64,000 nucleotides of DNA from an uncultured Pelagibacteraceae bacterium (GTDB lineage: Bacteria; Pseudomonadota; Alphaproteobacteria; Pelagibacterales; Pelagibacteraceae): contig CABXTC010000004.1 of NCBI GenBank assembly GCA_902515095.1, positions 62,001 through 126,000 of the forward strand, written 5' to 3'. The notes under the pieces are model-generated. The model did not search any database, had not been told where the DNA came from, and worked only from the letters and a program-made list of their open reading frames with translations. The translations under genes were made by a program, and so were the position numbers. Of this stretch, positions 1-64,000 are shown piece by piece. Within the stretch, counting starts at the first letter, position 1. Every line of letters begins with the position of its first letter.

Positions 1-2
1 TA

Positions 3-668
3 AATGTTTTTAGGATTTCATTAGATGATTTTTATAAAACAAGAAAAGAGCGGATAAATTTATCAAAAAAAGTTCATCCTATGCTTTTAACTAGGGGCGT
101 ACCCGGAACTCATGACATTAATATGATGCTGAATTTTTTTAGAAAGTCAAAAAGTAAGAAATTTAAAAGATTAAAATTACCAACATTTAATAAAGCTATA
201 GATGACAGATTTAACAAAAATAGATGGTACGATTTAAAGAAAAGGCCAGATGTTATTATTTTTGAGGGATGGTGTGTTGGTGCAAAATCAGAAAAAAATA
301 ATACTTTAAAGAAAACAATTAATTCATTGGAAAAGGCAAAAGACCAAAAACAGATTTGGAGGAAATACGTAAACCATCAATTAAAATCAAAGTATAAAAA
401 CTTATATTCACAATTAAATTGTTTGATTTATTTAAAAGCAAAAAATTTTAGTTTGCTACAAAAATGGAGATTAAAACAAGAGAGGAAACTTTGGATTAAA
501 AGTAAAGTGAAATCAAAAATAATGAGTAGAGGAGACATATTAAATTTTATGCAAACTTATCAGAGAATAACTCAAAACATGTTTAGAAATATGCCCAAAT
601 ATGCATCAGTTATATTCAATTTAAATAGTAACCATCAAATAAAATCTGCTGTATATAAAAAGAAATGA
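3..668 (+). CDS. D-glycerate 3-kinase-like P-loop kinase, 5' truncated by window edge
   Basis: The ORF track starts this gene at an internal ATG at position 81, but the frame is open to the left edge. The codons before it read SLDDFYKTRKERINL followed by VHPMLLTRGVPGTHD, which is the conserved core of the COG4240 kinase family (glycerate-3-kinase/uridine-kinase-like). The N-terminal Walker A region therefore lies outside the window. FEGWCVGA and a C-terminal QTYQRIT segment also fit the family. The likely role is phosphorylation of glycerate or a related small hydroxy acid in the cytoplasm, although the substrate cannot be read from sequence. The 3' end overlaps the TolC-type gene by 4 bp, so the two are probably co-transcribed. 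Confidence 0.75.
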   Translation, partial: NVFRISLDDFYKTRKERINLSKKVHPMLLTRGVPGTHDINMMLNFFRKSKSKKFKRLKLPTFNKAIDDRFNKNRWYDLKKRPDVIIFEGWCVGAKSEKNNTLKKTINSLEKAKDQKQIWRKYVNHQLKSKYKNLYSQLNCLIYLKAKNFSLLQKWRLKQERKLWIKSKVKSKIMSRGDILNFMQTYQRITQNMFRNMPKYASVIFNLNSNHQIKSAVYKKK

Positions 669-1960
669 TTAAATTTTTATTTATAATTATAAGTATTTTA
701 TTTTTGCTGAATAATGCAAACGCCGAAACTTTTTCTGCAGCATTAAAAAAGGCTTATAATGATAATAATGAGCTAAATGCTGAAAGAGAAAGTCTAAATA
801 TTTCTGAGCAAGAATTGAAAATTTCAATAAGTTCTTATTTACCATCAGTAACCTTAAGTGGAAGTAAAAGTTCAGAGAATACTAATAAATTAACAAATCA
901 GAATGGAACAGATGCAACAGTCTCAGATGTGGACCCAACTGTGCAATCAGTAACAATTACCCAAACACTAATTGATTTTGGAAGAGGTGCGGAATTAAGT
1001 AAAAGCAAAATTGGTATTGAACTAGCTAAAGCAAAGCTTTTAAAAAAAGAGCAAGAAATCTTATATAAATCAATCGAAGCTTACACGGGGTTAATCTCAG
1101 CTAATGAAAAACTTAAGATAAATAGATCCAATGTAAATCTGTTAGATCGTCAGGTTGAAACAGATAGAATTAGGCTTGAGCGAGGAAATATATCTTTATC
1201 TGATGTTGCTCAATCAGAATCCTCTTTAGCTGGATCACAAGCTAAACTGATTCAGGCTGAAAATAATTTTTTAACAAGTAAGCTAAATTATGAAAATGTC
1301 ATTGGTAAAATTAATGAAGCAGAGTCTTTAGATAAATCATCGATCACTCAGGTTAATCTTCCTGGGGAACTTAAATCTGCTATAGAAATATCAAAAAAAA
1401 AAAATCCAGATTTAATTATAGCCCAACTAGAGTATGAACAATCAAAAAAAGATACTACCAGTGCAAGATCTGATTTAGCACCAACAGCAACATTATCTTT
1501 TGATCGATCAAAAACAGACGACCTAAGTTCTACCTATGACGAAAAAGAGCAAGATACTTTAAAAGCTACAGTAACATGGCCATTTTTCTCTGGCGGTAAG
1601 AATTATGCAAATCTAAATAAAAACAAAAGCTTGGAGACACAAAAAAATCTTCTTTTAAGTAATATGACCAAAAAAAATCAGACAGATGTTGCAAGCGCCT
1701 GGTCAAATTATCAATCTAATAAAAGTCTTCTCAATTCAGTAAGAGCCCAAGTGAATGCTGCAGAAATCGCAAATGAGGGAATCGTTGCTGAATATAATAG
1801 TGGTTCAGACAGAACTACTCTTGAAGTTATTCAGTCTAACTCTTTATTATTAAATGCTCAGATTTCATTGGCAGACTCAGAGAGAAATTACATTCTTTCG
1901 CAGTTTAATCTTTTGAAATCTATTGGTTTGCTCAATAGTGAATATCTTAAAATAAGATAA
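665..1960 (+). CDS. tolC: TolC-family outer membrane efflux protein
   Basis: This 431-residue protein has a clear Sec signal peptide (hydrophobic run to residue 17, ANA-ET cleavage near residue 20). Two long helical coiled-coil halves follow (about 25-220 and 240-430), each with the family's Ser/Asn/Gln-rich segments. QTLIDFGRGAELSKSK in the first half and WPFFSGGKNYANLNK in the second are the duplicated TolC motifs. Homologues form a trimeric outer-membrane channel used by RND/MFS efflux pumps or type I secretion. No inner-membrane partner is adjacent. The start overlaps the upstream kinase gene. Confidence 0.9.
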   Translation: MIKFLFIIISILFLLNNANAETFSAALKKAYNDNNELNAERESLNISEQELKISISSYLPSVTLSGSKSSENTNKLTNQNGTDATVSDVDPTVQSVTITQTLIDFGRGAELSKSKIGIELAKAKLLKKEQEILYKSIEAYTGLISANEKLKINRSNVNLLDRQVETDRIRLERGNISLSDVAQSESSLAGSQAKLIQAENNFLTSKLNYENVIGKINEAESLDKSSITQVNLPGELKSAIEISKKKNPDLIIAQLEYEQSKKDTTSARSDLAPTATLSFDRSKTDDLSSTYDEKEQDTLKATVTWPFFSGGKNYANLNKNKSLETQKNLLLSNMTKKNQTDVASAWSNYQSNKSLLNSVRAQVNAAEIANEGIVAEYNSGSDRTTLEVIQSNSLLLNAQISLADSERNYILSQFNLLKSIGLLNSEYLKIR

Positions 1961-1993
1961 TAATTAGCTTTTTTAGTCTTAATTAAATAAATC

Positions 1994-2021
1994 TTGCTAA
2001 TGAGAACAAAATGTGTACATT
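1994..2021 (+). promoter_or_regulatory. Putative recA promoter with an SOS (LexA-like) box
   Basis: GAAC-N7-GTAC lies at 2004-2018. The alphaproteobacterial LexA box is the direct repeat GTTC-N7-GTTC (GAAC-N7-GAAC on the other strand), so this matches 7 of 8 positions. It sits between a TTGCTA (-35-like, 1994-1999) and a TACATT (-10-like, 2016-2021), a sensible operator position upstream of recA. Whether this organism keeps LexA cannot be seen here. Confidence 0.5.
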
Positions 2022-2068
2022 TAAAAGTATGATTCGAGACTTAAAAAAATTAATAAAAGAGGCAAAAA

Positions 2069-3217
2069 ATGACTAAAAATAACTTAAAAGTAGTTAAATC
2101 TACTAAAGACAGAGAATTGGAAAATAAAGAGAAAAACAAAGCTTTAGACGCAGCAATTAGCCAAATTACAGATAATTTTGGAAAAGGTTCGGTAATGAAG
2201 CTTGGTGAGAAAAGAGCTATGGATATCGAGTCGATATCAACGGGATCTTTAAGTTTAGATTTGGCTTTAGGAATAGGCGGTTTACCAAAAGGAAGAATTG
2301 TTGAAGTTTACGGACCAGAGAGTTCTGGAAAAACAACATTAGCATTACAAGTTGTTGCTGAAGCTCAAAAAGCTGGTGGAATTTGTGCATTTGTTGATGC
2401 AGAGCATGCTTTAGATCCAGTTTATGCAAAAAAATTAGGAGTGAATACTGAAGAGCTTTTAATCTCTCAACCAGATGCTGGTGAGCAAGCTCTAGAAATA
2501 GCTGATACATTAGTAAAATCAGGCTCTATTTCAGTAATCGTAATTGATTCTGTTGCAGCATTAACTCCAAGAGCTGAAATTGAAGGTGAGATGGGTGATC
2601 ACCATGTTGGTCTCCAATCAAGATTAATGAGTCAGGCTTTAAGAAAGTTAACTGGTTCAATTTCTAACACAAACACAATGATGATTTTCATTAACCAAAT
2701 TAGAATGAAAATTGGAGTTATGTTTGGAAGTCCTGAAACAACATCAGGTGGAAATGCACTTAAATTTTATTCATCTGTGAGAATGGACATTAGAAGAATT
2801 GGTGCCATCAAAGATAAAGATGAAATTATTGGTAACTCTACAAGAGTGAAAGTAGTTAAGAATAAAGTTGCACCACCATTTAAAGTTGTTGAATTTGACT
2901 TAATGTATGGAAAAGGAATTAGCAAAATGGGTGAGTTAGTAGACCTAGGCTCTAAAGCTGATATTATTGAAAAATCTGGGGCATGGTATGCTTACAAGGG
3001 AGAGAAAATAGGACAAGGTAGAGAAAATGCTAAAGTCTATTTAGCTCAAAATCCACAAGTTGCTGCGGAAATTGAAATGGCAATTAGGGAAAAAGCAGGT
3101 GTGATTTCAAAAAAAATTGAGGGAAATCCACTAAGTCCTGAAAAAATTGAAAAAGAGAAAAAAGTAGCAGAAAAAGAAGAAGCAGACAAAGAAGCTACTC
3201 CTCCTAAAAAGAACTAG
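2069..3217 (+). CDS. recA: DNA recombinase RecA
   Basis: RecA forms ATP-dependent filaments on single-stranded DNA for homologous recombination and stimulates LexA-type self-cleavage where present. The 382-residue product has Walker [11 protein letters not shown] near residues 82-91, the Walker B region [19 protein letters not shown], and the loop L2/Gln switch region [18 protein letters not shown]. The core is almost invariant with other proteobacterial RecA proteins, while the N- and C-terminal tails are Lys/Glu-rich. An SD-like AAGAGG lies before the ATG. The gene stands alone, with an SOS-like box upstream and a hairpin terminator downstream. Confidence 0.98.
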
Positions 3218-3241
3218 AATTAAAGGTCATCTTTAAATTAT

Positions 3242-3275
3242 AAAGGCGCTTATTATAAGCGCCTTTCCCTCTTTA
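3242..3275 (+). terminator. Hairpin terminator after recA
   Basis: An 11-bp perfect inverted repeat (AAAGGCGCTTA / TAAGCGCCTTT) with a 3-nt loop lies 25 bp after the recA stop. The following CCCTCTTTA tract is only moderately T-rich. It separates recA from alaS. Confidence 0.7.
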
Positions 3276-3317
3276 TCGTTATCTAGACATAGAATAAAAA
3301 AGCTGTATTTTAAAAAT

Positions 3318-5984
3318 ATGGCTCAGAAATCATTAAATCAAATAAGAGAAACTTTCTTGAAGTACTTTGAGAAAAATAATCATAAGATTATTGAGTCTAG
3401 TAATTTAGTTCCAAACAATGACCCGACATTGATGTTTGCCAATTCAGGAATGGTTCAGTTTAAAAACGTTTTTACTGGTTTAGAAAAAAGGGATTATCAA
3501 AGGGCAACCACCTCACAAAAATGTGTCAGAGCAGGCGGTAAACATAATGATTTAGAAAATGTTGGTTATACACCAAGACACCATACTTTCTTTGAAATGT
3601 TAGGAAACTTTTCTTTTGGAGATTATTTTAAAGAAAGAGGAATTGAACTTGCATGGAATTTAATCACCAAAGACTTTGGTTTAGATAAAAACAGAATTTA
3701 TGTAACCGTTTTTCATGAGGACGATGAGGCTTTTAATTTTTGGAAGAAAATAGCGGGTTTTAATGATGATAGAATAATTAGAATTTCAACATCAGACAAC
3801 TTTTGGTCAATGGGTGAAACTGGACCTTGTGGACCTTGCTCGGAAATATTTTATGATCATGGAGATCATTTAAAAGGTGGATTGCCAGGAACGAAAGATC
3901 AAGATGGAGATCGTTTTATTGAAATTTGGAATCTAGTTTTCATGCAATATGAGCAAGTTTCAAAAGATAAAAGAATAGATTTGCCAAAACCATCTGTTGA
4001 TACTGGGATGGGATTAGAGAGAATTGCAGCTCTTTTACAAGGTACACATGATAATTATCAAACAGATCACTTTAAGAAACTAATTAGCTCAATATCTGAA
4101 GTAACCAAAGTTAAACAAGAAGATAAAAATATATCTAGTTTTAGAGTGATTGCTGATCACTTAAGAGCAAGTTCATTCCTTTTGGCTGAAGGTGTTTTAC
4201 CTTCAAATGAGGGTCGTGGATATGTTCTTAGAAGAATTATGAGAAGAGGAATGAGACATTCTCATTTGTTAGGATCTAAAGAGCCAATTTTTTATAAAAT
4301 TTTTGACTCATTAAAAAAAGAGATGTCTGGAAATTATCCAGAGCTTGAAAGGTCTCAATCTTTAATCAAAGAAACTTTAAGGATGGAGGAAGAAAAATTT
4401 TTAGTTTTACTTGATAGAGGTATCAAAATTTTAAATGATGAAATTGTAAAAATAGATAAAATTTTACCTGGAGATGTTGCATTCAAATTATACGACACCT
4501 ATGGGTTTCCATTAGATCTTACTGAGGACATTTTAAAGAATAAATCATTGAAAGTTGACCATAAGAAATTTGATGAATTAATGAAAAAAAGTAAAGAACT
4601 TGCAAAAAAGAATTGGAAAGGCTCTGGAGATAGTTCTGAGGAAGCAATTTGGTTTTCAATTAAAGACAAAACTGGTCCTACAGAATTTTTAGGTTACGAG
4701 TCTAATCAGTCTGAGGGTGTTGTGTTAAATTTAATTAAAGACAACAAAGAGACAAAATCTTTATCTTCTGGTGAAGAGGGAACTATTATAACCAATCAAA
4801 CCCCGTTTTATGGAGAGTCAGGAGGACAACTTGGAGATAAAGGCACAATTGTTTCTGGTAATTCTGTTTTTGAAGTAGAAGATACACAAAAAAAACTTGG
4901 AGACTTATTTGTTCATTACGGATCTATGAAAACTGGAGAAATAAAAATTAATGATGTAGTAGAGATGAAAATCGATGTAGAGAGAAGAGATAATCTAAAA
5001 GCTTATCATTCTGCTACACACTTACTGCATGAGTCATTAAGAAGAACTTTAGGTAAACACGTTATGCAAAAAGGATCATTAGTTGCTCCAGATAGGTTAA
5101 GATTTGACTTCAGTCACATGAAACCAATTACTAATGAGGAGTTAGAGACTATTGATAAGTTAGTTAATGAGTATGTTTCAAATAGCTCTGAAGTAACAAC
5201 AAGAATTATGACACCAAAAGCTGCAATTGAAAAAGGAGCGCTGGCTTTCTTTGGAGAAAAATATGGAGAAGAAGTCCGTGTTGTATCTATGGGTAAGGAA
5301 AAAGAGGCACATTTCTCAACAGAATTATGTGGAGGAACACATGTTAAAAATACTGCAGATATTGGAAAATTTAAAACTGTAAGCCAATCGTCTATTGCTG
5401 CAGGTGTTAGAAGAGTTGAAGCTTTAAGAGATAAGCAACTTGAGGATTTTATTAAGAATAAAGAAAAATTATCAACTTTATCTACTCAAAAAGATGAAGA
5501 AACTATTAAAGAGTATTCATCTCAAATAATAAAACTAGGAGGTAAACCAAACGTTGATAATAAAGATTTAAAAGAAATCATAAAAAATCTTTCAAGACAA
5601 CTAGAACAACTAAATATTAGTTCAGTTCTTCAAGACAAAACAAAAAATATTATTAAAGACGATAAGATAAATAATATTAAAGTTAGATTTCAAAAAGTGC
5701 AGGATTTACCTCCAAAAGATTTAAGAAAGTTAGTTGATAATGGTAAAAAAGAACTAGGTGACGGTATTGTAATTGTTTTTGCTATCAGTAGAGATAAAGT
5801 TGGATTGGCAGTTGGTATCACCGATAAATTAGTTGATAAATATGATGCAGTAAAATTTGCAAAATTAGGTTCAGAAACAATAGGTGGAAAAGGCGGTGGT
5901 GGTAGAAAAGATTTTGCTCAAGCAGGAGGTCAAGATAAGAGCAAAATTGATGAAGCTTTTGAAAAAATTAGGTCTTTAATTTAA
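3318..5984 (+). CDS. alaS: Alanyl-tRNA synthetase
   Basis: Charges tRNA-Ala with alanine and edits mischarged Ser/Gly. At 888 residues it is full length. The N-terminal class II catalytic domain begins with the typical [14 protein letters not shown] stretch and contains [11 protein letters not shown] and [15 protein letters not shown]. The editing domain carries the zinc-site HxxxH of [12 protein letters not shown] near residue 564 and CGGTHV near residue 671. A C-terminal oligomerisation (C-Ala) domain ends with [16 protein letters not shown]. The 3' end overlaps the convergent icd gene by 9 bp. Confidence 0.98.
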
Positions 5985-7190
5985 TTTCTTTTTCAAATTA
6001 TTATCAATTTCATCTAGAAATTGGTTTGTAGTTAAATACTTACTTGATGGCCCGACTAATATTGCCAGATCTTTGGTCATAGAACCACTTTCAACACATC
6101 CAATACAAACTTGCTCAATTGTTTTAGCAAACTTTATAAGATCATCATTTCCGTCCAGTTTACCTCGGTGAGCTAGACCTCTCGTCCAGGCAAAAATTGA
6201 AGCAATTGGATTAGTAGATGTTTCTTTTCCTTGTTGATGCATTCTATAGTGTCTAGTAACAGTTCCATGTGCTGCTTCAGCTTCCATAATTTTTCCATCA
6301 GGAGTTAGAAGTGTACTTGTCATTAAACCTAATGAACCATAACCTTGAGCCATAGTATCTGACTGAACATCTCCATCATAGTTTTTACAAGCCCAAATAT
6401 ATTTTCCACTCCATTTCATTGCACAGGCCACCATGTCGTCAATTAGTCTATGTTCATAGGTAATTTTTTCTTTATCAAATTTTTCTTTAAATTCTTCATT
6501 ATATACATCTTCAAATATATCTTTAAAACGTCCATCGTACTTTTTTAAGATTGTATTTTTTGTAGAAAGATAGACTGGCCATTTTTTTATCAGACCGTAG
6601 CTAAAACAAGATCTTGCAAAGTCTTCAATAGACTTATCTAAGTTATACATAGAAAGTGCAACACCTGGTCCAGTGAAATTAAATACCTCATATTTAATTT
6701 CATCTTTTCCATCCTCGGAGGTCCATTTAACTTCCATTTTTCCTCTACCTGGGACTTTAAAATCAGTTGCTCTATACTGATCTCCAAAAGCATGCCTACC
6801 AATTACAACAGGGTCTGACCATGAAGGTACTAATTTTGGAATGTTAGAACAAATAATTGGCTCTCTAAAAACAGTTCCACCAATAATATTTCTTATTGTT
6901 CCATTCGGTGATCTCCACATTTTTTTTAAATTAAACTCTTCAACTCGCGCCTCATCAGGAGTGATTGTTGCGCATTTAATACCTACACCAACTTTTTTAA
7001 TTGCATTAGCAGAGTCAGTTGTAATTTGGTCATTAGTGTCGTCTCTACTTTTCATACCTAAATCGTAGTACTCTATGCCGATGTCAAGATAAGGAAGAAT
7101 TAATTTATTCTTAATGAATTTCCAGATTATTCTGGTCATTTCATCACCATCTAACTCTACAATGGGGTTTTTTACTGTAATTTTGCTCAC
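5976..7190 (-). CDS. icd: NADP-dependent isocitrate dehydrogenase (eukaryote-like homodimeric type)
   Basis: Oxidatively decarboxylates isocitrate to 2-oxoglutarate in the TCA cycle, producing NADPH. The 404-residue length and signatures [33 protein letters not shown] and [12 protein letters not shown] match the 'mitochondrial-type' NADP-IDH subfamily found in many Alphaproteobacteria, not the E. coli-type Icd. Translation starts at a GTG (7190). It converges on alaS with a 9-bp 3' overlap. The gap to the divergent psd gene is only 73 bp, which must hold both promoters. Confidence 0.96.
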
Positions 7191-7263
7191 TTTAATTTTA
7201 TCTTAATAATTGAATTTCGTGATTTTATATACATATTAATGAAAAATTATCAAATAGAAGAAC

Positions 7264-7911
7264 ATGTTTAATAAGATATTTCCAAAAATTCATGCTGAGG
7301 GATACAAGTTTCTTGTTATTGCAGGAATTATTACAATTGTACTTTATATTTTAAGCAATTTTTTGGGTTTAATTGGCCTAGTTTTAACAATCTGGGTTTA
7401 CTATTTTTTTAGAGATCCTGAAAGAATAATTATTGAAGATAACAATTATCTAGTTAGCCCAGCAGATGGAGAGATTATCAAAGTTGAAGAAGTTGATGGT
7501 CCAAAAGAGTTAGGTTTAGAAAATAAAAAGTTTAACAAGATTAGTGTTTTTATGAATGTTTTTGATTGTCATGTGAACAGAACCCCATGTGCTGGAAAAA
7601 TTGAGGAAATTTTATATAAACCTGGAAAATTCTTTAACGCATCTCTTGATAAAGCAAGTGAGGATAACGAAAGAAATTATTTTAAGATTAAAGATACGGA
7701 AAATAACGATATTATTGTAGTTCAGATAGCTGGTCTTGTTGCGCGAAGAATAGTTTGTGAGTCTAATAAAGATCAAGAATTAAATCAAGGTGATAGAATT
7801 GGAATGATAAGATTTGGAAGTAGAGCAGATGTATATTACGAAAATTATCAACCATTAGTAAAAATAGGTCAAAAAGCTATTTCGGGTGAAACACTATTAG
7901 CCAAAAAATAA
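7264..7911 (+). CDS. psd: Phosphatidylserine decarboxylase proenzyme, short type
   Basis: Converts phosphatidylserine to phosphatidylethanolamine. The 215-residue proenzyme has N-terminal hydrophobic segments (about 15-48) followed by FFRDPERI, SPADGEI and the His-containing NVFDCHVNRTP motif. The pyruvoyl-forming self-cleavage site is FGSRADVY (Gly-Ser near residues 184-185). The length fits the short, archaeal-type Psd common in Alphaproteobacteria. It is followed 1 bp later by pssA, whose product makes its substrate, so the two form an operon. Confidence 0.95.
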   Translation: MFNKIFPKIHAEGYKFLVIAGIITIVLYILSNFLGLIGLVLTIWVYYFFRDPERIIIEDNNYLVSPADGEIIKVEEVDGPKELGLENKKFNKISVFMNVFDCHVNRTPCAGKIEEILYKPGKFFNASLDKASEDNERNYFKIKDTENNDIIVVQIAGLVARRIVCESNKDQELNQGDRIGMIRFGSRADVYYENYQPLVKIGQKAISGETLLAKK

Positions 7912-7912
7912 A

Positions 7913-8716
7913 ATGGAGCAACCAAAAAATAATCTAAAAATTGTCACTGATAAAAAAAGTACAAGAATGATTTTGCCAAACATGCTTACATTGATTGGAG
8001 TATGTATTGGTTTAACATCAATACGATTTGCATTAGACGGTAGATTCGAGCTTGCAATCATTGCAATACTTTTTGCAGCTTTAATCGATGGTCTTGACGG
8101 AAGAATAGCTCGATTAATCAGAGGTACTTCCAAAGTTGGAAAAGAATTAGACTCACTAACTGATATGATAAGTTTTGGGGTAGCTCCAGCGTTTATAATG
8201 TATTTCTGGAAACTAAATACATTAGGAAGATTTGGTTGGTTACTTTGTTTAGTATATGTAATTTGTGTTGCGCTACGTTTAGCTAGATTTAACATAAATT
8301 CAAATCAAGAGCCTTCGTGGAGAGATAATTTTTTTGAAGGAGTCCCATCACCAGCGGGTGGAATATTAGTGTTAACTCCTTTAATTGTTAGTTTAAGTGG
8401 TTTTAATTTTATAGAGTTTAATTATGATTTAATTGTACCGACTTTTTTTATAGCAACTTCATTTTTATTAATCAGCAAATTTCCTAGTTATTCTTTTAAA
8501 AAAATAGTGATCCCTAGAAAAACAACAATATTTCTTTTATTTGGAATAGTTTTATTTTTTGGTCTCTTATTAATTTATACTTTTAATGTAATTGCAATAA
8601 GTGTTGCGATTTATGTACTTTTATTACCAATAAGCTTTTTACATTTTCAAAAGAAAAAGAAACAACATGAAAATGACAAAATTCAAGACGAAGATGACCT
8701 TGAAGATATACTTTAA
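7913..8716 (+). CDS. pssA: CDP-diacylglycerol--serine O-phosphatidyltransferase
   Basis: Integral-membrane enzyme that makes phosphatidylserine from CDP-diacylglycerol and serine. The CDP-alcohol phosphotransferase signature is complete at about residues 59-81: DGLDGRIAR, then GKELDSLTD. Several hydrophobic segments follow, ending with a Lys/Asp/Glu-rich tail (about 245-267). Together with psd it supplies phosphatidylethanolamine. The stop overlaps the next ATG by one base (TAATG), so the glycosyltransferase gene is translationally coupled. Confidence 0.95.
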   Translation: MEQPKNNLKIVTDKKSTRMILPNMLTLIGVCIGLTSIRFALDGRFELAIIAILFAALIDGLDGRIARLIRGTSKVGKELDSLTDMISFGVAPAFIMYFWKLNTLGRFGWLLCLVYVICVALRLARFNINSNQEPSWRDNFFEGVPSPAGGILVLTPLIVSLSGFNFIEFNYDLIVPTFFIATSFLLISKFPSYSFKKIVIPRKTTIFLLFGIVLFFGLLLIYTFNVIAISVAIYVLLLPISFLHFQKKKKQHENDKIQDEDDLEDIL

Positions 8717-9627
8717 TGAAAAAAAATGTAATTGTTTCTTTAGCAGATGCTAATTATTTTTCTTTACTCGAAGAATTGATTGATTCTATTAAAAGATTTA
8801 AGGAAAGTGAAAATGTAGCAATTTGTATTCTAGATGCAGGATTAAGAAAAGATCAGATAGATAAATTATCAAAAAAAGTAGACGAAATTAAACCTGCGGA
8901 ATGGGACATCAAAGTACCTAGTTATAAAGTTAAAGGTAAAGAGTGGCTAAAAAGTCAGGTCTCAAGAGCATTTTTACCAGAATATTTTCCAAGTTATGAA
9001 AAATACTTATGGATCGATTGTGATGCGTGGGTAAATGATTGGAATAGTGTAGAGTTATATTTAAAAGCGTGTGAAAATGGAAAGCTTGGTATTACACAAA
9101 CAATAGGCCCAGGATATAAAATTACTTCTAAAGTAAATTGGTTAATTGGAAAATTGGCTTTAGTAAAATCTCAAAATTTTAAACATGCTGTAAAATCTAA
9201 AATTGGTTACTCTAATGCTAGAAAACTGGCTTTTGCACCACATATTAATATTGGAGTTTTTTCTTTAGAAAAAAATTCTAAAGGATGGAGTATATGGCAA
9301 AATAATTTATCAAAGACCTTAAAAGCGGGGAATATTTTTGGGTCTGAAGGATTGGCAATAAATATGTCAGTATACATTGATAATTTAGAAACAGAGTTTT
9401 TGCCTTTAAATTGTAACTGGATTACTAGCAATTTACTTCCAAAATATGATGAAAGACAAAATACTTTCGTTGAACCATATTTACCAAATTATAAAATTGG
9501 GATAATGCATCTTGCAGCTGGTATTTGGAAAGATGGTAAAGATATGAGAGTTGATAAGAGTGTTAAAATTGAATTAGAAACTTTAGATAAAAATAAAATA
9601 TTAAAAAGTTTAAGATATAATATTTAA
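8716..9627 (+). CDS. GT-A-fold glycosyltransferase (GT8-like)
   Basis: This 303-residue soluble protein begins with NVIVSLADANYFSLLEELI, typical of the nucleotide-sugar-binding first strand of GT-A transferases. It carries a DxD-type metal site WIDCDAWV near residues 99-106. Later HINIGVFSL and a C-terminal GIMHLAAG with a metal-ligand-like His resemble family GT8. It probably transfers a sugar to a lipid, protein or surface glycan; donor and acceptor cannot be read from sequence. Its coupling to pssA suggests an envelope or lipid role, but this is inference. Confidence 0.7.
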   Translation: MKKNVIVSLADANYFSLLEELIDSIKRFKESENVAICILDAGLRKDQIDKLSKKVDEIKPAEWDIKVPSYKVKGKEWLKSQVSRAFLPEYFPSYEKYLWIDCDAWVNDWNSVELYLKACENGKLGITQTIGPGYKITSKVNWLIGKLALVKSQNFKHAVKSKIGYSNARKLAFAPHINIGVFSLEKNSKGWSIWQNNLSKTLKAGNIFGSEGLAINMSVYIDNLETEFLPLNCNWITSNLLPKYDERQNTFVEPYLPNYKIGIMHLAAGIWKDGKDMRVDKSVKIELETLDKNKILKSLRYNI

Positions 9628-10239
9628 TTGAAAAAAAATAAAATTTCAAAAAATTGGGTTAATAAGCAGAGGCGAGATATTTATGTACGTCAGTCCAAGG
9701 TTGATGGTTATAGGGCAAGATCAGCTTATAAAATAAAAGAGATAGATGAAAAATTTAAAATATTTAAAGGAGGTATGTCAGTCATAGACATCGGAGCTGC
9801 TCCTGGCAGCTGGTCTCAGTATGTTGCAAAGATAGTAAAAAGTGGAAAAATAATTTCAATTGATTTAAAGATGATGGAAAATATTGAAAATACAATACAG
9901 ATTAAAGGTGATTTTACCTCTATCGATACACAAAACCAGATTAAAGATTATCTCAAAAAAAAACCTGATGTTGTTATGTCTGATATGGCTGTAAATACAA
10001 CTGGTATTAAAAATGTTGACTCGATTCAAACAGGGGAACTATGCAAAGAGGCCATGGTTTTTTCGAGAGATGTTATTTCGGAAAAAGGCATTTTCGTTTC
10101 AAAAATATTTATGGGCGGGACATTTAATGAAATTGTCGCACTAGGAAAAAAAATTTTTAAAGAAGTTAAGGTTTTTAAACCTAAATCAAGCAGGAAAGAT
10201 TCTAAAGAAAGTTTTATAATTTGTAAAAATCTTAGATAG
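9628..10239 (+). CDS. rlmE: 23S rRNA (uridine-2'-O-)-methyltransferase RlmE/FtsJ
   Basis: SAM-dependent 2'-O-methylation of a uridine in the 23S rRNA A-loop. The 203-residue protein has RSAYKIKEIDEKFKIF, SAM motif I DIGAAPGSWSQY (about 53-64), catalytic Asp in VMSDMAVNTTG, Lys in FVSKIFMGG and Glu in KESFIICKN, so the K-D-K-E set is intact. Translation begins at a TTG immediately after the glycosyltransferase stop, which implies translational coupling. Confidence 0.95.
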   Translation: MKKNKISKNWVNKQRRDIYVRQSKVDGYRARSAYKIKEIDEKFKIFKGGMSVIDIGAAPGSWSQYVAKIVKSGKIISIDLKMMENIENTIQIKGDFTSIDTQNQIKDYLKKKPDVVMSDMAVNTTGIKNVDSIQTGELCKEAMVFSRDVISEKGIFVSKIFMGGTFNEIVALGKKIFKEVKVFKPKSSRKDSKESFIICKNLR

Positions 10240-10270
10240 TTTCTTTAAATTTTAAGGGAATCGTATATAA

Positions 10271-11353
10271 ATGATCATGGTTCCTATAAAAGAAGCACTT
10301 ACCTTTGACGACGTAACTCTTGCACCAAAGTATTCTGAAATTCTGCCTTCAGAAGTTGACACAAGTATTAAACTTACTAATCATCTTAAATTGAATATAC
10401 CTCTTCTATCCTCAGCTATGGATACAGTTACAGAAAGTAAGATGGCTATAGCAATTGCTAAAGCAGGTGGAATTGGAATTATTCATAGAAATCTAGATAT
10501 TAAAAGACAAATTCTTGAAATCAAAAAAGTTAAAAATCAAAAACTTTTAGTAGGAGCAGCGGTTGGAGCGGGGGTTAATGAATTTAAAAGAGCATCTGCA
10601 ATACTGAAAGAAAAAATAGATATGATAGTTGTTGATACCGCTCACGGACATACAAAAAAAGTGTCAGAAATAATAAAATTTATAAAAAAAACAAAAAATA
10701 AAAAAACTGCACTCTGTGCTGGTAATATTGCTACACCTTCAGCAGCAAAATTTTTATTAAAACTTGGTGTTGATGTCATTAAAGTTGGTATAGGACCAGG
10801 CTCAATATGTACTACAAGATTAGTTGCTGGTATTGGTGTTCCTCAACTTAGCGCAATATTAGAAGTTAGAAATGGAGTTAAAAATAAAAATGTAAAAATC
10901 ATTTCCGATGGTGGAATAAAATACTCTGGGGATTTAGCAAAAGCATTTGCAGCTGGGGCAGACGCAGTTATGATAGGTTCATTATTTGCAGGAACAGATG
11001 AAGCACCCGGTAAATTAATTAAGAGGAATGGTAAATTTTTTAAAAATTTTAGAGGCATGGGCTCTGTTGGTGCAATGAATAAAGGATCAGCAGATCGTTA
11101 CTTCCAATCTAAACAAAAAGATGTGTCTAAATATGTTCCCGAAGGAGTAGAAGGATTTGCAAAATATAAAGGGAAAGTTGATAATATAATTTTTAAATTA
11201 ATTGGAGGATTAAAATCATCAATGGGGTACCTTGGATCTAAACAAATTAGATATTTAAGAGATAAACCACAATTTGTTAAAATCACAAAAGCTGGCTTTT
11301 ATGAAAGTATGGTTCACAATGTTGATATAATTAAAAGAGATAATAAATATTAA
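10271..11353 (+). CDS. guaB: IMP dehydrogenase lacking the CBS (Bateman) domains
   Basis: Catalyses the NAD-dependent oxidation of IMP to XMP, the committed step of GMP synthesis. The catalytic loop GPGSICTTR (Cys near residue 180), the flap [23 protein letters not shown] and VPEGVEG identify IMPDH. The protein is only 360 residues against about 490 normally: GIIHRN (about 69-74) is followed within about 20 residues by LLVGAAVG, so the two CBS domains are cleanly absent with no broken reading frame. IMPDH rather than GMP reductase is favoured by the EGVEG segment and the Arg-Tyr flap. guaA follows after one small gene. Confidence 0.93.
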
Positions 11354-11790
11354 TGAAGAAAACTTTCAAACTTATAATTCCTTTATATTTTTTAATTAAT
11401 ACTTTTAATTTTTCTCTTAGTGACGAAAATTTTTTTAATAAAGGTTTGGAGTTATATAACATCGAAAAATTTGAAGATGCACGATTTATGTTTGAGCGAA
11501 GTATTGTTTTTAATCCACAACACTCAAATTCATATTTATATCTAGCAAAAATTTACAATCATAAAAAAAATCAAAAAAAAGAGGAAAAAAATTTAGAAGC
11601 AACTTTGTTAATTGAACCTAGCAATGAAGAAGCAATTCTGATGCTAATGAAAATAGCTTTAGAAAAATCAAATTACTCAAAAGTGAAAGACTTGTCAGAA
11701 AACTTTGTCAAAGTTTGCAAAAATTTATGTGGTGAAAATAAAAGTATTTTAGACTCTTTAGCGAACTTAGAACCAAAAAATGAGTCTTGA
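11353..11790 (+). CDS. Secreted TPR-repeat protein of unknown function
   Basis: A 145-residue protein with an N-terminal hydrophobic signal sequence (about 6-22). About two to three tetratricopeptide repeats follow ([20 protein letters not shown], then [15 protein letters not shown]). It probably acts as a periplasmic protein-protein interaction module. The start overlaps the guaB stop by one base and the end overlaps guaA by 11 bp, so it is locked into the guaB-guaA operon. No specific function is recognised. Confidence 0.7.
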
Positions 11791-13342
11791 TCATAATTTG
11801 AATAAAATTTTAATTGTTGATTTTGGTTCACAATTCACACAATTAATAGCAAGAAGGATAAGAGAATTAGGAATTTTTTCTGAGATTGTAAGTCATAAAA
11901 AAATTAAGAGCAAAGATATTAATCATAATGTCAAAGGCATAATTTTATCAGGTGGTCCACTTAATGTTTATCAAATTAATAAATATTCTTTTGATAAAAA
12001 GATTATTCAAAAAGATGTCCCAGTTTTAGGTATTTGTTTTGGCCATCAAATAATATCCAAATTAAATGGAGGAAAAGTAAAACAGTCAAAGCATAGAGAG
12101 TTTGGTTTAGCAAATATTTTAAAAAAAAATAACAGTCTTTTAATAAAAGATTTGTTTAAGAAAAAAAAATCAATCAAAGTTTGGATGAGTCACGCCGATC
12201 AAGTTTCAAAATTACCAAAAAATTTTAAGATAATTGCTTCAAGTCAAAATTCAAAATTTGCTGCAGTTGAAAATAAATTAAAGAATTATTATGGAGTTCA
12301 ATTCCATCCAGAGGTCACACATACTGAAAATGGAAAAAAACTAATAAGTAACTTTATTTTTTTAATATGTAAAATGAAAAAAAATTGGTCTTCAAGAGAT
12401 CAAAAAATTAAATTGATGCAAGATGCTAGAAGATTAGTAGGAGATAACAAAGTCATTTGTGCCTTATCAGGTGGTGTTGATAGCAGTGTAGTCGCCCAAT
12501 TATTAAATAAAGCAATTGGTAAAAATTTGTACTGTATTTTTGTAAATACAGGTCTCTTAAGAAAAAATGAGGAAAAACAAGTCGTTGCAACATTTAGAAA
12601 GAGACTAAAGATTAACCTCATATATGTAAATGCAGAGAAAGAGTTTATTAAAAAATTATCAAATATTTCAGATCCTGAAAAAAAAAGAAAGATAATAGGA
12701 AACTTATTTATAAAAATATTTGAGCGATATGCTAAAAAAATTAAAAACGTAAAATTTTTGGCTCAAGGCACACTTTACCCTGATTTAATAGAAAGTAGAT
12801 CAGTTACAGGTAGTCAAACTTCAAAAATAAAATCTCATCACAATGTTGGAGGCTTACCTAAAAAAATGAAACTTAAGTTAGTAGAACCATTGAAATTTTT
12901 ATTTAAAGACGAGGTAAGAAAACTGGGATTGGAGCTTAACTTAAGTAAAGATATTATTTCTCGACACCCTTTTCCTGGACCTGGATTAGCAATAAGAATG
13001 CCAGGAATAATAACAAAAGAAAAAATAAATATTTTAAAAGAAGCTGATCACTATTTTATTCAAGCTTTAAAGGATTACAATTTATATCATAAAATTTGGC
13101 AAGCTTATGCAGCGTTACTACCAGTCAAAACAGTTGGTGTAATGGGAGATAATAGAACTTATGAATATTTATGTTTGTTAAGAGCAATAACTTCCGAGGA
13201 TGGTATGACTGCAGACTTTTATGAATTTAAAAAATCATTTATTCAAGAAATTTCAAATAAAATAGTCAATAGTATTAGAGGGATTAATAGAGTAGTTTAC
13301 GATATAACCTCAAAACCACCTAGTACAATTGAATTAGAGTAA
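11780..13342 (+). CDS. guaA: GMP synthase (glutamine-hydrolysing)
   Basis: Amidates XMP to GMP using glutamine and ATP. The N-terminal class I glutamine amidotransferase has Cys in GICFGHQ (near residue 86) and His/Glu in [12 protein letters not shown] (about 173-184). The PP-loop ATP pyrophosphatase domain has [10 protein letters not shown] near residue 228. The C-terminal dimerisation domain has [12 protein letters not shown] and ends KPPSTIELE as in other GuaA proteins. At 520 residues it is full length. panB starts directly at the next base. Confidence 0.97.
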
Positions 13343-14122
13343 ATGAATAAAAAAATAAAAAAAATTATCAATAAAAAGAATAAATCCAAAATTATTTGTC
13401 TTACTGCTTATTCAAAAAATGTTGCTGCAATTTTAGATAAACATTGTGATTTAGTATTAGTTGGGGACTCACTAGGATCAGTTCTGTACAACTATAAATC
13501 AACCAAACAAGTAACTTTAGAAACCATGATAAATCATTCTAAAAGTGTAAGACTTGGTATAAAGAATTCATTAATGGTAGTTGATATGCCTTACAACACA
13601 TATCGAAATCCAAATGAAGCTTTAAAGAATTCAAGATTAGTTATGAAAGCAACTAAATGTGATGCTATCAAATTAGAGGGGGGGAAAAAAATAATTCCTA
13701 TAATTAAAAGATTAGTTAAAAATAAGATTCCAGTTATGGGCCATGTTGGAATATTGCCTCAGACAGATAAAAAATTTACATTTAAAGGAAAAAAACTTAT
13801 TGAAAGTCAGAGAATTTTAAGAGACACAAAACTTTTAGAAAATGCTGGCGTTTTTTCCATTGTATTGGAGTGTGTAGAAACTAAGTTATCAAAGAAAATT
13901 TCTAATCATATAAGAATACCAACGATAGGAATCGGTTCTTCAGTTAATTGTGATGGTCAAGTTTTAGTAATTGATGATTTGACTGGTTTAAGTCAAAGTA
14001 AATTAAAATTTGTTAAAAAATTTGTTGATATAACTAAGTTGATTGAAATTGGAGTAAAAAAATTTAAATCTGAAGTATTAAAAAAACAATTCCCAAAAGC
14101 CAAACATTCTTTTTTGAAATGA
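13343..14122 (+). CDS. panB: 3-methyl-2-oxobutanoate hydroxymethyltransferase
   Basis: First step of pantothenate synthesis: 5,10-methylene-THF plus ketoisovalerate gives ketopantoate. The 259-residue TIM-barrel protein shows LTAYSKNVAAILDKH, LVGDSLGSVLYNYKST (metal-binding Asp), VVDMPYNTY, AIKLEGGKK and VMGHVGILPQ, all PanB landmarks. The family's ...PTIGIGSSVNCDGQVLV segment is present, carrying Cys-Asp-Gly-Gln. The last bases overlap the next ATG (ATGA), so it is coupled to the racemase-like gene. Confidence 0.94.
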   Translation: MNKKIKKIINKKNKSKIICLTAYSKNVAAILDKHCDLVLVGDSLGSVLYNYKSTKQVTLETMINHSKSVRLGIKNSLMVVDMPYNTYRNPNEALKNSRLVMKATKCDAIKLEGGKKIIPIIKRLVKNKIPVMGHVGILPQTDKKFTFKGKKLIESQRILRDTKLLENAGVFSIVLECVETKLSKKISNHIRIPTIGIGSSVNCDGQVLVIDDLTGLSQSKLKFVKKFVDITKLIEIGVKKFKSEVLKKQFPKAKHSFLK

Positions 14123-14862
14123 AACTAAATAAAATTGAACCAAAGTTTATTGAAAAACACAACCCAAGAATAGGATTAATTACTCTTGCTAGTGATTTAA
14201 GAATTGAAAAAGATTTTAATAATATAATTTTTGATAAAGATATAGATTTATATTGTAATAGAATTAAGTCCTACAATCCACTAACTAACGAAACATTAAA
14301 AAAAATGGCAGATGATATTCCCAAGGTTACAGAAGATATTCTTCCAGATCAAAAATTAGATTGTGTTGCTTATGCTTGTACTTCAGGGACAATTGCGGCA
14401 GGATATTCATCAATTTATCAAAAGGTGAATTTGGCAAAACCTAACACTAAAGTTACAACACCAATCACCGCGGCAATTAACGCATTAAAATCTTTAAAGA
14501 TAAAAAAATTAACTATATTCACTCCTTATACAGATGAAATAAATCAATCAGTCATAAATTATTTTGAAAAAGAAGATATAGAGCTATCAGAACTTTCTTA
14601 TTTTGATTTAGCTTCAGATTTAGATATTGGTAGAGTCGATCCAGATTACTTGTTTGACGTTCTAACTAAAATAGATTTATCCAATAGTGATGCGTTGTTT
14701 GTTTCTTGTACTTCATTGCCTGTGTTATCAATAATTAAAGAATTAGAAAAAAAAATTAATAAAGTTGTTTTATCAAGTAATCAAACTTTAATTTGGGACA
14801 CTCTTAAACAGATTCAATTTAAAAAAGAAATTAATGGCTATGGAGAATTGTTTAGTAATTAG
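14119..14862 (+). CDS. Asp/Glu racemase-superfamily protein, EutA/maleate isomerase-like
   Basis: This 247-residue protein has the two catalytic cysteines of the aspartate/glutamate racemase and maleate isomerase superfamily: YACTSGTIAAG (Cys near residue 86) and FVSCTSLPVL (Cys near residue 196). The N-terminal RIGLITLASDLRIEKDF matches the arylmalonate decarboxylase/EutA branch. EutA-type genes commonly accompany ectoine utilisation genes, and the next gene here is an ectoine-hydrolase-like enzyme 3 bp away. The reaction could be isomerisation, racemisation or decarboxylation; the substrate is not resolved. Confidence 0.75.
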   Translation: MKLNKIEPKFIEKHNPRIGLITLASDLRIEKDFNNIIFDKDIDLYCNRIKSYNPLTNETLKKMADDIPKVTEDILPDQKLDCVAYACTSGTIAAGYSSIYQKVNLAKPNTKVTTPITAAINALKSLKIKKLTIFTPYTDEINQSVINYFEKEDIELSELSYFDLASDLDIGRVDPDYLFDVLTKIDLSNSDALFVSCTSLPVLSIIKELEKKINKVVLSSNQTLIWDTLKQIQFKKEINGYGELFSN

Positions 14863-14865
14863 ATT

Positions 14866-16035
14866 ATGATTTTTACAAAAGAAGAATTCAAATCAAGATT
14901 AAAAAAAGTACAAGCATCTATGCAAAAAAAAGGTATAGAACTTTTAATTTCACAAGATCCCTCTAATATGAATTATTTAACAGGATATGATGCATGGTCT
15001 TTTTATTATGCTCAGTGTGTAATTGTACATGTCAATTTAGAGGAACCAATATGCTTTCTTAGAGAACAAGATGCTGGTGGGGCTTATATAAAAACTTATC
15101 TAAAGGATGAAAACATAATTAAGTACCATGAAAAATACATTCATACATGGCCACTTCATCCTTATGATGCACTTGTAAATCTTATTAGGGAGAGGAAGTG
15201 GGATAAACTTTCTATAGGACTAGAAATGGATAGCCATTATTTCACGGCTTATTGTTATGAAAAAATTAAACAGGGTTTACCTAACGCGAAAGTCTTAGAT
15301 TGTGAACGATTAGTGAATTGGGTGAGAGTTGTTAAGTCGGATACAGAAATAAAGTTTATGAAAGCAGCTGCTCAAATTACTCAATTAGGTATGAAAAAAG
15401 CATTTGAAGTAATTAATCCAGGTGTAAGACAATGTGATGCCGTTTCAGAAATATGGTCAACCTTGGTAAAAGGAACCCCAGAATTTGGTGGAGATTATGC
15501 ATCAATAGTACCTATGCTGCCAACAGGCAAAGGTACATCCGCTTCCCATTTAACATGGTCAGAAGATAAATTTGTAGAGGGAGAAGCTACAATCATTGAA
15601 TTATCAGGAGTAAATAAAAAATATCACTGTCCAATGGCTAGAACAGTTTTACTAGGTAAACCAGATCAAAAAAAAATTGATACAATGAAGAAAACAAATG
15701 AAGCACTTCAAGCCGGCATTGATTTAGTTAAATCGGGCAACACTGCTGATGATGTCGCGCAAGCTTTTTGGAAAGTATTAGACAAATATGGAATAGAAAA
15801 AACCTCAAGAACTGGATATTCAATTGGTATAGGTTACCCGCCTGACTGGGGAGAGCATACTTTAAATATTTCAAAAGGTGATATGACTATATTACAGCCT
15901 AACGTTACTTTTCATATGATTGCAGTAATGCAATTTGGAAATTGGGGAGTAGAAGCCTCTGAAGCAGTAAGAGTAACAGACAAAGGTTTTGAACTATTTT
16001 GTAATTTTTCTAGAGAACTTCATATTAAAGGCTAG
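14866..16035 (+). CDS. Ectoine-hydrolase-like (DoeA/EutD) M24-fold amidohydrolase
   Basis: A 389-residue creatinase-type 'pita-bread' protein. SQDPSNMNYLTGYDAWSFY, FGGDYASIVPMLPTG, KKYHCPMARTVLLG and GYPPDWGEHTL resemble DoeA/EutD, which opens the ectoine ring to N-acetyl-diaminobutyrate. Where M24 metallopeptidases have metal-binding Asp residues, this protein reads ELSGVNKKYHCPMART, so the metal site is not conserved, as in creatinase and DoeA. It follows the EutA-like gene and precedes potA by 56 bp. DddP (DMSP lyase) is another M24-fold enzyme but fits less well. No DoeB deacetylase is adjacent, so the true substrate may differ. Confidence 0.78.
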   Translation: MIFTKEEFKSRLKKVQASMQKKGIELLISQDPSNMNYLTGYDAWSFYYAQCVIVHVNLEEPICFLREQDAGGAYIKTYLKDENIIKYHEKYIHTWPLHPYDALVNLIRERKWDKLSIGLEMDSHYFTAYCYEKIKQGLPNAKVLDCERLVNWVRVVKSDTEIKFMKAAAQITQLGMKKAFEVINPGVRQCDAVSEIWSTLVKGTPEFGGDYASIVPMLPTGKGTSASHLTWSEDKFVEGEATIIELSGVNKKYHCPMARTVLLGKPDQKKIDTMKKTNEALQAGIDLVKSGNTADDVAQAFWKVLDKYGIEKTSRTGYSIGIGYPPDWGEHTLNISKGDMTILQPNVTFHMIAVMQFGNWGVEASEAVRVTDKGFELFCNFSRELHIKG

Positions 16036-16091
16036 ATATTAGGGGTTGATATTTATTGTTACAAATGTTTTAAATTCATTAAATTATTCCA

Positions 16092-17171
16092 ATGAACAAA
16101 GAATTCGTTAAATTTGATAAAGTTGATAAAAGTTACGATGGTAAAATACTAGTCGTAAAAGATCTCCAATTAGATATCGAAGAAGGTGAATTTGTTACAA
16201 TGTTAGGACCTTCTGGTTCTGGTAAAACTACTTGTTTGATGATGTTGGCAGGATTTGAAACACCAACTCATGGTGAAATTTATTTAGATGGAAGAGCAAT
16301 CTCAAGTATTCCACCTCATAAGAGAGGTATTGGTATGGTATTCCAAAACTACGCTTTATTTCCACACATGACAGTTTATGAAAATTTAGCATTTCCATTA
16401 AGAGTTAGAAAAATTCCAAAAGATGAAGCAGATAAAAAAATTGATAAAGCTTTATCCATGGTATCATTACAAGGTTTTGCAGAGAGAATGCCTGGTCAGT
16501 TGTCTGGTGGACAACAACAAAGAGTGGCAGTTGCGAGATCCTTAGTTTTTGATCCACAATTAGTTTTAATGGATGAGCCATTAGGAGCTTTAGATAAAAA
16601 CTTAAGAGAGAGTATGCAATATGAGATTAAACACATTCATGAAAGTATTGGTGTCACAGTAGTTTACGTTACTCATGACCAAAGTGAAGCTCTTACTATG
16701 TCAAACCGTATAGCAGTATTTAATGACGGAAAAGTTCAACAACTTTCAAGTCCTGATGAATTATACGAGAAGCCAGTAAATTCTTTTGTTGCTGAATTTA
16801 TAGGAGAGAATAATACTTTTGCTGGTGAAGTTTCAGATATTTCTGATGGAAAGTGTAAAGTGAAGTTAGCTAATGCAGAAATATTAGCAAATCCTATTTC
16901 TGTTAAAGGAAAAGGTGAGAAAACAACAGTATCTTTAAGACCTGAGAGAGCTTTAATTAATCCAAGTGATAAAATGGATAATGTTCATAACGGAAAAATT
17001 GAAGAAGTTATTTACCATGGTGACCACACTAGGGTTAGAATTAATTTACTAGGAAACTCTGAATTTATTCTCAAAGTACCAAATAGCTCATCTAATCTTG
17101 ATATTAAATTAGGTAATGAAATCAAGATTGGTTGGAATAGTGAAGATGCTAGGGCATTAGACCCAAAATAA
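16092..17171 (+). CDS. potA: ABC transporter ATPase, PotA-type
   Basis: Energises a spermidine/putrescine-type (PAAT/POPT-like) importer. Walker A GPSGSGKTTCL, Q-loop FQNYALFPHMT, signature LSGGQQQRVAVARSL, Walker B LVLMDEPLGALDK and the switch His in VTHDQSEAL are all intact. A C-terminal TOBE region (about 280-355) follows. At 359 residues it is full length. It is upstream of the binding-protein and permease genes and downstream of the DoeA-like gene in the same direction, so it probably belongs to the same solute-utilisation unit. Confidence 0.93.
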   Translation: MNKEFVKFDKVDKSYDGKILVVKDLQLDIEEGEFVTMLGPSGSGKTTCLMMLAGFETPTHGEIYLDGRAISSIPPHKRGIGMVFQNYALFPHMTVYENLAFPLRVRKIPKDEADKKIDKALSMVSLQGFAERMPGQLSGGQQQRVAVARSLVFDPQLVLMDEPLGALDKNLRESMQYEIKHIHESIGVTVVYVTHDQSEALTMSNRIAVFNDGKVQQLSSPDELYEKPVNSFVAEFIGENNTFAGEVSDISDGKCKVKLANAEILANPISVKGKGEKTTVSLRPERALINPSDKMDNVHNGKIEEVIYHGDHTRVRINLLGNSEFILKVPNSSSNLDIKLGNEIKIGWNSEDARALDPK

Positions 17172-17209
17172 ACAGCAATTACATCTCATATAACTTACAA
17201 AAAGGGCTG

Positions 17210-17238
17210 TTGACTCTCATTATCGATCTTGTTGTAAT
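17210..17238 (+). promoter_or_regulatory. Sigma-70-type promoter for the binding-protein gene
   Basis: TTGACT (17210-17215), a 17-nt spacer and TGTAAT (17233-17238) form a good -35/-10 pair. A GGAGG ribosome-binding site lies just before the ATG at 17274. This gives the binding protein its own strong promoter inside the ABC operon. Confidence 0.65.
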
Positions 17239-17273
17239 CATCTTTTATAAAAAAACGTTTAAACGGAGGAAAA

Positions 17274-18395
17274 ATGAAAACACTTAGTAAATTATTACTA
17301 GCCATTTCTTTTGCTATCTCTGTAACTACGTCAGCATTTGCAGTAACTGCAGTGTCTTGGGGTGGAGCTTACACAGAGTCTCAAAAGTTAGGTTATGGTG
17401 ATCCTACTGGTAAGAAACTTGGTATAACAATTAACTGGGTTGACTATTCAGGTGGATTATCTGAGATCAAGGCACAAAAAGAGGCTGGCAAAATTACGTG
17501 GGATATAATCGACGTATTTGCTATGGATACTATCAATGGATGTGATGAAGGATTATTTGTTGAATTTGATTTTGACAAAGACTTCCCACCAGCACCAGAT
17601 GGAACTCCTGCAAGTAAAGACTTCTTTACTGCAATGCCAAGTAAATGTGCTGTAGGAAATATTTTATATTCTTGGAACTACGCTTATAACAAAAATAATG
17701 TTAAAGGCACTCCAAAGACTATCAAAGATTTCTTTAACACAAAAAAATTCCCTGGAAAAAGAGCTATCTACAAAGGCGCTCTAACAAACTTAGAAATCGC
17801 TTTAGCTGCAGATGGAATTAAACCAGGAAAAGGTGGAGCAAAAATCTACAAAGCTTTAAATACTGAAAAAGGTGTTGATAGAGCTATGAACAAGATCAAA
17901 GAATTATGTACAGATCCAAAAGGTGGATGTGTATTTTGGTCTGCAGGTGCTCAACCACCAGAACTATTAGTTTCAGGTGAAGTTGTAATGGCTACAGGTT
18001 GGAATGGTAGATTCTTCAATGCAGAAGTTGGAGAAGGTGCACCAATCGTACAAGTATGGGATGGACAAGGTCTTGACTACGAGTATTTCGTACAAGTTAA
18101 GGGTGGACCAAACGATGCTAATGGTATGGCTAAGAAAGCTTTAGCTATGATGACTAGTACAGAGATGTTAGCAGGAAGTGCAAAATATATTGCATACGCT
18201 CCTTGGAGAAAATCTTCTATAGCGATTATGGAAGCAGGGGAGCCTTGGTATAAAGATGGTAAAACTAACATGGTACCACAAATGCCAACTGCACCACAAA
18301 ACACTAAAAACTATTTCTTAGTTGACCCAATTTTCTGGGCTGACAACGGAACAGAGCTTGGTGAGAAGTGGGAAGCTATGAAAGCTGGTCTATAA
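17274..18395 (+). CDS. potD: PotD-type periplasmic solute-binding protein
   Basis: This 373-residue protein has a Sec signal peptide ending SAFA-VT near residue 23. A type II periplasmic binding fold follows (VSWGGAYTESQK, TWDIIDVFAMDT, YAYNKNN). It belongs to the polyamine-binding (PotD/PotF-like) family. Cysteines at NGCDEG, PSKCAVG, LCTD and GGCVFW suggest one or two disulfides. The ligand could be a polyamine, but linkage to EutA/DoeA-like enzymes suggests another nitrogenous solute. It has its own promoter, a strong SD and a terminator directly downstream, which should raise its expression over the permeases. Confidence 0.88.
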   Translation: MKTLSKLLLAISFAISVTTSAFAVTAVSWGGAYTESQKLGYGDPTGKKLGITINWVDYSGGLSEIKAQKEAGKITWDIIDVFAMDTINGCDEGLFVEFDFDKDFPPAPDGTPASKDFFTAMPSKCAVGNILYSWNYAYNKNNVKGTPKTIKDFFNTKKFPGKRAIYKGALTNLEIALAADGIKPGKGGAKIYKALNTEKGVDRAMNKIKELCTDPKGGCVFWSAGAQPPELLVSGEVVMATGWNGRFFNAEVGEGAPIVQVWDGQGLDYEYFVQVKGGPNDANGMAKKALAMMTSTEMLAGSAKYIAYAPWRKSSIAIMEAGEPWYKDGKTNMVPQMPTAPQNTKNYFLVDPIFWADNGTELGEKWEAMKAGL

Positions 18396-18432
18396 TTTAA
18401 GTTTTATTAAACTTAATTATATATTATAATTT

Positions 18433-18463
18433 AAGGGCGGTTATTTGATAACCGCCCTTTTTA
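18433..18463 (+). terminator. Intra-operon terminator/attenuator after the binding-protein gene
   Basis: A 12-bp GC-rich perfect stem (AAGGGCGGTTAT / ATAACCGCCCTT) with a 3-nt loop is followed by a T-rich tail. The next start codon (18467) lies only about 3 bp beyond. It should allow abundant binding-protein mRNA and limited read-through into the permease genes. Confidence 0.85.
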
Positions 18464-18466
18464 TTT

Positions 18467-19720
18467 ATGAGCTCAGAAACACAAAAAATTTTAACTACAG
18501 ACGGCATACCTTTAGAAGTAAGTCTTAAGAAATCTGAGAGAAGAAACAAGATAAAAGCTTTTTTACTTGTTGCTCCCCTATTGTTATTTTTAATTATTAC
18601 TTACGTTTTTCCAATTGGTGACATGCTTATGAGAAGTGTTGATGATAAAATGGTAACTGAAATGCTTCCTAAAACATTTAAAGCAATGGAAAAGTGGGAT
18701 GGAAAAGAGTTACCAGAAGAAGAGGTTTTTAAAGCCTTCTATTTAGACTTTAGACAACTGGTTGATGAAAAGCGTGAAGGTAAATTATCAACTCAACTTA
18801 ATTATACAAAAAATGGATTTAAAAGTATTATTAAAAAACTTAGAAGAAAATCAAAAAATTTTGAAGAAGGAAATTACAAAGAACAAATAATGGCAGTCCA
18901 TAAAAGATGGGCTGATGTTGAATATTGGAAAGCAATTAAACGAAGAGCCCCAGCATACACAAGTCAAAAATATCTAAAAGGTATGGATATGTTTAAAAAT
19001 GAAAATGGGGAAATTGTTAGTGTTTCTGAGAATAGAAGAATTCATAGAATTTTATGGCTTAGAACTTTAGAAATTGCATTTTTTGTAACTTTGTTTTGTT
19101 TTTTAATGGCTTACCCAATAGCTCATTTGTTAGCTACTTTACCCATGAAGTATAGTAACTTACTAATGATTTGTGTACTGCTTCCGTTTTGGACATCTCT
19201 TCTTGTAAGAACTGCTAGTTGGATGATTTTGTTACAACAGCAAGGGGTCGTAAATGATTTCTTTGTAGGAATAGGTTTAGTTGCTGACGATGCAAGGCCT
19301 GAGATGATGTACAATAAAACAGGAACATATGTTGCAATGACACAGATTCTGTTACCTTTTATGGTTTTACCACTTTACAGTGTTATGAAAACTATTTCAC
19401 CAAGCTTAATGAGGGCTGGAAAATCATTAGGTGGAACACCAATAGTTGCTTTTTGGAAAGTTTATTTTCCTTTAACAATTCCTGGAATTGGTGCTGGTTG
19501 TTTATTATGCTTTATATTAGCAATTGGTTATTACATTACACCCGCCTTAGTTGGAGGAGCTTCAGGAACATTGATTAGTAACCAAATTGCATTTCACATG
19601 AAAAGTACACTTGATTGGAGTTTTGCATCTGCGATGGGCTTAATGTTGCTTACTGGAGTTTTAGCAATTTACTGGGTTTATAATAAATTAGTTGGAATTG
19701 ACAATATAAAGTTAGGATAA
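18467..19720 (+). CDS. potB: ABC transporter permease, PotB-type, with a large first periplasmic loop
   Basis: Inner-membrane permease half of the PotADBC-type importer. TM1 lies at about residues 30-52. An unusually long hydrophilic loop of about 140 residues (53-195, Lys/Glu-rich) follows, and then the usual membrane segments. The EAA-type loop SLMRAGKSLGGTPIVAFWKV contacts the ATPase. At 417 residues it is about 130 longer than classical PotB. No Shine-Dalgarno is visible, because the ATG sits directly after the attenuator. A gap of 5 bp precedes potC. Confidence 0.87.
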   Translation: MSSETQKILTTDGIPLEVSLKKSERRNKIKAFLLVAPLLLFLIITYVFPIGDMLMRSVDDKMVTEMLPKTFKAMEKWDGKELPEEEVFKAFYLDFRQLVDEKREGKLSTQLNYTKNGFKSIIKKLRRKSKNFEEGNYKEQIMAVHKRWADVEYWKAIKRRAPAYTSQKYLKGMDMFKNENGEIVSVSENRRIHRILWLRTLEIAFFVTLFCFLMAYPIAHLLATLPMKYSNLLMICVLLPFWTSLLVRTASWMILLQQQGVVNDFFVGIGLVADDARPEMMYNKTGTYVAMTQILLPFMVLPLYSVMKTISPSLMRAGKSLGGTPIVAFWKVYFPLTIPGIGAGCLLCFILAIGYYITPALVGGASGTLISNQIAFHMKSTLDWSFASAMGLMLLTGVLAIYWVYNKLVGIDNIKLG

Positions 19721-19725
19721 ATAGA

Positions 19726-20580
19726 ATGGCTTTACCAAAACATACAGAACTACACTATAGAATTTGGCATTATATTTATTTAACAATCTGTGGTCTTGTC
19801 TTCTTTTTCTTAATTGCACCACTGTTTGTAATATTTCCACTATCCTTTAATGCTGAAGAATTTTTAAGTTTTTCAGATGGTATGAAAAGTCTTGATCCAG
19901 ATGCCTTTTCATTAAGATGGTACAAAGACATGATTTATGGAACTAAAAACCCATGGGGTTTAGCTGCTAAAAATAGTTTTATAATTGCTATTTTTGCAAC
20001 AATTGGTTCAGTTCTTTTGGGAACAGTTGCTGCTTTAGGGCTAAGTAGCAGGCATATGCCTTACAAAGGTATAATCATGGCGGTTTTAATATCTCCAATG
20101 ATTGTTCCATTAATTATTTCTGGTGTAGCAATATTTTTCTTTATGGCTAAAGCTGGCTTAGCAGCAACTCATACAGGTATAGTTCTTGCACATATTATTC
20201 TAGGTACACCATTTGTAGTTATTACTGTTACTGCTACTTTATCAGGATTTGATCATAGTGTTACGAGAGCCGCAGCAAGTCTTGGTAGTAATCCAGTTAA
20301 CACTTTTATGAAAATTACTTTACCTTTAATTTTACCTGGTGTGATATCTGGAGGACTTTTTGCTTTTGTAACTTCTTTTGATGAAGTTGTGGTTGTTTTA
20401 TTTTTAGCGGGGTTAGAAAATACAACTATACCAATTCAAATGTGGACAGGTCTAAGAGAACAGTTAAGCCCAACCATTCTTGCTGTTGCAACTTGTCTAA
20501 TTATTTTATCAACATTAATATTAGTAACCGCTGAACTCTTAAGAAGAAGATCTGAGAGACTCAGAGGAATAAATCGATAG
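19726..20580 (+). CDS. potC: ABC transporter permease, PotC-type
   Basis: Second inner-membrane permease (284 residues, about six TM segments: one near 17-40, the rest from about 80 onward). The coupling loop VTRAAASLGSNPVNTFMKITLPL is the EAA motif, and FVTSFDEVVVVLFLAG is characteristic of PotC/PotI. It completes the importer. Its stop lies 13 bp before the acyl-CoA dehydrogenase fusion gene, which is probably co-transcribed. Confidence 0.92.
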   Translation: MALPKHTELHYRIWHYIYLTICGLVFFFLIAPLFVIFPLSFNAEEFLSFSDGMKSLDPDAFSLRWYKDMIYGTKNPWGLAAKNSFIIAIFATIGSVLLGTVAALGLSSRHMPYKGIIMAVLISPMIVPLIISGVAIFFFMAKAGLAATHTGIVLAHIILGTPFVVITVTATLSGFDHSVTRAAASLGSNPVNTFMKITLPLILPGVISGGLFAFVTSFDEVVVVLFLAGLENTTIPIQMWTGLREQLSPTILAVATCLIILSTLILVTAELLRRRSERLRGINR

Positions 20581-20593
20581 TAAAAATCATCCA

Positions 20594-22816
20594 ATGAAGA
20601 TTAAGAATGTAGTGGTGATTGGCTCAGGAACAATGGGAAGCGGTATTGCTGCTCATTTATGTAATGCAAATGTGCCTGTTACCTTACTTGATTTAAAAAC
20701 AGAGATTAGTGAAAAAGCAAGAGAGAAAATTCACAAGTCTAAACCTCCATTGTTAATTGATAAATCTAAAATTAATAATATTAAAGTTGGAAATATTTCC
20801 GACGATTTTGATGTAGTTAAAGATGCTGATTGGATCGTTGAAGCAGTAGTTGAAAGAATTGATATTAAACATCAGATTTATGAAAAGATATTTAAAGCAA
20901 GGAAAGATGGTGCCATTGTTTCTTCCAATACATCATCAATTCCAATTAAAGTTTTATCTGAACATTTAACAGATGCTGAGAAAAAAGATTTTTGTATCAC
21001 ACATTTTTTTAACCCAGTTAGATATATGGGTTTGTTAGAAATAGTAAAGAATGAAAACAATGATCTTGAAAAAATTAACCAGTTAAAGGAATTTTGTGAA
21101 ATTGAATTAGGTAAAGGAGCTATTGTTTGTAATGATACCCCAGGATTTTTAGGAAATAGAGTTGGTGTTTATGCCATGCAAATAGCAATGACTGAAGCTT
21201 TTAAGATGAAACTTTCAGTAGAAGAAGCGGATGCAATTTTTGGAAGACCAATGGGAATTCCAAAAACAGGAGTTTTTGGTTTATACGATTTAATCGGTAT
21301 TGATTTAATGGCTGATGTATTAAAAAGTTTTATCAAAGAATTACCAGAGACCGATGAATTTCACGAAGTTGCAAAAGAAATTCCATTGGTAAAAAAATTA
21401 ATTGAGACCGGCTACACTGGAAGAAAAGGAAAAGGTGGATTTTATAGAATGAACAAAACTGGAGCTATAAAAATTATGGAAGCTATCAATCTGGAGACTG
21501 GCGATTATTCACCCAGTAAAAAGATTGATGTTAAGTCAGATAAAGTAGATCTTAAAGGATTGATCAATAGAAAAGATAAATATGGTGAATATGCTTGGTC
21601 TGTAATTTCAAAAATAATTAAATATGCATCTTCATTAGTTCCAGGAATTACAAAAGAATTTAATGATATTGATGAAGCAATGAGACTTGGATTTAACTGG
21701 GCCAAAGGACCTTTTGAAATGCTTGAAGAAATTGGGGTTAAAAATTTCTTTGATAAAGTTGATGATTTTACAGGAAATAGTTTCTTGGAAAAATTATCTA
21801 AATCTAAGAATGAAAATTTTTATGGTGAAAGACAAAAATATACAAATATTGAAACTTTAGGAAAAGTTAAGAAGACAGCCTCGAGTTCTGATGGAAATGA
21901 TTCTGCTAAAATTTATAGGTTTAATAATTATAATATCGTTGAGTTTACTACTAAAGCTAATGCTTTAGACTATGACTCTATGGATGCTCTTAAAAAAGCA
22001 ACTGATAAACCTTTGATTATAATAAATGAAAGTATGCAATTCTCTGCTGGAGTTAACTTAACTTATACAATGCAGTTTGCTGACAAAAAGGATTTCAAAT
22101 CAATTGAAAAATTTATCAAATATTTTCAAGAAACATGTAAGCATTTGAAATATTCAAAATATCCAGTTGTTTCGGCCCCATCAGGATTAACGTTGGGGGG
22201 TGGTTTTGAAGTAATGGTCCAAAGTAATTTCGTTGCCTCTCACACAAATATTGTCGTTGGATTAGTTGAAACTATTGTTGGTTTAATTCCAGCAGGAGGT
22301 GGATGTAAAGAAATGTTAGCTAGATGGCTTGATACTGATGAGGCAAAAAAAGATCCAAATTATGCACCCTTAAAAGTCTTTGATATAATTGGATACGGTA
22401 AGACAGCCACATCACCTGTTGAAGCAGAACCTCTGAAATACTTAAGACCAAGTGATAAAAAAATAATGAATAGAAATAGTTTATTAGAAGTTTCTAAAAA
22501 AATCCTGAATGAAAATAAAGATTTTAAACCACCTGAAGAACTAGGATTTAAACTACCCGGAAAAGCTGTGCGGGGTGAAATGGATAAAATTTTAGAAAAA
22601 CTTTATAATGATAAAGTGATATTAGATCACGGAGTTGAGGTTGCAAAGGAACTTGCACATGTTTTGAGTGGTGGTGATACTACAATCGATAAAACTTTAT
22701 CTGAAGATGATTTGTTTAAATTAGAGCTTAATGCTTTTATGAAACTGATAGAAACTCAAAAAACACAAGACAGAATAAAACATACTCTCTCAACTGGTAA
22801 GCCTCTAGTTAACTAA
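20594..22816 (+). CDS. 3-hydroxyacyl-CoA dehydrogenase / enoyl-CoA hydratase-like fusion
   Basis: A 740-residue bifunctional-type protein. The N-terminal NAD-binding domain has VVIGSGTMGSGIAAHL (about 6-21) and THFFNPVRYMGLLEIV. The 3HCDH C-terminal domains lie at about 185-410. A crotonase-fold domain at about 440-640 keeps both candidate catalytic glutamates (LGGGFEVMV and GLVETIVGLIPAGGG). The order (dehydrogenase first, hydratase last) is reversed relative to FadB/FadJ. It probably performs beta-oxidation-like steps on short or branched acyl-CoA. The position behind the ABC genes may point to degradation of the imported solute, but this is inference. The 3' end overlaps the convergent cyclophilin gene by 12 bp. 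Confidence 0.85.
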   Translation: MKIKNVVVIGSGTMGSGIAAHLCNANVPVTLLDLKTEISEKAREKIHKSKPPLLIDKSKINNIKVGNISDDFDVVKDADWIVEAVVERIDIKHQIYEKIFKARKDGAIVSSNTSSIPIKVLSEHLTDAEKKDFCITHFFNPVRYMGLLEIVKNENNDLEKINQLKEFCEIELGKGAIVCNDTPGFLGNRVGVYAMQIAMTEAFKMKLSVEEADAIFGRPMGIPKTGVFGLYDLIGIDLMADVLKSFIKELPETDEFHEVAKEIPLVKKLIETGYTGRKGKGGFYRMNKTGAIKIMEAINLETGDYSPSKKIDVKSDKVDLKGLINRKDKYGEYAWSVISKIIKYASSLVPGITKEFNDIDEAMRLGFNWAKGPFEMLEEIGVKNFFDKVDDFTGNSFLEKLSKSKNENFYGERQKYTNIETLGKVKKTASSSDGNDSAKIYRFNNYNIVEFTTKANALDYDSMDALKKATDKPLIIINESMQFSAGVNLTYTMQFADKKDFKSIEKFIKYFQETCKHLKYSKYPVVSAPSGLTLGGGFEVMVQSNFVASHTNIVVGLVETIVGLIPAGGGCKEMLARWLDTDEAKKDPNYAPLKVFDIIGYGKTATSPVEAEPLKYLRPSDKKIMNRNSLLEVSKKILNENKDFKPPEELGFKLPGKAVRGEMDKILEKLYNDKVILDHGVEVAKELAHVLSGGDTTIDKTLSEDDLFKLELNAFMKLIETQKTQDRIKHTLSTGKPLVN

Positions 22817-23452
22817 CATTCTTAGAGAATTTATAAAGTCAGGCCTTAGAACATATTGAGATTTATCTAAATATTTTATTGTCTCCAAAGCTTCCAATCC
22901 ATAAATTACTTTACCAATTGGGGTATACTCAGTTTCATATAATGGTTCATCTTTAAGAATTATAAAGAATTGACTATCTTCAGTATTATATTTTTGTGTT
23001 CTAGCAAAACCAACACTACCTTTATCAAAACTAAATGGAGAGTCTACTTCTGAGTTAATCGTTCCTAATCCAGACTTTCCAGTTCCAATTTTTCCATAGT
23101 CGATATTTCCTTTTTTACCAAACTCCAAATCTCCTGCTTGAACAAGGGTATCTTTAATTACTCTATGAAAAGCAATATCATCATATGATTTGGATCTAAC
23201 TAATTCTTTAAATCGCTTTACAGCTTGAGGTGATATGTCAGGATAAAGTTCAATTATAACATTTCCACATGTAACATTTAAAATGGCAATATTTTTTGGA
23301 TTATCAAAAGTAATCTTTTGAGGATCGTAACTTTTTATAAATAAACATTTGTCTTTAATCAAAAAGAAAGAACCAAAAAAAAATATCGCTAAAATAACTA
23401 TAAAACTAAAAATTATTTTTTCTAACTTTGATGCCTTTATTTCTTTAATCAT
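22805..23452 (-). CDS. Membrane-anchored cyclophilin-type peptidyl-prolyl isomerase
   Basis: Catalyses cis-trans isomerisation of proline peptide bonds. One N-terminal TM/signal anchor (about 13-32) places the domain in the periplasm. The cyclophilin core shows IAFHRVIKDTLVQAGD, KGSVGFARTQKYNTEDSQFFI and TPIGKVIYGLEALETI, with catalytic Arg in FHRV. The 215-residue length fits PpiA-type enzymes. The start overlaps the HEVFH gene by 4 bp (ATGA), so the two are coupled and may share substrates in envelope protein handling. Confidence 0.9.
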   Translation of the reverse strand: MIKEIKASKLEKIIFSFIVILAIFFFGSFFLIKDKCLFIKSYDPQKITFDNPKNIAILNVTCGNVIIELYPDISPQAVKRFKELVRSKSYDDIAFHRVIKDTLVQAGDLEFGKKGNIDYGKIGTGKSGLGTINSEVDSPFSFDKGSVGFARTQKYNTEDSQFFIILKDEPLYETEYTPIGKVIYGLEALETIKYLDKSQYVLRPDFINSLRMLVN

Positions 23453-24183
23453 AAAATAAAATTTTGATCAATTTTGAGTAGACTACTTCTAATAAACTGT
23501 ATTTTTTTTTTTAAAATTGGATCAAGATTATTTAAATTTACTCCAATCATTAAATGGGAAAAAACCTCTGCCATATCTTCAGAAGCGGTTGATTGTGAAT
23601 ATTCAGAAAAAAAACCTTTAGTTTTAATATAAGTATTTAGCCCTAATTTATCTGTACAGGTAGAGCATTCAGCATATTCAAATTCTTTAACATTAAATTT
23701 AGACCAGACTTCTTCGTCAAATAATTGCTTAAAACTATCATTTATTATATGGAACACTTCATGGTGGATTACACGTTCAAAATAATCTTCATTAAATTTG
23801 ATATCTAAGATTAATGTTTTCATTACATGGTTAGGAATTCCAGCAGTATTAATTTTTGATATTGATAAATCCTCACACAGGACTATGTATTTAAGATTAA
23901 TTTTTTTAAGAAATTCTTGACTATATCTATTTAAATTTTTTTTAATTATTTTGTATTTTTGATCGAGAATTTTTTTTTCAGAATTATAACAATTTATATT
24001 TTTTTCAACACCAAGAGTAAAAGGTTGTTTGGCATATAAGTATCTTAGTTTGTTTGGAGTTTTAATGTCATAAATTTCTAAATTTGGAATTTTTATAAGA
24101 TTATAAATTGTATCAGCTTGAGTTTGAGTAAAAATAAATAAAGATAGTATAATTAATCTAATTAAGCTCATAAATTTACACAT
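23449..24183 (-). CDS. Putative secreted zinc metallopeptidase-like protein (HEVFH motif)
   Basis: No named family is recognised. The 244-residue protein has an N-terminal signal sequence (hydrophobic to about residue 20, TQAD) and one HExxH motif, HEVFH at about 141-145, with a downstream Glu-rich segment (SEDMAEVFSHL) that could give a third ligand. Two cysteines in ECSTC may bind metal or form a disulfide. It is probably a periplasmic gluzincin-like peptidase. Met5 is an alternative start with a tidier signal peptide. Translationally coupled to the cyclophilin gene. Confidence 0.65.
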   Translation of the reverse strand: MCKFMSLIRLIILSLFIFTQTQADTIYNLIKIPNLEIYDIKTPNKLRYLYAKQPFTLGVEKNINCYNSEKKILDQKYKIIKKNLNRYSQEFLKKINLKYIVLCEDLSISKINTAGIPNHVMKTLILDIKFNEDYFERVIHHEVFHIINDSFKQLFDEEVWSKFNVKEFEYAECSTCTDKLGLNTYIKTKGFFSEYSQSTASEDMAEVFSHLMIGVNLNNLDPILKKKIQFIRSSLLKIDQNFIL

Positions 24184-24224
24184 AGAAGATATTCCAATTT
24201 AGATGAATGTGATACAATTTTACT

Positions 24225-25184
24225 GTGAAAAAAAAAAGAAATAAAGATCCAATCCAACCGGTAAGTGGAACCAAAGTGCCACGGTTTGCTGGCCCCTCAA
24301 CATTTGCAAGATTACCTGAGCTAAGAGATGTGGAGAGTTGCGACGTTGCAATTGTCGGGATTCCATTTGATGCTGGAACCAGTTACAGACCAGGTGCAAG
24401 ATTTGGACCCCAAAGTATTAGACAAGCTTCAAGACACTTAAGAACAAATTACCATCCAAGTTATGATGTTGAACCTTTCAAAGTACAACAGGTAGCTGAT
24501 GCAGGAGATATCACCTGCAACCCATTTAATATTGAAGAGGCAATTAAACAGATAGAGGTGGGAGCTGAGGAATTATTGAATAAAGTTGGGGGAATTATAA
24601 GTCTTGGTGGTGATCATACAATTGCATTTCCATTGTTAAAAGCTGTTAATAAAATTAACAACGGTCCTGTTGCTTTAGTGCATTTTGATGCTCACCTAGA
24701 TACTTGGGATACTTATTTTGGTGCACCTTACACTCACGGTACGCCTTTTAGAAGAGCAAGGGAAGAAAATTTATTTTTAGATGATGCTTCAATGCACGTG
24801 GGTATAAGAGGACCTTTGTACAGTAGAGATGATATCAAAAATGATGAAAGTTTTGGATTTAAGATTATTCATTGTGATGAGTTTCAAACTCAAGGAACTG
24901 ATAAAATTGCTGAAAGAATTAAGAAAAGAGTTGGAAATAACCCTTTATATTTATCTATTGATATAGATGTATTAGATCCTGCTTTTGCCCCTGGAACTGG
25001 CACACCAGAAATTGCTGGAATGACCTCAAGAGAGATGGTTAACACTATAAGAGGTTTATCAGGTTTAAATTTAATTTCGGCTGATGTTGTTGAGGTTTCA
25101 CCAGCATATGATCATGCCGAAGTAACCTCTCTTGCGGCAGCAACAATAGTTTATGAATTAACTAATTTGTTTGCAAAAAAATAA
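24225..25184 (+). CDS. speB: Agmatinase-family ureohydrolase
   Basis: Hydrolyses a guanidino compound to an amine and urea at a binuclear Mn site. All ligand motifs are present: GGDHT (about 126), HFDAHLDTW (about 145-153) and SIDIDVLDPAFAPGTGTPE (about 244 on). At 319 residues it is standard. Agmatine is the default substrate, but guanidinobutyrate and other guanidino acids are used by close relatives. The aldehyde dehydrogenase 20 bp downstream would suit oxidation of an aminoaldehyde from the resulting diamine. The start is GTG. Confidence 0.9.
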   Translation: MKKKRNKDPIQPVSGTKVPRFAGPSTFARLPELRDVESCDVAIVGIPFDAGTSYRPGARFGPQSIRQASRHLRTNYHPSYDVEPFKVQQVADAGDITCNPFNIEEAIKQIEVGAEELLNKVGGIISLGGDHTIAFPLLKAVNKINNGPVALVHFDAHLDTWDTYFGAPYTHGTPFRRAREENLFLDDASMHVGIRGPLYSRDDIKNDESFGFKIIHCDEFQTQGTDKIAERIKKRVGNNPLYLSIDIDVLDPAFAPGTGTPEIAGMTSREMVNTIRGLSGLNLISADVVEVSPAYDHAEVTSLAAATIVYELTNLFAKK

Positions 25185-25204
25185 GGAAAGGTTAGGAGTC
25201 TGCT

Positions 25205-26638
25205 ATGGAAAATAAAAAAAATTTTTATATAAATGGAAAATGGGTAACAGCTATAAGCAAAGAGGAGATTAAAGTAATCAATCCTGCTAACGAAGAAGAA
25301 TGTGCTGTAATATCACTTGGAAACAAAGAAGATGTTGACTTAGCAGTAAATGCTGCAAAAAAAGCTTATAGTTCATGGGCATTTTCACCAAAAGAGGAGA
25401 GAATAAGATTATTAGAAAAACTTTATGAGAATTATAAAAAAAGATGGGCAGATATTGCCAATGCAATTACTGTTGAAATGGGTGCACCAAAAGACTTTGC
25501 TACAAAACTTCAAGCTGGAACAGGTGCAGCTCATTTAAAGTCTTTTATTAAGTATTTAAAAAATTTCGAATTTGAAAAACCATTAGGTGAACATGCTCCA
25601 AACCAAAGACTTATCTATGAACCAAAAGGAGTTTGTGCATTAATAACACCTTGGAATTGGCCAATGAACCAAGTTTGCTTAAAAGTTATGCCTGCAATTG
25701 CTTCTGGATGTACAATGGTTTTAAAACCATCAGAACTTGCGCCATTATCATCAATGATACTTGCTGAATTGATAGATGATACCAAATTTCCTGCAGGAGT
25801 GTTCAATTTAGTTAATGGAGATGGAGCCACAACAGGCGATGCACTAACAAGCCACTCAGATATAAATATGATTTCTTTTACAGGATCAACTAGAGCAGGA
25901 GCTTTAATTTCCCAGAATGCTGCTAAAGATTTTAAAAGGGTAAGTCTAGAATTAGGGGGTAAGGGTGCCAACATCATATTTAAAGATGCTGATCCTGAAG
26001 CAATTGAAAGAGGTGCCTTAAGATGTTTTAGAAATTCAGGTCAATCATGTAATGCTCCTACAAGAATGCTAGTAGAGAAATCTATGTATAGCGATGCAAT
26101 AGAAAGATTGAAAAAATACACAGAAAATTTTGAGGTAGGTGACCCTCAAAAAGAAGGAGAGCATATAGGCCCAGTTATTTCTGAAACTCAATATAATAAA
26201 ATTCAAACTTTAATTAAAAAGGGAATTGATGAAGGTGCTAAATTAGTTGCAGGTGGACCAGGTAAACCACCAGGACTAGACAAAGGCTATTTTGTTAAAC
26301 CTACTGTATTTGCAGATGTAAATAATAATATGGAAGTTGCAAGAACAGAAATTTTTGGACCAGTATTATCGGTAATTCCATTTGAAACTGAAGAAGAAGC
26401 AATTGAAATTGCCAATGACACACCTTATGGGTTAACAAATTATATTCAAACTAAGGACTCAGAAAAGGTAAAAAGAGTTGCGAGAAAGCTGAGATCAGGA
26501 ATGGTTGATGTAAATGGAGCTGGTATTGCTGTTGATGCTCCGTTTGGAGGGTTTAAACATTCAGGAATAGGTAGAGAAGCTGGCGAACATGGCCTTGAGG
26601 AATTTTTGGAAGTAAAATCTGTGGGTGGCTGGAGTTAA
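25205..26638 (+). CDS. NAD(P)-dependent aldehyde dehydrogenase
   Basis: A 477-residue class I/II-type ALDH. WNWPMNQVCLKVMPA, NMISFTGSTRAG, the general-base Glu in SLELGGKGAN (about 249) and the nucleophile Cys in SGQSCNAP (about 283) are intact, and EIFGPVLSV is the late family motif. The aldehyde substrate is not determined. Next to a ureohydrolase it may oxidise 4-aminobutanal or 4-guanidinobutanal, but this is inference. The 3' end overlaps convergent argE by 4 bp. Confidence 0.9.
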   Translation: MENKKNFYINGKWVTAISKEEIKVINPANEEECAVISLGNKEDVDLAVNAAKKAYSSWAFSPKEERIRLLEKLYENYKKRWADIANAITVEMGAPKDFATKLQAGTGAAHLKSFIKYLKNFEFEKPLGEHAPNQRLIYEPKGVCALITPWNWPMNQVCLKVMPAIASGCTMVLKPSELAPLSSMILAELIDDTKFPAGVFNLVNGDGATTGDALTSHSDINMISFTGSTRAGALISQNAAKDFKRVSLELGGKGANIIFKDADPEAIERGALRCFRNSGQSCNAPTRMLVEKSMYSDAIERLKKYTENFEVGDPQKEGEHIGPVISETQYNKIQTLIKKGIDEGAKLVAGGPGKPPGLDKGYFVKPTVFADVNNNMEVARTEIFGPVLSVIPFETEEEAIEIANDTPYGLTNYIQTKDSEKVKRVARKLRSGMVDVNGAGIAVDAPFGGFKHSGIGREAGEHGLEEFLEVKSVGGWS

Positions 26639-27825
26639 TTTAGAAGAGATTGTTTTTTTAAACCATCTAAAAACTTTAAACACTTTTTTAATTCGTTTAG
26701 TTCAATAAATTCATCTACTTTGTGAGCTTGTTCAATTGAGCCTGGACCACATACAACTGTGCTCATGCCAATTTCTTGAAATAATCCTGCCTCTGTTCCA
26801 AAAGACACAACTTCTCTTGAATTATCACCAGTCAGACTTGAGACTAACTCACAAGCCTCAGATTTTTCAACTCGATCGAATCCTGTTACTTCACCTATTA
26901 TTTCTTTTCTAATATTTGATTGAGGAAAAACTTTTTTCATTTCTGGCAAAAGAATATCATTCGCATATTCATCAATTTTTTTATTTAAAAATACACCATC
27001 ATCTTTAACAACTGGTCTTGTTTCCCAATTAATATGACACTTATCAGCTATAACATTATGAGCAATACCCCCAAATATTCCTCCTACTTGTAAAGTCGAA
27101 AAAGGTGGATCAAATATAGAGTCTTTTGGTGCTCTTTTTTTAAGTTCATTTCTTAATTCAATTAATTTAGATGCGTATCTTGCTGCAAACTCCACAGCAC
27201 TTACACCTTTATGTGGAGCAGAGCTATGTCCTGCTAACCCTTCAAAATAAGTTGTATATTCATAACAGCCTTTGTGAGCATCTATGATTTTCATTTTAGT
27301 AGGTTCTCCAATAATACAAATTCCATCTTGTATATTTCTTTTTTGAAGTTCTTTGATTAAAATAGGAGCTCCTAAACATGCTGTTTCCTCATCAAATGTA
27401 AATGAAAAATGGATATCTCTATTTAGATTTATTTTTGCATAAACTGGAGCAAAAGCTAAAGTACATGCTATAAAACCTTTCATGTCACAAGAACCTCTTC
27501 CATAAAGTTTATCATCTTTAATTGTTGCTTTAAAAGGATCAGTACTCCAACTTTTTGAGACAGGAACTGTATCGGTATGACCAGATAAAATTATTGGTTT
27601 AGCACCATTAGATTTTTTTGCTTTAATGGTTGCAAAAAGATTTACTCTTTTTTTGTCATTATCAAATGTTTTAAAAGATGTTGCGCCAAGTTTTTTTAGT
27701 AAATTTTCACAATAATTTATTAATTCGCTATTATCTTCTCCTGAAATAGTCCTAAAACCTATTAGATCTGATAAAATTTTTACAGAATTATTGTACAATT
27801 CTTTTAAATTAATATCTGTACTCAT
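26635..27825 (-). CDS. argE: Acetylornithine deacetylase-like M20 peptidase
   Basis: M20-family zinc amidohydrolase. SGHTDTVPV (first metal His and catalytic Asp), GRGSCDMKGF (bridging Asp), FDEETACLGA (Glu/Glu) and a dimerisation domain with GLAGHSSAPHKG are all present. ArgE removes acetate from N-acetylornithine in arginine synthesis, and relatives act on succinyl-diaminopimelate or other N-acyl amino acids. The track starts at a TTG (27831), but the ATG two codons later gives MSTDINLKEL and is preferred. Only about 30 bp separate it from divergent csaA. Confidence 0.85.
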   Translation of the reverse strand: MSTDINLKELYNNSVKILSDLIGFRTISGEDNSELINYCENLLKKLGATSFKTFDNDKKRVNLFATIKAKKSNGAKPIILSGHTDTVPVSKSWSTDPFKATIKDDKLYGRGSCDMKGFIACTLAFAPVYAKINLNRDIHFSFTFDEETACLGAPILIKELQKRNIQDGICIIGEPTKMKIIDAHKGCYEYTTYFEGLAGHSSAPHKGVSAVEFAARYASKLIELRNELKKRAPKDSIFDPPFSTLQVGGIFGGIAHNVIADKCHINWETRPVVKDDGVFLNKKIDEYANDILLPEMKKVFPQSNIRKEIIGEVTGFDRVEKSEACELVSSLTGDNSREVVSFGTEAGLFQEIGMSTVVCGPGSIEQAHKVDEFIELNELKKCLKFLDGLKKQSLLN

Positions 27826-27854
27826 AACCAATAATTAATATAAATACTGCATTA

Positions 27855-28196
27855 ATGAAAGAAGAAATAACATACGACATTTTTGATAAAGTTGATATTA
27901 GAGTTGGAACAGTGATTTCAGTTAAAAAAAACGAAAAAGCTAGAAAACCCTCATTAGTAATTGAAGTAGATTTTGGAGAAGAAATTGGCATTAAGCAATC
28001 CTCAGCACAGATTACTCATTACTACAATGAAGAAAATTTAAAAGGTAAACAAGTTATAGGTGTTTGTAATTTTGCTGAAAAAAATATTGCTGGAGTGGTT
28101 TCGCAAGTTCTAATTTTAGGTTCAATCGACAAAGATGGTAAAGTAATCCTAGTACACCCATCTCAGAAATCTGAAAATGGTCTTCCTATAGCTTAA
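27855..28196 (+). CDS. csaA: CsaA-like tRNA-binding domain protein
   Basis: A 113-residue OB-fold protein. FDKVDIRVGTVISVKKNEKARKPS and GKQVIGVCNFAEKNIAGVVSQVLILG match CsaA and the C-terminal tRNA-binding domain of MetRS. The short length and lack of a synthetase domain identify free-standing CsaA, described as having export-chaperone-like and tRNA-binding activity. The next gene, a LysE-type exporter, follows 4 bp later. Confidence 0.9.
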   Translation: MKEEITYDIFDKVDIRVGTVISVKKNEKARKPSLVIEVDFGEEIGIKQSSAQITHYYNEENLKGKQVIGVCNFAEKNIAGVVSQVLILGSIDKDGKVILVHPSQKSENGLPIA

Positions 28197-28200
28197 TTTC

Positions 28201-28791
28201 ATGCATCCTGAAATTTTATCAATGGCTTTATTTTGGATAGTAGCAGCCTACACCCCGGGTCCAAACAATGTTATAGCTTCTTATTCAGGTTTTAATTTTG
28301 GTATAAAAAAAACATTACCGCATATTTTCGGAGTTGCTTTTGGATTTACTTTTCTGATTTTTTTATTAACTATTGGTCTAGTAAATGTCTTCAAAATATT
28401 TCCTATTATTCAAGTTTCTTTAAAATATTTGGGAAGTATATTTTTAGTTTACTTAGCTTATAAAATTTATTTTTCTAAGTTAGATAGTGAAAAAAAAAAT
28501 GAGAACCCGGTAAAATTCATAGAAACATTCATATTTCAATTCTTGAATCCCAAAGGTGTATTAATTGGAATAATTATTGTTTCAACTTATGTTGAGCATG
28601 GAGAGAATTATTTGAAATATGCGACTCAAGTTATTTTTTTTGCATTCTTAGTCTCTCTAAGCAGCATTACTTTTTGGACATTTGTAGGTAAATACTTAAG
28701 GAAATTCGCGACAAATGAGAAATTTATTAAATACTTTAATTGTGTTATGTCACTGCTTCTTATTTTAAGCATAATTACTTTTTATATATAA
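28201..28791 (+). CDS. LysE/RhtB-family amino-acid exporter
   Basis: A 196-residue inner-membrane protein of about six TM segments. TPGPNNVIASYSG in the first third is the LysE/RhtB signature, and FQFLNPKGVLIGI marks the middle loop. The family exports amino acids or their analogues. The specific substrate is unknown. Start ATG 4 bp after csaA and end 3 bp before acnA suggest one operon. Confidence 0.88.
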   Translation: MHPEILSMALFWIVAAYTPGPNNVIASYSGFNFGIKKTLPHIFGVAFGFTFLIFLLTIGLVNVFKIFPIIQVSLKYLGSIFLVYLAYKIYFSKLDSEKKNENPVKFIETFIFQFLNPKGVLIGIIIVSTYVEHGENYLKYATQVIFFAFLVSLSSITFWTFVGKYLRKFATNEKFIKYFNCVMSLLLILSIITFYI

Positions 28792-28794
28792 TAC

Positions 28795-31464
28795 ATGAAA
28801 CCAGGTAAAAAAAATTCATACAATTCATTTACAGATATAAAGATTAATAATAAGGACTTTAAAATTTTTTCTTTGTCTAAAGCTGAGACTAATGGCTTAG
28901 ATGGCATATCAAAGCTACCCAAATCCCTCAAGGTATTACTTGAAAATCTTTTAAGATATGAAGATGACTTGTCAGTTACAAAAAATCAAATTGAAGCAAT
29001 AAAAGATTGGTTAAAAGAAAAAAAATCTAAAACTGAAATAGCATATAGACCTGCAAGAGTTTTACTTCAAGACTACACCGGAATACCTGCGGTAGCAGAT
29101 CTTGCAGCTATGCGAGAAGCTGTTAAAGACAAAAATAAAGATCCAAATACAATTAACCCTCTCTCAGCTGTCGATCTTGTTATTGACCACTCAGTACAAG
29201 TAGACCAATCTGCAAAAGCAGACTCTTTTGACAAAAATGTCGAAATTGAATTTAATAGAAATGGTGAACGATACTCTTTTCTTAAATGGGGACAACAGGC
29301 ATTTAATAACTTTAGAATAGTCCCACCAGGCACAGGAATTTGTCATCAAGTTAATCTTGAATATCTTTCAAAAGTTGTTTGGTCAGCTGAGCACGAAGGT
29401 CAAAATTATTTATTTCCTGACACACTCGTTGGTACAGATAGTCATACAACAATGGTTAATGGTTTGTCTGTTTTAGGATGGGGTGTTGGGGGTATAGAAG
29501 CAGAAGCAGGAATGTTAGGTCAACCTATATCTATGTTAATTCCAGAAGTTATCGGATTTGAGGTAAAAAATAAAATGCCCGAGGGTACCACAGCTACAGA
29601 CTTAGTTTTAACGGTCGTTAAGATGTTAAGAGATAAAGGTGTTGTTGGAAAATTCGTAGAGTTTTATGGTGATGGTTTAAGAAATCTAACTTTAGCTGAT
29701 CGAGCAACAATAGCAAACATGGCTCCAGAGTACGGCGCTACGTGTGGATTTTTTCCAATAGATGATGAGACTTTAAAATATTTAAAATTTTCTGGAAGAG
29801 ATCAGTCCACAGTAAAAATAGTAGAAGAATATGCAAAAGCGCAAGGATTATGGGCGAGTAATGATATTGAATTTACAGATACTTTAACTCTAGATATGTC
29901 AACAATAGTACCTACAATTTCTGGACCAAAGAGACCTCAAGACAAAGTTTTGCTTACTGATGCATCAACAAGCTTTAAAAAAAGTTTTGAAGAGATAACT
30001 AACAAAAAAGATTTCTCACAGGCTAAAGTTCCTAATACTGATTTTGAAATTAAAGATGGATCCATTCTAATTGCAGCAATTACGTCTTGTACAAATACTT
30101 CAAATCCAAATGTTCTTATAGGAGCAGGTTTACTTGCAAAAAAAGCAGTAGAGCTTGGTCTTGATGTAAAACCATGGGTAAAAACTTCATTAGCTCCAGG
30201 GTCTCAAGTAGTTACAGATTATTTAGCAAAAGCTGGATTAAACATTTATTTAGACAAATTAGGATTTAATTTAGTTGGTTATGGTTGCACTACATGCATT
30301 GGAAATTCTGGTCCATTAGCAGACAATATAGTTGAAGCTATGCAAAAAGAGGACATTTATGGTGTTTCAGTTTTATCTGGAAATAGAAATTTTGAGGGAA
30401 GAATCTCTCCTCATATCAAAGCAAATTATTTGGCATCTCCTCCTTTAGTTGTTGCTTATGCTTTGGCAGGACATATGGAATTTGATTTGTATAAAGATTC
30501 TTTTGGTAAAGATAAAAATGGAAATGATGTTTTTATGAAAGATATTTGGCCGACTAATAAAGAAATAGAAGAGACTCTTAAATCATCTTTAAACGCAGAA
30601 ATGTTTGTAAAAAGATATTCAAATGTTTCTGAAGGACCTAAACAATGGCAAGAAATTAAAACAGAAAAAACAAGTATCTATAATTGGGAAGAAAACTCTA
30701 CTTATGTAAAAAAACCTCCTTTTTTTGACAATCTTTCAGATGAACCAGAAGGGTTTAAAGAAATTAAATATGCAAGACCATTATTAATATTAGGTGATAT
30801 GGTTACAACAGATCATATTTCACCAGCTGGAAATATCCAAAAAGAAAGCCCTACAGGCGAGTATTTTATGAAACATCAAATATTACCTAAAGATTATAAT
30901 TCCTATGGGTCAAGAAGGGGTAATCATGAAGTAATGATGAGAGGAACTTTTGCTAACATAAGAATTAGAAATGAAATGGCTCCAGGAACAGAAGGAGGTT
31001 TTACAAAACTTTACCCCGAAGGTAAAGTAATGCCGATTTATGATGCTGTTGAAGAATATAAAAAAAGAGGAACAGATCTAGTTGTTATTGGAGGTAAAGA
31101 GTATGGAACTGGCTCTTCTAGAGATTGGGCTGCTAAAGGAACAAAACTATTGGGAGTAAAAACTGTAATTGCTGAGAGTTTTGAGAGAATTCATAGATCA
31201 AATTTGATTGGCATGGGTATTTTACCGTTACAATTTACAGAAAATATGAATAGAAAAAATCTAGATTTATTGGGATCAGAGTTAATTAGCGTATTAGATA
31301 TTGAAAAAGGGATTAGTCCATCAGATAAAATTAAAGTTGAAATTAGATATTTATCAGGAGATGTTAAAATAATAGAAACTCTTTGCAGAATTGATACAAA
31401 AAATGAGTTGGAGTATTATAAAAATGGTGGAATACTTCAATATGTTTTGAGGAATATGATTTAG
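28795..31464 (+). CDS. acnA: Aconitate hydratase A
   Basis: Interconverts citrate and isocitrate through a [4Fe-4S] cluster. At 889 residues it has all three cluster cysteines: SCTNTSNP (about 434) and GCTTCIGNSGPL (about 499-502). LVGTDSHTTMVNGLGV-like (here GTDSHTTMVNGLSVLGWGVGG) and the C-terminal swivel domain GKEYGTGSSRDWAAKGT are also conserved. AcnA (IRP-like) type rather than AcnB. In the same direction as the YfgM-like/BamB genes, only 2 bp away. Confidence 0.97.
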   Translation: MKPGKKNSYNSFTDIKINNKDFKIFSLSKAETNGLDGISKLPKSLKVLLENLLRYEDDLSVTKNQIEAIKDWLKEKKSKTEIAYRPARVLLQDYTGIPAVADLAAMREAVKDKNKDPNTINPLSAVDLVIDHSVQVDQSAKADSFDKNVEIEFNRNGERYSFLKWGQQAFNNFRIVPPGTGICHQVNLEYLSKVVWSAEHEGQNYLFPDTLVGTDSHTTMVNGLSVLGWGVGGIEAEAGMLGQPISMLIPEVIGFEVKNKMPEGTTATDLVLTVVKMLRDKGVVGKFVEFYGDGLRNLTLADRATIANMAPEYGATCGFFPIDDETLKYLKFSGRDQSTVKIVEEYAKAQGLWASNDIEFTDTLTLDMSTIVPTISGPKRPQDKVLLTDASTSFKKSFEEITNKKDFSQAKVPNTDFEIKDGSILIAAITSCTNTSNPNVLIGAGLLAKKAVELGLDVKPWVKTSLAPGSQVVTDYLAKAGLNIYLDKLGFNLVGYGCTTCIGNSGPLADNIVEAMQKEDIYGVSVLSGNRNFEGRISPHIKANYLASPPLVVAYALAGHMEFDLYKDSFGKDKNGNDVFMKDIWPTNKEIEETLKSSLNAEMFVKRYSNVSEGPKQWQEIKTEKTSIYNWEENSTYVKKPPFFDNLSDEPEGFKEIKYARPLLILGDMVTTDHISPAGNIQKESPTGEYFMKHQILPKDYNSYGSRRGNHEVMMRGTFANIRIRNEMAPGTEGGFTKLYPEGKVMPIYDAVEEYKKRGTDLVVIGGKEYGTGSSRDWAAKGTKLLGVKTVIAESFERIHRSNLIGMGILPLQFTENMNRKNLDLLGSELISVLDIEKGISPSDKIKVEIRYLSGDVKIIETLCRIDTKNELEYYKNGGILQYVLRNMI

Positions 31465-31466
31465 AT

Positions 31467-32111
31467 ATGGATGAAGATATTTCAATAATAAATACAAACA
31501 CGAGAAATGAAAAAATCAAAATTTTTTTTGTACAAAACAAAAAAAAAATATTTGCTTTAATTTCAGCTATTATTATTTCAATTTTAGTATTCTTTGCATT
31601 TGGTGAGTACAAGGGCAACAAAATAAAGAAAATATCTGATACCTACAACTCTGTAGTTATTGATTATTCAGAAAATAATAAAGAAAAAACTGCTGAAAGT
31701 TTAGTTCAATTAGTAAATGAAAAAAATCCAACTTATTCACCCTTATCATTATATTTTATTGTTGATAATAAATTAATCAGCGATAACGATAGGATAAATG
31801 AGTTATTTGATATTATTATCAACGAAATTTCTATGGATAAAGAAATTAAGAACTTAAACATATACAAGAAGGCACTTTATAACGCTGATAATAGCAATGA
31901 GAATGATCTTTTAAATATTCTTAATCCATTGATCAATTCTGAAAGTGTTTGGAATTCACATGCTTTATATCTAATGGCAGAATATTTTTATTCTAAAAAT
32001 GAGAAACAAAAATCTAAAGAATTTTTTAACAAAATAATAGATTTAGAAAATGCTAACCAAGAAATTAAATTAGAGTCTCAAAAAAGACTTAGTAGAGATT
32101 TAAGTGATTAA
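31467..32111 (+). CDS. YfgM-like membrane-anchored tetratricopeptide-like protein
   Basis: A 214-residue protein with one N-terminal TM helix (about 25-45) and a helical periplasmic domain. The position directly ahead of bamB, with overlapping ends, is the arrangement of yfgM-bamB in many proteobacteria. YfgM binds SecYEG and is linked to periplasmic chaperones. Sequence conservation is weak, so the call rests on topology, size and synteny. The C-terminal SHALYLMAEYFYSKNEKQKS looks TPR-like. Confidence 0.7.
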   Translation: MDEDISIINTNTRNEKIKIFFVQNKKKIFALISAIIISILVFFAFGEYKGNKIKKISDTYNSVVIDYSENNKEKTAESLVQLVNEKNPTYSPLSLYFIVDNKLISDNDRINELFDIIINEISMDKEIKNLNIYKKALYNADNSNENDLLNILNPLINSESVWNSHALYLMAEYFYSKNEKQKSKEFFNKIIDLENANQEIKLESQKRLSRDLSD

Positions 32112-33405
32112 GATTTTAAGTTTATTTTTATTTGTATTTTTATTCACAAGTTGTTCTTTTAACAAAAGTTCTAAGTTTTGGACCTCGGAAACTTTGGAAA
32201 AATTAGAAGAAAAAAAATTTGAAAAAATTTTTGATAATCAAAAAGCTCTAGATAAAGAATTTAATACTAATATAAATTTAAATCTAAGCTTAAATTTAAA
32301 AAGAAGTAATCTTTTTAAAGAACTTACAAATAATGAAGGGAGAGTTAAATTCGACGGTTTATTAAAAAAATCATCAAAATATAAGTTTTCAAAGATTAAA
32401 AACTTTTATCAGCACGAACCAGTAATATCTTTTAATAAAAATAATGTTATTTTTTTTGATAATAAAGGCACAGTTTTACAATTCGATGAAAAATCAAAAT
32501 TAATTTGGAAAAAAAACTATTACACTAAATCAGAAAAAAAATTAGATCCAATTTTACAGTTTGCAAATAATAATAAATATTTGGTAGTAGCTGATAATTT
32601 GACAAAATATTATTTGCTGGATTTAAGAAATGGAAATTTAGTTTGGTCTAAAAAAAATCTTGCTCCATTTAACTCACAAATTAAAATTTATAAAGATCGA
32701 TTTTTTATAATTGATTTTACAAATACCTTAAGATGTATCTCATTGAAAAACGGTGAAGAGATATGGAATTTTCAAACAGAAGAATCATTTATAAGATCTC
32801 AAAAAAAATTATCTATGGCAATAGTAGGAGAAGTAATTTATTTTAATAATTCGTTGGGTGATATTAGTGCTATTAATATAAATGATGGTGAATTACTTTG
32901 GCAGTTGCCAACTACCAGTAATATAATTGTAGAGTCAGCTTTCTCACTTGAAACATCTGATATTGTTGCAGACGAAAATAATTTATTTTTTTCAAATAAT
33001 AAGAATCAATTTTTTTCTATTGATATAAAGTCTGGAAATTTTAATTGGATCAATAAAGTTAATTCTAATATCAGACCCACTTTAGTTGGAAATTTTTTAA
33101 TTACAGTTTCTTTAGAGGGTTATTTGATAGTTATAGATAAAATTACAGGTAATATCATTAAAGTTACCGATGTGTTTAATAACTTTAATCCTAAAAAAAG
33201 AGATAAAATTTTCCCAGAAGGATTTGTTGTTGGTCTAAAAAATATCTATTTATCCACCAATACAGGTAGACTATTAGTAATTGATATTAAATCTGGTAAA
33301 ACGATTTCAACATTAAAAGTTGATAATGAAAAAATTTCACGTCCGTTTATTTTAAATAAAAATTTATATCTAGTAAAAGATAACGCAATAATTAAACTAA
33401 ATTAA
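32104..33405 (+). CDS. bamB: BamB-like beta-propeller lipoprotein
   Basis: A lipoprotein signal with lipobox FTSC (Cys17) is followed by repeated PQQ-type blades: GTVLQFDEKSKLIWKK, LVWSKKN, GEEIWNFQTEES, GELLWQLPT, GNFNWINK. The 433 residues fit BamB/YfgL, a component of the outer-membrane protein assembly complex. Translation starts at GTG inside the YfgM-like gene (8-bp overlap). In many relatives der/engA follows bamB, but here a cupin-like gene does. Confidence 0.85.
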   Translation: MIKILSLFLFVFLFTSCSFNKSSKFWTSETLEKLEEKKFEKIFDNQKALDKEFNTNINLNLSLNLKRSNLFKELTNNEGRVKFDGLLKKSSKYKFSKIKNFYQHEPVISFNKNNVIFFDNKGTVLQFDEKSKLIWKKNYYTKSEKKLDPILQFANNNKYLVVADNLTKYYLLDLRNGNLVWSKKNLAPFNSQIKIYKDRFFIIDFTNTLRCISLKNGEEIWNFQTEESFIRSQKKLSMAIVGEVIYFNNSLGDISAININDGELLWQLPTTSNIIVESAFSLETSDIVADENNLFFSNNKNQFFSIDIKSGNFNWINKVNSNIRPTLVGNFLITVSLEGYLIVIDKITGNIIKVTDVFNNFNPKKRDKIFPEGFVVGLKNIYLSTNTGRLLVIDIKSGKTISTLKVDNEKISRPFILNKNLYLVKDNAIIKLN

Positions 33406-33836
33406 TGTTCCTTAAATTATTAGAAAAGTTAGGTAGAAAAAAAGTTGTTTTAGATAGAGGGCCATCACACCCAAGATTTGATCTAGCAAAACCTTGGATG
33501 AATAGATATTACTTAATTTTCAGGCATAGACCTAAATGGTTTCCATTTAACATACTTATTCATGAAATGTTGGCAGATGATCATGGTGACGGCATACATA
33601 ATCATCTTTTTCCATACATTACTATTGTAATAAAAGATGGCTATTGGGAAACAACTAAAAAAGGAAAATTCTGGAGAAGGCCTGGTTATATTGGATTTAG
33701 ATCTGCTAACACTTACCACAGAGTTGATCTAAAGCCCGGAACTAAACCAATGACTATTTTTATTTCTGGTCCATTCGGTTTGAGGAAAGGTCCAAGATCA
33801 GAATATGGTATTGATTTTAAATCAAAAAAAAATTGA
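33405..33836 (+). CDS. Cupin-like metal-binding protein of unknown function
   Basis: A 143-residue soluble protein. HEMLADDHGDGIHNHLF with a later NTYHRVDL gives the His-rich two-motif pattern of cupins, and GYWETTKKGKFWRRPG is the intervening beta region. It resembles uncharacterised phage/bacterial cupins and dioxygenase-like barrels. No substrate can be assigned. It overlaps bamB by one base and touches zapE, so it is translated as part of this operon. Confidence 0.6.
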   Translation: MFLKLLEKLGRKKVVLDRGPSHPRFDLAKPWMNRYYLIFRHRPKWFPFNILIHEMLADDHGDGIHNHLFPYITIVIKDGYWETTKKGKFWRRPGYIGFRSANTYHRVDLKPGTKPMTIFISGPFGLRKGPRSEYGIDFKSKKN

Positions 33837-34894
33837 TGTCTAAAACTTTTGAGGAAAAATTTAGATCATTTTGTAATTTAAAGAATTTAGAAGTTAATAA
33901 AAATCAGATAACAACAATCAAAATACTTGAGGATTTTTATAATAAAAATTTTCATTCATCAATCTTCAGTTTTTTTAAAAAAAAAGATCATAAAAAAGGA
34001 CTTTATCTTCATGGAGGCGTTGGTGTTGGAAAAACAATGATCTTAGATTTTTTTTATGATCTTATCTCTGAAAAAAAATTAAGACTTCACTTTAATGAGT
34101 TTATGTTAAATTTTCATGATTTTGTTCACGAAAACAAAAATAAAGGAGATGAAAATATTATAGATTTATTTGTTAGAGATCTTAAATCAAAAGTTTCGTT
34201 AATTTATTTTGATGAGTTTCAAGTCACCAACATAGTGGATGCTATGATATTGGGTAAATTATTTAATCAGATATTTAGTGCGAATATAAAGATAATCATT
34301 ACTTCAAATATTATGATCTCAGCATTATATAAAGATGGTCTTCAACGAGATCAATTCAAACCATTTATTGAGATTATGAAAAAAAAGACAATCGAACACG
34401 AGCTTGTTATTGAAGACGATTATAGAAAATCAAAAGAAAATAAAAATGATAGATATTTCTACCCATTAAACCAAGAGTCTAATTTTAAAATGAATAAATT
34501 TTTTAGGATTATTTCAAAAGATAGAAAAAAAACAACATTAAGTCTCAATATTAAAGGAAGAGAATTTCTAATCAAAGAATTCTATGACGGAGTTGTTAGA
34601 TTTACGTTTGAGGAATTATGTGAAAAAAATTTAGGCGCTGAAGATTATCTTGAAATAATTAAAGTTTCTAAATTTATAGTTATTAATCAAATACCTAAGT
34701 TTAATGATATAAATTCTAACCAACAACACCGTTTTATAACTTTAATTGATATAATTTATGATAAGAAAATACCAATTGCAGTCACCGCAGAAAAAAATTT
34801 AGATGAGTTGACGTCATCAAAAGTATTAAAAGAACCATTTAAACGTACAATTAGCCGGCTTTATGAACTTACATCTTCAAACTTTAATTTATGA
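33836..34894 (+). CDS. zapE: ZapE/AFG1-family ATPase
   Basis: A P-loop AFG1-type ATPase. LYLHGGVGVGKTMIL (Walker A), LIYFDEFQVTNIVDAMILGKLF (Walker B/sensor) and GREFLIKEFYDGVVRFTFEELC are family landmarks. E. coli ZapE modulates division rings, and the mitochondrial homologue handles respiratory-complex subunits. The track begins at TTG 33833, but the ATG at 33836 gives MSKTFEEK and is preferred (352 residues). The 3' end overlaps the yjbQ-like gene by 4 bp. Confidence 0.9.
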   Translation: MSKTFEEKFRSFCNLKNLEVNKNQITTIKILEDFYNKNFHSSIFSFFKKKDHKKGLYLHGGVGVGKTMILDFFYDLISEKKLRLHFNEFMLNFHDFVHENKNKGDENIIDLFVRDLKSKVSLIYFDEFQVTNIVDAMILGKLFNQIFSANIKIIITSNIMISALYKDGLQRDQFKPFIEIMKKKTIEHELVIEDDYRKSKENKNDRYFYPLNQESNFKMNKFFRIISKDRKKTTLSLNIKGREFLIKEFYDGVVRFTFEELCEKNLGAEDYLEIIKVSKFIVINQIPKFNDINSNQQHRFITLIDIIYDKKIPIAVTAEKNLDELTSSKVLKEPFKRTISRLYELTSSNFNL

Positions 34895-35313
34895 TACAAA
34901 AATTCAATAATTTTAAAATCAATACCAGCGGACAAAAATTATACGAATTTACCGATCAAACCATAAATTGGATAAAAAAGAATAAATTTAAAAATGGTAT
35001 TCTTAACTTAAGTATCCAACACACTAGTGCATCTTTAATAATCCAAGAAAATGCAGATCCTGATGTTCAAATTGACCTAATCAATTATTTTAACAAACTA
35101 GCACCAATGGATAACAAGCTATATATCCATACAACTGAGGGCAAAGACGATATGCCTGCACACATAAAGTCTAGTTTAACTAATAATCAGATTTCTCTTA
35201 GTGTTGAAAATGGAAAATTATTACTTGGAACTTGGCAAGGGATTTATTTATTTGAGCACAGATTAAATCCACAAACAAGAACTATAATTCATCATTTTTT
35301 AGGAGAAGTTTAA
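34891..35313 (+). CDS. YjbQ/UPF0047-family protein
   Basis: A 140-residue compact protein with SIQHTSASLIIQENADPDVQIDL and the C-terminal LLGTWQGIYLFEHR. Both are signatures of UPF0047 (YjbQ), reported to have low thiamine-phosphate-synthase-like activity in some members. Physiological role uncertain. The end overlaps the convergent photolyase gene by 4 bp. Confidence 0.9.
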   Translation: MIQKFNNFKINTSGQKLYEFTDQTINWIKKNKFKNGILNLSIQHTSASLIIQENADPDVQIDLINYFNKLAPMDNKLYIHTTEGKDDMPAHIKSSLTNNQISLSVENGKLLLGTWQGIYLFEHRLNPQTRTIIHHFLGEV

Positions 35314-36731
35314 TTTTTTTTTAAACTCTGAAAAGCTTTTAATGCAGAAGCTCTTGCTTCTTCATGTATCACTATTGGTTTCGGATAATCTTTTCCAACG
35401 ATTGTATTTATTGCTTGTTGATATTTCATTTCCATTTCCCAAGGTTTGTGAATAAATTTTTGTGGAACTTTGCTTATTTCTGGTATCCATTTTTTTACAT
35501 ATTTCCCTTCTTTATCAAATTTTTCACCTTGAAGAATAGGATTAAAAATTCTGAAGTAAGGAGCTGCATCTGCTCCACAACCCGCAACCCACTGCCACTG
35601 AGCTACATTATTTGCTTTATTAAAATCAAGTAAACAATTTCTAAAATGTTTTTCACCCTCGGTCCAATTTATTCTTAAATGTTTCACTAAAAAAGAGCCA
35701 ACTACCATTCTTATTCTGTTATGCATCCAGCCAGTTTCATATAATTCTCTCATCCCAGCATCAACAATTGGATAACCGGTCATTCCTAATTTCCAAGCTT
35801 TCAAAAACTTTTCATTTTTTACCCAAGGAAATTTATCAAATTCTTTTCTGTAATTTCCTTTTAAGAATTCAGGAAAATAATTAATTAAACTATGAGAAAA
35901 CTCACGCCAACCTAATTCATTAATATATTTTCTATAACCAATACCTTTGGATTTGATTTCGTTACATTTTTTCCAAATAGTGCTTACATGTATTTGCCCA
36001 TGTTTTATATATGGAGATAATCTAGATGTACCGTCTATAGAAGGATAATCTCTTGCTGTGCCATATTCTTTAATTTTATCATTAATTAAATTGTTAAGAA
36101 TTTTTTTTGATTCATTTTCTGAGACATTCCAATAATTTTCAAATTTTTTATACCAATTTTTTTTTGGTAAAATACTTTTAGGCTCAACACAATTTTTAAA
36201 AAAAGATATTAGTTTCATTTTTTTTTTAATACTATAATTTTTACTTGGTGGTAAACCCAAATATTTTTGCTCAGCATTTCTCCAGAAAGGGGTAAATACT
36301 TTAAAAGGGGTTCCATCATTTTTAGTAACCTCTTGAAATTCATTAAGTATATTTCCTTTAAAATATTTAAATTCAATTTCATTTTTTAAGAAAACATCTC
36401 TAATTTTTTTTCCTTTTGCAATTACGTCTGGCTCATAGATTTTGTTCCAATATATTGTAACTTCATCTTTTTTTTTTATTTTAGAAAATATATCTACTTC
36501 ATCACCTGCTAATATTTGGAGATTTATTTTGTATTGAGATAATTCTGATTTAAATATTTCTAAAGATTTAAACAACCACCACTTTTGTGCTTCTCTCTTA
36601 TTATCAAAATCAATTTTATTATAAATATATAATGCAATTACATTTTCATGATTTTGTGTGGCATATGAAAGAGCAGGATTGTGATCAATTCTAAAGTCTT
36701 CCCTGATCCAAGCTATTGCATTTTTTGTCAT
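35310..36731 (-). CDS. phrB: Deoxyribodipyrimidine photolyase
   Basis: Light-dependent repair of cyclobutane pyrimidine dimers in DNA, suited to a sunlit surface-ocean organism. The N-terminal alpha/beta antenna domain begins AIAWIREDFRIDHNPAL. The FAD-binding domain shows GTSRLSPYIKHGQI, ELGWREFSHSLI, GYPIVDAGMRELYETGWMHN and WQWVAGCGADAAPYFRIFNP. The track start (36809) overlaps the upstream gene and adds 26 unlike residues. The ATG at 36731, giving MTKNAIAW and 473 residues, is the expected start and lies 7 bp from the upstream gene. Confidence 0.95.
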   Translation of the reverse strand: MTKNAIAWIREDFRIDHNPALSYATQNHENVIALYIYNKIDFDNKREAQKWWLFKSLEIFKSELSQYKINLQILAGDEVDIFSKIKKKDEVTIYWNKIYEPDVIAKGKKIRDVFLKNEIEFKYFKGNILNEFQEVTKNDGTPFKVFTPFWRNAEQKYLGLPPSKNYSIKKKMKLISFFKNCVEPKSILPKKNWYKKFENYWNVSENESKKILNNLINDKIKEYGTARDYPSIDGTSRLSPYIKHGQIHVSTIWKKCNEIKSKGIGYRKYINELGWREFSHSLINYFPEFLKGNYRKEFDKFPWVKNEKFLKAWKLGMTGYPIVDAGMRELYETGWMHNRIRMVVGSFLVKHLRINWTEGEKHFRNCLLDFNKANNVAQWQWVAGCGADAAPYFRIFNPILQGEKFDKEGKYVKKWIPEISKVPQKFIHKPWEMEMKYQQAINTIVGKDYPKPIVIHEEARASALKAFQSLKKN

Positions 36732-36738
36732 ATAAATA

Positions 36739-37872
36739 TTATTTTCTACCTTTAGATAACAGCTGTTTGTAAAATTTAACATCTGCATTTCCTTCGCATC
36801 CAATGACAAGAATATTGGAATCTTCCTTCAAATCTAATAATTTTCTCGCTTTGAGATTGTTAGCTAAACCTATAAGAGCAATTACCCCTGGCGTTGCACA
36901 TTCACTTCCTGTTATTGAAACTTTGCTCAATTTTTTATCTTTTAGCATCGCTGTCATTTTGGCAACATTATTGTCAGTAACAGATACACAATAGTCAGAA
37001 GTTTTCTTTAAAATTTGCCATGGTACAAATGACATTTCATTACATGACATTCCGCCCATGATACTCTCTTTTTTTATTCTTATTTTTTTTAGTTTATTTG
37101 TTTTTATACTCTGAAGTACACAATCAGCTCTGTCAGGTTCAACAACAATTATTTTTGGAATTTTTTTAAAATATTTTGCTACCCCAGCAACCACACCTGC
37201 TGCTAATCCTCCAACACCAGCTTGAACAAATATGTGTGTTATGTAATGATTTGTTTGTTTGGATATTTCTTTTATTATAATGGAGTATCCAGCCATCGTA
37301 AGTTGGGGAATATACTTGTAGTTTTTGGTAGAGACGTCCTGAACAATTTGCCAATTGTTCTTTTTTGAAAGTCTTTTGCATTCTTCTAATGAATTTTCAT
37401 AATTTCCTTTAACTCTTATTACCTCAGCACCAAATTTCTCTATTTCACGAACTCTTGTTTGGCTTACATATTGACTTACAAAAATTTTACACTTTAAGTT
37501 TAATCTTTTTGCCCCCCAGGCAACAGACCTACCATGGTTACCGGCTGTAGCTGATGAAATAACGATATTTTTTTTTCCTTTAGATATTCTCTCTACAGCG
37601 TATGCTCCTCCTAAAGCTTTAAAAGACTTTAAGTGAAATCTCTTAGATTCATCTTTATAAAATATATTGTTAAATTTTAAATTTTTCTTCAATTTATCAA
37701 GTGATAAAAGAGGAGTTACCTTATAATTTTTCCAACTAGATATTGATTTATAGGCATTAGTAATAAATGCAGATGGAAGATGTTTTAAAACATAATTTCT
37801 TTTAAAATTATAATGATTATTTTTTAATAATTTTTGATATTTCCAATTTTTAAGATTTTTTAAGCTTTTCAC
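36739..37872 (-). CDS. PLP-dependent ammonia-lyase, diaminopropionate ammonia-lyase/threonine-dehydratase-like
   Basis: Fold-type II PLP enzyme (377 residues). FHLKSFKALGGAYAV carries the PLP lysine, SSATAGNHGRSVAWGAKRLN is the Asn loop as in YgeX/DpaL, and FVQAGVGGLAAGV is the phosphate-binding glycine loop. The SFKxLGG and AGNHGRSVAW pattern favours DpaL-like over biosynthetic IlvA. It probably eliminates ammonia from a diamino or hydroxy amino acid. It starts at GTG one base after gmaS, so it is part of the amine-nitrogen operon; its link to methylamine use is unknown. Confidence 0.75.
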   Translation of the reverse strand: MKSLKNLKNWKYQKLLKNNHYNFKRNYVLKHLPSAFITNAYKSISSWKNYKVTPLLSLDKLKKNLKFNNIFYKDESKRFHLKSFKALGGAYAVERISKGKKNIVISSATAGNHGRSVAWGAKRLNLKCKIFVSQYVSQTRVREIEKFGAEVIRVKGNYENSLEECKRLSKKNNWQIVQDVSTKNYKYIPQLTMAGYSIIIKEISKQTNHYITHIFVQAGVGGLAAGVVAGVAKYFKKIPKIIVVEPDRADCVLQSIKTNKLKKIRIKKESIMGGMSCNEMSFVPWQILKKTSDYCVSVTDNNVAKMTAMLKDKKLSKVSITGSECATPGVIALIGLANNLKARKLLDLKEDSNILVIGCEGNADVKFYKQLLSKGRK

Positions 37873-37873
37873 T

Positions 37874-39199
37874 TTAACAATCTAGAGTATTTTGTCTTTC
37901 CCATTTGGTTATAGGTTTCGACTTATCAAATTTCTCTACATTATCAAATTCTTTAATTTCTGTACCTCTAAGCTTTATATAGCTATCGATTACATTAGCA
38001 CCAAAAGCCTCATTCATTTCTTTATTTTGTTTTAATTTTTTTAATGATTGATTTAACTCATCAGGAAGTTTTGGAAGATCTGGATATTTTGCAAAGTCTT
38101 TGTACATATTACAATGAAGAGGTTTACCAGGATCAATCTTATTTTTAATACCATTTATTCCAGCCGCGAGAACACTTGCTTGAAGCAGATAAGGATTAGC
38201 AGATCCATCCATTAATCTTAATTCAAATCTTCCTGGATCAGGAATTCTTATCATATGTGTTCTATTATTACCGGTGTAAGATATACTACTTGGTGACCAC
38301 GATGCTCCTGATTTTGTTGGAGGCGCATTAATTCTCCTGTAACTATTAATTGTTGGATTAAAAAATGCAGATAGAGATGAAGCATGTTTTATAACTCCAC
38401 CCAAAAAATTATATGCTATTTTACTTAGACCTAATTCATTAGATTTATCTAAAAATTTATTTTTCTTTCCATCCCAAACAGAAATATGGGCATGACAACC
38501 GTTTCCAGTTAAATTTTCAAATGGTTTAGGCATAAATGTTGCTCTTAAACCGTGTTTTTCAGCAATGGTTTTTACCATGTATTTAAAAAATGTATGCCTA
38601 TCTGCGGTCTTTAAACAATCTGAGTAATCCCAATTCATTTCAAATTGGCCATTAGCATCTTCATGATCATTTTGATAAGGACCCCATCCCATTTCGATCA
38701 TACAATCGCAAATTTCTTTAATTAAGTCATATCTTCTCATTAAAGCTGATTGATCATAGCAAGGTTTTGATTGGGTATCCCTTGGATCTGCAATTGAATT
38801 TCCATCAGGAGATATTAAGAAATATTCACATTCTACTCCAGATTTCATGACAAGACCTTGTTTTGAGAGTCTTTTTATTTGTTTTTTTAACATTACTCTT
38901 GGTGAGGCATCTACTGGTTTTCCATTCATCCAAAGATCTGAGGCAAGCCAACCCACTTCTTTATTCCAAGGTAACTGAATTAAACTATCTGGATCTGGAA
39001 TTCCAAACATGTCTGAATCTGCAGGAGTCATATCCAACCAAGCAGCAAATCCTGCAAACCCTGCACCATTTTCTTGCATTTCTTTAATTGCGTGAACGGG
39101 TACTAATTTTGATCTAAGAACTCCAAATAAATCGACAAAACTTATTAAAAAATATTCAATTTTTTTTTCTTTAGCAATTCTGAACAAATTTTTTGGCAC
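37874..39199 (-). CDS. gmaS: Gamma-glutamylmethylamide synthetase (type III glutamine-synthetase family)
   Basis: Ligates methylamine to glutamate with ATP. The 441-residue protein looks like GlnT/GmaS: YFLISFVDLFGVLRSKLVP, GAGFAGFAAWLDMTPADSD, GVECEYFLIS (metal Glu), YQNDHEDANGQFEMNW, GNGCHAHISVWD and PGRFELRLMDGSANPYL. Glutamine synthetase activity cannot be excluded. Neighbouring mgsABC, tmm and tdm genes support GmaS. It starts at GTG 17 bp after a small membrane-protein gene. Confidence 0.8.
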   Translation of the reverse strand: MPKNLFRIAKEKKIEYFLISFVDLFGVLRSKLVPVHAIKEMQENGAGFAGFAAWLDMTPADSDMFGIPDPDSLIQLPWNKEVGWLASDLWMNGKPVDASPRVMLKKQIKRLSKQGLVMKSGVECEYFLISPDGNSIADPRDTQSKPCYDQSALMRRYDLIKEICDCMIEMGWGPYQNDHEDANGQFEMNWDYSDCLKTADRHTFFKYMVKTIAEKHGLRATFMPKPFENLTGNGCHAHISVWDGKKNKFLDKSNELGLSKIAYNFLGGVIKHASSLSAFFNPTINSYRRINAPPTKSGASWSPSSISYTGNNRTHMIRIPDPGRFELRLMDGSANPYLLQASVLAAGINGIKNKIDPGKPLHCNMYKDFAKYPDLPKLPDELNQSLKKLKQNKEMNEAFGANVIDSYIKLRGTEIKEFDNVEKFDKSKPITKWERQNTLDC

Positions 39200-39216
39200 A
39201 AATTAAGTTATCATAG

Positions 39217-39375
39217 TTATTTGAAAAAAGAAAAAATAGTTTCTTTATATATAATTAAATTTACACAAATAATTATTATAACTGCTAGAATTACACCATA
39301 TTTTGCTTTAGGAAAAACAACACCACGCATTTTGGTTGGTCTTAATTCTTCGTTATTATTATCTTTTTCAGGCAT
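39217..39375 (-). CDS. 52-residue single-pass membrane protein, not in the ORF track
   Basis: The minus strand from ATG at 39375 to TAA at 39217 encodes 52 residues. A charged N-terminus (MPEKDNNNEELRPTKMRG) precedes one strong hydrophobic helix, AKYGVILAVIIIICVNLIIY (residues 24-43), and a short FSFFK tail. It lies 17 bp upstream of gmaS and just beyond the terminator of the amt transcript, in the same direction. The composition and position between two expressed genes make it credible. No family is recognised. It could be a partner of the adjacent ammonium transporter or amine enzymes. Confidence 0.65.
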   Translation of the reverse strand: MPEKDNNNEELRPTKMRGVVFPKAKYGVILAVIIIICVNLIIYKETIFSFFK

Positions 39376-39390
39376 TATTAGTTAAGAAAT

Positions 39391-39420
39391 AAAAATGGGC
39401 ACCGTTTATCACAGTGCCCA
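39391..39420 (-). terminator. Rho-independent terminator after the amt transcript
   Basis: On the minus strand a 7-bp GC-rich stem (TGGGCAC / GTGCCCA) with an 11-nt loop is followed by TTTTTATTTC. It lies 16 bp after the 76-residue protein's stop, closing the amt operon before the 52-residue gene and gmaS. Confidence 0.75.
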
Positions 39421-39435
39421 AATTTTTAGTTTAGA

Positions 39436-39666
39436 TTACCAATCGGTAATATTGCTTTTATGATCATTGGCTCCATGTCTTTTTCTTGCTAATCTATCAA
39501 GTTCATCACTTTCAGATTTAGCTGTTAAAACATGCCAACCAACCCATAAAATAATAGCAAGTATAACAAGTATACCTTCACTAGATCCAGCACCAGGATA
39601 AACAGCACCAACAACTTCTTCAGCTGGTTTGTTTAGGTGATCAATCCAATTTGTAACTGTCGCCAT
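39436..39666 (-). CDS. 76-residue single-TM protein downstream of the ammonium transporter
   Basis: MATVTNWIDHLNKPAEE is a short amphipathic N-terminus. GILVILAIILWVGWHVL (about 31-47) is one TM helix, and a charged C-terminus (KSESDELDRLARKRHG) follows. A strong SD (AAGGAG) precedes the ATG, and the gene sits 11 bp after amt. No family is recognised. Co-transcription with amt suggests an accessory or regulatory subunit; no GlnK/PII gene is seen nearby. Confidence 0.75.
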   Translation of the reverse strand: MATVTNWIDHLNKPAEEVVGAVYPGAGSSEGILVILAIILWVGWHVLTAKSESDELDRLARKRHGANDHKSNITDW

Positions 39667-39677
39667 ATATTACTCCT

Positions 39678-41078
39678 TTACCTGGTTGAGGAAGCAACTG
39701 CTTTTTCGTCAGATTTTGCAGCTTCCATTATTTCATAGTCTAGTCCAGCTATTTCTACTTCTCGCGGAATTCTTAATTTACCCATTCCGTGAAGAACTTT
39801 AGCTATGACATAGCCTGGTATTAGTCCAAGAACTACGAACATTATTAATGCTCCTAAGAATTGTCCTAATGGGTTAATTGTAGCATAAGTTGTTCCGTCC
39901 CACATTGCACCAACACTGTAACCAGATGATGGGTAACCATTTAGAACAAAACCACATATTACTAGACCAATAAATCCAGCATAACCATGTACTGCAACTG
40001 CACCAACTGCATCATCAATTTTGAACTTACGCTCAACCCAGTAATGTAGTTTGTATGAAATCACAACACCGATCATACCAATGATCATTGCTTGAATTGG
40101 ATGATATAAATCATTTCCAGCTGAAGCACATATGATACCTGCTAGTCCACTTGAGTAAGTCCAGAAAGGATCACCTTTTGCAATCCAATAACCGGCTAAT
40201 AATCCTCCTGATAATGACATCAAGAAGTTAAAAGTAATACCACTAAGTGTAGTAGGGGTTACGTATATGTTTGTTGCTGTCCAATAACTTATGCCTTCCA
40301 TACCGTATTCAGGTCCAAGGTCAAAGATTGGTATGTTACAAGCTGCGTAGAATCCCCAGAAACCAGTATAAATTAGAAACAATCCAATTGTAACTAACCA
40401 AGGGTTTCTTGGTCCAATATTTCTTGGTTCACCGCTAGATGAAAACTTACCAATTCTTGGTCCTAAAACCATAAGAACACCCAAAGCAAAACCACCCGCT
40501 ATAGCGTGAATTACTCCTGATGCATAAGCATCATGGTACCCTAGTAGTTTAAGCATCCAGCCATCAAAGTGCCATCCCCATGCAGCATCAATTGTCCAAA
40601 ATACAGATCCAATTGCAATTGCTAAAATACCAAATGCAAAAGTTGTTATTCTTTCAATGATTGCTCCTGAAACGATGGAAGCAGCTGTCCAAGAAAATAA
40701 AAGGAATGCAGCCCAGAAGACACCAGAAATATGGTCCCCTAAGTTAACAGCCATTAACTCACTTGTTGCCGTGTACCAAGTAGCACTAAATGCAGAATCG
40801 TCTGTAATTAGAGCTGTACTTTCGTTCATTATTGATGGTGCTAATCCAGGTCCTGTAGGAAAAGCCCAGTAAATCCACCAACCAAATAAAAACCATGTTA
40901 CTGTTACCAGAGGTATCAGCATCGTGTTTTTCATAAGAGTATGTTGATGGTGTTTGTATCGAGAAGCTCCAACTTCATACATACAGAAACCGACGTGAAT
41001 TAAAAACATCAGTACCACTGTTACCCAGTAGTAAAATTCCGTAAATATAGTAGTAAGAGCACCTAACTGATCAGTCAT
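39678..41078 (-). CDS. amt: Ammonium transporter (Amt family), divergent
   Basis: A 466-residue polytopic protein (about 11 TM segments) without a clear cleavable signal. The pore histidines expected of Amt/Mep/Rh proteins appear as GVIHAIAGGFALG and AVAVHGYAGFIGL. An Amt-like FWTIDAAWGWHFDGWML and the C-terminal GYVIAKVLHGMGKLRIP are also seen. A GGAGAGA SD precedes the start. It probably imports ammonium or methylammonium; methylammonium would fit the surrounding gmaS/mgs genes. Followed by the two small TM proteins. Confidence 0.88.
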   Translation of the reverse strand: MTDQLGALTTIFTEFYYWVTVVLMFLIHVGFCMYEVGASRYKHHQHTLMKNTMLIPLVTVTWFLFGWWIYWAFPTGPGLAPSIMNESTALITDDSAFSATWYTATSELMAVNLGDHISGVFWAAFLLFSWTAASIVSGAIIERITTFAFGILAIAIGSVFWTIDAAWGWHFDGWMLKLLGYHDAYASGVIHAIAGGFALGVLMVLGPRIGKFSSSGEPRNIGPRNPWLVTIGLFLIYTGFWGFYAACNIPIFDLGPEYGMEGISYWTATNIYVTPTTLSGITFNFLMSLSGGLLAGYWIAKGDPFWTYSSGLAGIICASAGNDLYHPIQAMIIGMIGVVISYKLHYWVERKFKIDDAVGAVAVHGYAGFIGLVICGFVLNGYPSSGYSVGAMWDGTTYATINPLGQFLGALIMFVVLGLIPGYVIAKVLHGMGKLRIPREVEIAGLDYEIMEAAKSDEKAVASSTR

Positions 41079-41204
41079 ATTCTCTCTCCATATTAGTTTT
41101 TCAAAAGCTTATGAAATTACGGTTGGTGTGACAAATGAAACAATTTTCTAAAATATAGAAATAGCAACAAGTTTATAAAAAATAATCAACCTTAGATTGT
41201 GATG

Positions 41205-41615
41205 CTAAAATTTTAAGTATGCTTTTTTAAGATCTACGAGTGGATGTTTTGGGGACATTTGAAATTTTACCAAAAGTTCTCTTGCGATCATGTCCCTGTC
41301 TTGTTGGTTGTTAGGCAGTTTTATCGATTTTGGAATTGTTACCCAACCATTAGCATTTCTACAAAATACTGCAGGTCTATCTTCTTCGTAACCCATGTGA
41401 ACATCTTCTAGCCAATTAAGGTCATCCCAACCCATTGCCTCTAAATATTTTTTAAGGAATGGAGTGATTTTACTATAATCAGGTAAAAGGTTTACATCAT
41501 ATCTATATCCAATAGATTGACCGATCATTTTTTCTCTAGCAGTTTCCTTCTTTTTTCCTAATTGGCCTTTCACTACATTTATTTTTGTAAGTTTTTTTCC
41601 TTTTTTCTTAACCAT
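41205..41615 (-). CDS. Conserved-looking 136-residue protein of unknown function, linked to mgsC
   Basis: A basic N-terminal tail (MVKKKGKKLTK, to about residue 30) is followed by a compact acidic/aromatic domain (PFLKKYLEAMGWDDLNWLEDVHMGYEEDRP, split in the middle by AVFCRNANGWVTIP). It has no signal or TM helix. It lies 8 bp after the glutamate-synthase-like large subunit gene. It may be an accessory or assembly factor of that enzyme. No family is recognised. Confidence 0.7.
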   Translation of the reverse strand: MVKKKGKKLTKINVVKGQLGKKKETAREKMIGQSIGYRYDVNLLPDYSKITPFLKKYLEAMGWDDLNWLEDVHMGYEEDRPAVFCRNANGWVTIPKSIKLPNNQQDRDMIARELLVKFQMSPKHPLVDLKKAYLKF

Positions 41616-41623
41616 AATTTAAT

Positions 41624-43042
41624 CTATATTTTGTGAAAGTTGTCAACTCCAACAGTGTAGTTAGTTCCTGCTAATGGTACTTTTGCTAAAGCAGATGACT
41701 CAGTAGTTAAAGCAGCTAAATCTTCTGGTTCTAAAGAATGTATATTTGTTTTTCCACATGCTCTAGCTAACAACTGAGCTTCAAGTGTCATTGAATGTAA
41801 ATAATTATAAACTCTCAAAGCTGCATCATCAGGGTTTAATCTTGCTCTTAATTTTGGATCTTGTGTAGCAACTCCCACAGGGCATCTTCCAGTATGACAG
41901 TGGTAGCATTCACCTGCTTTCACTCCCATTTCTTTTTCAAAATTTGCCTCCGGAATATCTTTGTTGCAGTTTAGCGCAATCATAGAGCCCGTTCCAATAG
42001 CTATCGCATCTGCACCTAAAGCTAATGCTTTTGCCATATCAGCGCCATCTCTTACTCCACCTGCATAAATCAATGTTACCTTTCCAGTTTTTCCAACATC
42101 ATCCAATGCTCTTCTTGCTTCTCTTATAGCTGCAATACCAGGAATACCTGTGTTTGCTGCAGCGATGTGTGGACCTGCTCCTGTAGATCCTTCCATACCA
42201 TCTAAATAAATAGAGTCCGGATCACATTTTGCAGCCATACGAACATCATCATAAACTTTTGATGCACCTAATTTCAATTGAATTGGAACTTTATTTTTTG
42301 TTAACTGTCTAAGTTCCTCTACTTTTAATGCTAAATCGTCTGGACCTAACCAGTCAGGATGTCTTGCAGGAGATCTTTGATCAATACCAGATGGTAACGA
42401 TCTCATTTCAGCAACTTGATCAGTTACTTTTTGACCCATCAAATGACCACCCATACCGACTTTCTGTCCTTGTCCAATAAAAACTTCTATTCCATCAGCT
42501 AATTGTGCATGATGAGGATTAAATCCATATCTTGATTGAATACATTGATAAAACCATTTTTCAGAATATCTTCTTTCATCAGGTATCATTCCACCTTCAC
42601 CCGAACACGTTGCGCTACCAGCCATTGTAGCTCCTCTTGCTAAAGCAGTTTTTGCTTCATAAGATAAAGCACCAAAACTCATACCAGTGATATAAACTGG
42701 AATATCTAATTCAATTGGATTTTCACATCTTGGCCCAATAACAGTTTTTGTTTCACATTTTTCTCTGTAACCTTCAATAACAAATCTAGTAAGAGTTCCT
42801 GGCAAGAAAACCAAATCATCAAATGTTGGAATTTTTTTCATTAATGCCATTCCACGCATTCTGTATCTTCCCAATTGAGATTTTATGTGAATGTCATCAA
42901 TTACTTCAGGAGTGAAAATTGCATTATGGCCCAATAAACTTTTATTTCTTCCACCGTTTGAACTTAAATGTACATCCGCTTTTCCACCAACGTTTCCATT
43001 AGTTTTTAATTTACTGTTTTTTTTCTTTTTTTTCTTAGCCAT
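41624..43042 (-). CDS. mgsC: N-methylglutamate synthase large subunit-like (glutamate-synthase FMN/Fe-S domain)
   Basis: The FMN-binding and 3Fe-4S part of the GltB family as a separate 472-residue protein. GMSFGALSYEAKTALARGA, GEGGMIPDERRYS, LKLGASKVYDDVRMAA, DGMEGSTGAGP and the cluster motif CYHCHTGRCPVGVATQD are visible. In the N-methylglutamate pathway MgsC, with MgsA and MgsB, makes N-methylglutamate from gamma-glutamylmethylamide or methylamine; the same set is also called GlxD-like. It overlaps mgsB by one base. Confidence 0.85.
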   Translation of the reverse strand: MAKKKKKKNSKLKTNGNVGGKADVHLSSNGGRNKSLLGHNAIFTPEVIDDIHIKSQLGRYRMRGMALMKKIPTFDDLVFLPGTLTRFVIEGYREKCETKTVIGPRCENPIELDIPVYITGMSFGALSYEAKTALARGATMAGSATCSGEGGMIPDERRYSEKWFYQCIQSRYGFNPHHAQLADGIEVFIGQGQKVGMGGHLMGQKVTDQVAEMRSLPSGIDQRSPARHPDWLGPDDLALKVEELRQLTKNKVPIQLKLGASKVYDDVRMAAKCDPDSIYLDGMEGSTGAGPHIAAANTGIPGIAAIREARRALDDVGKTGKVTLIYAGGVRDGADMAKALALGADAIAIGTGSMIALNCNKDIPEANFEKEMGVKAGECYHCHTGRCPVGVATQDPKLRARLNPDDAALRVYNYLHSMTLEAQLLARACGKTNIHSLEPEDLAALTTESSALAKVPLAGTNYTVGVDNFHKI

Positions 43043-43896
43043 TAAATTGCTCCTTTTTTCTCGGCAGGCTCCAAGTTATCGTAATTCCAAAGTTTTTTAC
43101 CTGCTACAATTTTTTTCATTTTACTGACATCGAAATTTTCGCCAATCTCAGCAACCTTTAGTTTTCTCTTAAGCCAATCTTGATCACTTTTGGTTAATTC
43201 CGCATCTACTGCATCACTACCATAAGAACCAATTTCTCCACCTACGAAAATTGTCCCATCATACATCGAATCACCTAAATTTATACCAACATCACCTAAT
43301 ATGATAATTCTGCCTCTTTGCATCATAAATCCAGTAAATGCACCTGCATCACCACCAATAATTATTGTGCCACCTTTCTGATCAATACCTGTTCTTGCAC
43401 CAACGCTACCTTTACATATCAAATCTCCACCCCTGATAGCAGCTCCAAAACAAGATCCAGCATTTTTCTCAATTACAACTTTACCTGCCATTAAGTTTTC
43501 TGCACAAGACCAACCAACTCTTCCATTGATTCTCACTATTGGACCATCACATGAACCCATTCCAAAATATCCTAAACTACCTTCAAAAATTAAATTTAAT
43601 TTATTTAAAATACCAACACCTAAACTATGTTTTCCTTGGGGATTTTTAATAACAATTGTTCCATAACCCTGACTCATCAAATTATCTATTTTTTTATTTG
43701 CCTCCGCCGCAGTCATATCTTTGACGTCAAGATCAGTTCTTTTATTGAAATCAACATCATAAGTACCAAAGTAATAAAAGTTTTCAGCTTCATCAGGATT
43801 GAAGAATTTTTGTTGTGTTCTTCCAGTCAAAACCTCAGTGTGCATTCCCATTGCTTGGGCTTTAGTTTTTTTCGAAACACTTTTTATATTTGCCAT
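43042..43896 (-). CDS. mgsB: N-methylglutamate synthase GXGXG-domain subunit
   Basis: A 284-residue protein matching the C-terminal beta-helix (GXGXG) domain of glutamate synthase. NPQGKHSLGVGILN, YFGMGSCDGPIVRINGRVGW, CFGAAIRGGDLICKGSVGAR and GGDAGAFTGFMMQRG show the glycine-rich repeats. It forms the structural core joining MgsA and MgsC. It overlaps mgsA by 13 bp and mgsC by one base. Confidence 0.85.
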   Translation of the reverse strand: MANIKSVSKKTKAQAMGMHTEVLTGRTQQKFFNPDEAENFYYFGTYDVDFNKRTDLDVKDMTAAEANKKIDNLMSQGYGTIVIKNPQGKHSLGVGILNKLNLIFEGSLGYFGMGSCDGPIVRINGRVGWSCAENLMAGKVVIEKNAGSCFGAAIRGGDLICKGSVGARTGIDQKGGTIIIGGDAGAFTGFMMQRGRIIILGDVGINLGDSMYDGTIFVGGEIGSYGSDAVDAELTKSDQDWLKRKLKVAEIGENFDVSKMKKIVAGKKLWNYDNLEPAEKKGAI

Positions 43897-44828
43897 ACTT
43901 TTACCTCTCCATCGAATGGATCATAAGTATCAATTTCTTGTGGTAAAATTGATCTTATTGCTATTTCCTCTGAACCCATCGCCACCAAATCATCAGACTC
44001 ATACAAAACTAAAGGCTTAGCAGCCATAGTATCTTTTGCCATTCCCAAAGAGTCTTTTGTAGCAACAAAGTAAGTAAAGACACCGTCTAACCCAGTAAGA
44101 GATTCTTTCATGCCTTCCTCTAAAGATGCTCCCTCTCTCATTTTTTCAGCTAAATAGACAGCTATAAGTTCTGAGTCACACTCAGACATAAATCTCATTC
44201 CTTTATTTTCTAAAGCTCTTCTGTTGTTCCAATAATTTGTAAGTTGTCCATTATGAACCACTGACACATCACTAAAAGGATAACCCCAAAAAGGGTGAGC
44301 AGATTTTATATCTACACCAGATTCAGTCGCCATTCTTGCATGCCCAATTGCATGCGTGCCAACTAGTTTGTCTAGATTATATCTGTCACAAACCATTTTT
44401 GCATTTCCAAGATCCTTAATTACCTCTAAAGATTTGCCCATTGAAAGTATCTCTACTCCTGGAATACTCTCTATTTTTTGTGAAAATTCTAATAAATCTT
44501 TTTTATTGTACTCTATTTCGTATCTTAATGAGTAAGGAAGTATTCTCTCCTCCTTAACGACTTTTGCACCCATTTCTTCAAGATAACTATCTACAATTTT
44601 TTTTCTTTCATCATAAACAGATACATCTTCAGCAACTGATGTGCTTCCTTCACCAACATTTTCTCCAACTTTAAATCTCATGATGAAATTTTTTCCATCA
44701 GTGTCTCCATAAAGAGCGTAACCTGTACTATCTTCTCCTCTATGTTTTAGAGCCTGTAACATCCCTTGAAGCTCATGACCAACTTTTGAAGATTTTCCTC
44801 TGTGAATTAAGCCTGCAATTCCGCACAT
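43884..44828 (-). CDS. mgsA: N-methylglutamate synthase amidotransferase subunit (class II GATase)
   Basis: This 314-residue protein starts MCGIAGLIHRG, so Cys2 is the amidotransferase nucleophile after Met removal. GHARMATESGVDIKSAHPF and VVHNGQLTNYWN are class II GATase landmarks, followed by ECDSELIAVYLAEKM. It corresponds to the N-terminal GATase domain of glutamate synthase as a separate subunit. First gene of the mgsABC overlap series, 22 bp after the second GS-like gene, with a clean AAGGGGA SD. Confidence 0.87.
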   Translation of the reverse strand: MCGIAGLIHRGKSSKVGHELQGMLQALKHRGEDSTGYALYGDTDGKNFIMRFKVGENVGEGSTSVAEDVSVYDERKKIVDSYLEEMGAKVVKEERILPYSLRYEIEYNKKDLLEFSQKIESIPGVEILSMGKSLEVIKDLGNAKMVCDRYNLDKLVGTHAIGHARMATESGVDIKSAHPFWGYPFSDVSVVHNGQLTNYWNNRRALENKGMRFMSECDSELIAVYLAEKMREGASLEEGMKESLTGLDGVFTYFVATKDSLGMAKDTMAAKPLVLYESDDLVAMGSEEIAIRSILPQEIDTYDPFDGEVKVWQI

Positions 44829-44850
44829 ATACTTTTCCCCTTTTTTAATA

Positions 44851-46320
44851 TTATGGTAAGCAATCTAAATAAGTATCTAGATCCCATTGAGTTGTTGCAC
44901 CTAAAAATTTTTCCCACTCATCATTCTTGTACCAATGAAATATCTTATACATTTCATCAGGCATTGCTGATTGAATAACTTTATCGGCAGCCAATTGATC
45001 TAATGCTTCACCAAGACTTAGAGGTAATTTTTTAACATCTTTTCCAGCTTTTTGAGCTTCATAAATGTTTCTGGACTCTGGTTTACCTGGATCAATTTTA
45101 TTTGTTAAACCATCATCAAATGCCTTTAATAGACCTGCTCCCATCAAATAAGGATTATGCATTGAGTCTACTGATCTATATTCAAATCGTCCTGGAGCAG
45201 AAACTCTTAATCCACAAGTTCTATTTTGATAACCCCAATCCGCATAAACAGGTGCCCAAAATCCTTGATCCCACAATCTTCGATAAGAATTAACAGTTGA
45301 TGACCCAATTGCGGTTAGTGCTCCTAAATGTTTCATCACACCACCAATAGATAACAAACCAACTTTACCAGGTAATTGAACATCTTTAGTATCAGGCATA
45401 AATGTATTTGTACCACCCTCTACATAGCTAAATACCTCATCCATTCCTGGAATAGATTTATGACCTAATTTATTAACCTTATCTTTACCACCTGTCCATA
45501 AAGACATGTTAGTGTGGCAACCACTTGCTGATACTCCCATAAAAGGTTTTGTCATAAAGCAAGCAATTAAATTGAATTCTCTTGCTACTTGTGCACATAT
45601 TTGTCTATAAGTTGACAGTCTATCTGCATTTCTCAAGACATCATCGTACATCCAGTTCAATTCTAGTTGTCCTGGAGCATCTTCATGATCACCTTGGATC
45701 ATATCAAAACCCATTGCTCTAGCGTATTCCATTACTTTCATAAACACAGGCCTTAGAGACTCAAACTGATCAATATGATAACAATAAGGTTTAGAAAATC
45801 CTTTACCTGTTGGGGTACCATCTGGATTTTTTGTTAACCACATCATCTCAGGTTCAGTTCCAACTCTCAATTGGTAACCATGTTTTTTCTTAAATTCTTC
45901 AGCAATTATTCTTAAATTTCCTCTACAATCAGATGTTAAATGCCCACCTGGATTTTCTCTTTCTTCCCTATTTCTAAAACAAGTAACGAATACTCTTCCA
46001 ACTTTTTTATCCCAGGGTAGTTGACAGAAAGTTTCAGGATCTGGAATTCCAACTAATTCTTTAGCTTCAGGCCCATATCCTATGTAGTTGTTATGTCTAT
46101 CTAAAAATAAGTTGGCAGTAGCACCGTAAACTAACTGAAATCCTTTTTCACAAGTTCTTTCCCAGTGGTCTGAAGGAATACCTTTACCAACGACTCTTCC
46201 TGTGACTGATATAAATTGAAAAAAAATATACTCAACTCCAAGTTCATTTATCTTGGCTCTAACTTGTTTTACAAGTTTATCTCTACCAGGTTTATTTACG
46301 TGTTTTTCTAGATCTGTCAT
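44851..46320 (-). CDS. Second glutamine-synthetase-superfamily ligase
   Basis: A 489-residue GS-family protein distinct from the gmaS product. EYIFFQFISVTGRVVGKG, GTEPEMMWL, IQGDHEDAPGQLELNW, ASGCHTNMSLW and PGRFEYRSVDSMHNPYLMG keep the catalytic Glu/His and ATP-site pattern. It leads the mgsABC operon. It may be glutamine synthetase, an alternative GmaS or a ligase for another amine. A GAGGGGA SD precedes the ATG. Two GS-like enzymes within 7 kb imply divided substrates. Confidence 0.8.
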   Translation of the reverse strand: MTDLEKHVNKPGRDKLVKQVRAKINELGVEYIFFQFISVTGRVVGKGIPSDHWERTCEKGFQLVYGATANLFLDRHNNYIGYGPEAKELVGIPDPETFCQLPWDKKVGRVFVTCFRNREERENPGGHLTSDCRGNLRIIAEEFKKKHGYQLRVGTEPEMMWLTKNPDGTPTGKGFSKPYCYHIDQFESLRPVFMKVMEYARAMGFDMIQGDHEDAPGQLELNWMYDDVLRNADRLSTYRQICAQVAREFNLIACFMTKPFMGVSASGCHTNMSLWTGGKDKVNKLGHKSIPGMDEVFSYVEGGTNTFMPDTKDVQLPGKVGLLSIGGVMKHLGALTAIGSSTVNSYRRLWDQGFWAPVYADWGYQNRTCGLRVSAPGRFEYRSVDSMHNPYLMGAGLLKAFDDGLTNKIDPGKPESRNIYEAQKAGKDVKKLPLSLGEALDQLAADKVIQSAMPDEMYKIFHWYKNDEWEKFLGATTQWDLDTYLDCLP

Positions 46321-46390
46321 AGTCCCCTCTATTAAGAATTTTTAAGTCAAAAAGGTAACTGAAAAAAAAACGTCTGTCTACTTAGATAAA

Positions 46391-47716
46391 CTAACTCCAA
46401 GGAAACGGACTGTTCGAAGTAGGGTGAAGTTCACCTTTCTCGTATCGGTTGAATCTAAATGGTTTCAACAAGTCACTTTCTTGTCCTAAAATTTCTTTCG
46501 CAACTAATTCACCAACGCCAATCATTTTATAACCATGGTTAGCATCTGCAATCATATAAACGTTTTCTAAAAATCTATCAAATATTGGAAAAGAATCTGG
46601 AGTCATACATCCAAGACCACCTGAAGGACCTTTTCTGTAAAGATCTGACTTACCTTCAAATCTTTTTTGACAATGAGCTAAAGCAGAACACCACATATCA
46701 TTAAAAGCCTCAGTGGTTTGGTATTCTGGTGACTCTATTCCGTAAGGATCCACATTTACTTCATCAAAATGCTTATCTACAATGTAAGGTGAAGTTCCAC
46801 CTTGGACACCCAGACCCTCAATATCAGGTTTGTAATAAATTCCCCAAATTTTATCTGTAATTAATTTTTTTGTTTTATCAGAATATAGAGGTGCAGTAGA
46901 ATCTACATGAATTACTGGAGGCTGTTCGCCATTATTCATTTTTAAAAAATCTGGTTCAACACCAATTACACCTTCTTGTAACATCCAGTAAGTCCACATG
47001 TCAGTCGTATGCATTTTACCATCTTTACCTTTGATATTTGCAGTTTTAGGGAGTTCAAGCATATTCCAGAAATCTCTAGCCCAAGGACCAGCCCCAATGA
47101 CTACTTGTTCGCAATCTATTGTGCCTTGATCTGTTTCTACTCCTGTCACAGCTTTACTGTTACTGCCTCTCTTGAATCCATTGACTTTTACACCTTTAAT
47201 TACTTGAACACCGTTTGAAGTTGATTTGTTTTCTAGAGCTCTAATAGAATCTTTGTTAAATGCATAGCCACCTTTTTTTTCATGAAGTACAGACGTAATT
47301 CCTTGTGCTTGCCAATCATTAAACATATCTTTCATATATTTCGTACAGTCTTTTTCACCTTCAATGAACTCAGATTCATAGCCTATTGCTTTTTGTTGTT
47401 CGTAAATTGTTGCAACATCTTTATGCATAACTTCTGGAGAAATTTGTAAATATCCAACAGCATTATATTTAAATGCTTTAGGATCACTTTCCCAAACTGA
47501 AACTGAATGAGCCATCAATTCTCTCATTGCTGGCTGGAAATAATTATTTCTTACAACACCACAAGCAATTCCACTTGCACCTGCAGCGATATCATTTTTT
47601 TCTAAAACTACAATGTCACCCGGATTTTTATATGTCTCTGATAATTTCCATGCAGTACTTAATCCGTGGATACCTCCACCTACTATAACAACTTTTGCTT
47701 TTGTCGGTAATGACAT
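46391..47716 (-). CDS. Orphan FAD-dependent amine oxidoreductase (DAO family)
   Basis: A 441-residue protein with an N-terminal FAD motif VVIVGGGIHGLSTAWKL (about 9-25). AAGASGIACGVVRNNYFQPAMREL resembles the SoxB-type covalent/flavin-binding segment, and a GG/ADANHGYKMIGVGELVA segment ends the FAD fold. It is related to sarcosine oxidase beta and dimethylglycine dehydrogenase but lacks the partner subunits. It could oxidise dimethylglycine, sarcosine or another secondary amine. It leads the glnA-like/mgs transcript, 70 bp upstream, and could supply a missing demethylation step; this is inference. Confidence 0.75.
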   Translation of the reverse strand: MSLPTKAKVVIVGGGIHGLSTAWKLSETYKNPGDIVVLEKNDIAAGASGIACGVVRNNYFQPAMRELMAHSVSVWESDPKAFKYNAVGYLQISPEVMHKDVATIYEQQKAIGYESEFIEGEKDCTKYMKDMFNDWQAQGITSVLHEKKGGYAFNKDSIRALENKSTSNGVQVIKGVKVNGFKRGSNSKAVTGVETDQGTIDCEQVVIGAGPWARDFWNMLELPKTANIKGKDGKMHTTDMWTYWMLQEGVIGVEPDFLKMNNGEQPPVIHVDSTAPLYSDKTKKLITDKIWGIYYKPDIEGLGVQGGTSPYIVDKHFDEVNVDPYGIESPEYQTTEAFNDMWCSALAHCQKRFEGKSDLYRKGPSGGLGCMTPDSFPIFDRFLENVYMIADANHGYKMIGVGELVAKEILGQESDLLKPFRFNRYEKGELHPTSNSPFPWS

Positions 47717-47756
47717 AAAAACAACTCTATTTTTCGTGCAATGTAAATATATAGTT

Positions 47757-47772
47757 TTTTATATATATAAAA
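47757..47772. repeat. 16-bp perfect AT palindrome upstream of the orphan oxidoreductase
   Basis: TTTTATATATATAAAA is its own reverse complement and lies between the MarR-like gene and the oxidoreductase gene. It is a candidate operator for the adjacent MarR-like protein, but AT-rich palindromes arise easily in such a genome. Confidence 0.35.
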
Positions 47773-47797
47773 TATATAAGTAAAACTTGTAAAGATG

Positions 47798-48148
47798 TTA
47801 AAAACTTAGATGTTTTAAAGTTTCAATATATCTATTGAATTCATGAATAAAACTCTCACTTGGCTTTATGTGTTTTTTCCTTTGATCATTTGAAGTTTTT
47901 TCTAAAAAAAAAAAACCTTTTTCACAGGCCTCATTTATCATCAGAGCAGACTTTGGACGTGAAGTTTTAAATAATTTAGTTTTGAGCTCTTCGACAGTTA
48001 GATTTTCTTTATATTTGTAAGCATGCATTACTAAAAGCATCATGTGATAATGTGATGGTGATTTTCTAAAAAAATAATTGCTAGACATGTGAGAAAGTTT
48101 CATTTGATCTTCCCAAAATTCCAATAAATCTTTAGCTGTTTTTGGCAT
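47798..48148 (-). CDS. MarR-like winged-helix regulator
   Basis: A 116-residue protein with helical N-terminus, a LTVEELKTKLFKTSRPKSAL recognition-helix region and a wing SNDQRKKHIKPSES, which resembles the DxRxxRxxLT wing of MarR proteins. No ligand or target can be read. It is coupled to tdm by a TAATG overlap and so probably controls tdm, the oxidoreductase or the tmo genes. Confidence 0.7.
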   Translation of the reverse strand: MPKTAKDLLEFWEDQMKLSHMSSNYFFRKSPSHYHMMLLVMHAYKYKENLTVEELKTKLFKTSRPKSALMINEACEKGFFFLEKTSNDQRKKHIKPSESFIHEFNRYIETLKHLSF

Positions 48149-50487
48149 TATGATCTAACTCTTGTCTTTTTAGGATCAAAATGTGGAAATGCTACTACTT
48201 TTGCAGAGATTCTTTTCTGATGCCCGTCAATTTTACCAACTTCTACTTCAGTTCCTTCATTTGAATATTGAGCATCAATTCTACACAAAGCTATATTTTT
48301 ATTTAAAGTTGTGGACAAACATCCACTAGTAATTATGCCAATTTGTGACCTTCCAACATGCACACAGTCACCGTGTCCTGCTATCTCTCTACCAATAAGC
48401 TCAAGACCCACAAGTTTCTTTTGAGGATTTGCTTTTCTTTCTTTTAACACCTCTTTACCAATAAAATTTTCCTCTTTAGTTTTCAATGGAACAGCAAAAC
48501 CTATTCCAGCCTCAAAAGGATCTTGTTGACCATCAAATTCATTACCAAATAAAATTAAACCCGCTTCAATTCTGAGCTTATCTAAAGCTGCAAATCCAGC
48601 AGGTATTAAACCCTCATCCTTTCCTGCTTCCATTAGTTTGTCCCAAACCTTAGGAGCATTTTTTGGATGACACCAAACCTCATATCCAAGTTCACCTGTA
48701 TAACCTGTTCTTGATACAATTAATGGAATACCTTGCAGGTTCTCAACTCTACAAATAGTAAATCTGAACCATTCTAATTCATCGATAGATGGCTGTGTTG
48801 GTGGAGTAAAAATTAATTTTTTTAATATCTCTCTACTTTTCGGTCCCTGTATAGACACGTTACTTATTTGGTCTGTTGAATTTTTTATATTAACTTTATA
48901 TTTTTTCTTTTTTGCTATTTCTTTTAACCATTCACCAGCATATTCATCACCACAAATCCATCTAAAACCAGTTTCACTTAGTCTTAACAATGTTCCATCA
49001 TCAAACATCATTCCATTTTCATAGCACATTGCAGAATAAACAACCTGACCTACTGCAAGTTTTTTTATATTTCTTGTAAGTGAATAATTCATCAATTCCT
49101 CAGCATCAGGACCTATAATTTCAAATTTTCTTAAGGATGATAAATCAATTAGAACTGCTTTTTCTCTACAAGCATTGTACTCTTCCACTACACCGTGTTT
49201 AGTATAATCATTTGGAAGCCAAAATCCCCTGGCGTCAATAAAGTTTCTTGTGAGTTTTGATGTTCGTTCGTAAAAACCAGAATTTCTAGTAAGTTTTTTT
49301 TCAGAGTCGGTTTTCATTCTAAAAGCAAATGATTTTGAGAATTCTTTTTTTTTATCATAAGTTCTAACAAAAATATCTGTTGGATTCCATGAATTACATG
49401 CGTCTATATCACTAGGACAAGCGGTAGTTCCTATAGTCAAATCCTTCAAAGCTCTAAACATTACGTAGTCTCCGGGCCTAGCAAATGATTCATCTGAAAT
49501 CACTGAATTTAAACCAGTAGCAGAAGTATTAAAAAATAAATTGATAGCATGCCAACCTTTTTGTTTTTTTACTCCATATTTAGCCATTGCATTATTTAGA
49601 TTATCAGAGCAGTTAGGATGACCAAAATAGCCAGCATCTTCATAATATTTTGAAGTACAAGCTAGATTAAATGTATCATGTTTTCCAACAGTATCTCTAA
49701 TCACTTCTACTAATGGCTCATGATCAGTGTCATAAAATTTTGAAAATAAACCTGGACCAGGAAAAGTATTTCCCATAAATGTCCTAGTTGTTTGCCAATC
49801 AAGACCTTTCTCAATTTTCTTATCAAGTTTTTTAGTATCAAACGCCACAAAATCTGAACATTGTCTTCCTGCTGGACTTATGACTTGAATAAAATCTCCC
49901 TCTTTAACCTCAAATGAAATAGCAGTTTGTCTTTTGATATTTTCTTCATGATTAGGTTCAAAAATAGGATCAGGAATTATTGATAATTCTTTATCTTTAA
50001 GTATTTTATATCTTTTAATGAATAACGTTATGTCGCTTGATGGATTTTGCTCAGATACTAACATATTATTTTGTGGAGCTGCAAAAATAACATAGCATTT
50101 ATCTTTAGATTTTATCTTTATTTTTTCACCACTTGGAGTTTGTTCATCAAATAAAATTGATGATTTAGATTTGTTAATGTCCAAATTTCTTTTTTTTAAT
50201 TGAAGATTTGTAATTAAAGAACTTTCATCTCTGCTCTTAAGCAATTCTTTTATAAAACTTTTTTTACAATTTTCTTTTTGATTTAAAATTCCAAGTTCAG
50301 GTTTACCATCTTTATCAAAACAAATAATTTCGCAAATTTGATTTCCTTCTTCATTTATAATTTCTATTTCATCATCAGGAAATATTTGTAAGCCTGTAAG
50401 ACCTCCAGCGTTGACAACATGTCTTTCAACTCCAGGTGGTAAAACATTAAGACCGGGTTCTTTAATATCCAAAGTAGTTTGCGACAT
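48148..50487 (-). CDS. tdm: Trimethylamine N-oxide demethylase
   Basis: Converts TMAO to dimethylamine and formaldehyde. The 779 residues split into an N-terminal DUF1989 metal domain and a C-terminal GcvT-like tetrahydrofolate-binding domain (about 400-775), the architecture of Tdm. Metal-site candidates are SPAGRQCSDFVAF, LACTSKYYEDAG followed by GHPNCSDN, and TTACPSDIDACN. The C-terminal GYTGELGYEVWCHPKNAP and GIGFAVPLK are GcvT-like. It is divergent from tmoX across about 100 bp. THF binding could trap the formaldehyde as methylene-THF. Confidence 0.92.
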   Translation of the reverse strand: MSQTTLDIKEPGLNVLPPGVERHVVNAGGLTGLQIFPDDEIEIINEEGNQICEIICFDKDGKPELGILNQKENCKKSFIKELLKSRDESSLITNLQLKKRNLDINKSKSSILFDEQTPSGEKIKIKSKDKCYVIFAAPQNNMLVSEQNPSSDITLFIKRYKILKDKELSIIPDPIFEPNHEENIKRQTAISFEVKEGDFIQVISPAGRQCSDFVAFDTKKLDKKIEKGLDWQTTRTFMGNTFPGPGLFSKFYDTDHEPLVEVIRDTVGKHDTFNLACTSKYYEDAGYFGHPNCSDNLNNAMAKYGVKKQKGWHAINLFFNTSATGLNSVISDESFARPGDYVMFRALKDLTIGTTACPSDIDACNSWNPTDIFVRTYDKKKEFSKSFAFRMKTDSEKKLTRNSGFYERTSKLTRNFIDARGFWLPNDYTKHGVVEEYNACREKAVLIDLSSLRKFEIIGPDAEELMNYSLTRNIKKLAVGQVVYSAMCYENGMMFDDGTLLRLSETGFRWICGDEYAGEWLKEIAKKKKYKVNIKNSTDQISNVSIQGPKSREILKKLIFTPPTQPSIDELEWFRFTICRVENLQGIPLIVSRTGYTGELGYEVWCHPKNAPKVWDKLMEAGKDEGLIPAGFAALDKLRIEAGLILFGNEFDGQQDPFEAGIGFAVPLKTKEENFIGKEVLKERKANPQKKLVGLELIGREIAGHGDCVHVGRSQIGIITSGCLSTTLNKNIALCRIDAQYSNEGTEVEVGKIDGHQKRISAKVVAFPHFDPKKTRVRS

Positions 50488-50506
50488 TTTTATAATTTAA
50501 ATTCAT

Positions 50507-50512
50507 ATTATA
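50507..50512 (-). promoter_or_regulatory. -10 element for tdm
   Basis: TATAAT on the minus strand, ending about 20 bp from the tdm ATG. No clear -35 was found, so the transcript leader would be short. Confidence 0.4.
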
Positions 50513-50526
50513 TTTAAATCTTCTAG

Positions 50527-50574
50527 TTGACTATCATTTTACTTAGGCACATACTAAGGGCACTTAATATTAAG
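50527..50574 (+). promoter_or_regulatory. tmoX promoter region with inverted repeats
   Basis: TTGACT (50527-50532), a 17-nt spacer and CATACT (50550-50555) form a plausible promoter. The inverted repeat CTTAG-N7-CTAAG overlaps the -10, and the palindrome CTTAATATTAAG (50563-50574) lies at the expected start site. Either could be an operator. The promoter overlaps the ORF-track start of tmoX, supporting the downstream start. Confidence 0.5.
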
Positions 50575-50586
50575 AAAGGGGAAATA

Positions 50587-51531
50587 ATGCGAAAAATAAT
50601 ATCGTTAGTTTCTGCAATTATAATCTCTGTGGTTAGTTTCGCTGGATTATCAAACGCAGATAGCAAAAAACCCATTGTCATCCCAACACATAACTGGTCA
50701 AGTCAAATTGTAATGGCTTACGTTATTGGTGGAATAATGGAAGACATGGGAAATAATGTAAAATATGTAAACGCTGACTCTCAAGCAGTTTATGAATCAA
50801 TAAGAATTGGTGATGTTTCTATATCACACGAGGTATGGGAGTCTGCTTTTGGTAAATCGTTTACAACAGCCTTAGACAAAGGTGGTTTATTAGATTGGGG
50901 AGATCATGAGGCAAGAACTCTAGAGGATATGGGTTATCCTAACTGGGTTGCTGAAAAAGGTTTATGCCCAGGACTACCAGACTGGACTGCTTTAAAAAAT
51001 CCTGATTGTGCTAAAAACTTTACAACACCTGACTCTCCAAATGGAAAAGGAAGAATGTTGGAAGGTCCACAAACTTGGCATGGTGACTTAATCCCTCAAA
51101 GAGTTGACGCTTTAGGCTTAGGAGATCTTTGGTGGGTTAAATTTGCTGGAAGTGCAGACGCACTATGGGCAGAGTTATCAGCAGCTGAAAAAGAAGGAAG
51201 AGGAACAATCATCTTTAACTGGACGCCAAACTTTACAGATGGTGCTGGTTTTACATTTATCGATTTTCCTCCATACACAGCTGGTTGTAGACCAGAAGAT
51301 GGTGGAGATGGAAAATGTGGTTCACCAGATGGTTATTTGAAAAAAGCAGTTAATGCTGACTTTCCAAAAACTCATCCAGATGCAGCAGCAATGTTTAAAA
51401 AACTTTCTTTTACAACAAGTCAAATTGGAGCAATGGCAGCTTTAGTTGATATTGACAAAATGACTCATGAAGATGCTGCAAAAGCATGGTTGAAAAAGAA
51501 TAAGAAAGTTTGGAAAGCTTTTACTAAATAA
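50587..51531 (+). CDS. tmoX: TMAO-type periplasmic binding protein
   Basis: Binding protein of the TMAO ABC importer, in the OpuAC/glycine-betaine family. From ATG 50587 (after a GGGG-rich SD) the 314-residue protein has a signal peptide (hydrophobic to about 20, LSNADSKK). Ligand-binding regions include HNWSSQIVMAYVIGGIMEDMG, SHEVWESAFG and FNWTPNFTDGAGFTFIDFPPYT, rich in the aromatics that cage trimethylammonium groups. The longer track start (50527) would add non-signal sequence lying in the promoter. A strong terminator follows. The partners tmoW/tmoV lie 1.6 kb downstream. Glycine betaine is an alternative ligand. Confidence 0.87.
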   Translation: MRKIISLVSAIIISVVSFAGLSNADSKKPIVIPTHNWSSQIVMAYVIGGIMEDMGNNVKYVNADSQAVYESIRIGDVSISHEVWESAFGKSFTTALDKGGLLDWGDHEARTLEDMGYPNWVAEKGLCPGLPDWTALKNPDCAKNFTTPDSPNGKGRMLEGPQTWHGDLIPQRVDALGLGDLWWVKFAGSADALWAELSAAEKEGRGTIIFNWTPNFTDGAGFTFIDFPPYTAGCRPEDGGDGKCGSPDGYLKKAVNADFPKTHPDAAAMFKKLSFTTSQIGAMAALVDIDKMTHEDAAKAWLKKNKKVWKAFTK

Positions 51532-51554
51532 GGTTAAAAGCAACTAAATCTTTA

Positions 51555-51589
51555 AATCTCTCCCAACATTGTTGGGGGAGATTTTTTTT
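51555..51589 (+). terminator. Strong Rho-independent terminator after tmoX
   Basis: A 13-bp stem (AATCTCTCCCAAC / GTTGGGGGAGATT, one G-U pair) with a 3-nt loop is followed by T8. It ends the tmoX transcript ahead of the three small unknown genes. Confidence 0.9.
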
Positions 51590-51602
51590 AAGCATTAATT
51601 GA

Positions 51603-52064
51603 ATGATTAAATATTTTTTAAGTATATTTATTAGTTTATTATTTTTAAATCAATCTTTAGCAAAAGATGTAAGCATAAATGAAAATATAGATCTTGAGTT
51701 TGTTTGTGATTTAGAAAAGAAAATAATTAAAAATTCAGAATATAATTATCGAACTTTTTTAGCTAAAGATTTAAATGAAAAAGGTTTAGATGAATTTAAA
51801 ATTTTATCAAAAAAACCAGAAACACTTTTGATTAAAGGGTTATCATCATTTCTTTCAGACTCAGCAAAACTTAATGTAAAAGTAGTGAATAAAGATGTAG
51901 TTTTATTCAAATCAATCAATCAAAAAAAAAATTATTCTGAATCCGGAATTATTACAAGAAAAACAGGTGAATTAATTCATGAAATAACGAAAAATATGAA
52001 AAGCAAAAACTCTGAAAAATATATTTCTATCTATTCATGCAATAAAGATGACAAAAAAGTATAA
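51603..52064 (+). CDS. Secreted protein of unknown function
   Basis: A 153-residue protein with an N-terminal signal peptide (SIFISLLFLNQSLA-KD near residue 20) and a Lys/Ser/Asn-rich remainder. Two cysteines remain in the mature chain (EFVCDLEKK and YSCNKDD). No family is recognised. It starts about 13 bp after the tmoX terminator and is followed by the MORN gene 34 bp later. Confidence 0.55.
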   Translation: MIKYFLSIFISLLFLNQSLAKDVSINENIDLEFVCDLEKKIIKNSEYNYRTFLAKDLNEKGLDEFKILSKKPETLLIKGLSSFLSDSAKLNVKVVNKDVVLFKSINQKKNYSESGIITRKTGELIHEITKNMKSKNSEKYISIYSCNKDDKKV

Positions 52065-52098
52065 CTCTTTTTTAATTAATTTTGTGTAAAATATTATT

Positions 52099-52476
52099 AT
52101 GAAAAAATATCTATATATCATATTTTTAAGTTTATTTATCAGTTCAGTTGCAATAGCAAGAAGTACTGGATGCAAAGAAGGAAATTGTGAAAATGGTTTT
52201 GGAAAATGGGTTTATACAGATAAAACTACTTACGAAGGCGAATGGGTAGACACTAAAAAAAATGGCCAGGGAGTTGAAACTTGGCCTAATGGATACATCT
52301 ACAAAGGTAATTTTAAAAATAGTGAGTGGAGCGGAGTAGGTGTTTTAACTTTTCCAGATGGCTCAACTTATGAAGGTGAATGGGCAAAAGGGTTTATGAA
52401 TGGGAAAGGTACTTTTACTTCGTCAAATGGGACTCAAAAATCTGGCATATGGAAAAATGGAAAGTTACAAGAGTAA
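52099..52476 (+). CDS. Secreted MORN-repeat protein
   Basis: A signal peptide ends near residue 20 (SSVAIARS). About four MORN repeats follow: TYEGEWVDTKKNGQGVETWP, YIYKGNFKNSEWSGVGVLTF, STYEGEWAKGFMNGKGTF and a last partial repeat. MORN repeats mediate membrane or protein contact. The role is unknown. The gene ends immediately before the next ATG. Confidence 0.85.
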   Translation: MKKYLYIIFLSLFISSVAIARSTGCKEGNCENGFGKWVYTDKTTYEGEWVDTKKNGQGVETWPNGYIYKGNFKNSEWSGVGVLTFPDGSTYEGEWAKGFMNGKGTFTSSNGTQKSGIWKNGKLQE

Positions 52477-53028
52477 ATGTCAAAAGAAAATTTTTTAAAT
52501 AGATTAAAATATTTACCTGAAACTACAAAGAAGTTTGGTGGGTTAGTGCTTATAATACTAGTTATATTATCTTCTTTTTTTGCATTAAACATAATGTTTG
52601 GTGGAGGTGATGAACTTGTAAGAAAAATGAAAATGGAAGAGGAGAGGATTGCTAAAGAAAAGAAATTAAGTGAATTAATTTCTAAATTGCCTTCAGGGAT
52701 ATTAGTAACTTTTGATGGCACAGATTATTTTAAGTTAACAGATGAAGTTTATGAGCAAGTTTGTAAAGCTACAAAATTAATTCCTCAACGTGCAATTATG
52801 GGGGCTAATTTTCTCAATTTTAGAGCACATGAAATTTATACAATAAACGGTAATAAAATTGATGAGACATTTGTTAAGTGGGATGAGGAGAAAAACAAGT
52901 GTTTTGCAGGTTTCACAGTGAGTGGGAGTAATGTTGGTGTTGACGAGTCAATAACTGTTAGTGGTGAAGCATTAAGTTTTTTAAGCACCGGAATCGATAC
53001 TAGAGTTTATTATATTAAAAATTTTTAG
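52477..53028 (+). CDS. Membrane-anchored protein of unknown function
   Basis: A 183-residue protein with one TM helix (about 24-46, VLIILVILSSFFALNIMF) after a basic N-terminus, then a Lys/Glu-rich coiled stretch and a beta-rich C-terminal domain. No family is recognised. It directly follows the MORN gene without a gap and precedes tmoW by 63 bp. Confidence 0.6.
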   Translation: MSKENFLNRLKYLPETTKKFGGLVLIILVILSSFFALNIMFGGGDELVRKMKMEEERIAKEKKLSELISKLPSGILVTFDGTDYFKLTDEVYEQVCKATKLIPQRAIMGANFLNFRAHEIYTINGNKIDETFVKWDEEKNKCFAGFTVSGSNVGVDESITVSGEALSFLSTGIDTRVYYIKNF

Positions 53029-53091
53029 GGGGAAAGTAACAATATTATGGATTTAATTTTATCCTAATTTCATATAACTTAACTAAAATTT

Positions 53092-54120
53092 ATGTCTGAG
53101 CCAGTAATCAAATGTGAAAATGTATACAAAATATTTGGAGCAAACTCTAAAAAAATGCTTCAAGACTCAAATGGGAATGTTGATGCTAAAACTTTTCAAG
53201 AAAATGGTTGTATCGTTGGAGTAAACAACGCCTCTTTTGAAGTTTCAAAAGGTGAGATGTTAGTTGTTATGGGTTTATCTGGTTCAGGTAAGTCAACTTT
53301 ATTAAGATGTATCTCGAGATTAACTGATGCAACAGGTGGTAAAATTTTTATAGAGGGCCAGGACTTATTACAATTAAATAACAAAGATCTTATAGATCTT
53401 AGAAGAAATAAAATGGGGATGGTTTTTCAAAGCTTTGCTTTACTCCCACATAAAACTGTTGTGGAGAACATTGCTTTTCCACTTCAGATTAAAGGGATCA
53501 AAACTGAGGATAGTATAAATAAAGCAATGCATATGGTTAAGCTAGTTGGCCTTGAAGGTAGAGAAAATTATTTTCCTAGAGAACTTTCAGGAGGGCAACA
53601 ACAAAGAGTAGGTATAGCAAGATCTTTAGCGGTTGAGCCCGATATTTGGTTTTTAGATGAGCCCTTTTCAGCTTTGGATCCGTTAATTAGAAAAGAGATG
53701 CAAGATGAGTTTTTAAGACTTCAAGACAAGTTACAAAAAACAATTATGTTTATCACGCATGATTTTGATGAGGCTTTAAAACTTGCTGATAGAATTGCTA
53801 TCATGAAAGATGGAATAATTGAGCAGCTAGACACTCCTGCAAATATTGTTTTAAACCCAGCTACTGAATATGTCAGAAAATTTACTGAAGAAGTGCCGAG
53901 AGAAAAAGTTTTATTAATTAAAGATGTTATGGATACATCGAAAGATAATTTGGGTGATTTACAAGTCTCTAAAGATGAAATCATAGAGAATGTTGCAGAA
54001 AAAATTCTTACTCAAGAAAAATCAGTTGCCGTAGTTGATAACAATAATGAAATTATAGGCTCTATTAATCCAACAAAAATAATCAATACAGTTTTTGGAG
54101 GAAGAAAAAATAATAGTTAA
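53092..54120 (+). CDS. tmoW: TMAO/glycine-betaine ABC transporter ATPase
   Basis: A ProV/OpuAA-type ATPase (342 residues). Walker A GLSGSGKSTLLRC, Q-loop FQSFALLPH, signature LSGGQQQRVGIARSL and Walker B DIWFLDEPFSALDP are intact. The C-terminus (about 270-340) is a shortened CBS-like regulatory region. A 3-bp gap separates it from tmoV. With TmoX it energises TMAO (or glycine betaine) uptake. Confidence 0.9.
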   Translation: MSEPVIKCENVYKIFGANSKKMLQDSNGNVDAKTFQENGCIVGVNNASFEVSKGEMLVVMGLSGSGKSTLLRCISRLTDATGGKIFIEGQDLLQLNNKDLIDLRRNKMGMVFQSFALLPHKTVVENIAFPLQIKGIKTEDSINKAMHMVKLVGLEGRENYFPRELSGGQQQRVGIARSLAVEPDIWFLDEPFSALDPLIRKEMQDEFLRLQDKLQKTIMFITHDFDEALKLADRIAIMKDGIIEQLDTPANIVLNPATEYVRKFTEEVPREKVLLIKDVMDTSKDNLGDLQVSKDEIIENVAEKILTQEKSVAVVDNNNEIIGSINPTKIINTVFGGRKNNS

Positions 54121-54123
54121 ATT

Positions 54124-56277
54124 ATGGAACTTTTGAAAAAATATCCAAAAACTTTTCAGTGGTTATTTCTATTAATTGTATTCTTTGCCTTGTGCTTTGC
54201 TATTGATGTTCCTGAAACATATAAGTTTATAAGGGGTCAAGCAGAATTTATAAAAGACCCAAATCAAAGCAGTTATGTATTTCTTGGTAAAGAGGTAAGA
54301 TATTATGCTTTCGATGTATTTTGGAGATTACCTCCGTTGCTTGGATGGTTACCCATTTGGATTAATGATTCATTATTTTTTATAATGAACGAGTGGATGC
54401 CAATAGAAGTTTGGAATGAAGATACTCAAGAATTTAAAAGTCGTCCTATAATTTTACAAATTAGTAGAAATTTGACTGCCTTTATGACTTTTTTAATTGA
54501 ATTAATAAGAGAGATCCTATTAGGAGGTCTTGAAACTATTGTTGCATTTTCTAGCTGGGATTGGATAGATAAAAACCCATGGGCTGAACTACCAGGATTA
54601 CCATGGACTATTGTTGCTGCAGGTGCGGCATTGCTTTCTTATAAGCTAAGCGGTAAGGGTCTAGCTTTGTTTGCAGGCTTAACTATGGTTTACATTTCTG
54701 TATTTGGTCAATGGAAGCCCTCTATGCAAACTCTTTCATTTATATTAGTTGCTGCTCCATTATCATTTATTTTTGGTTTAGGACTGGGGATAGCAGCTTT
54801 TAAAAGTAAACGTGTAGAAAAAGCTTTATACCCAATATTACTCGTGATGCAGACAATGCCACAGTATGCTGTATTAGTTCCAGCATTAGTTCTTTTTGGA
54901 GTGGGTGATCATGCTGCTGTAATTATTACCATGGTCGTAGCAATACCACCGATGATATTATTGACACTTTTAGGATTAAGAGCAGTGCCCCCAGAGGTTA
55001 TTGAAGCAGGCAGAATGAGTGGATGTAGTAATTTTCAATTAATGTTTAAAGTATTAATTCCAACTGCTAGGAGAGACATTTTAATTGGAGTTAATCAAGT
55101 CATCATGGTGTGTTTTTCGATGGCAGTTATCTCAGCCTTTATTGGAGCAAAAGGTTTAGGATTTAATTTATTATTAGCACTTAACCAATTAAATATTGGG
55201 TTAGCTTTAGAGGCAGGCTTATGTATTAGTTTAATTGCAATTCTTTTAGATAAAATGTCTTTAGCGTGGGCTAATAAACAAACAGATTATTTTGGTAATC
55301 TTAACTTTTATCAAAGAAATAAAAACCTTTTATTCTTTGGTATTATATTTGTTATTGGAATAGCACTGGCCTATGTTGGAACTTTTTTATTTAAAGATAC
55401 TTTCAATTATTTATTTGAAATTCCACATAACAAAGGAATATCGACTGCTGATTTTTGGAATAAAGGGGTAGATTGGATCTTTGAGACTTTCTTTATATAC
55501 ATCAAAGCATTCAATACATGGCTGATACAAGATGTTCTTCAGCCAATGAGAGCACTGTATTTAAGGATGCCTGCAATCGCTACAATAGTTTTAGTTGTTG
55601 GTGCAGGATATTTAATTGGTGGCTTACGTTCAGCATTGGTAGTTTGTGCTTTAACTTTATTTATTGCATTTAGCCCATGGTGGGACAGAGCTTTAGTTAC
55701 AACATATATGGCAACTTTTGGAGTTATCGTCTCTTGTATTATTGGATTTACGGTAGGGACTTTATGTTTTCAAAATAAACATTCAGCCAATTTTATGTTA
55801 GGTGTTTGTGATATTTTTCAAACATTCCCGTCTTTTGTATATTTAATTCCAGTAATGATGTTATTTGGAATAACAGATACATCTGTACTAATTGCAGTTA
55901 TAGTTTATGCAACAATACCTGCCACAAGATATACAATTGAAGGACTAAGAAGTGTTCCAGCTGGATTACACGATGCAGCAACTATGTCGGGTGTCAATAA
56001 ATTTCAAAGATTGACAAAAATAGAATTTCCTTTGGCATTCCCACATATGATGCTTGGTATAAATCAGACTATCGTATTTGCGTTGTTTATGGTGATTATA
56101 GGAGCATTTATTGGTACTGAAGATTTAGGTCAATATATTTTAAAAGCATTATCAGATAAAAAAGGTGCAGGAATTGGATTAACACTTGGTATCTGTGTTG
56201 CTTTCATAGCTTTAATATTTGATAATTTAATTAGAGCTTATGTCCAAAAAAGAAAAAAACACCTAGGTATTGATTAA
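54124..56277 (+). CDS. tmoV: TMAO/glycine-betaine ABC permease, tandem double-domain
   Basis: A 717-residue membrane protein with two complete binding-protein-dependent permease domains. Each has its own EAA loop: EAGRMSGCSNFQLMFKV in the first half and DAATMSGVNKFQRLTKIEFP in the second. Classical ProW-type permeases carry only one, so this is a natural fusion of both membrane halves. It converges on tmm with a 7-bp gap. Confidence 0.9.
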   Translation: MELLKKYPKTFQWLFLLIVFFALCFAIDVPETYKFIRGQAEFIKDPNQSSYVFLGKEVRYYAFDVFWRLPPLLGWLPIWINDSLFFIMNEWMPIEVWNEDTQEFKSRPIILQISRNLTAFMTFLIELIREILLGGLETIVAFSSWDWIDKNPWAELPGLPWTIVAAGAALLSYKLSGKGLALFAGLTMVYISVFGQWKPSMQTLSFILVAAPLSFIFGLGLGIAAFKSKRVEKALYPILLVMQTMPQYAVLVPALVLFGVGDHAAVIITMVVAIPPMILLTLLGLRAVPPEVIEAGRMSGCSNFQLMFKVLIPTARRDILIGVNQVIMVCFSMAVISAFIGAKGLGFNLLLALNQLNIGLALEAGLCISLIAILLDKMSLAWANKQTDYFGNLNFYQRNKNLLFFGIIFVIGIALAYVGTFLFKDTFNYLFEIPHNKGISTADFWNKGVDWIFETFFIYIKAFNTWLIQDVLQPMRALYLRMPAIATIVLVVGAGYLIGGLRSALVVCALTLFIAFSPWWDRALVTTYMATFGVIVSCIIGFTVGTLCFQNKHSANFMLGVCDIFQTFPSFVYLIPVMMLFGITDTSVLIAVIVYATIPATRYTIEGLRSVPAGLHDAATMSGVNKFQRLTKIEFPLAFPHMMLGINQTIVFALFMVIIGAFIGTEDLGQYILKALSDKKGAGIGLTLGICVAFIALIFDNLIRAYVQKRKKHLGID

Positions 56278-56284
56278 TTTAAGA

Positions 56285-57616
56285 TTATTTATCTAAAAAA
56301 GTTTTTGAAGAGTCATCCATAGCAGTTGCCCATGGCGTATGATGAATAGGAGCTACAGAACCAGTTACAGGAGATGAAAAAGATTTATTTCTGTAAGTTG
56401 AAATATCCTCAACTTTATGATGTTCCCACTCTTTAAAGTGTTTTCTTATTAATTCAAAATCAATTTTTGGATAATCAGACATTTTATGAAGCTCTTTTGT
56501 ATACTCAGTTTGAAAATCAATCATTTGATCTGGGTTTTCTAGTTTCTCTTCCATTGCAACCCATTTATTAATATCTTTTTCGACTTCACTATTACTAGGA
56601 ATTTTGATCTTATTCATGATTACATCTCTTGCGTACCAAGCTTGGCAATCAAACATATTAAATGTGTGGAATTGATCTTGCATACCAAGATATAAAAGTT
56701 TGTGATTATCTTGCCAAACCACTCCTTTAAATAATTTTGGTGGATATAACCTGTTTCCAGTTTTTAATTGCAAATTTTCCTCTAAAAAAGGAAAATGATG
56801 GAGATAACCAGTGCATAAAATTATTACATCAGCTTCTTGTTCAGTTCCATCTTTGAATATTGCTTTTTTTCCTACTAATTTATCTAGATAGTGAACTTCT
56901 TTCATACCACTAGGCCATTTAAATCCCATCGGATTATGTCGATAACCAATGGTAACACTTTTTGCTCCATATTTATTACACTGAAGCGCAATGTCTTCTG
57001 CTGAATAACTACTTCCTAGCACTATTACATTTTTATTTCTAAATTCTTCTGCATCTCTAAAATCATGAGAATGCATTATTCTTCCTGGGAATGAGCTCAT
57101 CCCTTTGTATTCTGGAATAAATGGAACTGAAAAATGACCTGTTGAAACAACAACATAATCAAAATTATCTTTCAATATTTTATTATTAACTTTATCTTGA
57201 TAACTAATCTCGAATTTGTCGTTTTTAAAAACGGTATTTATAACTCTGGTATTAAATTTTATCTTCTTTTTTAGATTTCCTTTACTTACTCTACCAACGA
57301 TATAATTATACAAAACTTCTCTAGGTGGAAAGGATGGTATTGGCTTTCCAAAATGTTCATCAAAAGAATAATCTGCAAATTCTAAACATTCTTTTGGTCC
57401 ATTTGACCAAAGATATCTATACATGCTGTTAGGTACAGGATCTCCGTATTGATCAGATCCTGTTCGCCAACTATAATTCCATAAACCACCCCAATCATCT
57501 TGCTTTTCAAAACAAACAACTTCAGGGATTTTTTCACTATTTTTTTCTGCTAATTCAAAGGACCGTAACATTGATAGTCCACAAGGTCCTGCACCAATAA
57601 TTGCTACTTTTGTCAT
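56285..57616 (-). CDS. tmm: Trimethylamine monooxygenase
   Basis: Flavin monooxygenase that oxidises trimethylamine (and dimethyl sulfide) to TMAO (DMSO) with NADPH and O2. FAD site GAGPCGLSMLR (about 8-18), the FMO-type segment FPGRIMHSHDF, NADPH site VLGSSYSAEDIALQ and a late TGYLHHFPFL identify a class B bacterial FMO. The N-terminal VVCFEKQDDWGGLWNYSW is typical of Tmm. At 443 residues it is full length. Its neighbours tdm and tmoXWV support the assignment. Confidence 0.93.
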   Translation of the reverse strand: MTKVAIIGAGPCGLSMLRSFELAEKNSEKIPEVVCFEKQDDWGGLWNYSWRTGSDQYGDPVPNSMYRYLWSNGPKECLEFADYSFDEHFGKPIPSFPPREVLYNYIVGRVSKGNLKKKIKFNTRVINTVFKNDKFEISYQDKVNNKILKDNFDYVVVSTGHFSVPFIPEYKGMSSFPGRIMHSHDFRDAEEFRNKNVIVLGSSYSAEDIALQCNKYGAKSVTIGYRHNPMGFKWPSGMKEVHYLDKLVGKKAIFKDGTEQEADVIILCTGYLHHFPFLEENLQLKTGNRLYPPKLFKGVVWQDNHKLLYLGMQDQFHTFNMFDCQAWYARDVIMNKIKIPSNSEVEKDINKWVAMEEKLENPDQMIDFQTEYTKELHKMSDYPKIDFELIRKHFKEWEHHKVEDISTYRNKSFSSPVTGSVAPIHHTPWATAMDDSSKTFLDK

Positions 57617-57693
57617 TAATCTACCAAATAAAATAATTATTTCTGTATTTTACTAACAAAATGATAACAATTACAATAAAATAATTATTCGTT

Positions 57694-58657
57694 ATGAAAA
57701 ATATCTTAGTTATTGGCGGAGGTGCAATGGGTTCTGCATTTACAATCCCAAGTTTAGAAAATAAAAATAATGTGACAATTACAGAGCCTTATAGCAAAAG
57801 ATTTATTAAAGATTTATCATCTAAAAAAAAATTTCATTCTGCTCTTAAGATAAAGTTACCAAAAAAAATTAAAATTTAGAAGATTTTCCAAAAATTTATT
57901 AAAAGAAAATTTTGACTTAATAGTAATAGCCCTAAGTCTTCCAGGTGTTGATTTTATTGGTAAAGAATTAAAAGATTTAAGAGTCAAAACACCAATTTTG
58001 GTTTTGACTAAAGGATTAAAATTAGAGAAAAAAAAGAATAAGATTTTAACAATTTCAGAACAGCTGCAAAAAAACTATAATTTAAAAAATATTTCAGTCC
58101 TAAAAGGACCCTGTTTGGCAAAGGAATTAGCCAGAAAAAATCAAACTAGTGTAATTATCGCAAATAAAAATATTAATATTGCAAAATCTATTGGAAGAAA
58201 AATTTCTACAAAATATTATTTAACAGAATACTCCAAAGACGTTGTCGGAGTAGAAGTGTGTTCAGCAATAAAGAACATATATTCAATGATAATTGGAGCT
58301 GGTCAAAGCCTTAATTCTTCATCAAATTTATTTCAAAAAGCAGTTCTTGAAATGAGATATTTAAATAAATATTTTAAAGGTAAAGATGAAACAATCTTAG
58401 GGCTTGCTGGAGTGGGTGACTTATATGTTAGTGCTGCTGGTGGAAGAAATAGTAAGATGGGTAGTTTCTTGGGAAAAGGATTTACATTTAAAACTGCAAA
58501 AAAAAGATTTATGCTAAAAGAAACTGTTGAAGGTGAAGAACTTGCGAGGGAGATCGCACCATTTATATTGAAAAAAATTGATAGGAAGAAAATTCCATTA
58601 ATGATTAATTTACTTAAAACAATTAAAGAAAATAAAAAACTTAAGATAAAAGTTTAA
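57694..58657 (+). pseudogene. gpsA: NAD(P)-glycerol-3-phosphate dehydrogenase, split by a one-base frameshift
   Basis: Two track ORFs make one gene. The first (57694-57879) carries the Rossmann motif VIGGGAMGSAF. The second, in the +1 frame, is open from 57854 through NFDLIVIALSLPGVDF and LTKGLKL to DVVGVEVCSAIKNIY and LGLAGVGDLYVSAAGG. An A8 run (57861-57868) is the likely site: with A7 the frames join as one 320-residue protein, close to normal GpsA length. The cause could be a true mutation, a sequencing error, or slippage during transcription. The enzyme makes sn-glycerol-3-phosphate for phospholipids. The 3' end overlaps convergent fhs by 4 bp. Confidence 0.85.
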
Positions 58658-60339
58658 AATAGACCTTCTATATCACCATCTCTATTTAGTTTGATGGAGT
58701 CAGCTGCTGGCACTCTAGGAAGACCTGGCATTGTCATGATTGCTCCACATACTACAACAATAAATTCTGCACCAGAAGAGAGTCTAATTTCCCTAATTGG
58801 TAACGAATGCCCTGTCGGAGCACCTTTTAGACTTGGATCTGTAGAGAAACTATATTGAGTTTTCGCAACACATATAGGTAATTCACCATAGCCAGCTTCT
58901 TCAAAGTTTTTTAATTGATCTCTGATTTTAGTATCTGCGATAACTTCATCTGCTCTATAAATTTCTTTTGCTATTGTTTCTATTTTTTTGAAAAGTGGAG
59001 TTTTACTTTCATATAAAAATTTAAATTTAGATGTATTCTTCTCACATAAATCTGTTACATGATTAGCTAAATCTTTTGTTCCCTCACCACCATTAGCCCA
59101 ATGCTTACAAATACTTGCTTTAACGCCTAGCTTTTTACAAAACTCAACTAAAGCATTTACCTCTTTATCAGTGTCTTTTATAAAGTGATTTATAGCTACT
59201 GCTACAGGTAAACCAAATTTTTTTACATTCTCAATATGTCTTTCAAGATTTATTAATCCTTTTTTTAGTGCATCTACATTCTCATTTTTCAAATCATCTT
59301 TTGCAACACCACCATGCATCTTTAAGGCTCTTATAGTTGCAACTATAACAACGCAACTTGGTTTTAAATTTGATTTCCTACATTTGATGTCTAAAAATTT
59401 TTCAGCTCCTAAATCTGCACCAAAACCTGCTTCTGTAACAACATAATCAGCAAGTTTTAATCCAGCTTTAGTTGCAATTACAGAATTACATCCATGAGCA
59501 ATGTTTGCAAATGGTCCACCATGAATTATTGCAGGATTATTTTCCAGTGTTTGTGTAATATTAGGTCTTATTGCCTCTTTAAGCAGAACAGTCATTGGTC
59601 CATGAGCATTTAAATCTTTCGCATAGATTGGTTTTTTTTCTCGGGTGTATGCTACTGTAATATTTCCAATCCTTTTTTCTAAATCTTCAAGATTATTAGC
59701 CAGACAAAAGATAGCCATTATCTCAGAAGCAACTGTAATATCAAAACCATCTTCTCTTGGAAAACCATTAGCAACACCGCCAAGATTAATATTAATTGAT
59801 CTTAGAGCTCTGTCGTTCATATCCATCACTCTTTTCCAAACAATTCTTCTGACATCAATGTTTAATTTATTTCCCCAGTAGATATGATTATCAATTAATG
59901 CCGACAAAAGATTATGAGCTGATGTTATTGCATGAAAATCTCCAGTAAAGTGAAGATTAATTTGCTCCATTGGAACAACTTGCGCATATCCTCCTCCTGC
60001 AGCACCACCTTTCATTCCAAAGGATGGACCTAGACTTGGCTCTCTTAAGCACACAATAGATTTTTTTCCAATTTTATTTAGTCCGTCGTTTAATCCTACA
60101 GAGGTGGTTGTTTTACCTTCACCAGCTGGAGTAGGAGTTATTGCTGTAACCAAAATTAATTTACCATCTGGCTTATTTTTTAATGTATTTAAGTATTCCA
60201 AGTTTACTTTTGCAATATGTCTACCCATTGGGCTAAAAGCTGAACTTTCATCTGGAACATTTACTTTTGCTAAAATTTCCTTTATTGGAAGCATTTTTGC
60301 TTCACGAGCAATTTGAATATCTGATTTTATGTCGCTCAT
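58654..60339 (-). CDS. fhs: Formate--tetrahydrofolate ligase
   Basis: Makes 10-formyl-THF from formate, THF and ATP, or runs in reverse to yield ATP during C1 oxidation. The 561-residue protein has [20 protein letters not shown] (about 67-86) and [20 protein letters not shown], both family signatures, and a C-terminal [16 protein letters not shown]. It is divergent from soxB across 126 bp. It is a natural partner for C1 units released by Tdm and the sox enzyme. Confidence 0.96.
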
Positions 60340-60465
60340 CGAATTTTATAAAAAATATAAAAAAATTGGTCGATTAGTATCTCTTTTTAGTGCCTTTGGA
60401 AATATCTAAAAATTATATATAAAAAAAATATGAACTATTTATACTCATTATTATAAAATTTAATC

Positions 60466-61722
60466 ATGCAAAAATATTCAGTTTTTAGTCTTGTTAAGAA
60501 TGCCTTTTCAAATCACGAGAATTGGGACTTGGCTTGGAAAGACCCAACTCCGAAGAAAGAGTATGATGTCGTTATTATTGGTGGTGGTGGACATGGTTTA
60601 GCAACAGCATACTATTTAGCAAAAGAACACAATATCAATAATGTTGCCATAATCGAAAAAGGTTGGATCGGTGGAGGTAATGTTGGTCGAAACACTACAA
60701 TAATTAGATCAAATTATATGCATGATGACAATGCATTATTCAGCGAATTTGGAATGGATCTTTGGAGAAGAATGAGTCAAGATTTAAATTACAATGTAAT
60801 GTTTTCTCCTAGAGGAATAATAAATCTAGCTCACTCTGATGCACAAATGAATACATATGCTCGAAGAGGAAATTCTATGCGATTGAATGGAATCGATGCT
60901 GTTCTCTTAAATAGAGAACAGGTAAGAGAAATTATTCCTATGGCTGATTTTTCTGAGAATGTAAGATTTCCAATTTTTGGTGGTCTCATGCAGCCTAGTG
61001 CAGGTACTGCAAGACATGATGCGGTTGCTTGGGGTTATGCACGTCAAGCAGATTCTATGGGTGTAGATATAATTCAAAATTGTGAAGTGATTGGTTTTGA
61101 TGTGTCTGCAGGAAAAATTAATGGGGTGAGAACTTCTCGAGGAGACATTAAAGCAAAAAAAATTGGATTATGCGTTGCTGGTAGCACAAATATTTTAGCT
61201 GAAAAATTAAATATGACATTACCAATTGAGACTCATCTACTGCAAGCTTGTGTATCTGAGCCAGTGAAACCGGTTTTGGATAATGTGGTTACATTTGGTG
61301 CTGGTCATTTTTACATAAGTCAATCAGATAAAGGAGAAATGGTTATGGGTGGTGATTTAGATGGCTACAATAGTTATGCACAAAGAGGTAATCTTCCAAC
61401 ACTTCAACATGTTCTTACTGAAGGAATAGCAATGATGCCTTTCTTGAGTAAATTGAAAATGCTTAGAACTTGGGGTGGAATAATGGATATGTCTATGGAT
61501 GGCTCACCAATAATAGACAAAACTCATATTGAAGGTTTGTATTTAAATTGTGGTTGGTGCTATGGAGGATTTAAAGCAACTCCTGCATCTGGCTGGACAT
61601 TTGCACACACGATTGCACAAGATAGAGTCCACGATTTAAATGCAGGTTATAGTTTGAATAGATTTAATACTGGTCACTTACTTGACGAAAAGGGGCTTGG
61701 TACAAAAACTTGGATTTCATAA
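60466..61722 (+). CDS. soxB: Sarcosine oxidase beta subunit (or N-methylglutamate dehydrogenase homologue)
   Basis: Flavin subunit oxidising sarcosine's N-methyl group to the iminium. DVVIIGGGGHGLATAYYLAKE is the FAD site. ARRGNSMRLNG and the covalent-FMN-region GTARHDAVAWGYARQ are SoxB landmarks. The C-terminal NCGWCYGGFKATPASGW is characteristic of tetrameric sarcosine oxidase. The homologue MgdA in methylamine users is very similar, and the neighbouring gmaS/mgs genes make that reading possible. The next gene starts at the following base. Confidence 0.9.
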   Translation: MQKYSVFSLVKNAFSNHENWDLAWKDPTPKKEYDVVIIGGGGHGLATAYYLAKEHNINNVAIIEKGWIGGGNVGRNTTIIRSNYMHDDNALFSEFGMDLWRRMSQDLNYNVMFSPRGIINLAHSDAQMNTYARRGNSMRLNGIDAVLLNREQVREIIPMADFSENVRFPIFGGLMQPSAGTARHDAVAWGYARQADSMGVDIIQNCEVIGFDVSAGKINGVRTSRGDIKAKKIGLCVAGSTNILAEKLNMTLPIETHLLQACVSEPVKPVLDNVVTFGAGHFYISQSDKGEMVMGGDLDGYNSYAQRGNLPTLQHVLTEGIAMMPFLSKLKMLRTWGGIMDMSMDGSPIIDKTHIEGLYLNCGWCYGGFKATPASGWTFAHTIAQDRVHDLNAGYSLNRFNTGHLLDEKGLGTKTWIS

Positions 61723-61992
61723 ATGCTCCACATAAAATGTCCACACTGTGGAATGAGATCTCAGAATGAATTTTCATATGGTGGCGATGCAACAGTCAAA
61801 CGACCAGAATTAGGAAAAGAAATATCTGATCAAGATTGGGATAATTTTGTTTACAATAGAAAAAGTTTAAGGGGAAAACATTGGGAGTTATGGCAACATT
61901 TATCAGGTTGTAGGCAATGGATTAAAATTCAGAGAGATACAGCTACTCATGAAATTTTCAAAACTCTAAAAGCAAATGAAGAAATTTCATAA
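61723..61992 (+). CDS. soxD: Sarcosine oxidase delta subunit, zinc-binding
   Basis: An 89-residue protein with the known SoxD zinc ligand pattern: Cys6 and Cys9 (CPHCGMRSQNEF) and His59/Cys63 (HLSGCRQW). FSYGGDATVKRP is typical of the family. It is a structural subunit of the heterotetramer. Stop and next start overlap (TAATG), so soxA is coupled. Confidence 0.93.
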   Translation: MLHIKCPHCGMRSQNEFSYGGDATVKRPELGKEISDQDWDNFVYNRKSLRGKHWELWQHLSGCRQWIKIQRDTATHEIFKTLKANEEIS

Positions 61993-64000
61993 TGACACAA
62001 AGTTTTAGAATAGAAAATGGTGGATTAATAAATAGAGATAAAAAGATCTCTTTTAAGTTTAATGGTAAAAATTTTTTTGGTTATGAAGGCGATACTCTTG
62101 CTTCTGCATTAATAGCTAATGGAGTTCATCTAATTGGTAGAAGCTTTAAATATCATAGACCAAGAGGTTTCTTTGGTGCAGGAGTCGATGAGCCGTATGC
62201 AATAGTTCAATTATATAGAAATGGTGAAACAGAACCAAATATAAAAGCTACTGAACAAGAACTTTTTCAGGGTCTAGAGGCAAAAAGTGTTAATTGTTGG
62301 CCAAGTGTTAATTTTGACGTTGGAGCAATAAATAACCTTTTAAAAATGTTTCTTCCGGCAGGATTTTATTACAAGACTTTTATGTGGCCAAAAAGTTTTT
62401 GGTATAAAATTTATGAACCATTTATCAGAAAAGCTGCAGGGTTAGGCACTGCTTCTATTAAACACGATAAAGAAAGATATGAACATAAATATGAATATTG
62501 CGACCTGTTAATAACTGGCTCAGGTCCATCTGGCTTAGCAAGTGCGTACTCTGCTGCAAAAAATGGTGCAAAAGTTATACTTGCAGAAGATAAATCAAGA
62601 TTTGGAGGAACTCTTTTAACAAGTGAAGTAAATATTGGCAATCAATCAGGTAAAGAGTGGGCAGATAGTATTATCTCAGAACTTAAAGAAATGCCAAACG
62701 TTACTGTAAAAAACAGATCCCAAGTTTTTGGTTATTATGATCACAACATGTTAGTGATGTCTGAAAGAATAAGTGATCACTTACCAAAAACGAAAAAATT
62801 TCATCCAAAGCAGAGACTTTGGTATATTAGAGCAAAAGAAGTTTTAATTTCATCTGGATCAATAGAAAGGCCAATCGTATTTGGCAATAATGATACTCCA
62901 GGCGTAATGTTATCATCAGCTGCCAAAGAGTACATGAAAGTGTACGGGGTATTAGTTGGTAGAAAACCTCTAGTCTTTACAAATAACGATAGTGGCTATG
63001 AAACAGCAATTGAATTTAAAAAAAATGGAATAGATCCTATAATTTTAGATACTAGAAAAGAACCTCAATCAGAAATTATTGAAGAGGCGAAAAGTATGAA
63101 TATTAATATTAAAAATTCATATGTGGTTGTAGCAGCTAAAGGATATAAAAAAGTAAAATCAGCTGATATAGCTAAAATCTCAGATGATAAAGAGGAACTT
63201 GGATTAATTGAAAATATAGACTGTGATTGTATTTGTGTCTCTGGTTTTTGGACGCCTACAATTCATTTAGCATCGCAATCTGGAAATAAAACAAAATTTA
63301 ATGAAGATATTGATGCCTTTGTTCCTGGTATATCCAAACAAAATGAAAAAACTTTAGGTGCTGCAAATGGAATCTATACTTTAGAAGAGACTTTAAAAGA
63401 CTCCTTTGAAAAAGGGAATTTATTGTCAAAAAAAATTACAAATAATGATAATAAGATTTCTTTTCCAAATGTTGTTGAAAAAAAGTCTACAGTCCATGAT
63501 AAATTTTGGTGTGTACCGTTACCAAAGGGAAAGAATTACAAGCGTTTTTTAGACTTTCAAAATGATGTTGCAGTTTCAGACATAGAGATTGCTCTTAAAG
63601 AAGGATATAGATCTATTGAACATGTAAAAAGATATACCACTCTTGGTATGGCAACTGATCAAGGCAAAACAAGTAATCTTAACGGTTTACAATTGGTATC
63701 AAAAATTGAAAATAAAGTTGTGCCTTCAGTCGGGCACACAACTTTTAGACCACCATATTCACCAATTTCTATCGGAGCAATCGTTGGAAGAGAAGTCGGA
63801 AAACATTCGAAACCAACAAGAAAATCTCCAATGCATTCATGGCATGAAAAAAATAATGCTGTTTTTGTAGATGCAGGTGTTTGGTTGAGACCTAGATATT
63901 ATAAACGTGGAAATGAAAATTTATTTGAAGCATCAAAAAGAGAAGCAAAAAATGTAAGAAAAAATGTTGGAGTTTGTGATGTAACTACTTTAGGTAAAAT
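61992..64000 (+). CDS. soxA: Sarcosine oxidase alpha subunit, truncated by the window edge, absent from the ORF track
   Basis: ATG at 61992 overlaps the soxD stop by one base and the frame is open to the window edge (669 codons), so the track, which needs a stop, misses it. The N-terminus (about 20-90) is the 2Fe-2S-ferredoxin-like domain with FKYHRPRGFFGAGVDEP. An NAD-binding domain follows with LLITGSGPSGLASAYSAAKN (about 174-193). The catalytic THF-binding GcvT-like domain is expected beyond the right edge, followed probably by soxG. It oxidises sarcosine-type amines and passes formaldehyde to THF. Confidence 0.9.
   Translation, partial: MTQSFRIENGGLINRDKKISFKFNGKNFFGYEGDTLASALIANGVHLIGRSFKYHRPRGFFGAGVDEPYAIVQLYRNGETEPNIKATEQELFQGLEAKSVNCWPSVNFDVGAINNLLKMFLPAGFYYKTFMWPKSFWYKIYEPFIRKAAGLGTASIKHDKERYEHKYEYCDLLITGSGPSGLASAYSAAKNGAKVILAEDKSRFGGTLLTSEVNIGNQSGKEWADSIISELKEMPNVTVKNRSQVFGYYDHNMLVMSERISDHLPKTKKFHPKQRLWYIRAKEVLISSGSIERPIVFGNNDTPGVMLSSAAKEYMKVYGVLVGRKPLVFTNNDSGYETAIEFKKNGIDPIILDTRKEPQSEIIEEAKSMNINIKNSYVVVAAKGYKKVKSADIAKISDDKEELGLIENIDCDCICVSGFWTPTIHLASQSGNKTKFNEDIDAFVPGISKQNEKTLGAANGIYTLEETLKDSFEKGNLLSKKITNNDNKISFPNVVEKKSTVHDKFWCVPLPKGKNYKRFLDFQNDVAVSDIEIALKEGYRSIEHVKRYTTLGMATDQGKTSNLNGLQLVSKIENKVVPSVGHTTFRPPYSPISIGAIVGREVGKHSKPTRKSPMHSWHEKNNAVFVDAGVWLRPRYYKRGNENLFEASKREAKNVRKNVGVCDVTTLGK

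Follow-up and report, generated by a model that had tools for sequence, protein, structure and literature searches.

Introduction

Among the described systems closest to the locus reported here are the ectoine hydrolases DoeA/EutD, represented by the Halomonas elongata structures 6twj, 6twk and 6yo9 and by the family model TIGR02993. Halotolerant methanotrophs have a doeBDAC cluster, and in a methanotroph a DoeB that is just 22% identical to Halomonas DoeB acts after DoeA in vivo (PMC7192451). The operons ehuABCD-eutABCDE of Sinorhizobium meliloti and uehABC-eutABCDE of Ruegeria pomeroyi couple an importer to EutA and EutD.

SAR11 bacteria are the most abundant bacteria in the ocean. Their polyamine uptake was measured on whole cells, with potABCD proposed as the route, and their PotD, reported to be among the most abundant transport proteins detected in surface seawater, was interpreted in terms of polyamine uptake (PMC8437039). 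PDB entry 8jv1, whose sequence is common to three more entries (8jv2-8jv4), bears the title 'Structure of the SAR11 PotD in complex with GABA', and SAR11_1336 of strain HTCC1062 is described, in a passage of PMC13310141 citing Clifton et al. 2024, as an importer of DMSP and betaines. Here we analyze a SAR11 operon that, with a probability of roughly one half, combines an importer of zwitterionic osmolytes with an ectoine-type ring hydrolase whose substrate is ectoine or a close relative.

Results

Organization and conservation of the operon

The window (the whole stretch of DNA analyzed, 64,000 nucleotides) originates from a Pelagibacter (SAR11) genome of 1.07 Mb, available as an incomplete assembly (92.6%). 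Positions 14119-22816 of the forward strand hold one uninterrupted run of seven genes encoding EutA-like, DoeA-like, PotA, PotD, PotB, PotC and FadN-like proteins (Table 1). An initial annotation had described this run as a candidate solute-utilization unit, and all seven open reading frames were confirmed on that strand at the same coordinates. The eutA-like gene overlaps panB by 4 nt, and the successive gaps measure 3 nt (EutA-DoeA), 56 nt (DoeA-PotA), 102 nt (PotA-PotD), 71 nt (PotD-PotB), 5 nt (PotB-PotC) and 13 nt (PotC-FadN).

Table 1. Features of the operon and its downstream neighborhood (window coordinates).
Feature	Position	Strand	Basis
EutA-like two-cysteine racemase/isomerase (Asp/Glu racemase superfamily)	14119..14862	+	PF17645; TIGR02990, 185 bits
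DoeA/EutD-like M24 hydrolase	14866..16035	+	M24 and Creatinase_N; TIGR02993; full-length match to 6twk
PotA-type ATPase	16092..17171	+	TIGR01187 above cut-off
PotD-type periplasmic binding protein	17274..18395	+	SBP_bac_8; orthologue of 8jv1
Terminator-like hairpin with T tail, PotD-PotB gap	18433..18459	+	12-bp stem
PotB-type permease	18467..19720	+	PotB/PotC-like family match; gene order
PotC-type permease	19726..20580	+	PotB/PotC-like family match; gene order
FadN-like 3-hydroxyacyl-CoA dehydrogenase/enoyl-CoA hydratase fusion	20594..22816	+	PF02737, PF00725, PF00378
Agmatinase-type ureohydrolase (SpeB), often in the same neighborhood	24225..25184	+	TIGR01230, PRK02190 above cut-offs
Aldehyde dehydrogenase	25205..26638	+	family match
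ArgE-like M20 deacylase, candidate EutE/DoeB stand-in	26635..27831	-	PRK07522, TIGR01892 above cut-offs

Gene order was surveyed by tblastn across 110 distinct DoeA loci within the Pelagibacteraceae. EutA was located immediately 5' of DoeA in 100 of 103 loci (it was not found at L113, L117 and L128), and on the 3' side PotA (94/94), PotD (85/85), PotB (81/81) and PotC (78/79) followed in near-invariant order, upholding the proposed unit. This conservation is far beyond chance. FadN was found 3' of PotC in 68 of 72 loci, the exceptions being L031 (HTCC7211), L032, L036 and L066, the last of which also gave no PotC match. The extent assigned to the unit needs two corrections: FadN is less tightly linked, and the neighborhood reaches further, with SpeB, aldehyde dehydrogenase and M20 genes 1.4-5 kb downstream that often co-occur with the run. 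The operon thus exists and is conserved, but its annotation is wrong.

The FadN-like fusion shows the architecture expected of the FadN type, with an N-terminal 3HCDH and a C-terminal crotonase part; its score against NF052272 was 504, under the cut-off of 999. FadN does not fit into the degradation of ectoine, which counts against an ectoine substrate.

The DoeA-like and EutA-like enzymes

The DoeA-like protein matched H. elongata ectoine hydrolase 6twk over its full length (E 9e-106), and 6twk and 6yo9 were also the best PDB matches of its structure model (mean pLDDT 80; TM 0.86-0.87, 42% identity). Across 31 sequences from canonical, SAR11 and other clades, 44 positions were invariant and the catalytic core of 6twk was kept, including (6twk numbering) Tyr52, His238, Glu255, Tyr263, His264, Tyr329, Trp339, Glu341 and His361. 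Glu255, which we take from the EutD literature to be the residue carrying the covalent intermediate, corresponds to the invariant Glu245 of the DoeA-like protein. The initial annotation's view of an ectoine-hydrolase-like enzyme is supported, but residues past the invariant pocket His361 are altered: PGLW reads AVMQ, and WSFYVHQ reads WSFYYAQ. In all, SAR11 has other fixed residues at 12 positions, and four of these lie in the strand that follows His361.

Against TIGR02993 the protein scored 468.4 with a cut-off of 613, canonical controls reaching 702-738, and in the tree the SAR11 enzymes and that of an unrelated alphaproteobacterium (G356) were separated from the clade of H. elongata and eutE-linked enzymes (support 100/99 versus 100/100). 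Since it scores below the cut-off and belongs to a separate clade, membership of the ectoine hydrolase family is not claimed for the DoeA-like protein. What we propose is that it works like ectoine hydrolase.

For the EutA-like protein, the cysteine-pair assignment was confirmed, as the two catalytic cysteines of the superfamily, C87 and C197, were invariant across 10 homologues. Its closest solved structures are maleate isomerases. The score against TIGR02990 lies under the cut-off of 318, as does that of the EutA of a eutABCD-type cluster (L154), at 220.

Genomic context outside the genus

In three genomes of sister genera (G001, G007, G009; single-contig, at least 99% complete), DoeA, PotD and the M20 gene were missing together. 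The genomes of a second Pelagibacterales family (f2) carry DoeA after an M20 amidohydrolase that has DoeB2 among its matches; depending on the genus, DoeA is also accompanied by EutA, a GbcA-like Rieske oxygenase, an aldehyde dehydrogenase or a diaminopropionate-lyase-like PLP enzyme. The refutation test set out in the initial annotation, whether most relatives carry the EutA/DoeA pair apart from the importer, favors the proposed unit in Pelagibacteraceae but goes against it in f2, where DoeA and PotADBC lie about 26-46 kb apart in the genomes compared. There, PotADBC adjoins dipeptidase, DUF3726, Ldh_2 dehydrogenase, aldehyde dehydrogenase and glutamine-synthetase-type genes. In g9, DoeA follows an amidinotransferase-like gene; such a gene is located directly 5' of DoeA at locus L038.

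A related PotADBC adjoins ectoine genes in two unrelated alphaproteobacteria. In G356, it shares a single 25-kb stretch with DoeA, EutA-EutB-EutC, M20 and sarcosine-oxidase-like genes. In G363, it is flanked on one side by an EutA/M24/PLP-lyase cluster and on the other by a full eutBCDE-asnC-ssd-atf cluster with EutB, EutC and EutD above their cut-offs. In a canonical ectoine cluster (L156/G451), the eutE slot is occupied by an ArgE-like M20 protein that shares 45% identity with that of the window. Plasmid searches with DoeA and PotD returned matches of just 46-48% and 38-42%, respectively, rhizobial for the most part.

These contexts bear on a different reading, in which a broad GABA/betaine/DMSP importer accompanies a DoeA-like enzyme that acts not on ectoine but on some other cyclic or guanidino-type molecule, such as a creatinine-like compound or a methylated amidine related to betaine. 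The separate clade and fixed pocket-strand changes of the enzyme would fit such a substrate, as would the neighbors that vary by lineage (GbcA-type Rieske oxygenase, sarcosine-oxidase-like and amidinotransferase-like genes), the methylamine-type genes near f2 PotADBC and the compounds linked to the orthologous binding protein, GABA in 8jv1 and, in the passage of PMC13310141, DMSP and betaines. However, the enzyme agrees with ectoine hydrolase at every core catalytic residue, and EutA, EutB, EutC and M20 recur beside this DoeA clade in G356 and partly in f2; we regard this reading as rather unlikely. Homarine or trigonelline, an idea derived from a divergent LLM cassette, obtained no SAR11 support in the papers searched and was rejected.

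The PotADBC importer

Two of the genomes used, G011 and G013, are taken by us to be HTCC1062 and HTCC7211. The 8jv1 sequence, as it stands in the alignment with the window PotD, is 100% identical to HTCC7211 PotD, which is encoded in the same gene order. With phmmer, the window PotD matched the 8jv1 protein at E 1e-181, GABA and opine binders came next, and no spermidine-bound PotD was among the matches to solved proteins. Foldseek likewise placed GABA/opine binders nearest, with spermidine PotDs from place 35 on; the window PotD is far closer to the former than to polyamine binders. From genome position and annotation, SAR11_1336 appears to be the HTCC1062 orthologue of the window PotD. The importer probably lacks specificity for ectoine, because the solved structure of the orthologous binding protein is a complex with GABA and DMSP and betaines are its reported substrates. 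At about a dozen loci (e.g. L111), the place of PotD is taken by a protein with about 43% identity to 8jv1.

Conventional polyamine uptake, the assumption made for SAR11 potABCD (PMC8437039), would leave the neighboring enzymes unrelated to the importer. This reading would agree with a PotA above its polyamine cut-off, with the uptake of polyamines by SAR11, for which potABCD was proposed as the route, and with the SpeB and aldehyde dehydrogenase genes downstream. It is nevertheless improbable, given the GABA complex and the position of spermidine-bound forms far under GABA/opine binders, and as the main reading it was ruled out by the 8jv1 title and the fold ranking. The suspicion, voiced in the initial annotation, that a polyamine label could mislead was well founded, the HTCC7211 orthologue being the 8jv1 protein itself.

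The hairpin in the potD-potB gap was present in 14 of 14 sequences (the window and 13 relatives), with an unrelated stem sequence in distant relatives. It is probably an attenuator favoring PotD over the permeases.

Missing steps and the candidate deacylase

Neither EutE nor a DoeB2-type M20 was found in the genome of the window, HTCC1062 or HTCC7211, a lone match in HTCC1062 (E=2e-4) not being meaningful. An EutE-type DoeB, earlier said only to be not adjacent, is hence absent from the genome. The class III aminotransferases found are distant, about 31% identical to Atf. A complete operon of the standard Ehu/Eut type for degrading ectoine and hydroxyectoine would likewise bring homologues of EutA and EutD together with an ABC importer, but EutB, EutC, EutE, AsnC and EnuR were not found in the seven-gene run and the importer is not EhuABCD. 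Such an operon is very improbable and was ruled out because EutE and DoeB2 are missing from the genome.

The ArgE-like M20 gene lies about 4 kb from the run. It was found in 11 of 11 DoeA-positive Pelagibacteraceae genomes checked and is kept in two of four DoeA-negative Pelagibacter genomes, so that its link to DoeA is not exclusive. ArgJ was found in HTCC1062, HTCC7211 and other relatives, and ArgE is therefore not needed for arginine in these organisms; ArgJ was not found in the incomplete assembly (92.6%) of the window's own genome. The ArgE-like M20 protein is the best candidate deacylase.

That the M24 protein is a DddP-type DMSP lyase, fed by a DMSP-binding importer and with FadN handling acryloyl-CoA products, is barely credible and was ruled out by score and structure rank: DddP is an M24 relative and SAR11_1336 imports DMSP according to the cited passage of PMC13310141, but the DddP model scored 31.5 bits versus 468 for ectoine hydrolase, and DddP structures appeared at rank 44 and below with 12-13% identity.

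Discussion

We propose that the operon scavenges osmolytes in marine SAR11. PotADBC would import small zwitterions of the GABA, betaine and DMSP type and, by extension, of the ectoine type, and PotD would be produced at a higher level than the permeases, probably via the potD-potB hairpin. Once in the cytoplasm, a cyclic amidine, for which ectoine or a close relative is the most likely candidate, would have its ring opened by the DoeA-like M24 enzyme; homology suggests a metal-independent mechanism with a covalent intermediate on Glu245. The nearby ArgE-like M20 protein may then remove the acyl group, and an aminotransferase and an aldehyde dehydrogenase, both generic, would act next. EutA probably adjusts stereochemistry where the substrate is hydroxylated or the mirror-image form, and some strains lack it.

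An ectoine-type substrate is supported by the near-invariant gene order, the joint absence of DoeA, PotD and M20 in the sister genera, a fold closest to ectoine hydrolase with its 44 invariant residues, a PotD nearest GABA/opine binders, and PotADBC beside ectoine genes in G356 and G363. The M20 protein in the eutE slot of G451, the M20 amidohydrolase beside DoeA in f2, an ArgJ that makes ArgE spare in relatives and the divergent DoeB that acts after DoeA in a methanotroph (PMC7192451) point the same way. Against it count the missed TIGR02993 cut-off, the separate clade and the residues altered after His361, as well as the lack of EutE and DoeB2, the distant aminotransferases and the M20 gene kept in DoeA-negative Pelagibacter. 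The documented ligands of the orthologous PotD, taken from the work of others, are GABA, DMSP and betaines, not ectoine, which also counts against it.

More tentatively, PotADBC may join EhuABCD and TRAP/BCCT as a third kind of importer for the ectoine class; in SAR11 it would supply a separate clade of ring hydrolases that need no metal, and an ArgE-type deacylase would stand in for EutE. If this third importer type and shortened pathway are true, the ocean's most abundant bacteria are consumers of ectoine-like solutes. If the operon partner of the importer opens ectoine-type rings, estimates of the nitrogen compounds consumed by SAR11 would change and a widely copied polyamine annotation would be corrected.

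Compared with known systems, the SAR11 enzyme shares with DoeA/EutD the fold, the Glu255 equivalent, the invariant residues and the partnership with EutA, but differs in its score, clade and pocket strand, in having no EutE partner and in its importer. The ehu- and ueh-eut operons likewise couple an importer to EutA and EutD, whereas the SAR11 run has PotADBC instead of Ehu or TRAP and is without EutB, EutC, EutE, regulators and transaminase. The methanotroph doeBDAC cluster (PMC7192451) also pairs DoeA with a deacetylase unlike Halomonas DoeB; it has no importer or EutA and, unlike the SAR11 run, includes a transaminase and a dehydrogenase. The GABA-binding protein Atu4243 and the iGABASnFR parent are among the nearest characterized PotD relatives outside SAR11 (27-34% identity), with GABA binding in a different genome context. 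The SAR11 PotD of 8jv1-8jv4, and apparently of SAR11_1336, is a direct orthologue, about 77% identical and encoded in the same gene order, and belongs to the same transporter as that of the window.

Hairpin within the transport operon

Relatives of the window also carry a hairpin between potD and potB. Since it persists even though the stem sequence differs in distant relatives, overproduction of the binding protein is suggested.

Coordinates of features in the window and in loci of relatives
Locus	Position	Feature
Window	18433-18459	Strong terminator-like hairpin, potD-potB
Window	36739-44828	PLP lyase, glutamine-synthetase-type, ammonium transporter, three glutamate-synthase-like genes
L031 (HTCC7211)	11177-16898	ProX-type binding protein, permease, gamma-butyrobetaine-dioxygenase-like, hydroxyisobutyrate-dehydrogenase-like genes
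L111	1632-9166	Same gene types as L031
L111	11170-14706	Different binding protein
L131	15324-19346	One cassette: luciferase-like monooxygenase, AA_synth protein, PcaD-like alpha/beta hydrolase, aldehyde dehydrogenase
L048	2069-3766	Thiamine-diphosphate enzyme
L038	6788-7894	Amidinotransferase-like protein
L168	14283-15386	Amidinotransferase-like protein

Variation of the operon and its surroundings

L111 and roughly twelve loci like it carry a substitute binding protein that shares only ~43% identity with the crystallised form (HTCC7211 PotD, PDB 8jv1), while EutA, DoeA and FadN are retained; L111 further contains two small ORFs between DoeA and PotA. The ProX-type gene set adjoining EutA in L031 and L111 is a betaine-type island flanking the operon.

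The luciferase-type cassette was found divergent and back to back with EutA in L131 and in 31 of 79 relatives, and it may break down an N-heterocycle. The window lacks it, and there panB directly precedes EutA. The thiamine-diphosphate enzyme lies within this cassette in one genome, and its nearest match is sulfoacetaldehyde acetyltransferase.

The amidinotransferase-like proteins of L038 and L168 share 66% identity and are matched by no Pfam model; the end of the L038 gene lies 5 bases upstream of the start of DoeA.

In the window, a further gene set, that of the PLP lyase, lies ~20 kb from the operon, and in HTCC1062 the lyase is located at a similar distance. This gene set resembles the N-methylglutamate (methylamine) pathway.

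Follow-up and report, generated by a model that had tools for sequence, protein, structure and literature searches.

The small protein encoded at positions 41205–41615 on the minus strand of the window, the 64,000-nucleotide stretch analysed here from the roughly 1.07-Mb genome of a SAR11 bacterium (Pelagibacteraceae), is probably an obligate fourth component of an alternative N-methylglutamate synthase (Mgs'ABC), and not of the canonical MgsABC; most probably it is a structural subunit. This protein, which we call sp136, shows strict all-or-none co-occurrence with the Mgs' branch, and this pattern suggests that it is probably the enzyme's overlooked fourth part.

The sp136 gene starts with an ATG at 41615 and encodes 136 residues, comprising a variable N-terminal tail (residues 1–23) and a conserved core (residues 24–136). 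Reading of the open reading frames places its start 8 bp after the stop of mgsC' and leaves a 126-bp gap before the start of amt at 41078. The preliminary description had placed a 136-residue frame 8 bp past mgsC and ahead of amt; our analysis confirms this and adds the strand. The minus strand carries, in this order, tdm, a gene for a 116-residue protein, DAO, GS2, mgsA', mgsB', mgsC', sp136, the gap, amt, a gene for a 76-residue membrane protein, and gmaS, and the operon DAO-GS2-mgsA'-mgsB'-mgsC'-sp136 closes with sp136 as its last gene. A scan for promoters and terminators gave no signal beyond that of shuffled sequences, and an Rfam search yielded no match above gathering scores.

Several neighbours bear on amine or nitrogen metabolism. 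The ammonium transporter gene amt (39678–41078, minus) is directly followed by the gene for the 76-residue protein (39436–39666, minus), which has a membrane-like stretch; a relative with 43–45% identity adjoins amt in the non-SAR11 loci L154, L158, and L159, which suggests that it is a partner of Amt. Downstream of gmaS lies a diaminopropionate ammonia-lyase-like PLP enzyme (36739–37872, minus), and this site holds either a close (78–91%) or a distant (52–56%) version of the enzyme in SAR11 loci. The 116-residue protein (47798–48148, minus), encoded between tdm and DAO, has no Pfam match, is kept at the same place in SAR11 with 74–96% identity, and may regulate the operon. Further along are an FMO resembling trimethylamine monooxygenase (56285–57616, minus), which has relatives in other TMA clusters and which we take to be tmm from homology and context, and, on the plus strand, a SoxB-type mgdA-like gene (60466–61722), the first of mgdABCD, which continues downstream.

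The sp136 reading frame is a real gene, given its recurrence in relatives, its dN/dS, and its 68–80% identity outside SAR11, where we found it in 35 alphaproteobacterial genomes; within its own family it was found in 34 of 118 sampled genomes. Comparing the window with SAR11 homologues, dN/dS over the core is about 0.004–0.05, with dS near saturation; purifying selection on this part of the protein is strong. An alignment of 14 diverse members has 55 invariant positions. By mean pairwise distance, sp136 (0.23) is more conserved than MgsA', MgsB', and DAO (0.31–0.34), while the value for MgsC' is 0.15.

The protein matches no recognised family, just as the preliminary description had it. Profile searches against Pfam, PHROGs, and PADLOC returned no matches; NCBIfam returned none for sp136 of the window and only chance-level matches for its relatives, and nothing in the PDB was significant. 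In particular, neither profiles nor structures tied sp136 significantly to an unrelated known domain. We treated a PDB profile match to TLAP2 (E 0.019) as chance. The structure model is weak (pLDDT 57 overall, about 73 for the core) and matched no solved fold; Foldseek matches to GRK2 and others were ignored, with E above 0.04 and a weak model. The protein contains neither a conserved cysteine nor a cofactor motif.

The composition of the protein bears on whether it might instead be a regulator, of the operon or of nitrogen metabolism, for instance a PII-like effector or an RNA- or DNA-binding protein whose basic tail sits on nucleic acid. The tail of sp136 in the window contains 10 K/R and no D/E, and the low-confidence model has an alpha-beta-beta-beta-alpha order that may be read the same way; this order is also found in some RNA-binding domains. 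The tail varies, though, being Lys-rich in SAR11 and acidic in other lineages, and a regulator is usually much more variable than the enzymes under its control; we regard a regulatory role as very improbable. The basic tail noted earlier is thus a feature of SAR11 members and is not conserved beyond them. Likewise, the core, which had been described as acidic and aromatic, is indeed rich in aromatic residues (13 F/W/Y) but is neutral in charge, with 17 K/R and 16 D/E.

Evidence for a link to the synthase comes from the distribution of the gene. In a sample of 386 Alphaproteobacteria genomes, where we delimited the MgsC' clade at a threshold of at least 76% identity, sp136 is present in 37 of 37 MgsC' genomes and in 0 of the 349 others; the two presence sets are identical. 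The boundary of the clade is a clean identity gap, with MgsC' at 76% or above and other MgsC at 55% or below. The 35 genomes that have only the canonical MgsC (50–55% identity) all lack sp136. The preliminary description had tied the protein to the split glutamate-synthase-like enzyme and proposed co-occurrence with mgsABC as a check; the tie stands for a distinct, paralogous MgsC clade, not for mgsABC generally, and sp136 is absent beside the canonical, gmaS-linked genes.

Wherever both genes are readable, in SAR11 loci and in the non-SAR11 loci L134–L164 and L166–L167, sp136 directly follows mgsC', and this adjacency spans more than ten families; at L165, just the end of mgsC' is visible ahead of sp136. 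The two are always separate genes, with no true fusion. Apparent MgsC'-sp136 fusions (open frames of 611–613 aa) were rejected because mgsC' has its own stop and lies in a different frame. That sp136 is an unrelated hitch-hiking gene is refuted in practice by this complete linkage, by the adjacency across families, and by a dN/dS near 0.01; we found nothing in its favour. The mirror-tree correlation between sp136 and MgsC' is 0.56, no higher than with other neighbours. We found no sp136 homologues on plasmids, though hundreds of plasmids carry MgsC-like genes, and a phylum-wide sample gave matches in 2 of 398, both alphaproteobacterial. Viral contigs yielded a single SAR11-like match, on IMG/VR contig IMGVR_UViG_3300006306_000019 (L168; 91% identity), possibly host DNA misassigned as viral.

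The enzyme itself is encoded by three split GltB-like genes on the minus strand, all with Pfam matches to the expected domains: mgsA' (43884–44828) for a class II amidotransferase subunit (PF13522) whose N-terminal nucleophile is Cys2 (MCGIAG); mgsB' (43042–43896) for a GXGXG-domain subunit (PF01493) of 284 aa, compared with 225 aa in canonical SAR11 MgsB; and mgsC' (41624–43042) for an FMN/Fe-S glutamate-synthase-like subunit (PF01645) with Fe-S cysteines (..ALNC / CYHCHTGRC). The loci compared retain both the catalytic Cys2 in MgsA' and the Fe-S cysteines in MgsC'. NADPH/ferredoxin glutamate synthase (GltB) has the same fold and cofactors, but it is a single 1500-aa chain that uses glutamine as substrate and has no sp136. 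The canonical MgsABC (GlxBCD) with GmaS shares the three split subunits and their order, the neighbouring amine ligase, and the company of MgdABCD; it differs in that MgsC' is only about 50–55% identical to canonical MgsC and forms a separate branch, that the ligase of Mgs' is GS2 instead of GmaS, and that sp136 is present with Mgs' only. In a small tree with few rows, the canonical MgsC sequences form their own branch with 100/100 support; by this tree and the identity gap, MgsC' does not group with gmaS-linked MgsC. From the mgd gene context in genome G319 and at locus L140, we predict that Mgs'ABC is an enzyme of the N-methylglutamate synthase type.

Of the 37 genomes with sp136, 19 have both Mgs sets, in some SAR11 within one locus, which argues that the two sets have different jobs. 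Where the canonical mgsABC lies beside this operon in SAR11, it has no sp136-type gene; at L026:10405-13297, for example, gmaS follows at 13332 with no gene between mgsC and gmaS. SAR11 genomes differ in whether they have canonical mgsABC between the amt region and gmaS (L026:10405-13297 versus 39199–39436 of the window). The genome studied here has gmaS and lacks canonical mgsABC; in such genomes, Mgs' presumably also serves gmaS. A third MgsC-like set is found at L195:3996-10814, where an MgsC of about 40–44% identity and an 843-aa protein with weak MgsC similarity lie beside a true gmaS; similar MgsC matches occur in families f31, f70, and f72.

Co-occurrence alone fits a subunit and a dedicated assembly or regulatory factor alike. 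A dedicated assembly or maturation factor, loading Fe-S or FMN or holding subunits for example, and leaving the finished Mgs', would account for the same co-occurrence, for the small size of sp136, and for its having no recognised cofactor motif. Yet sp136 is nearly as conserved as the catalytic subunit and has many invariant positions, which fits a permanent interface better, and neither canonical MgsC nor GltB requires a factor of this kind; we consider this reading unlikely, though the least so among the alternatives. The canonical MgsABC functions without an sp136-type protein, so an Mgs-type enzyme needs none in principle, and this point counts against a subunit as well.

If sp136 is a subunit, its contribution would be structural. 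In the mechanism we envisage, MgsA' would release the amine from a gamma-glutamyl-amide, and MgsC', with its FMN and Fe-S centres, would add that amine to 2-oxoglutarate to give an N-methylated glutamate, which MgdABCD would then demethylate. By binding the enzyme, sp136 would clamp MgsA', MgsB', and MgsC' to one another or seal the route that the amine takes from MgsA' to MgsC'; because it has no conserved Cys and no cofactor motif, we expect a brace or a lid, not an electron carrier.

The amine ligase of the operon, GS2 (44851–46320, minus), is glutamine-synthetase-like. In glutamine synthetase, Asp50 and the Glu of the Glu-flap bind and deprotonate ammonium. Matching residues by motif and not by structure alignment, we find Tyr64 at the Asp50 position and Trp355 at the Glu-flap position of GS2, invariant in the loci examined; GmaS likewise lacks both residues, with Ala48 and Trp300 there (PMC7948447). 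GS2 also keeps the QGDHEDAPGQLELN motif of GmaS, in which Asp177, Glu179, and Glu186 lie (PMC7948447). For dimethylamine, the GmaS studied there has a Km of 16 mM (PMC7948447). It scores only 293.6 bits against TIGR03105, below the cut-off of 469.6, and falls in a separate clade, whereas the window also holds a true gamma-glutamylmethylamide synthetase, gmaS (37874–39199, minus), which is over that cut-off and scores 582 bits to the solved GmaS (PDB 7cql). Since GS2 has lost the ammonium residues and shares the GmaS motif, it is probably an amine ligase, though one other than GmaS.

The preliminary description had suggested that sp136 might link MgsABC to the amine ligases, and a coupling of GS2 to the Mgs' complex, channelling an unstable or valuable gamma-glutamyl-amide, would fit the presence of GS2 in 36 of 37 genomes with sp136 and in 0 of 11 tested genomes without it. 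The exception is telling: G319 (locus L163) has neither GS2 nor DAO, with gmaS ahead of mgs'ABC-sp136 and an mgdA homologue nearby. The ligase has been swapped in this genome and sp136 kept with mgs'ABC, which indicates that the partner of sp136 is the synthase and not the ligase. Moreover, GS2 lies at the opposite end of the operon from sp136, and we now disfavour this link, which we judge quite improbable. The gene order of G319 also implies that Mgs' can plausibly work with gamma-glutamylmethylamide. At L140, the series DAO-GS2-mgs'ABC-sp136 continues straight into mgdA and mgd-type genes, an order that places the product of the operon before N-methylglutamate dehydrogenase.

What feeds the operon is suggested by tdm (48148–50487, minus), a homologue of the TMAO demethylase gene. 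The tdm product converts TMAO to dimethylamine and formaldehyde. Among the 386 genomes, 36 carry tdm; sp136 is present in 28 of these and in 9 of the 350 others (Fisher p ~1e-27, with no correction for common descent). Within the family sample of 118 genomes, each of the 30 genomes with tdm also has sp136, tdm is found in 0 of 84 without sp136, and every sampled SAR11 genome with tdm carries the operon. Nine genomes, G319 among them, have sp136 and no tdm, so sp136 is not limited to bacteria that use TMAO.

SAR11 bacteria oxidise TMA, TMAO, and methylamine. They all lack dmmDABC, and there has been no evidence yet of dimethylamine oxidation in SAR11 (Lidbury et al, 2017, PMC5520151). In our sample, PF11927, which we take as the marker of the Dmm haem subunit, gives strong matches in 6 of 8 genomes with tdm and no sp136 and in 0 of 28 with both, an exclusion with Fisher p 1.4e-5 by genome and 5e-4 by families, with shared ancestry only roughly controlled. 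Weak matches of 51–59 bits occur in G145 and G416, which have tdm and sp136, and in G346, which has tdm without sp136. At L187, genes for a GCV_T protein and a DmmA-like one (PF22290) cluster with the PF11927 gene, the grouping to be expected of dmmDABC. As for the two exceptions, tdm of G346 lies on a 6,992-bp contig and other members of its genus carry sp136; G414 (L192) has a tdm homologue of 43% identity with neither sp136 nor PF11927, and may have either a diverged tdm function or another dimethylamine route. The operon and DmmDABC would hold the same metabolic position, after Tdm, with unrelated proteins.

Because SAR11 lacks the dimethylamine monooxygenase, we tentatively propose an alternative: the operon could possibly be the missing dimethylamine pathway of SAR11 and of other bacteria lacking that monooxygenase, consisting of GS2, Mgs'ABC with sp136 as its fourth subunit, and DAO. 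First, GS2 would join dimethylamine to glutamate with ATP, giving gamma-glutamyl-dimethylamide. MgsA' would then hydrolyse this amide and pass the amine to MgsC', which would reduce the iminium formed with 2-oxoglutarate to N,N-dimethylglutamate, with sp136 bracing the complex or closing the path. DAO (46391–47716, minus), an FAD oxidoreductase from the superfamily of sarcosine oxidase beta and dimethylglycine dehydrogenase and the putative N,N-dimethylglutamate demethylase, would remove one methyl group to give N-methylglutamate, and MgdABCD would take off the second; demethylation by MgdABCD is known for N-methylglutamate. The proposal that the pathway accepts dimethylamine or its glutamyl-amide rests on the phyletic pattern. 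In G444 and G184, we found no DAO gene.

Published annotation of strain HTCC1062 can be read in the same light. In an intergenic table (PMC2704228), 125 bp separate SAR11_1310 (amt) from the preceding SAR11_1309, annotated as a hypothetical protein; since this gap matches the 126-bp gap here, SAR11_1309 is very probably sp136 by gene order, and the same table led us to drop SAR11_1312 as a candidate. An AMT gene, SAR11_1303, was reported beside a 'monomeric sarcosine oxidase', SAR11_1304, and glxBCD-glnT as SAR11_1313–1316 (Sun et al, 2011, PMC3160333). Judging from gene order, SAR11_1303 would be tdm, SAR11_1304 would be DAO, and the putative Mgs of the literature would correspond to canonical MgsABC. 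In the open-access literature we found no paper on SAR11_1312 or on an MgsD, and nothing on dimethylglutamate or glutamyl-dimethylamide in this context.

Lidbury et al (2017, PMC5520151) regard the dimethylamine step as a genetic bottleneck in marine waters, one that affects amine emission and aerosols. Our analysis offers a named set of five or six genes for this gap, with sp136 as a defined candidate for an overlooked subunit. If the proposal is true, some of the ocean's most abundant cells would run a new dimethylamine route that does without the known monooxygenase.
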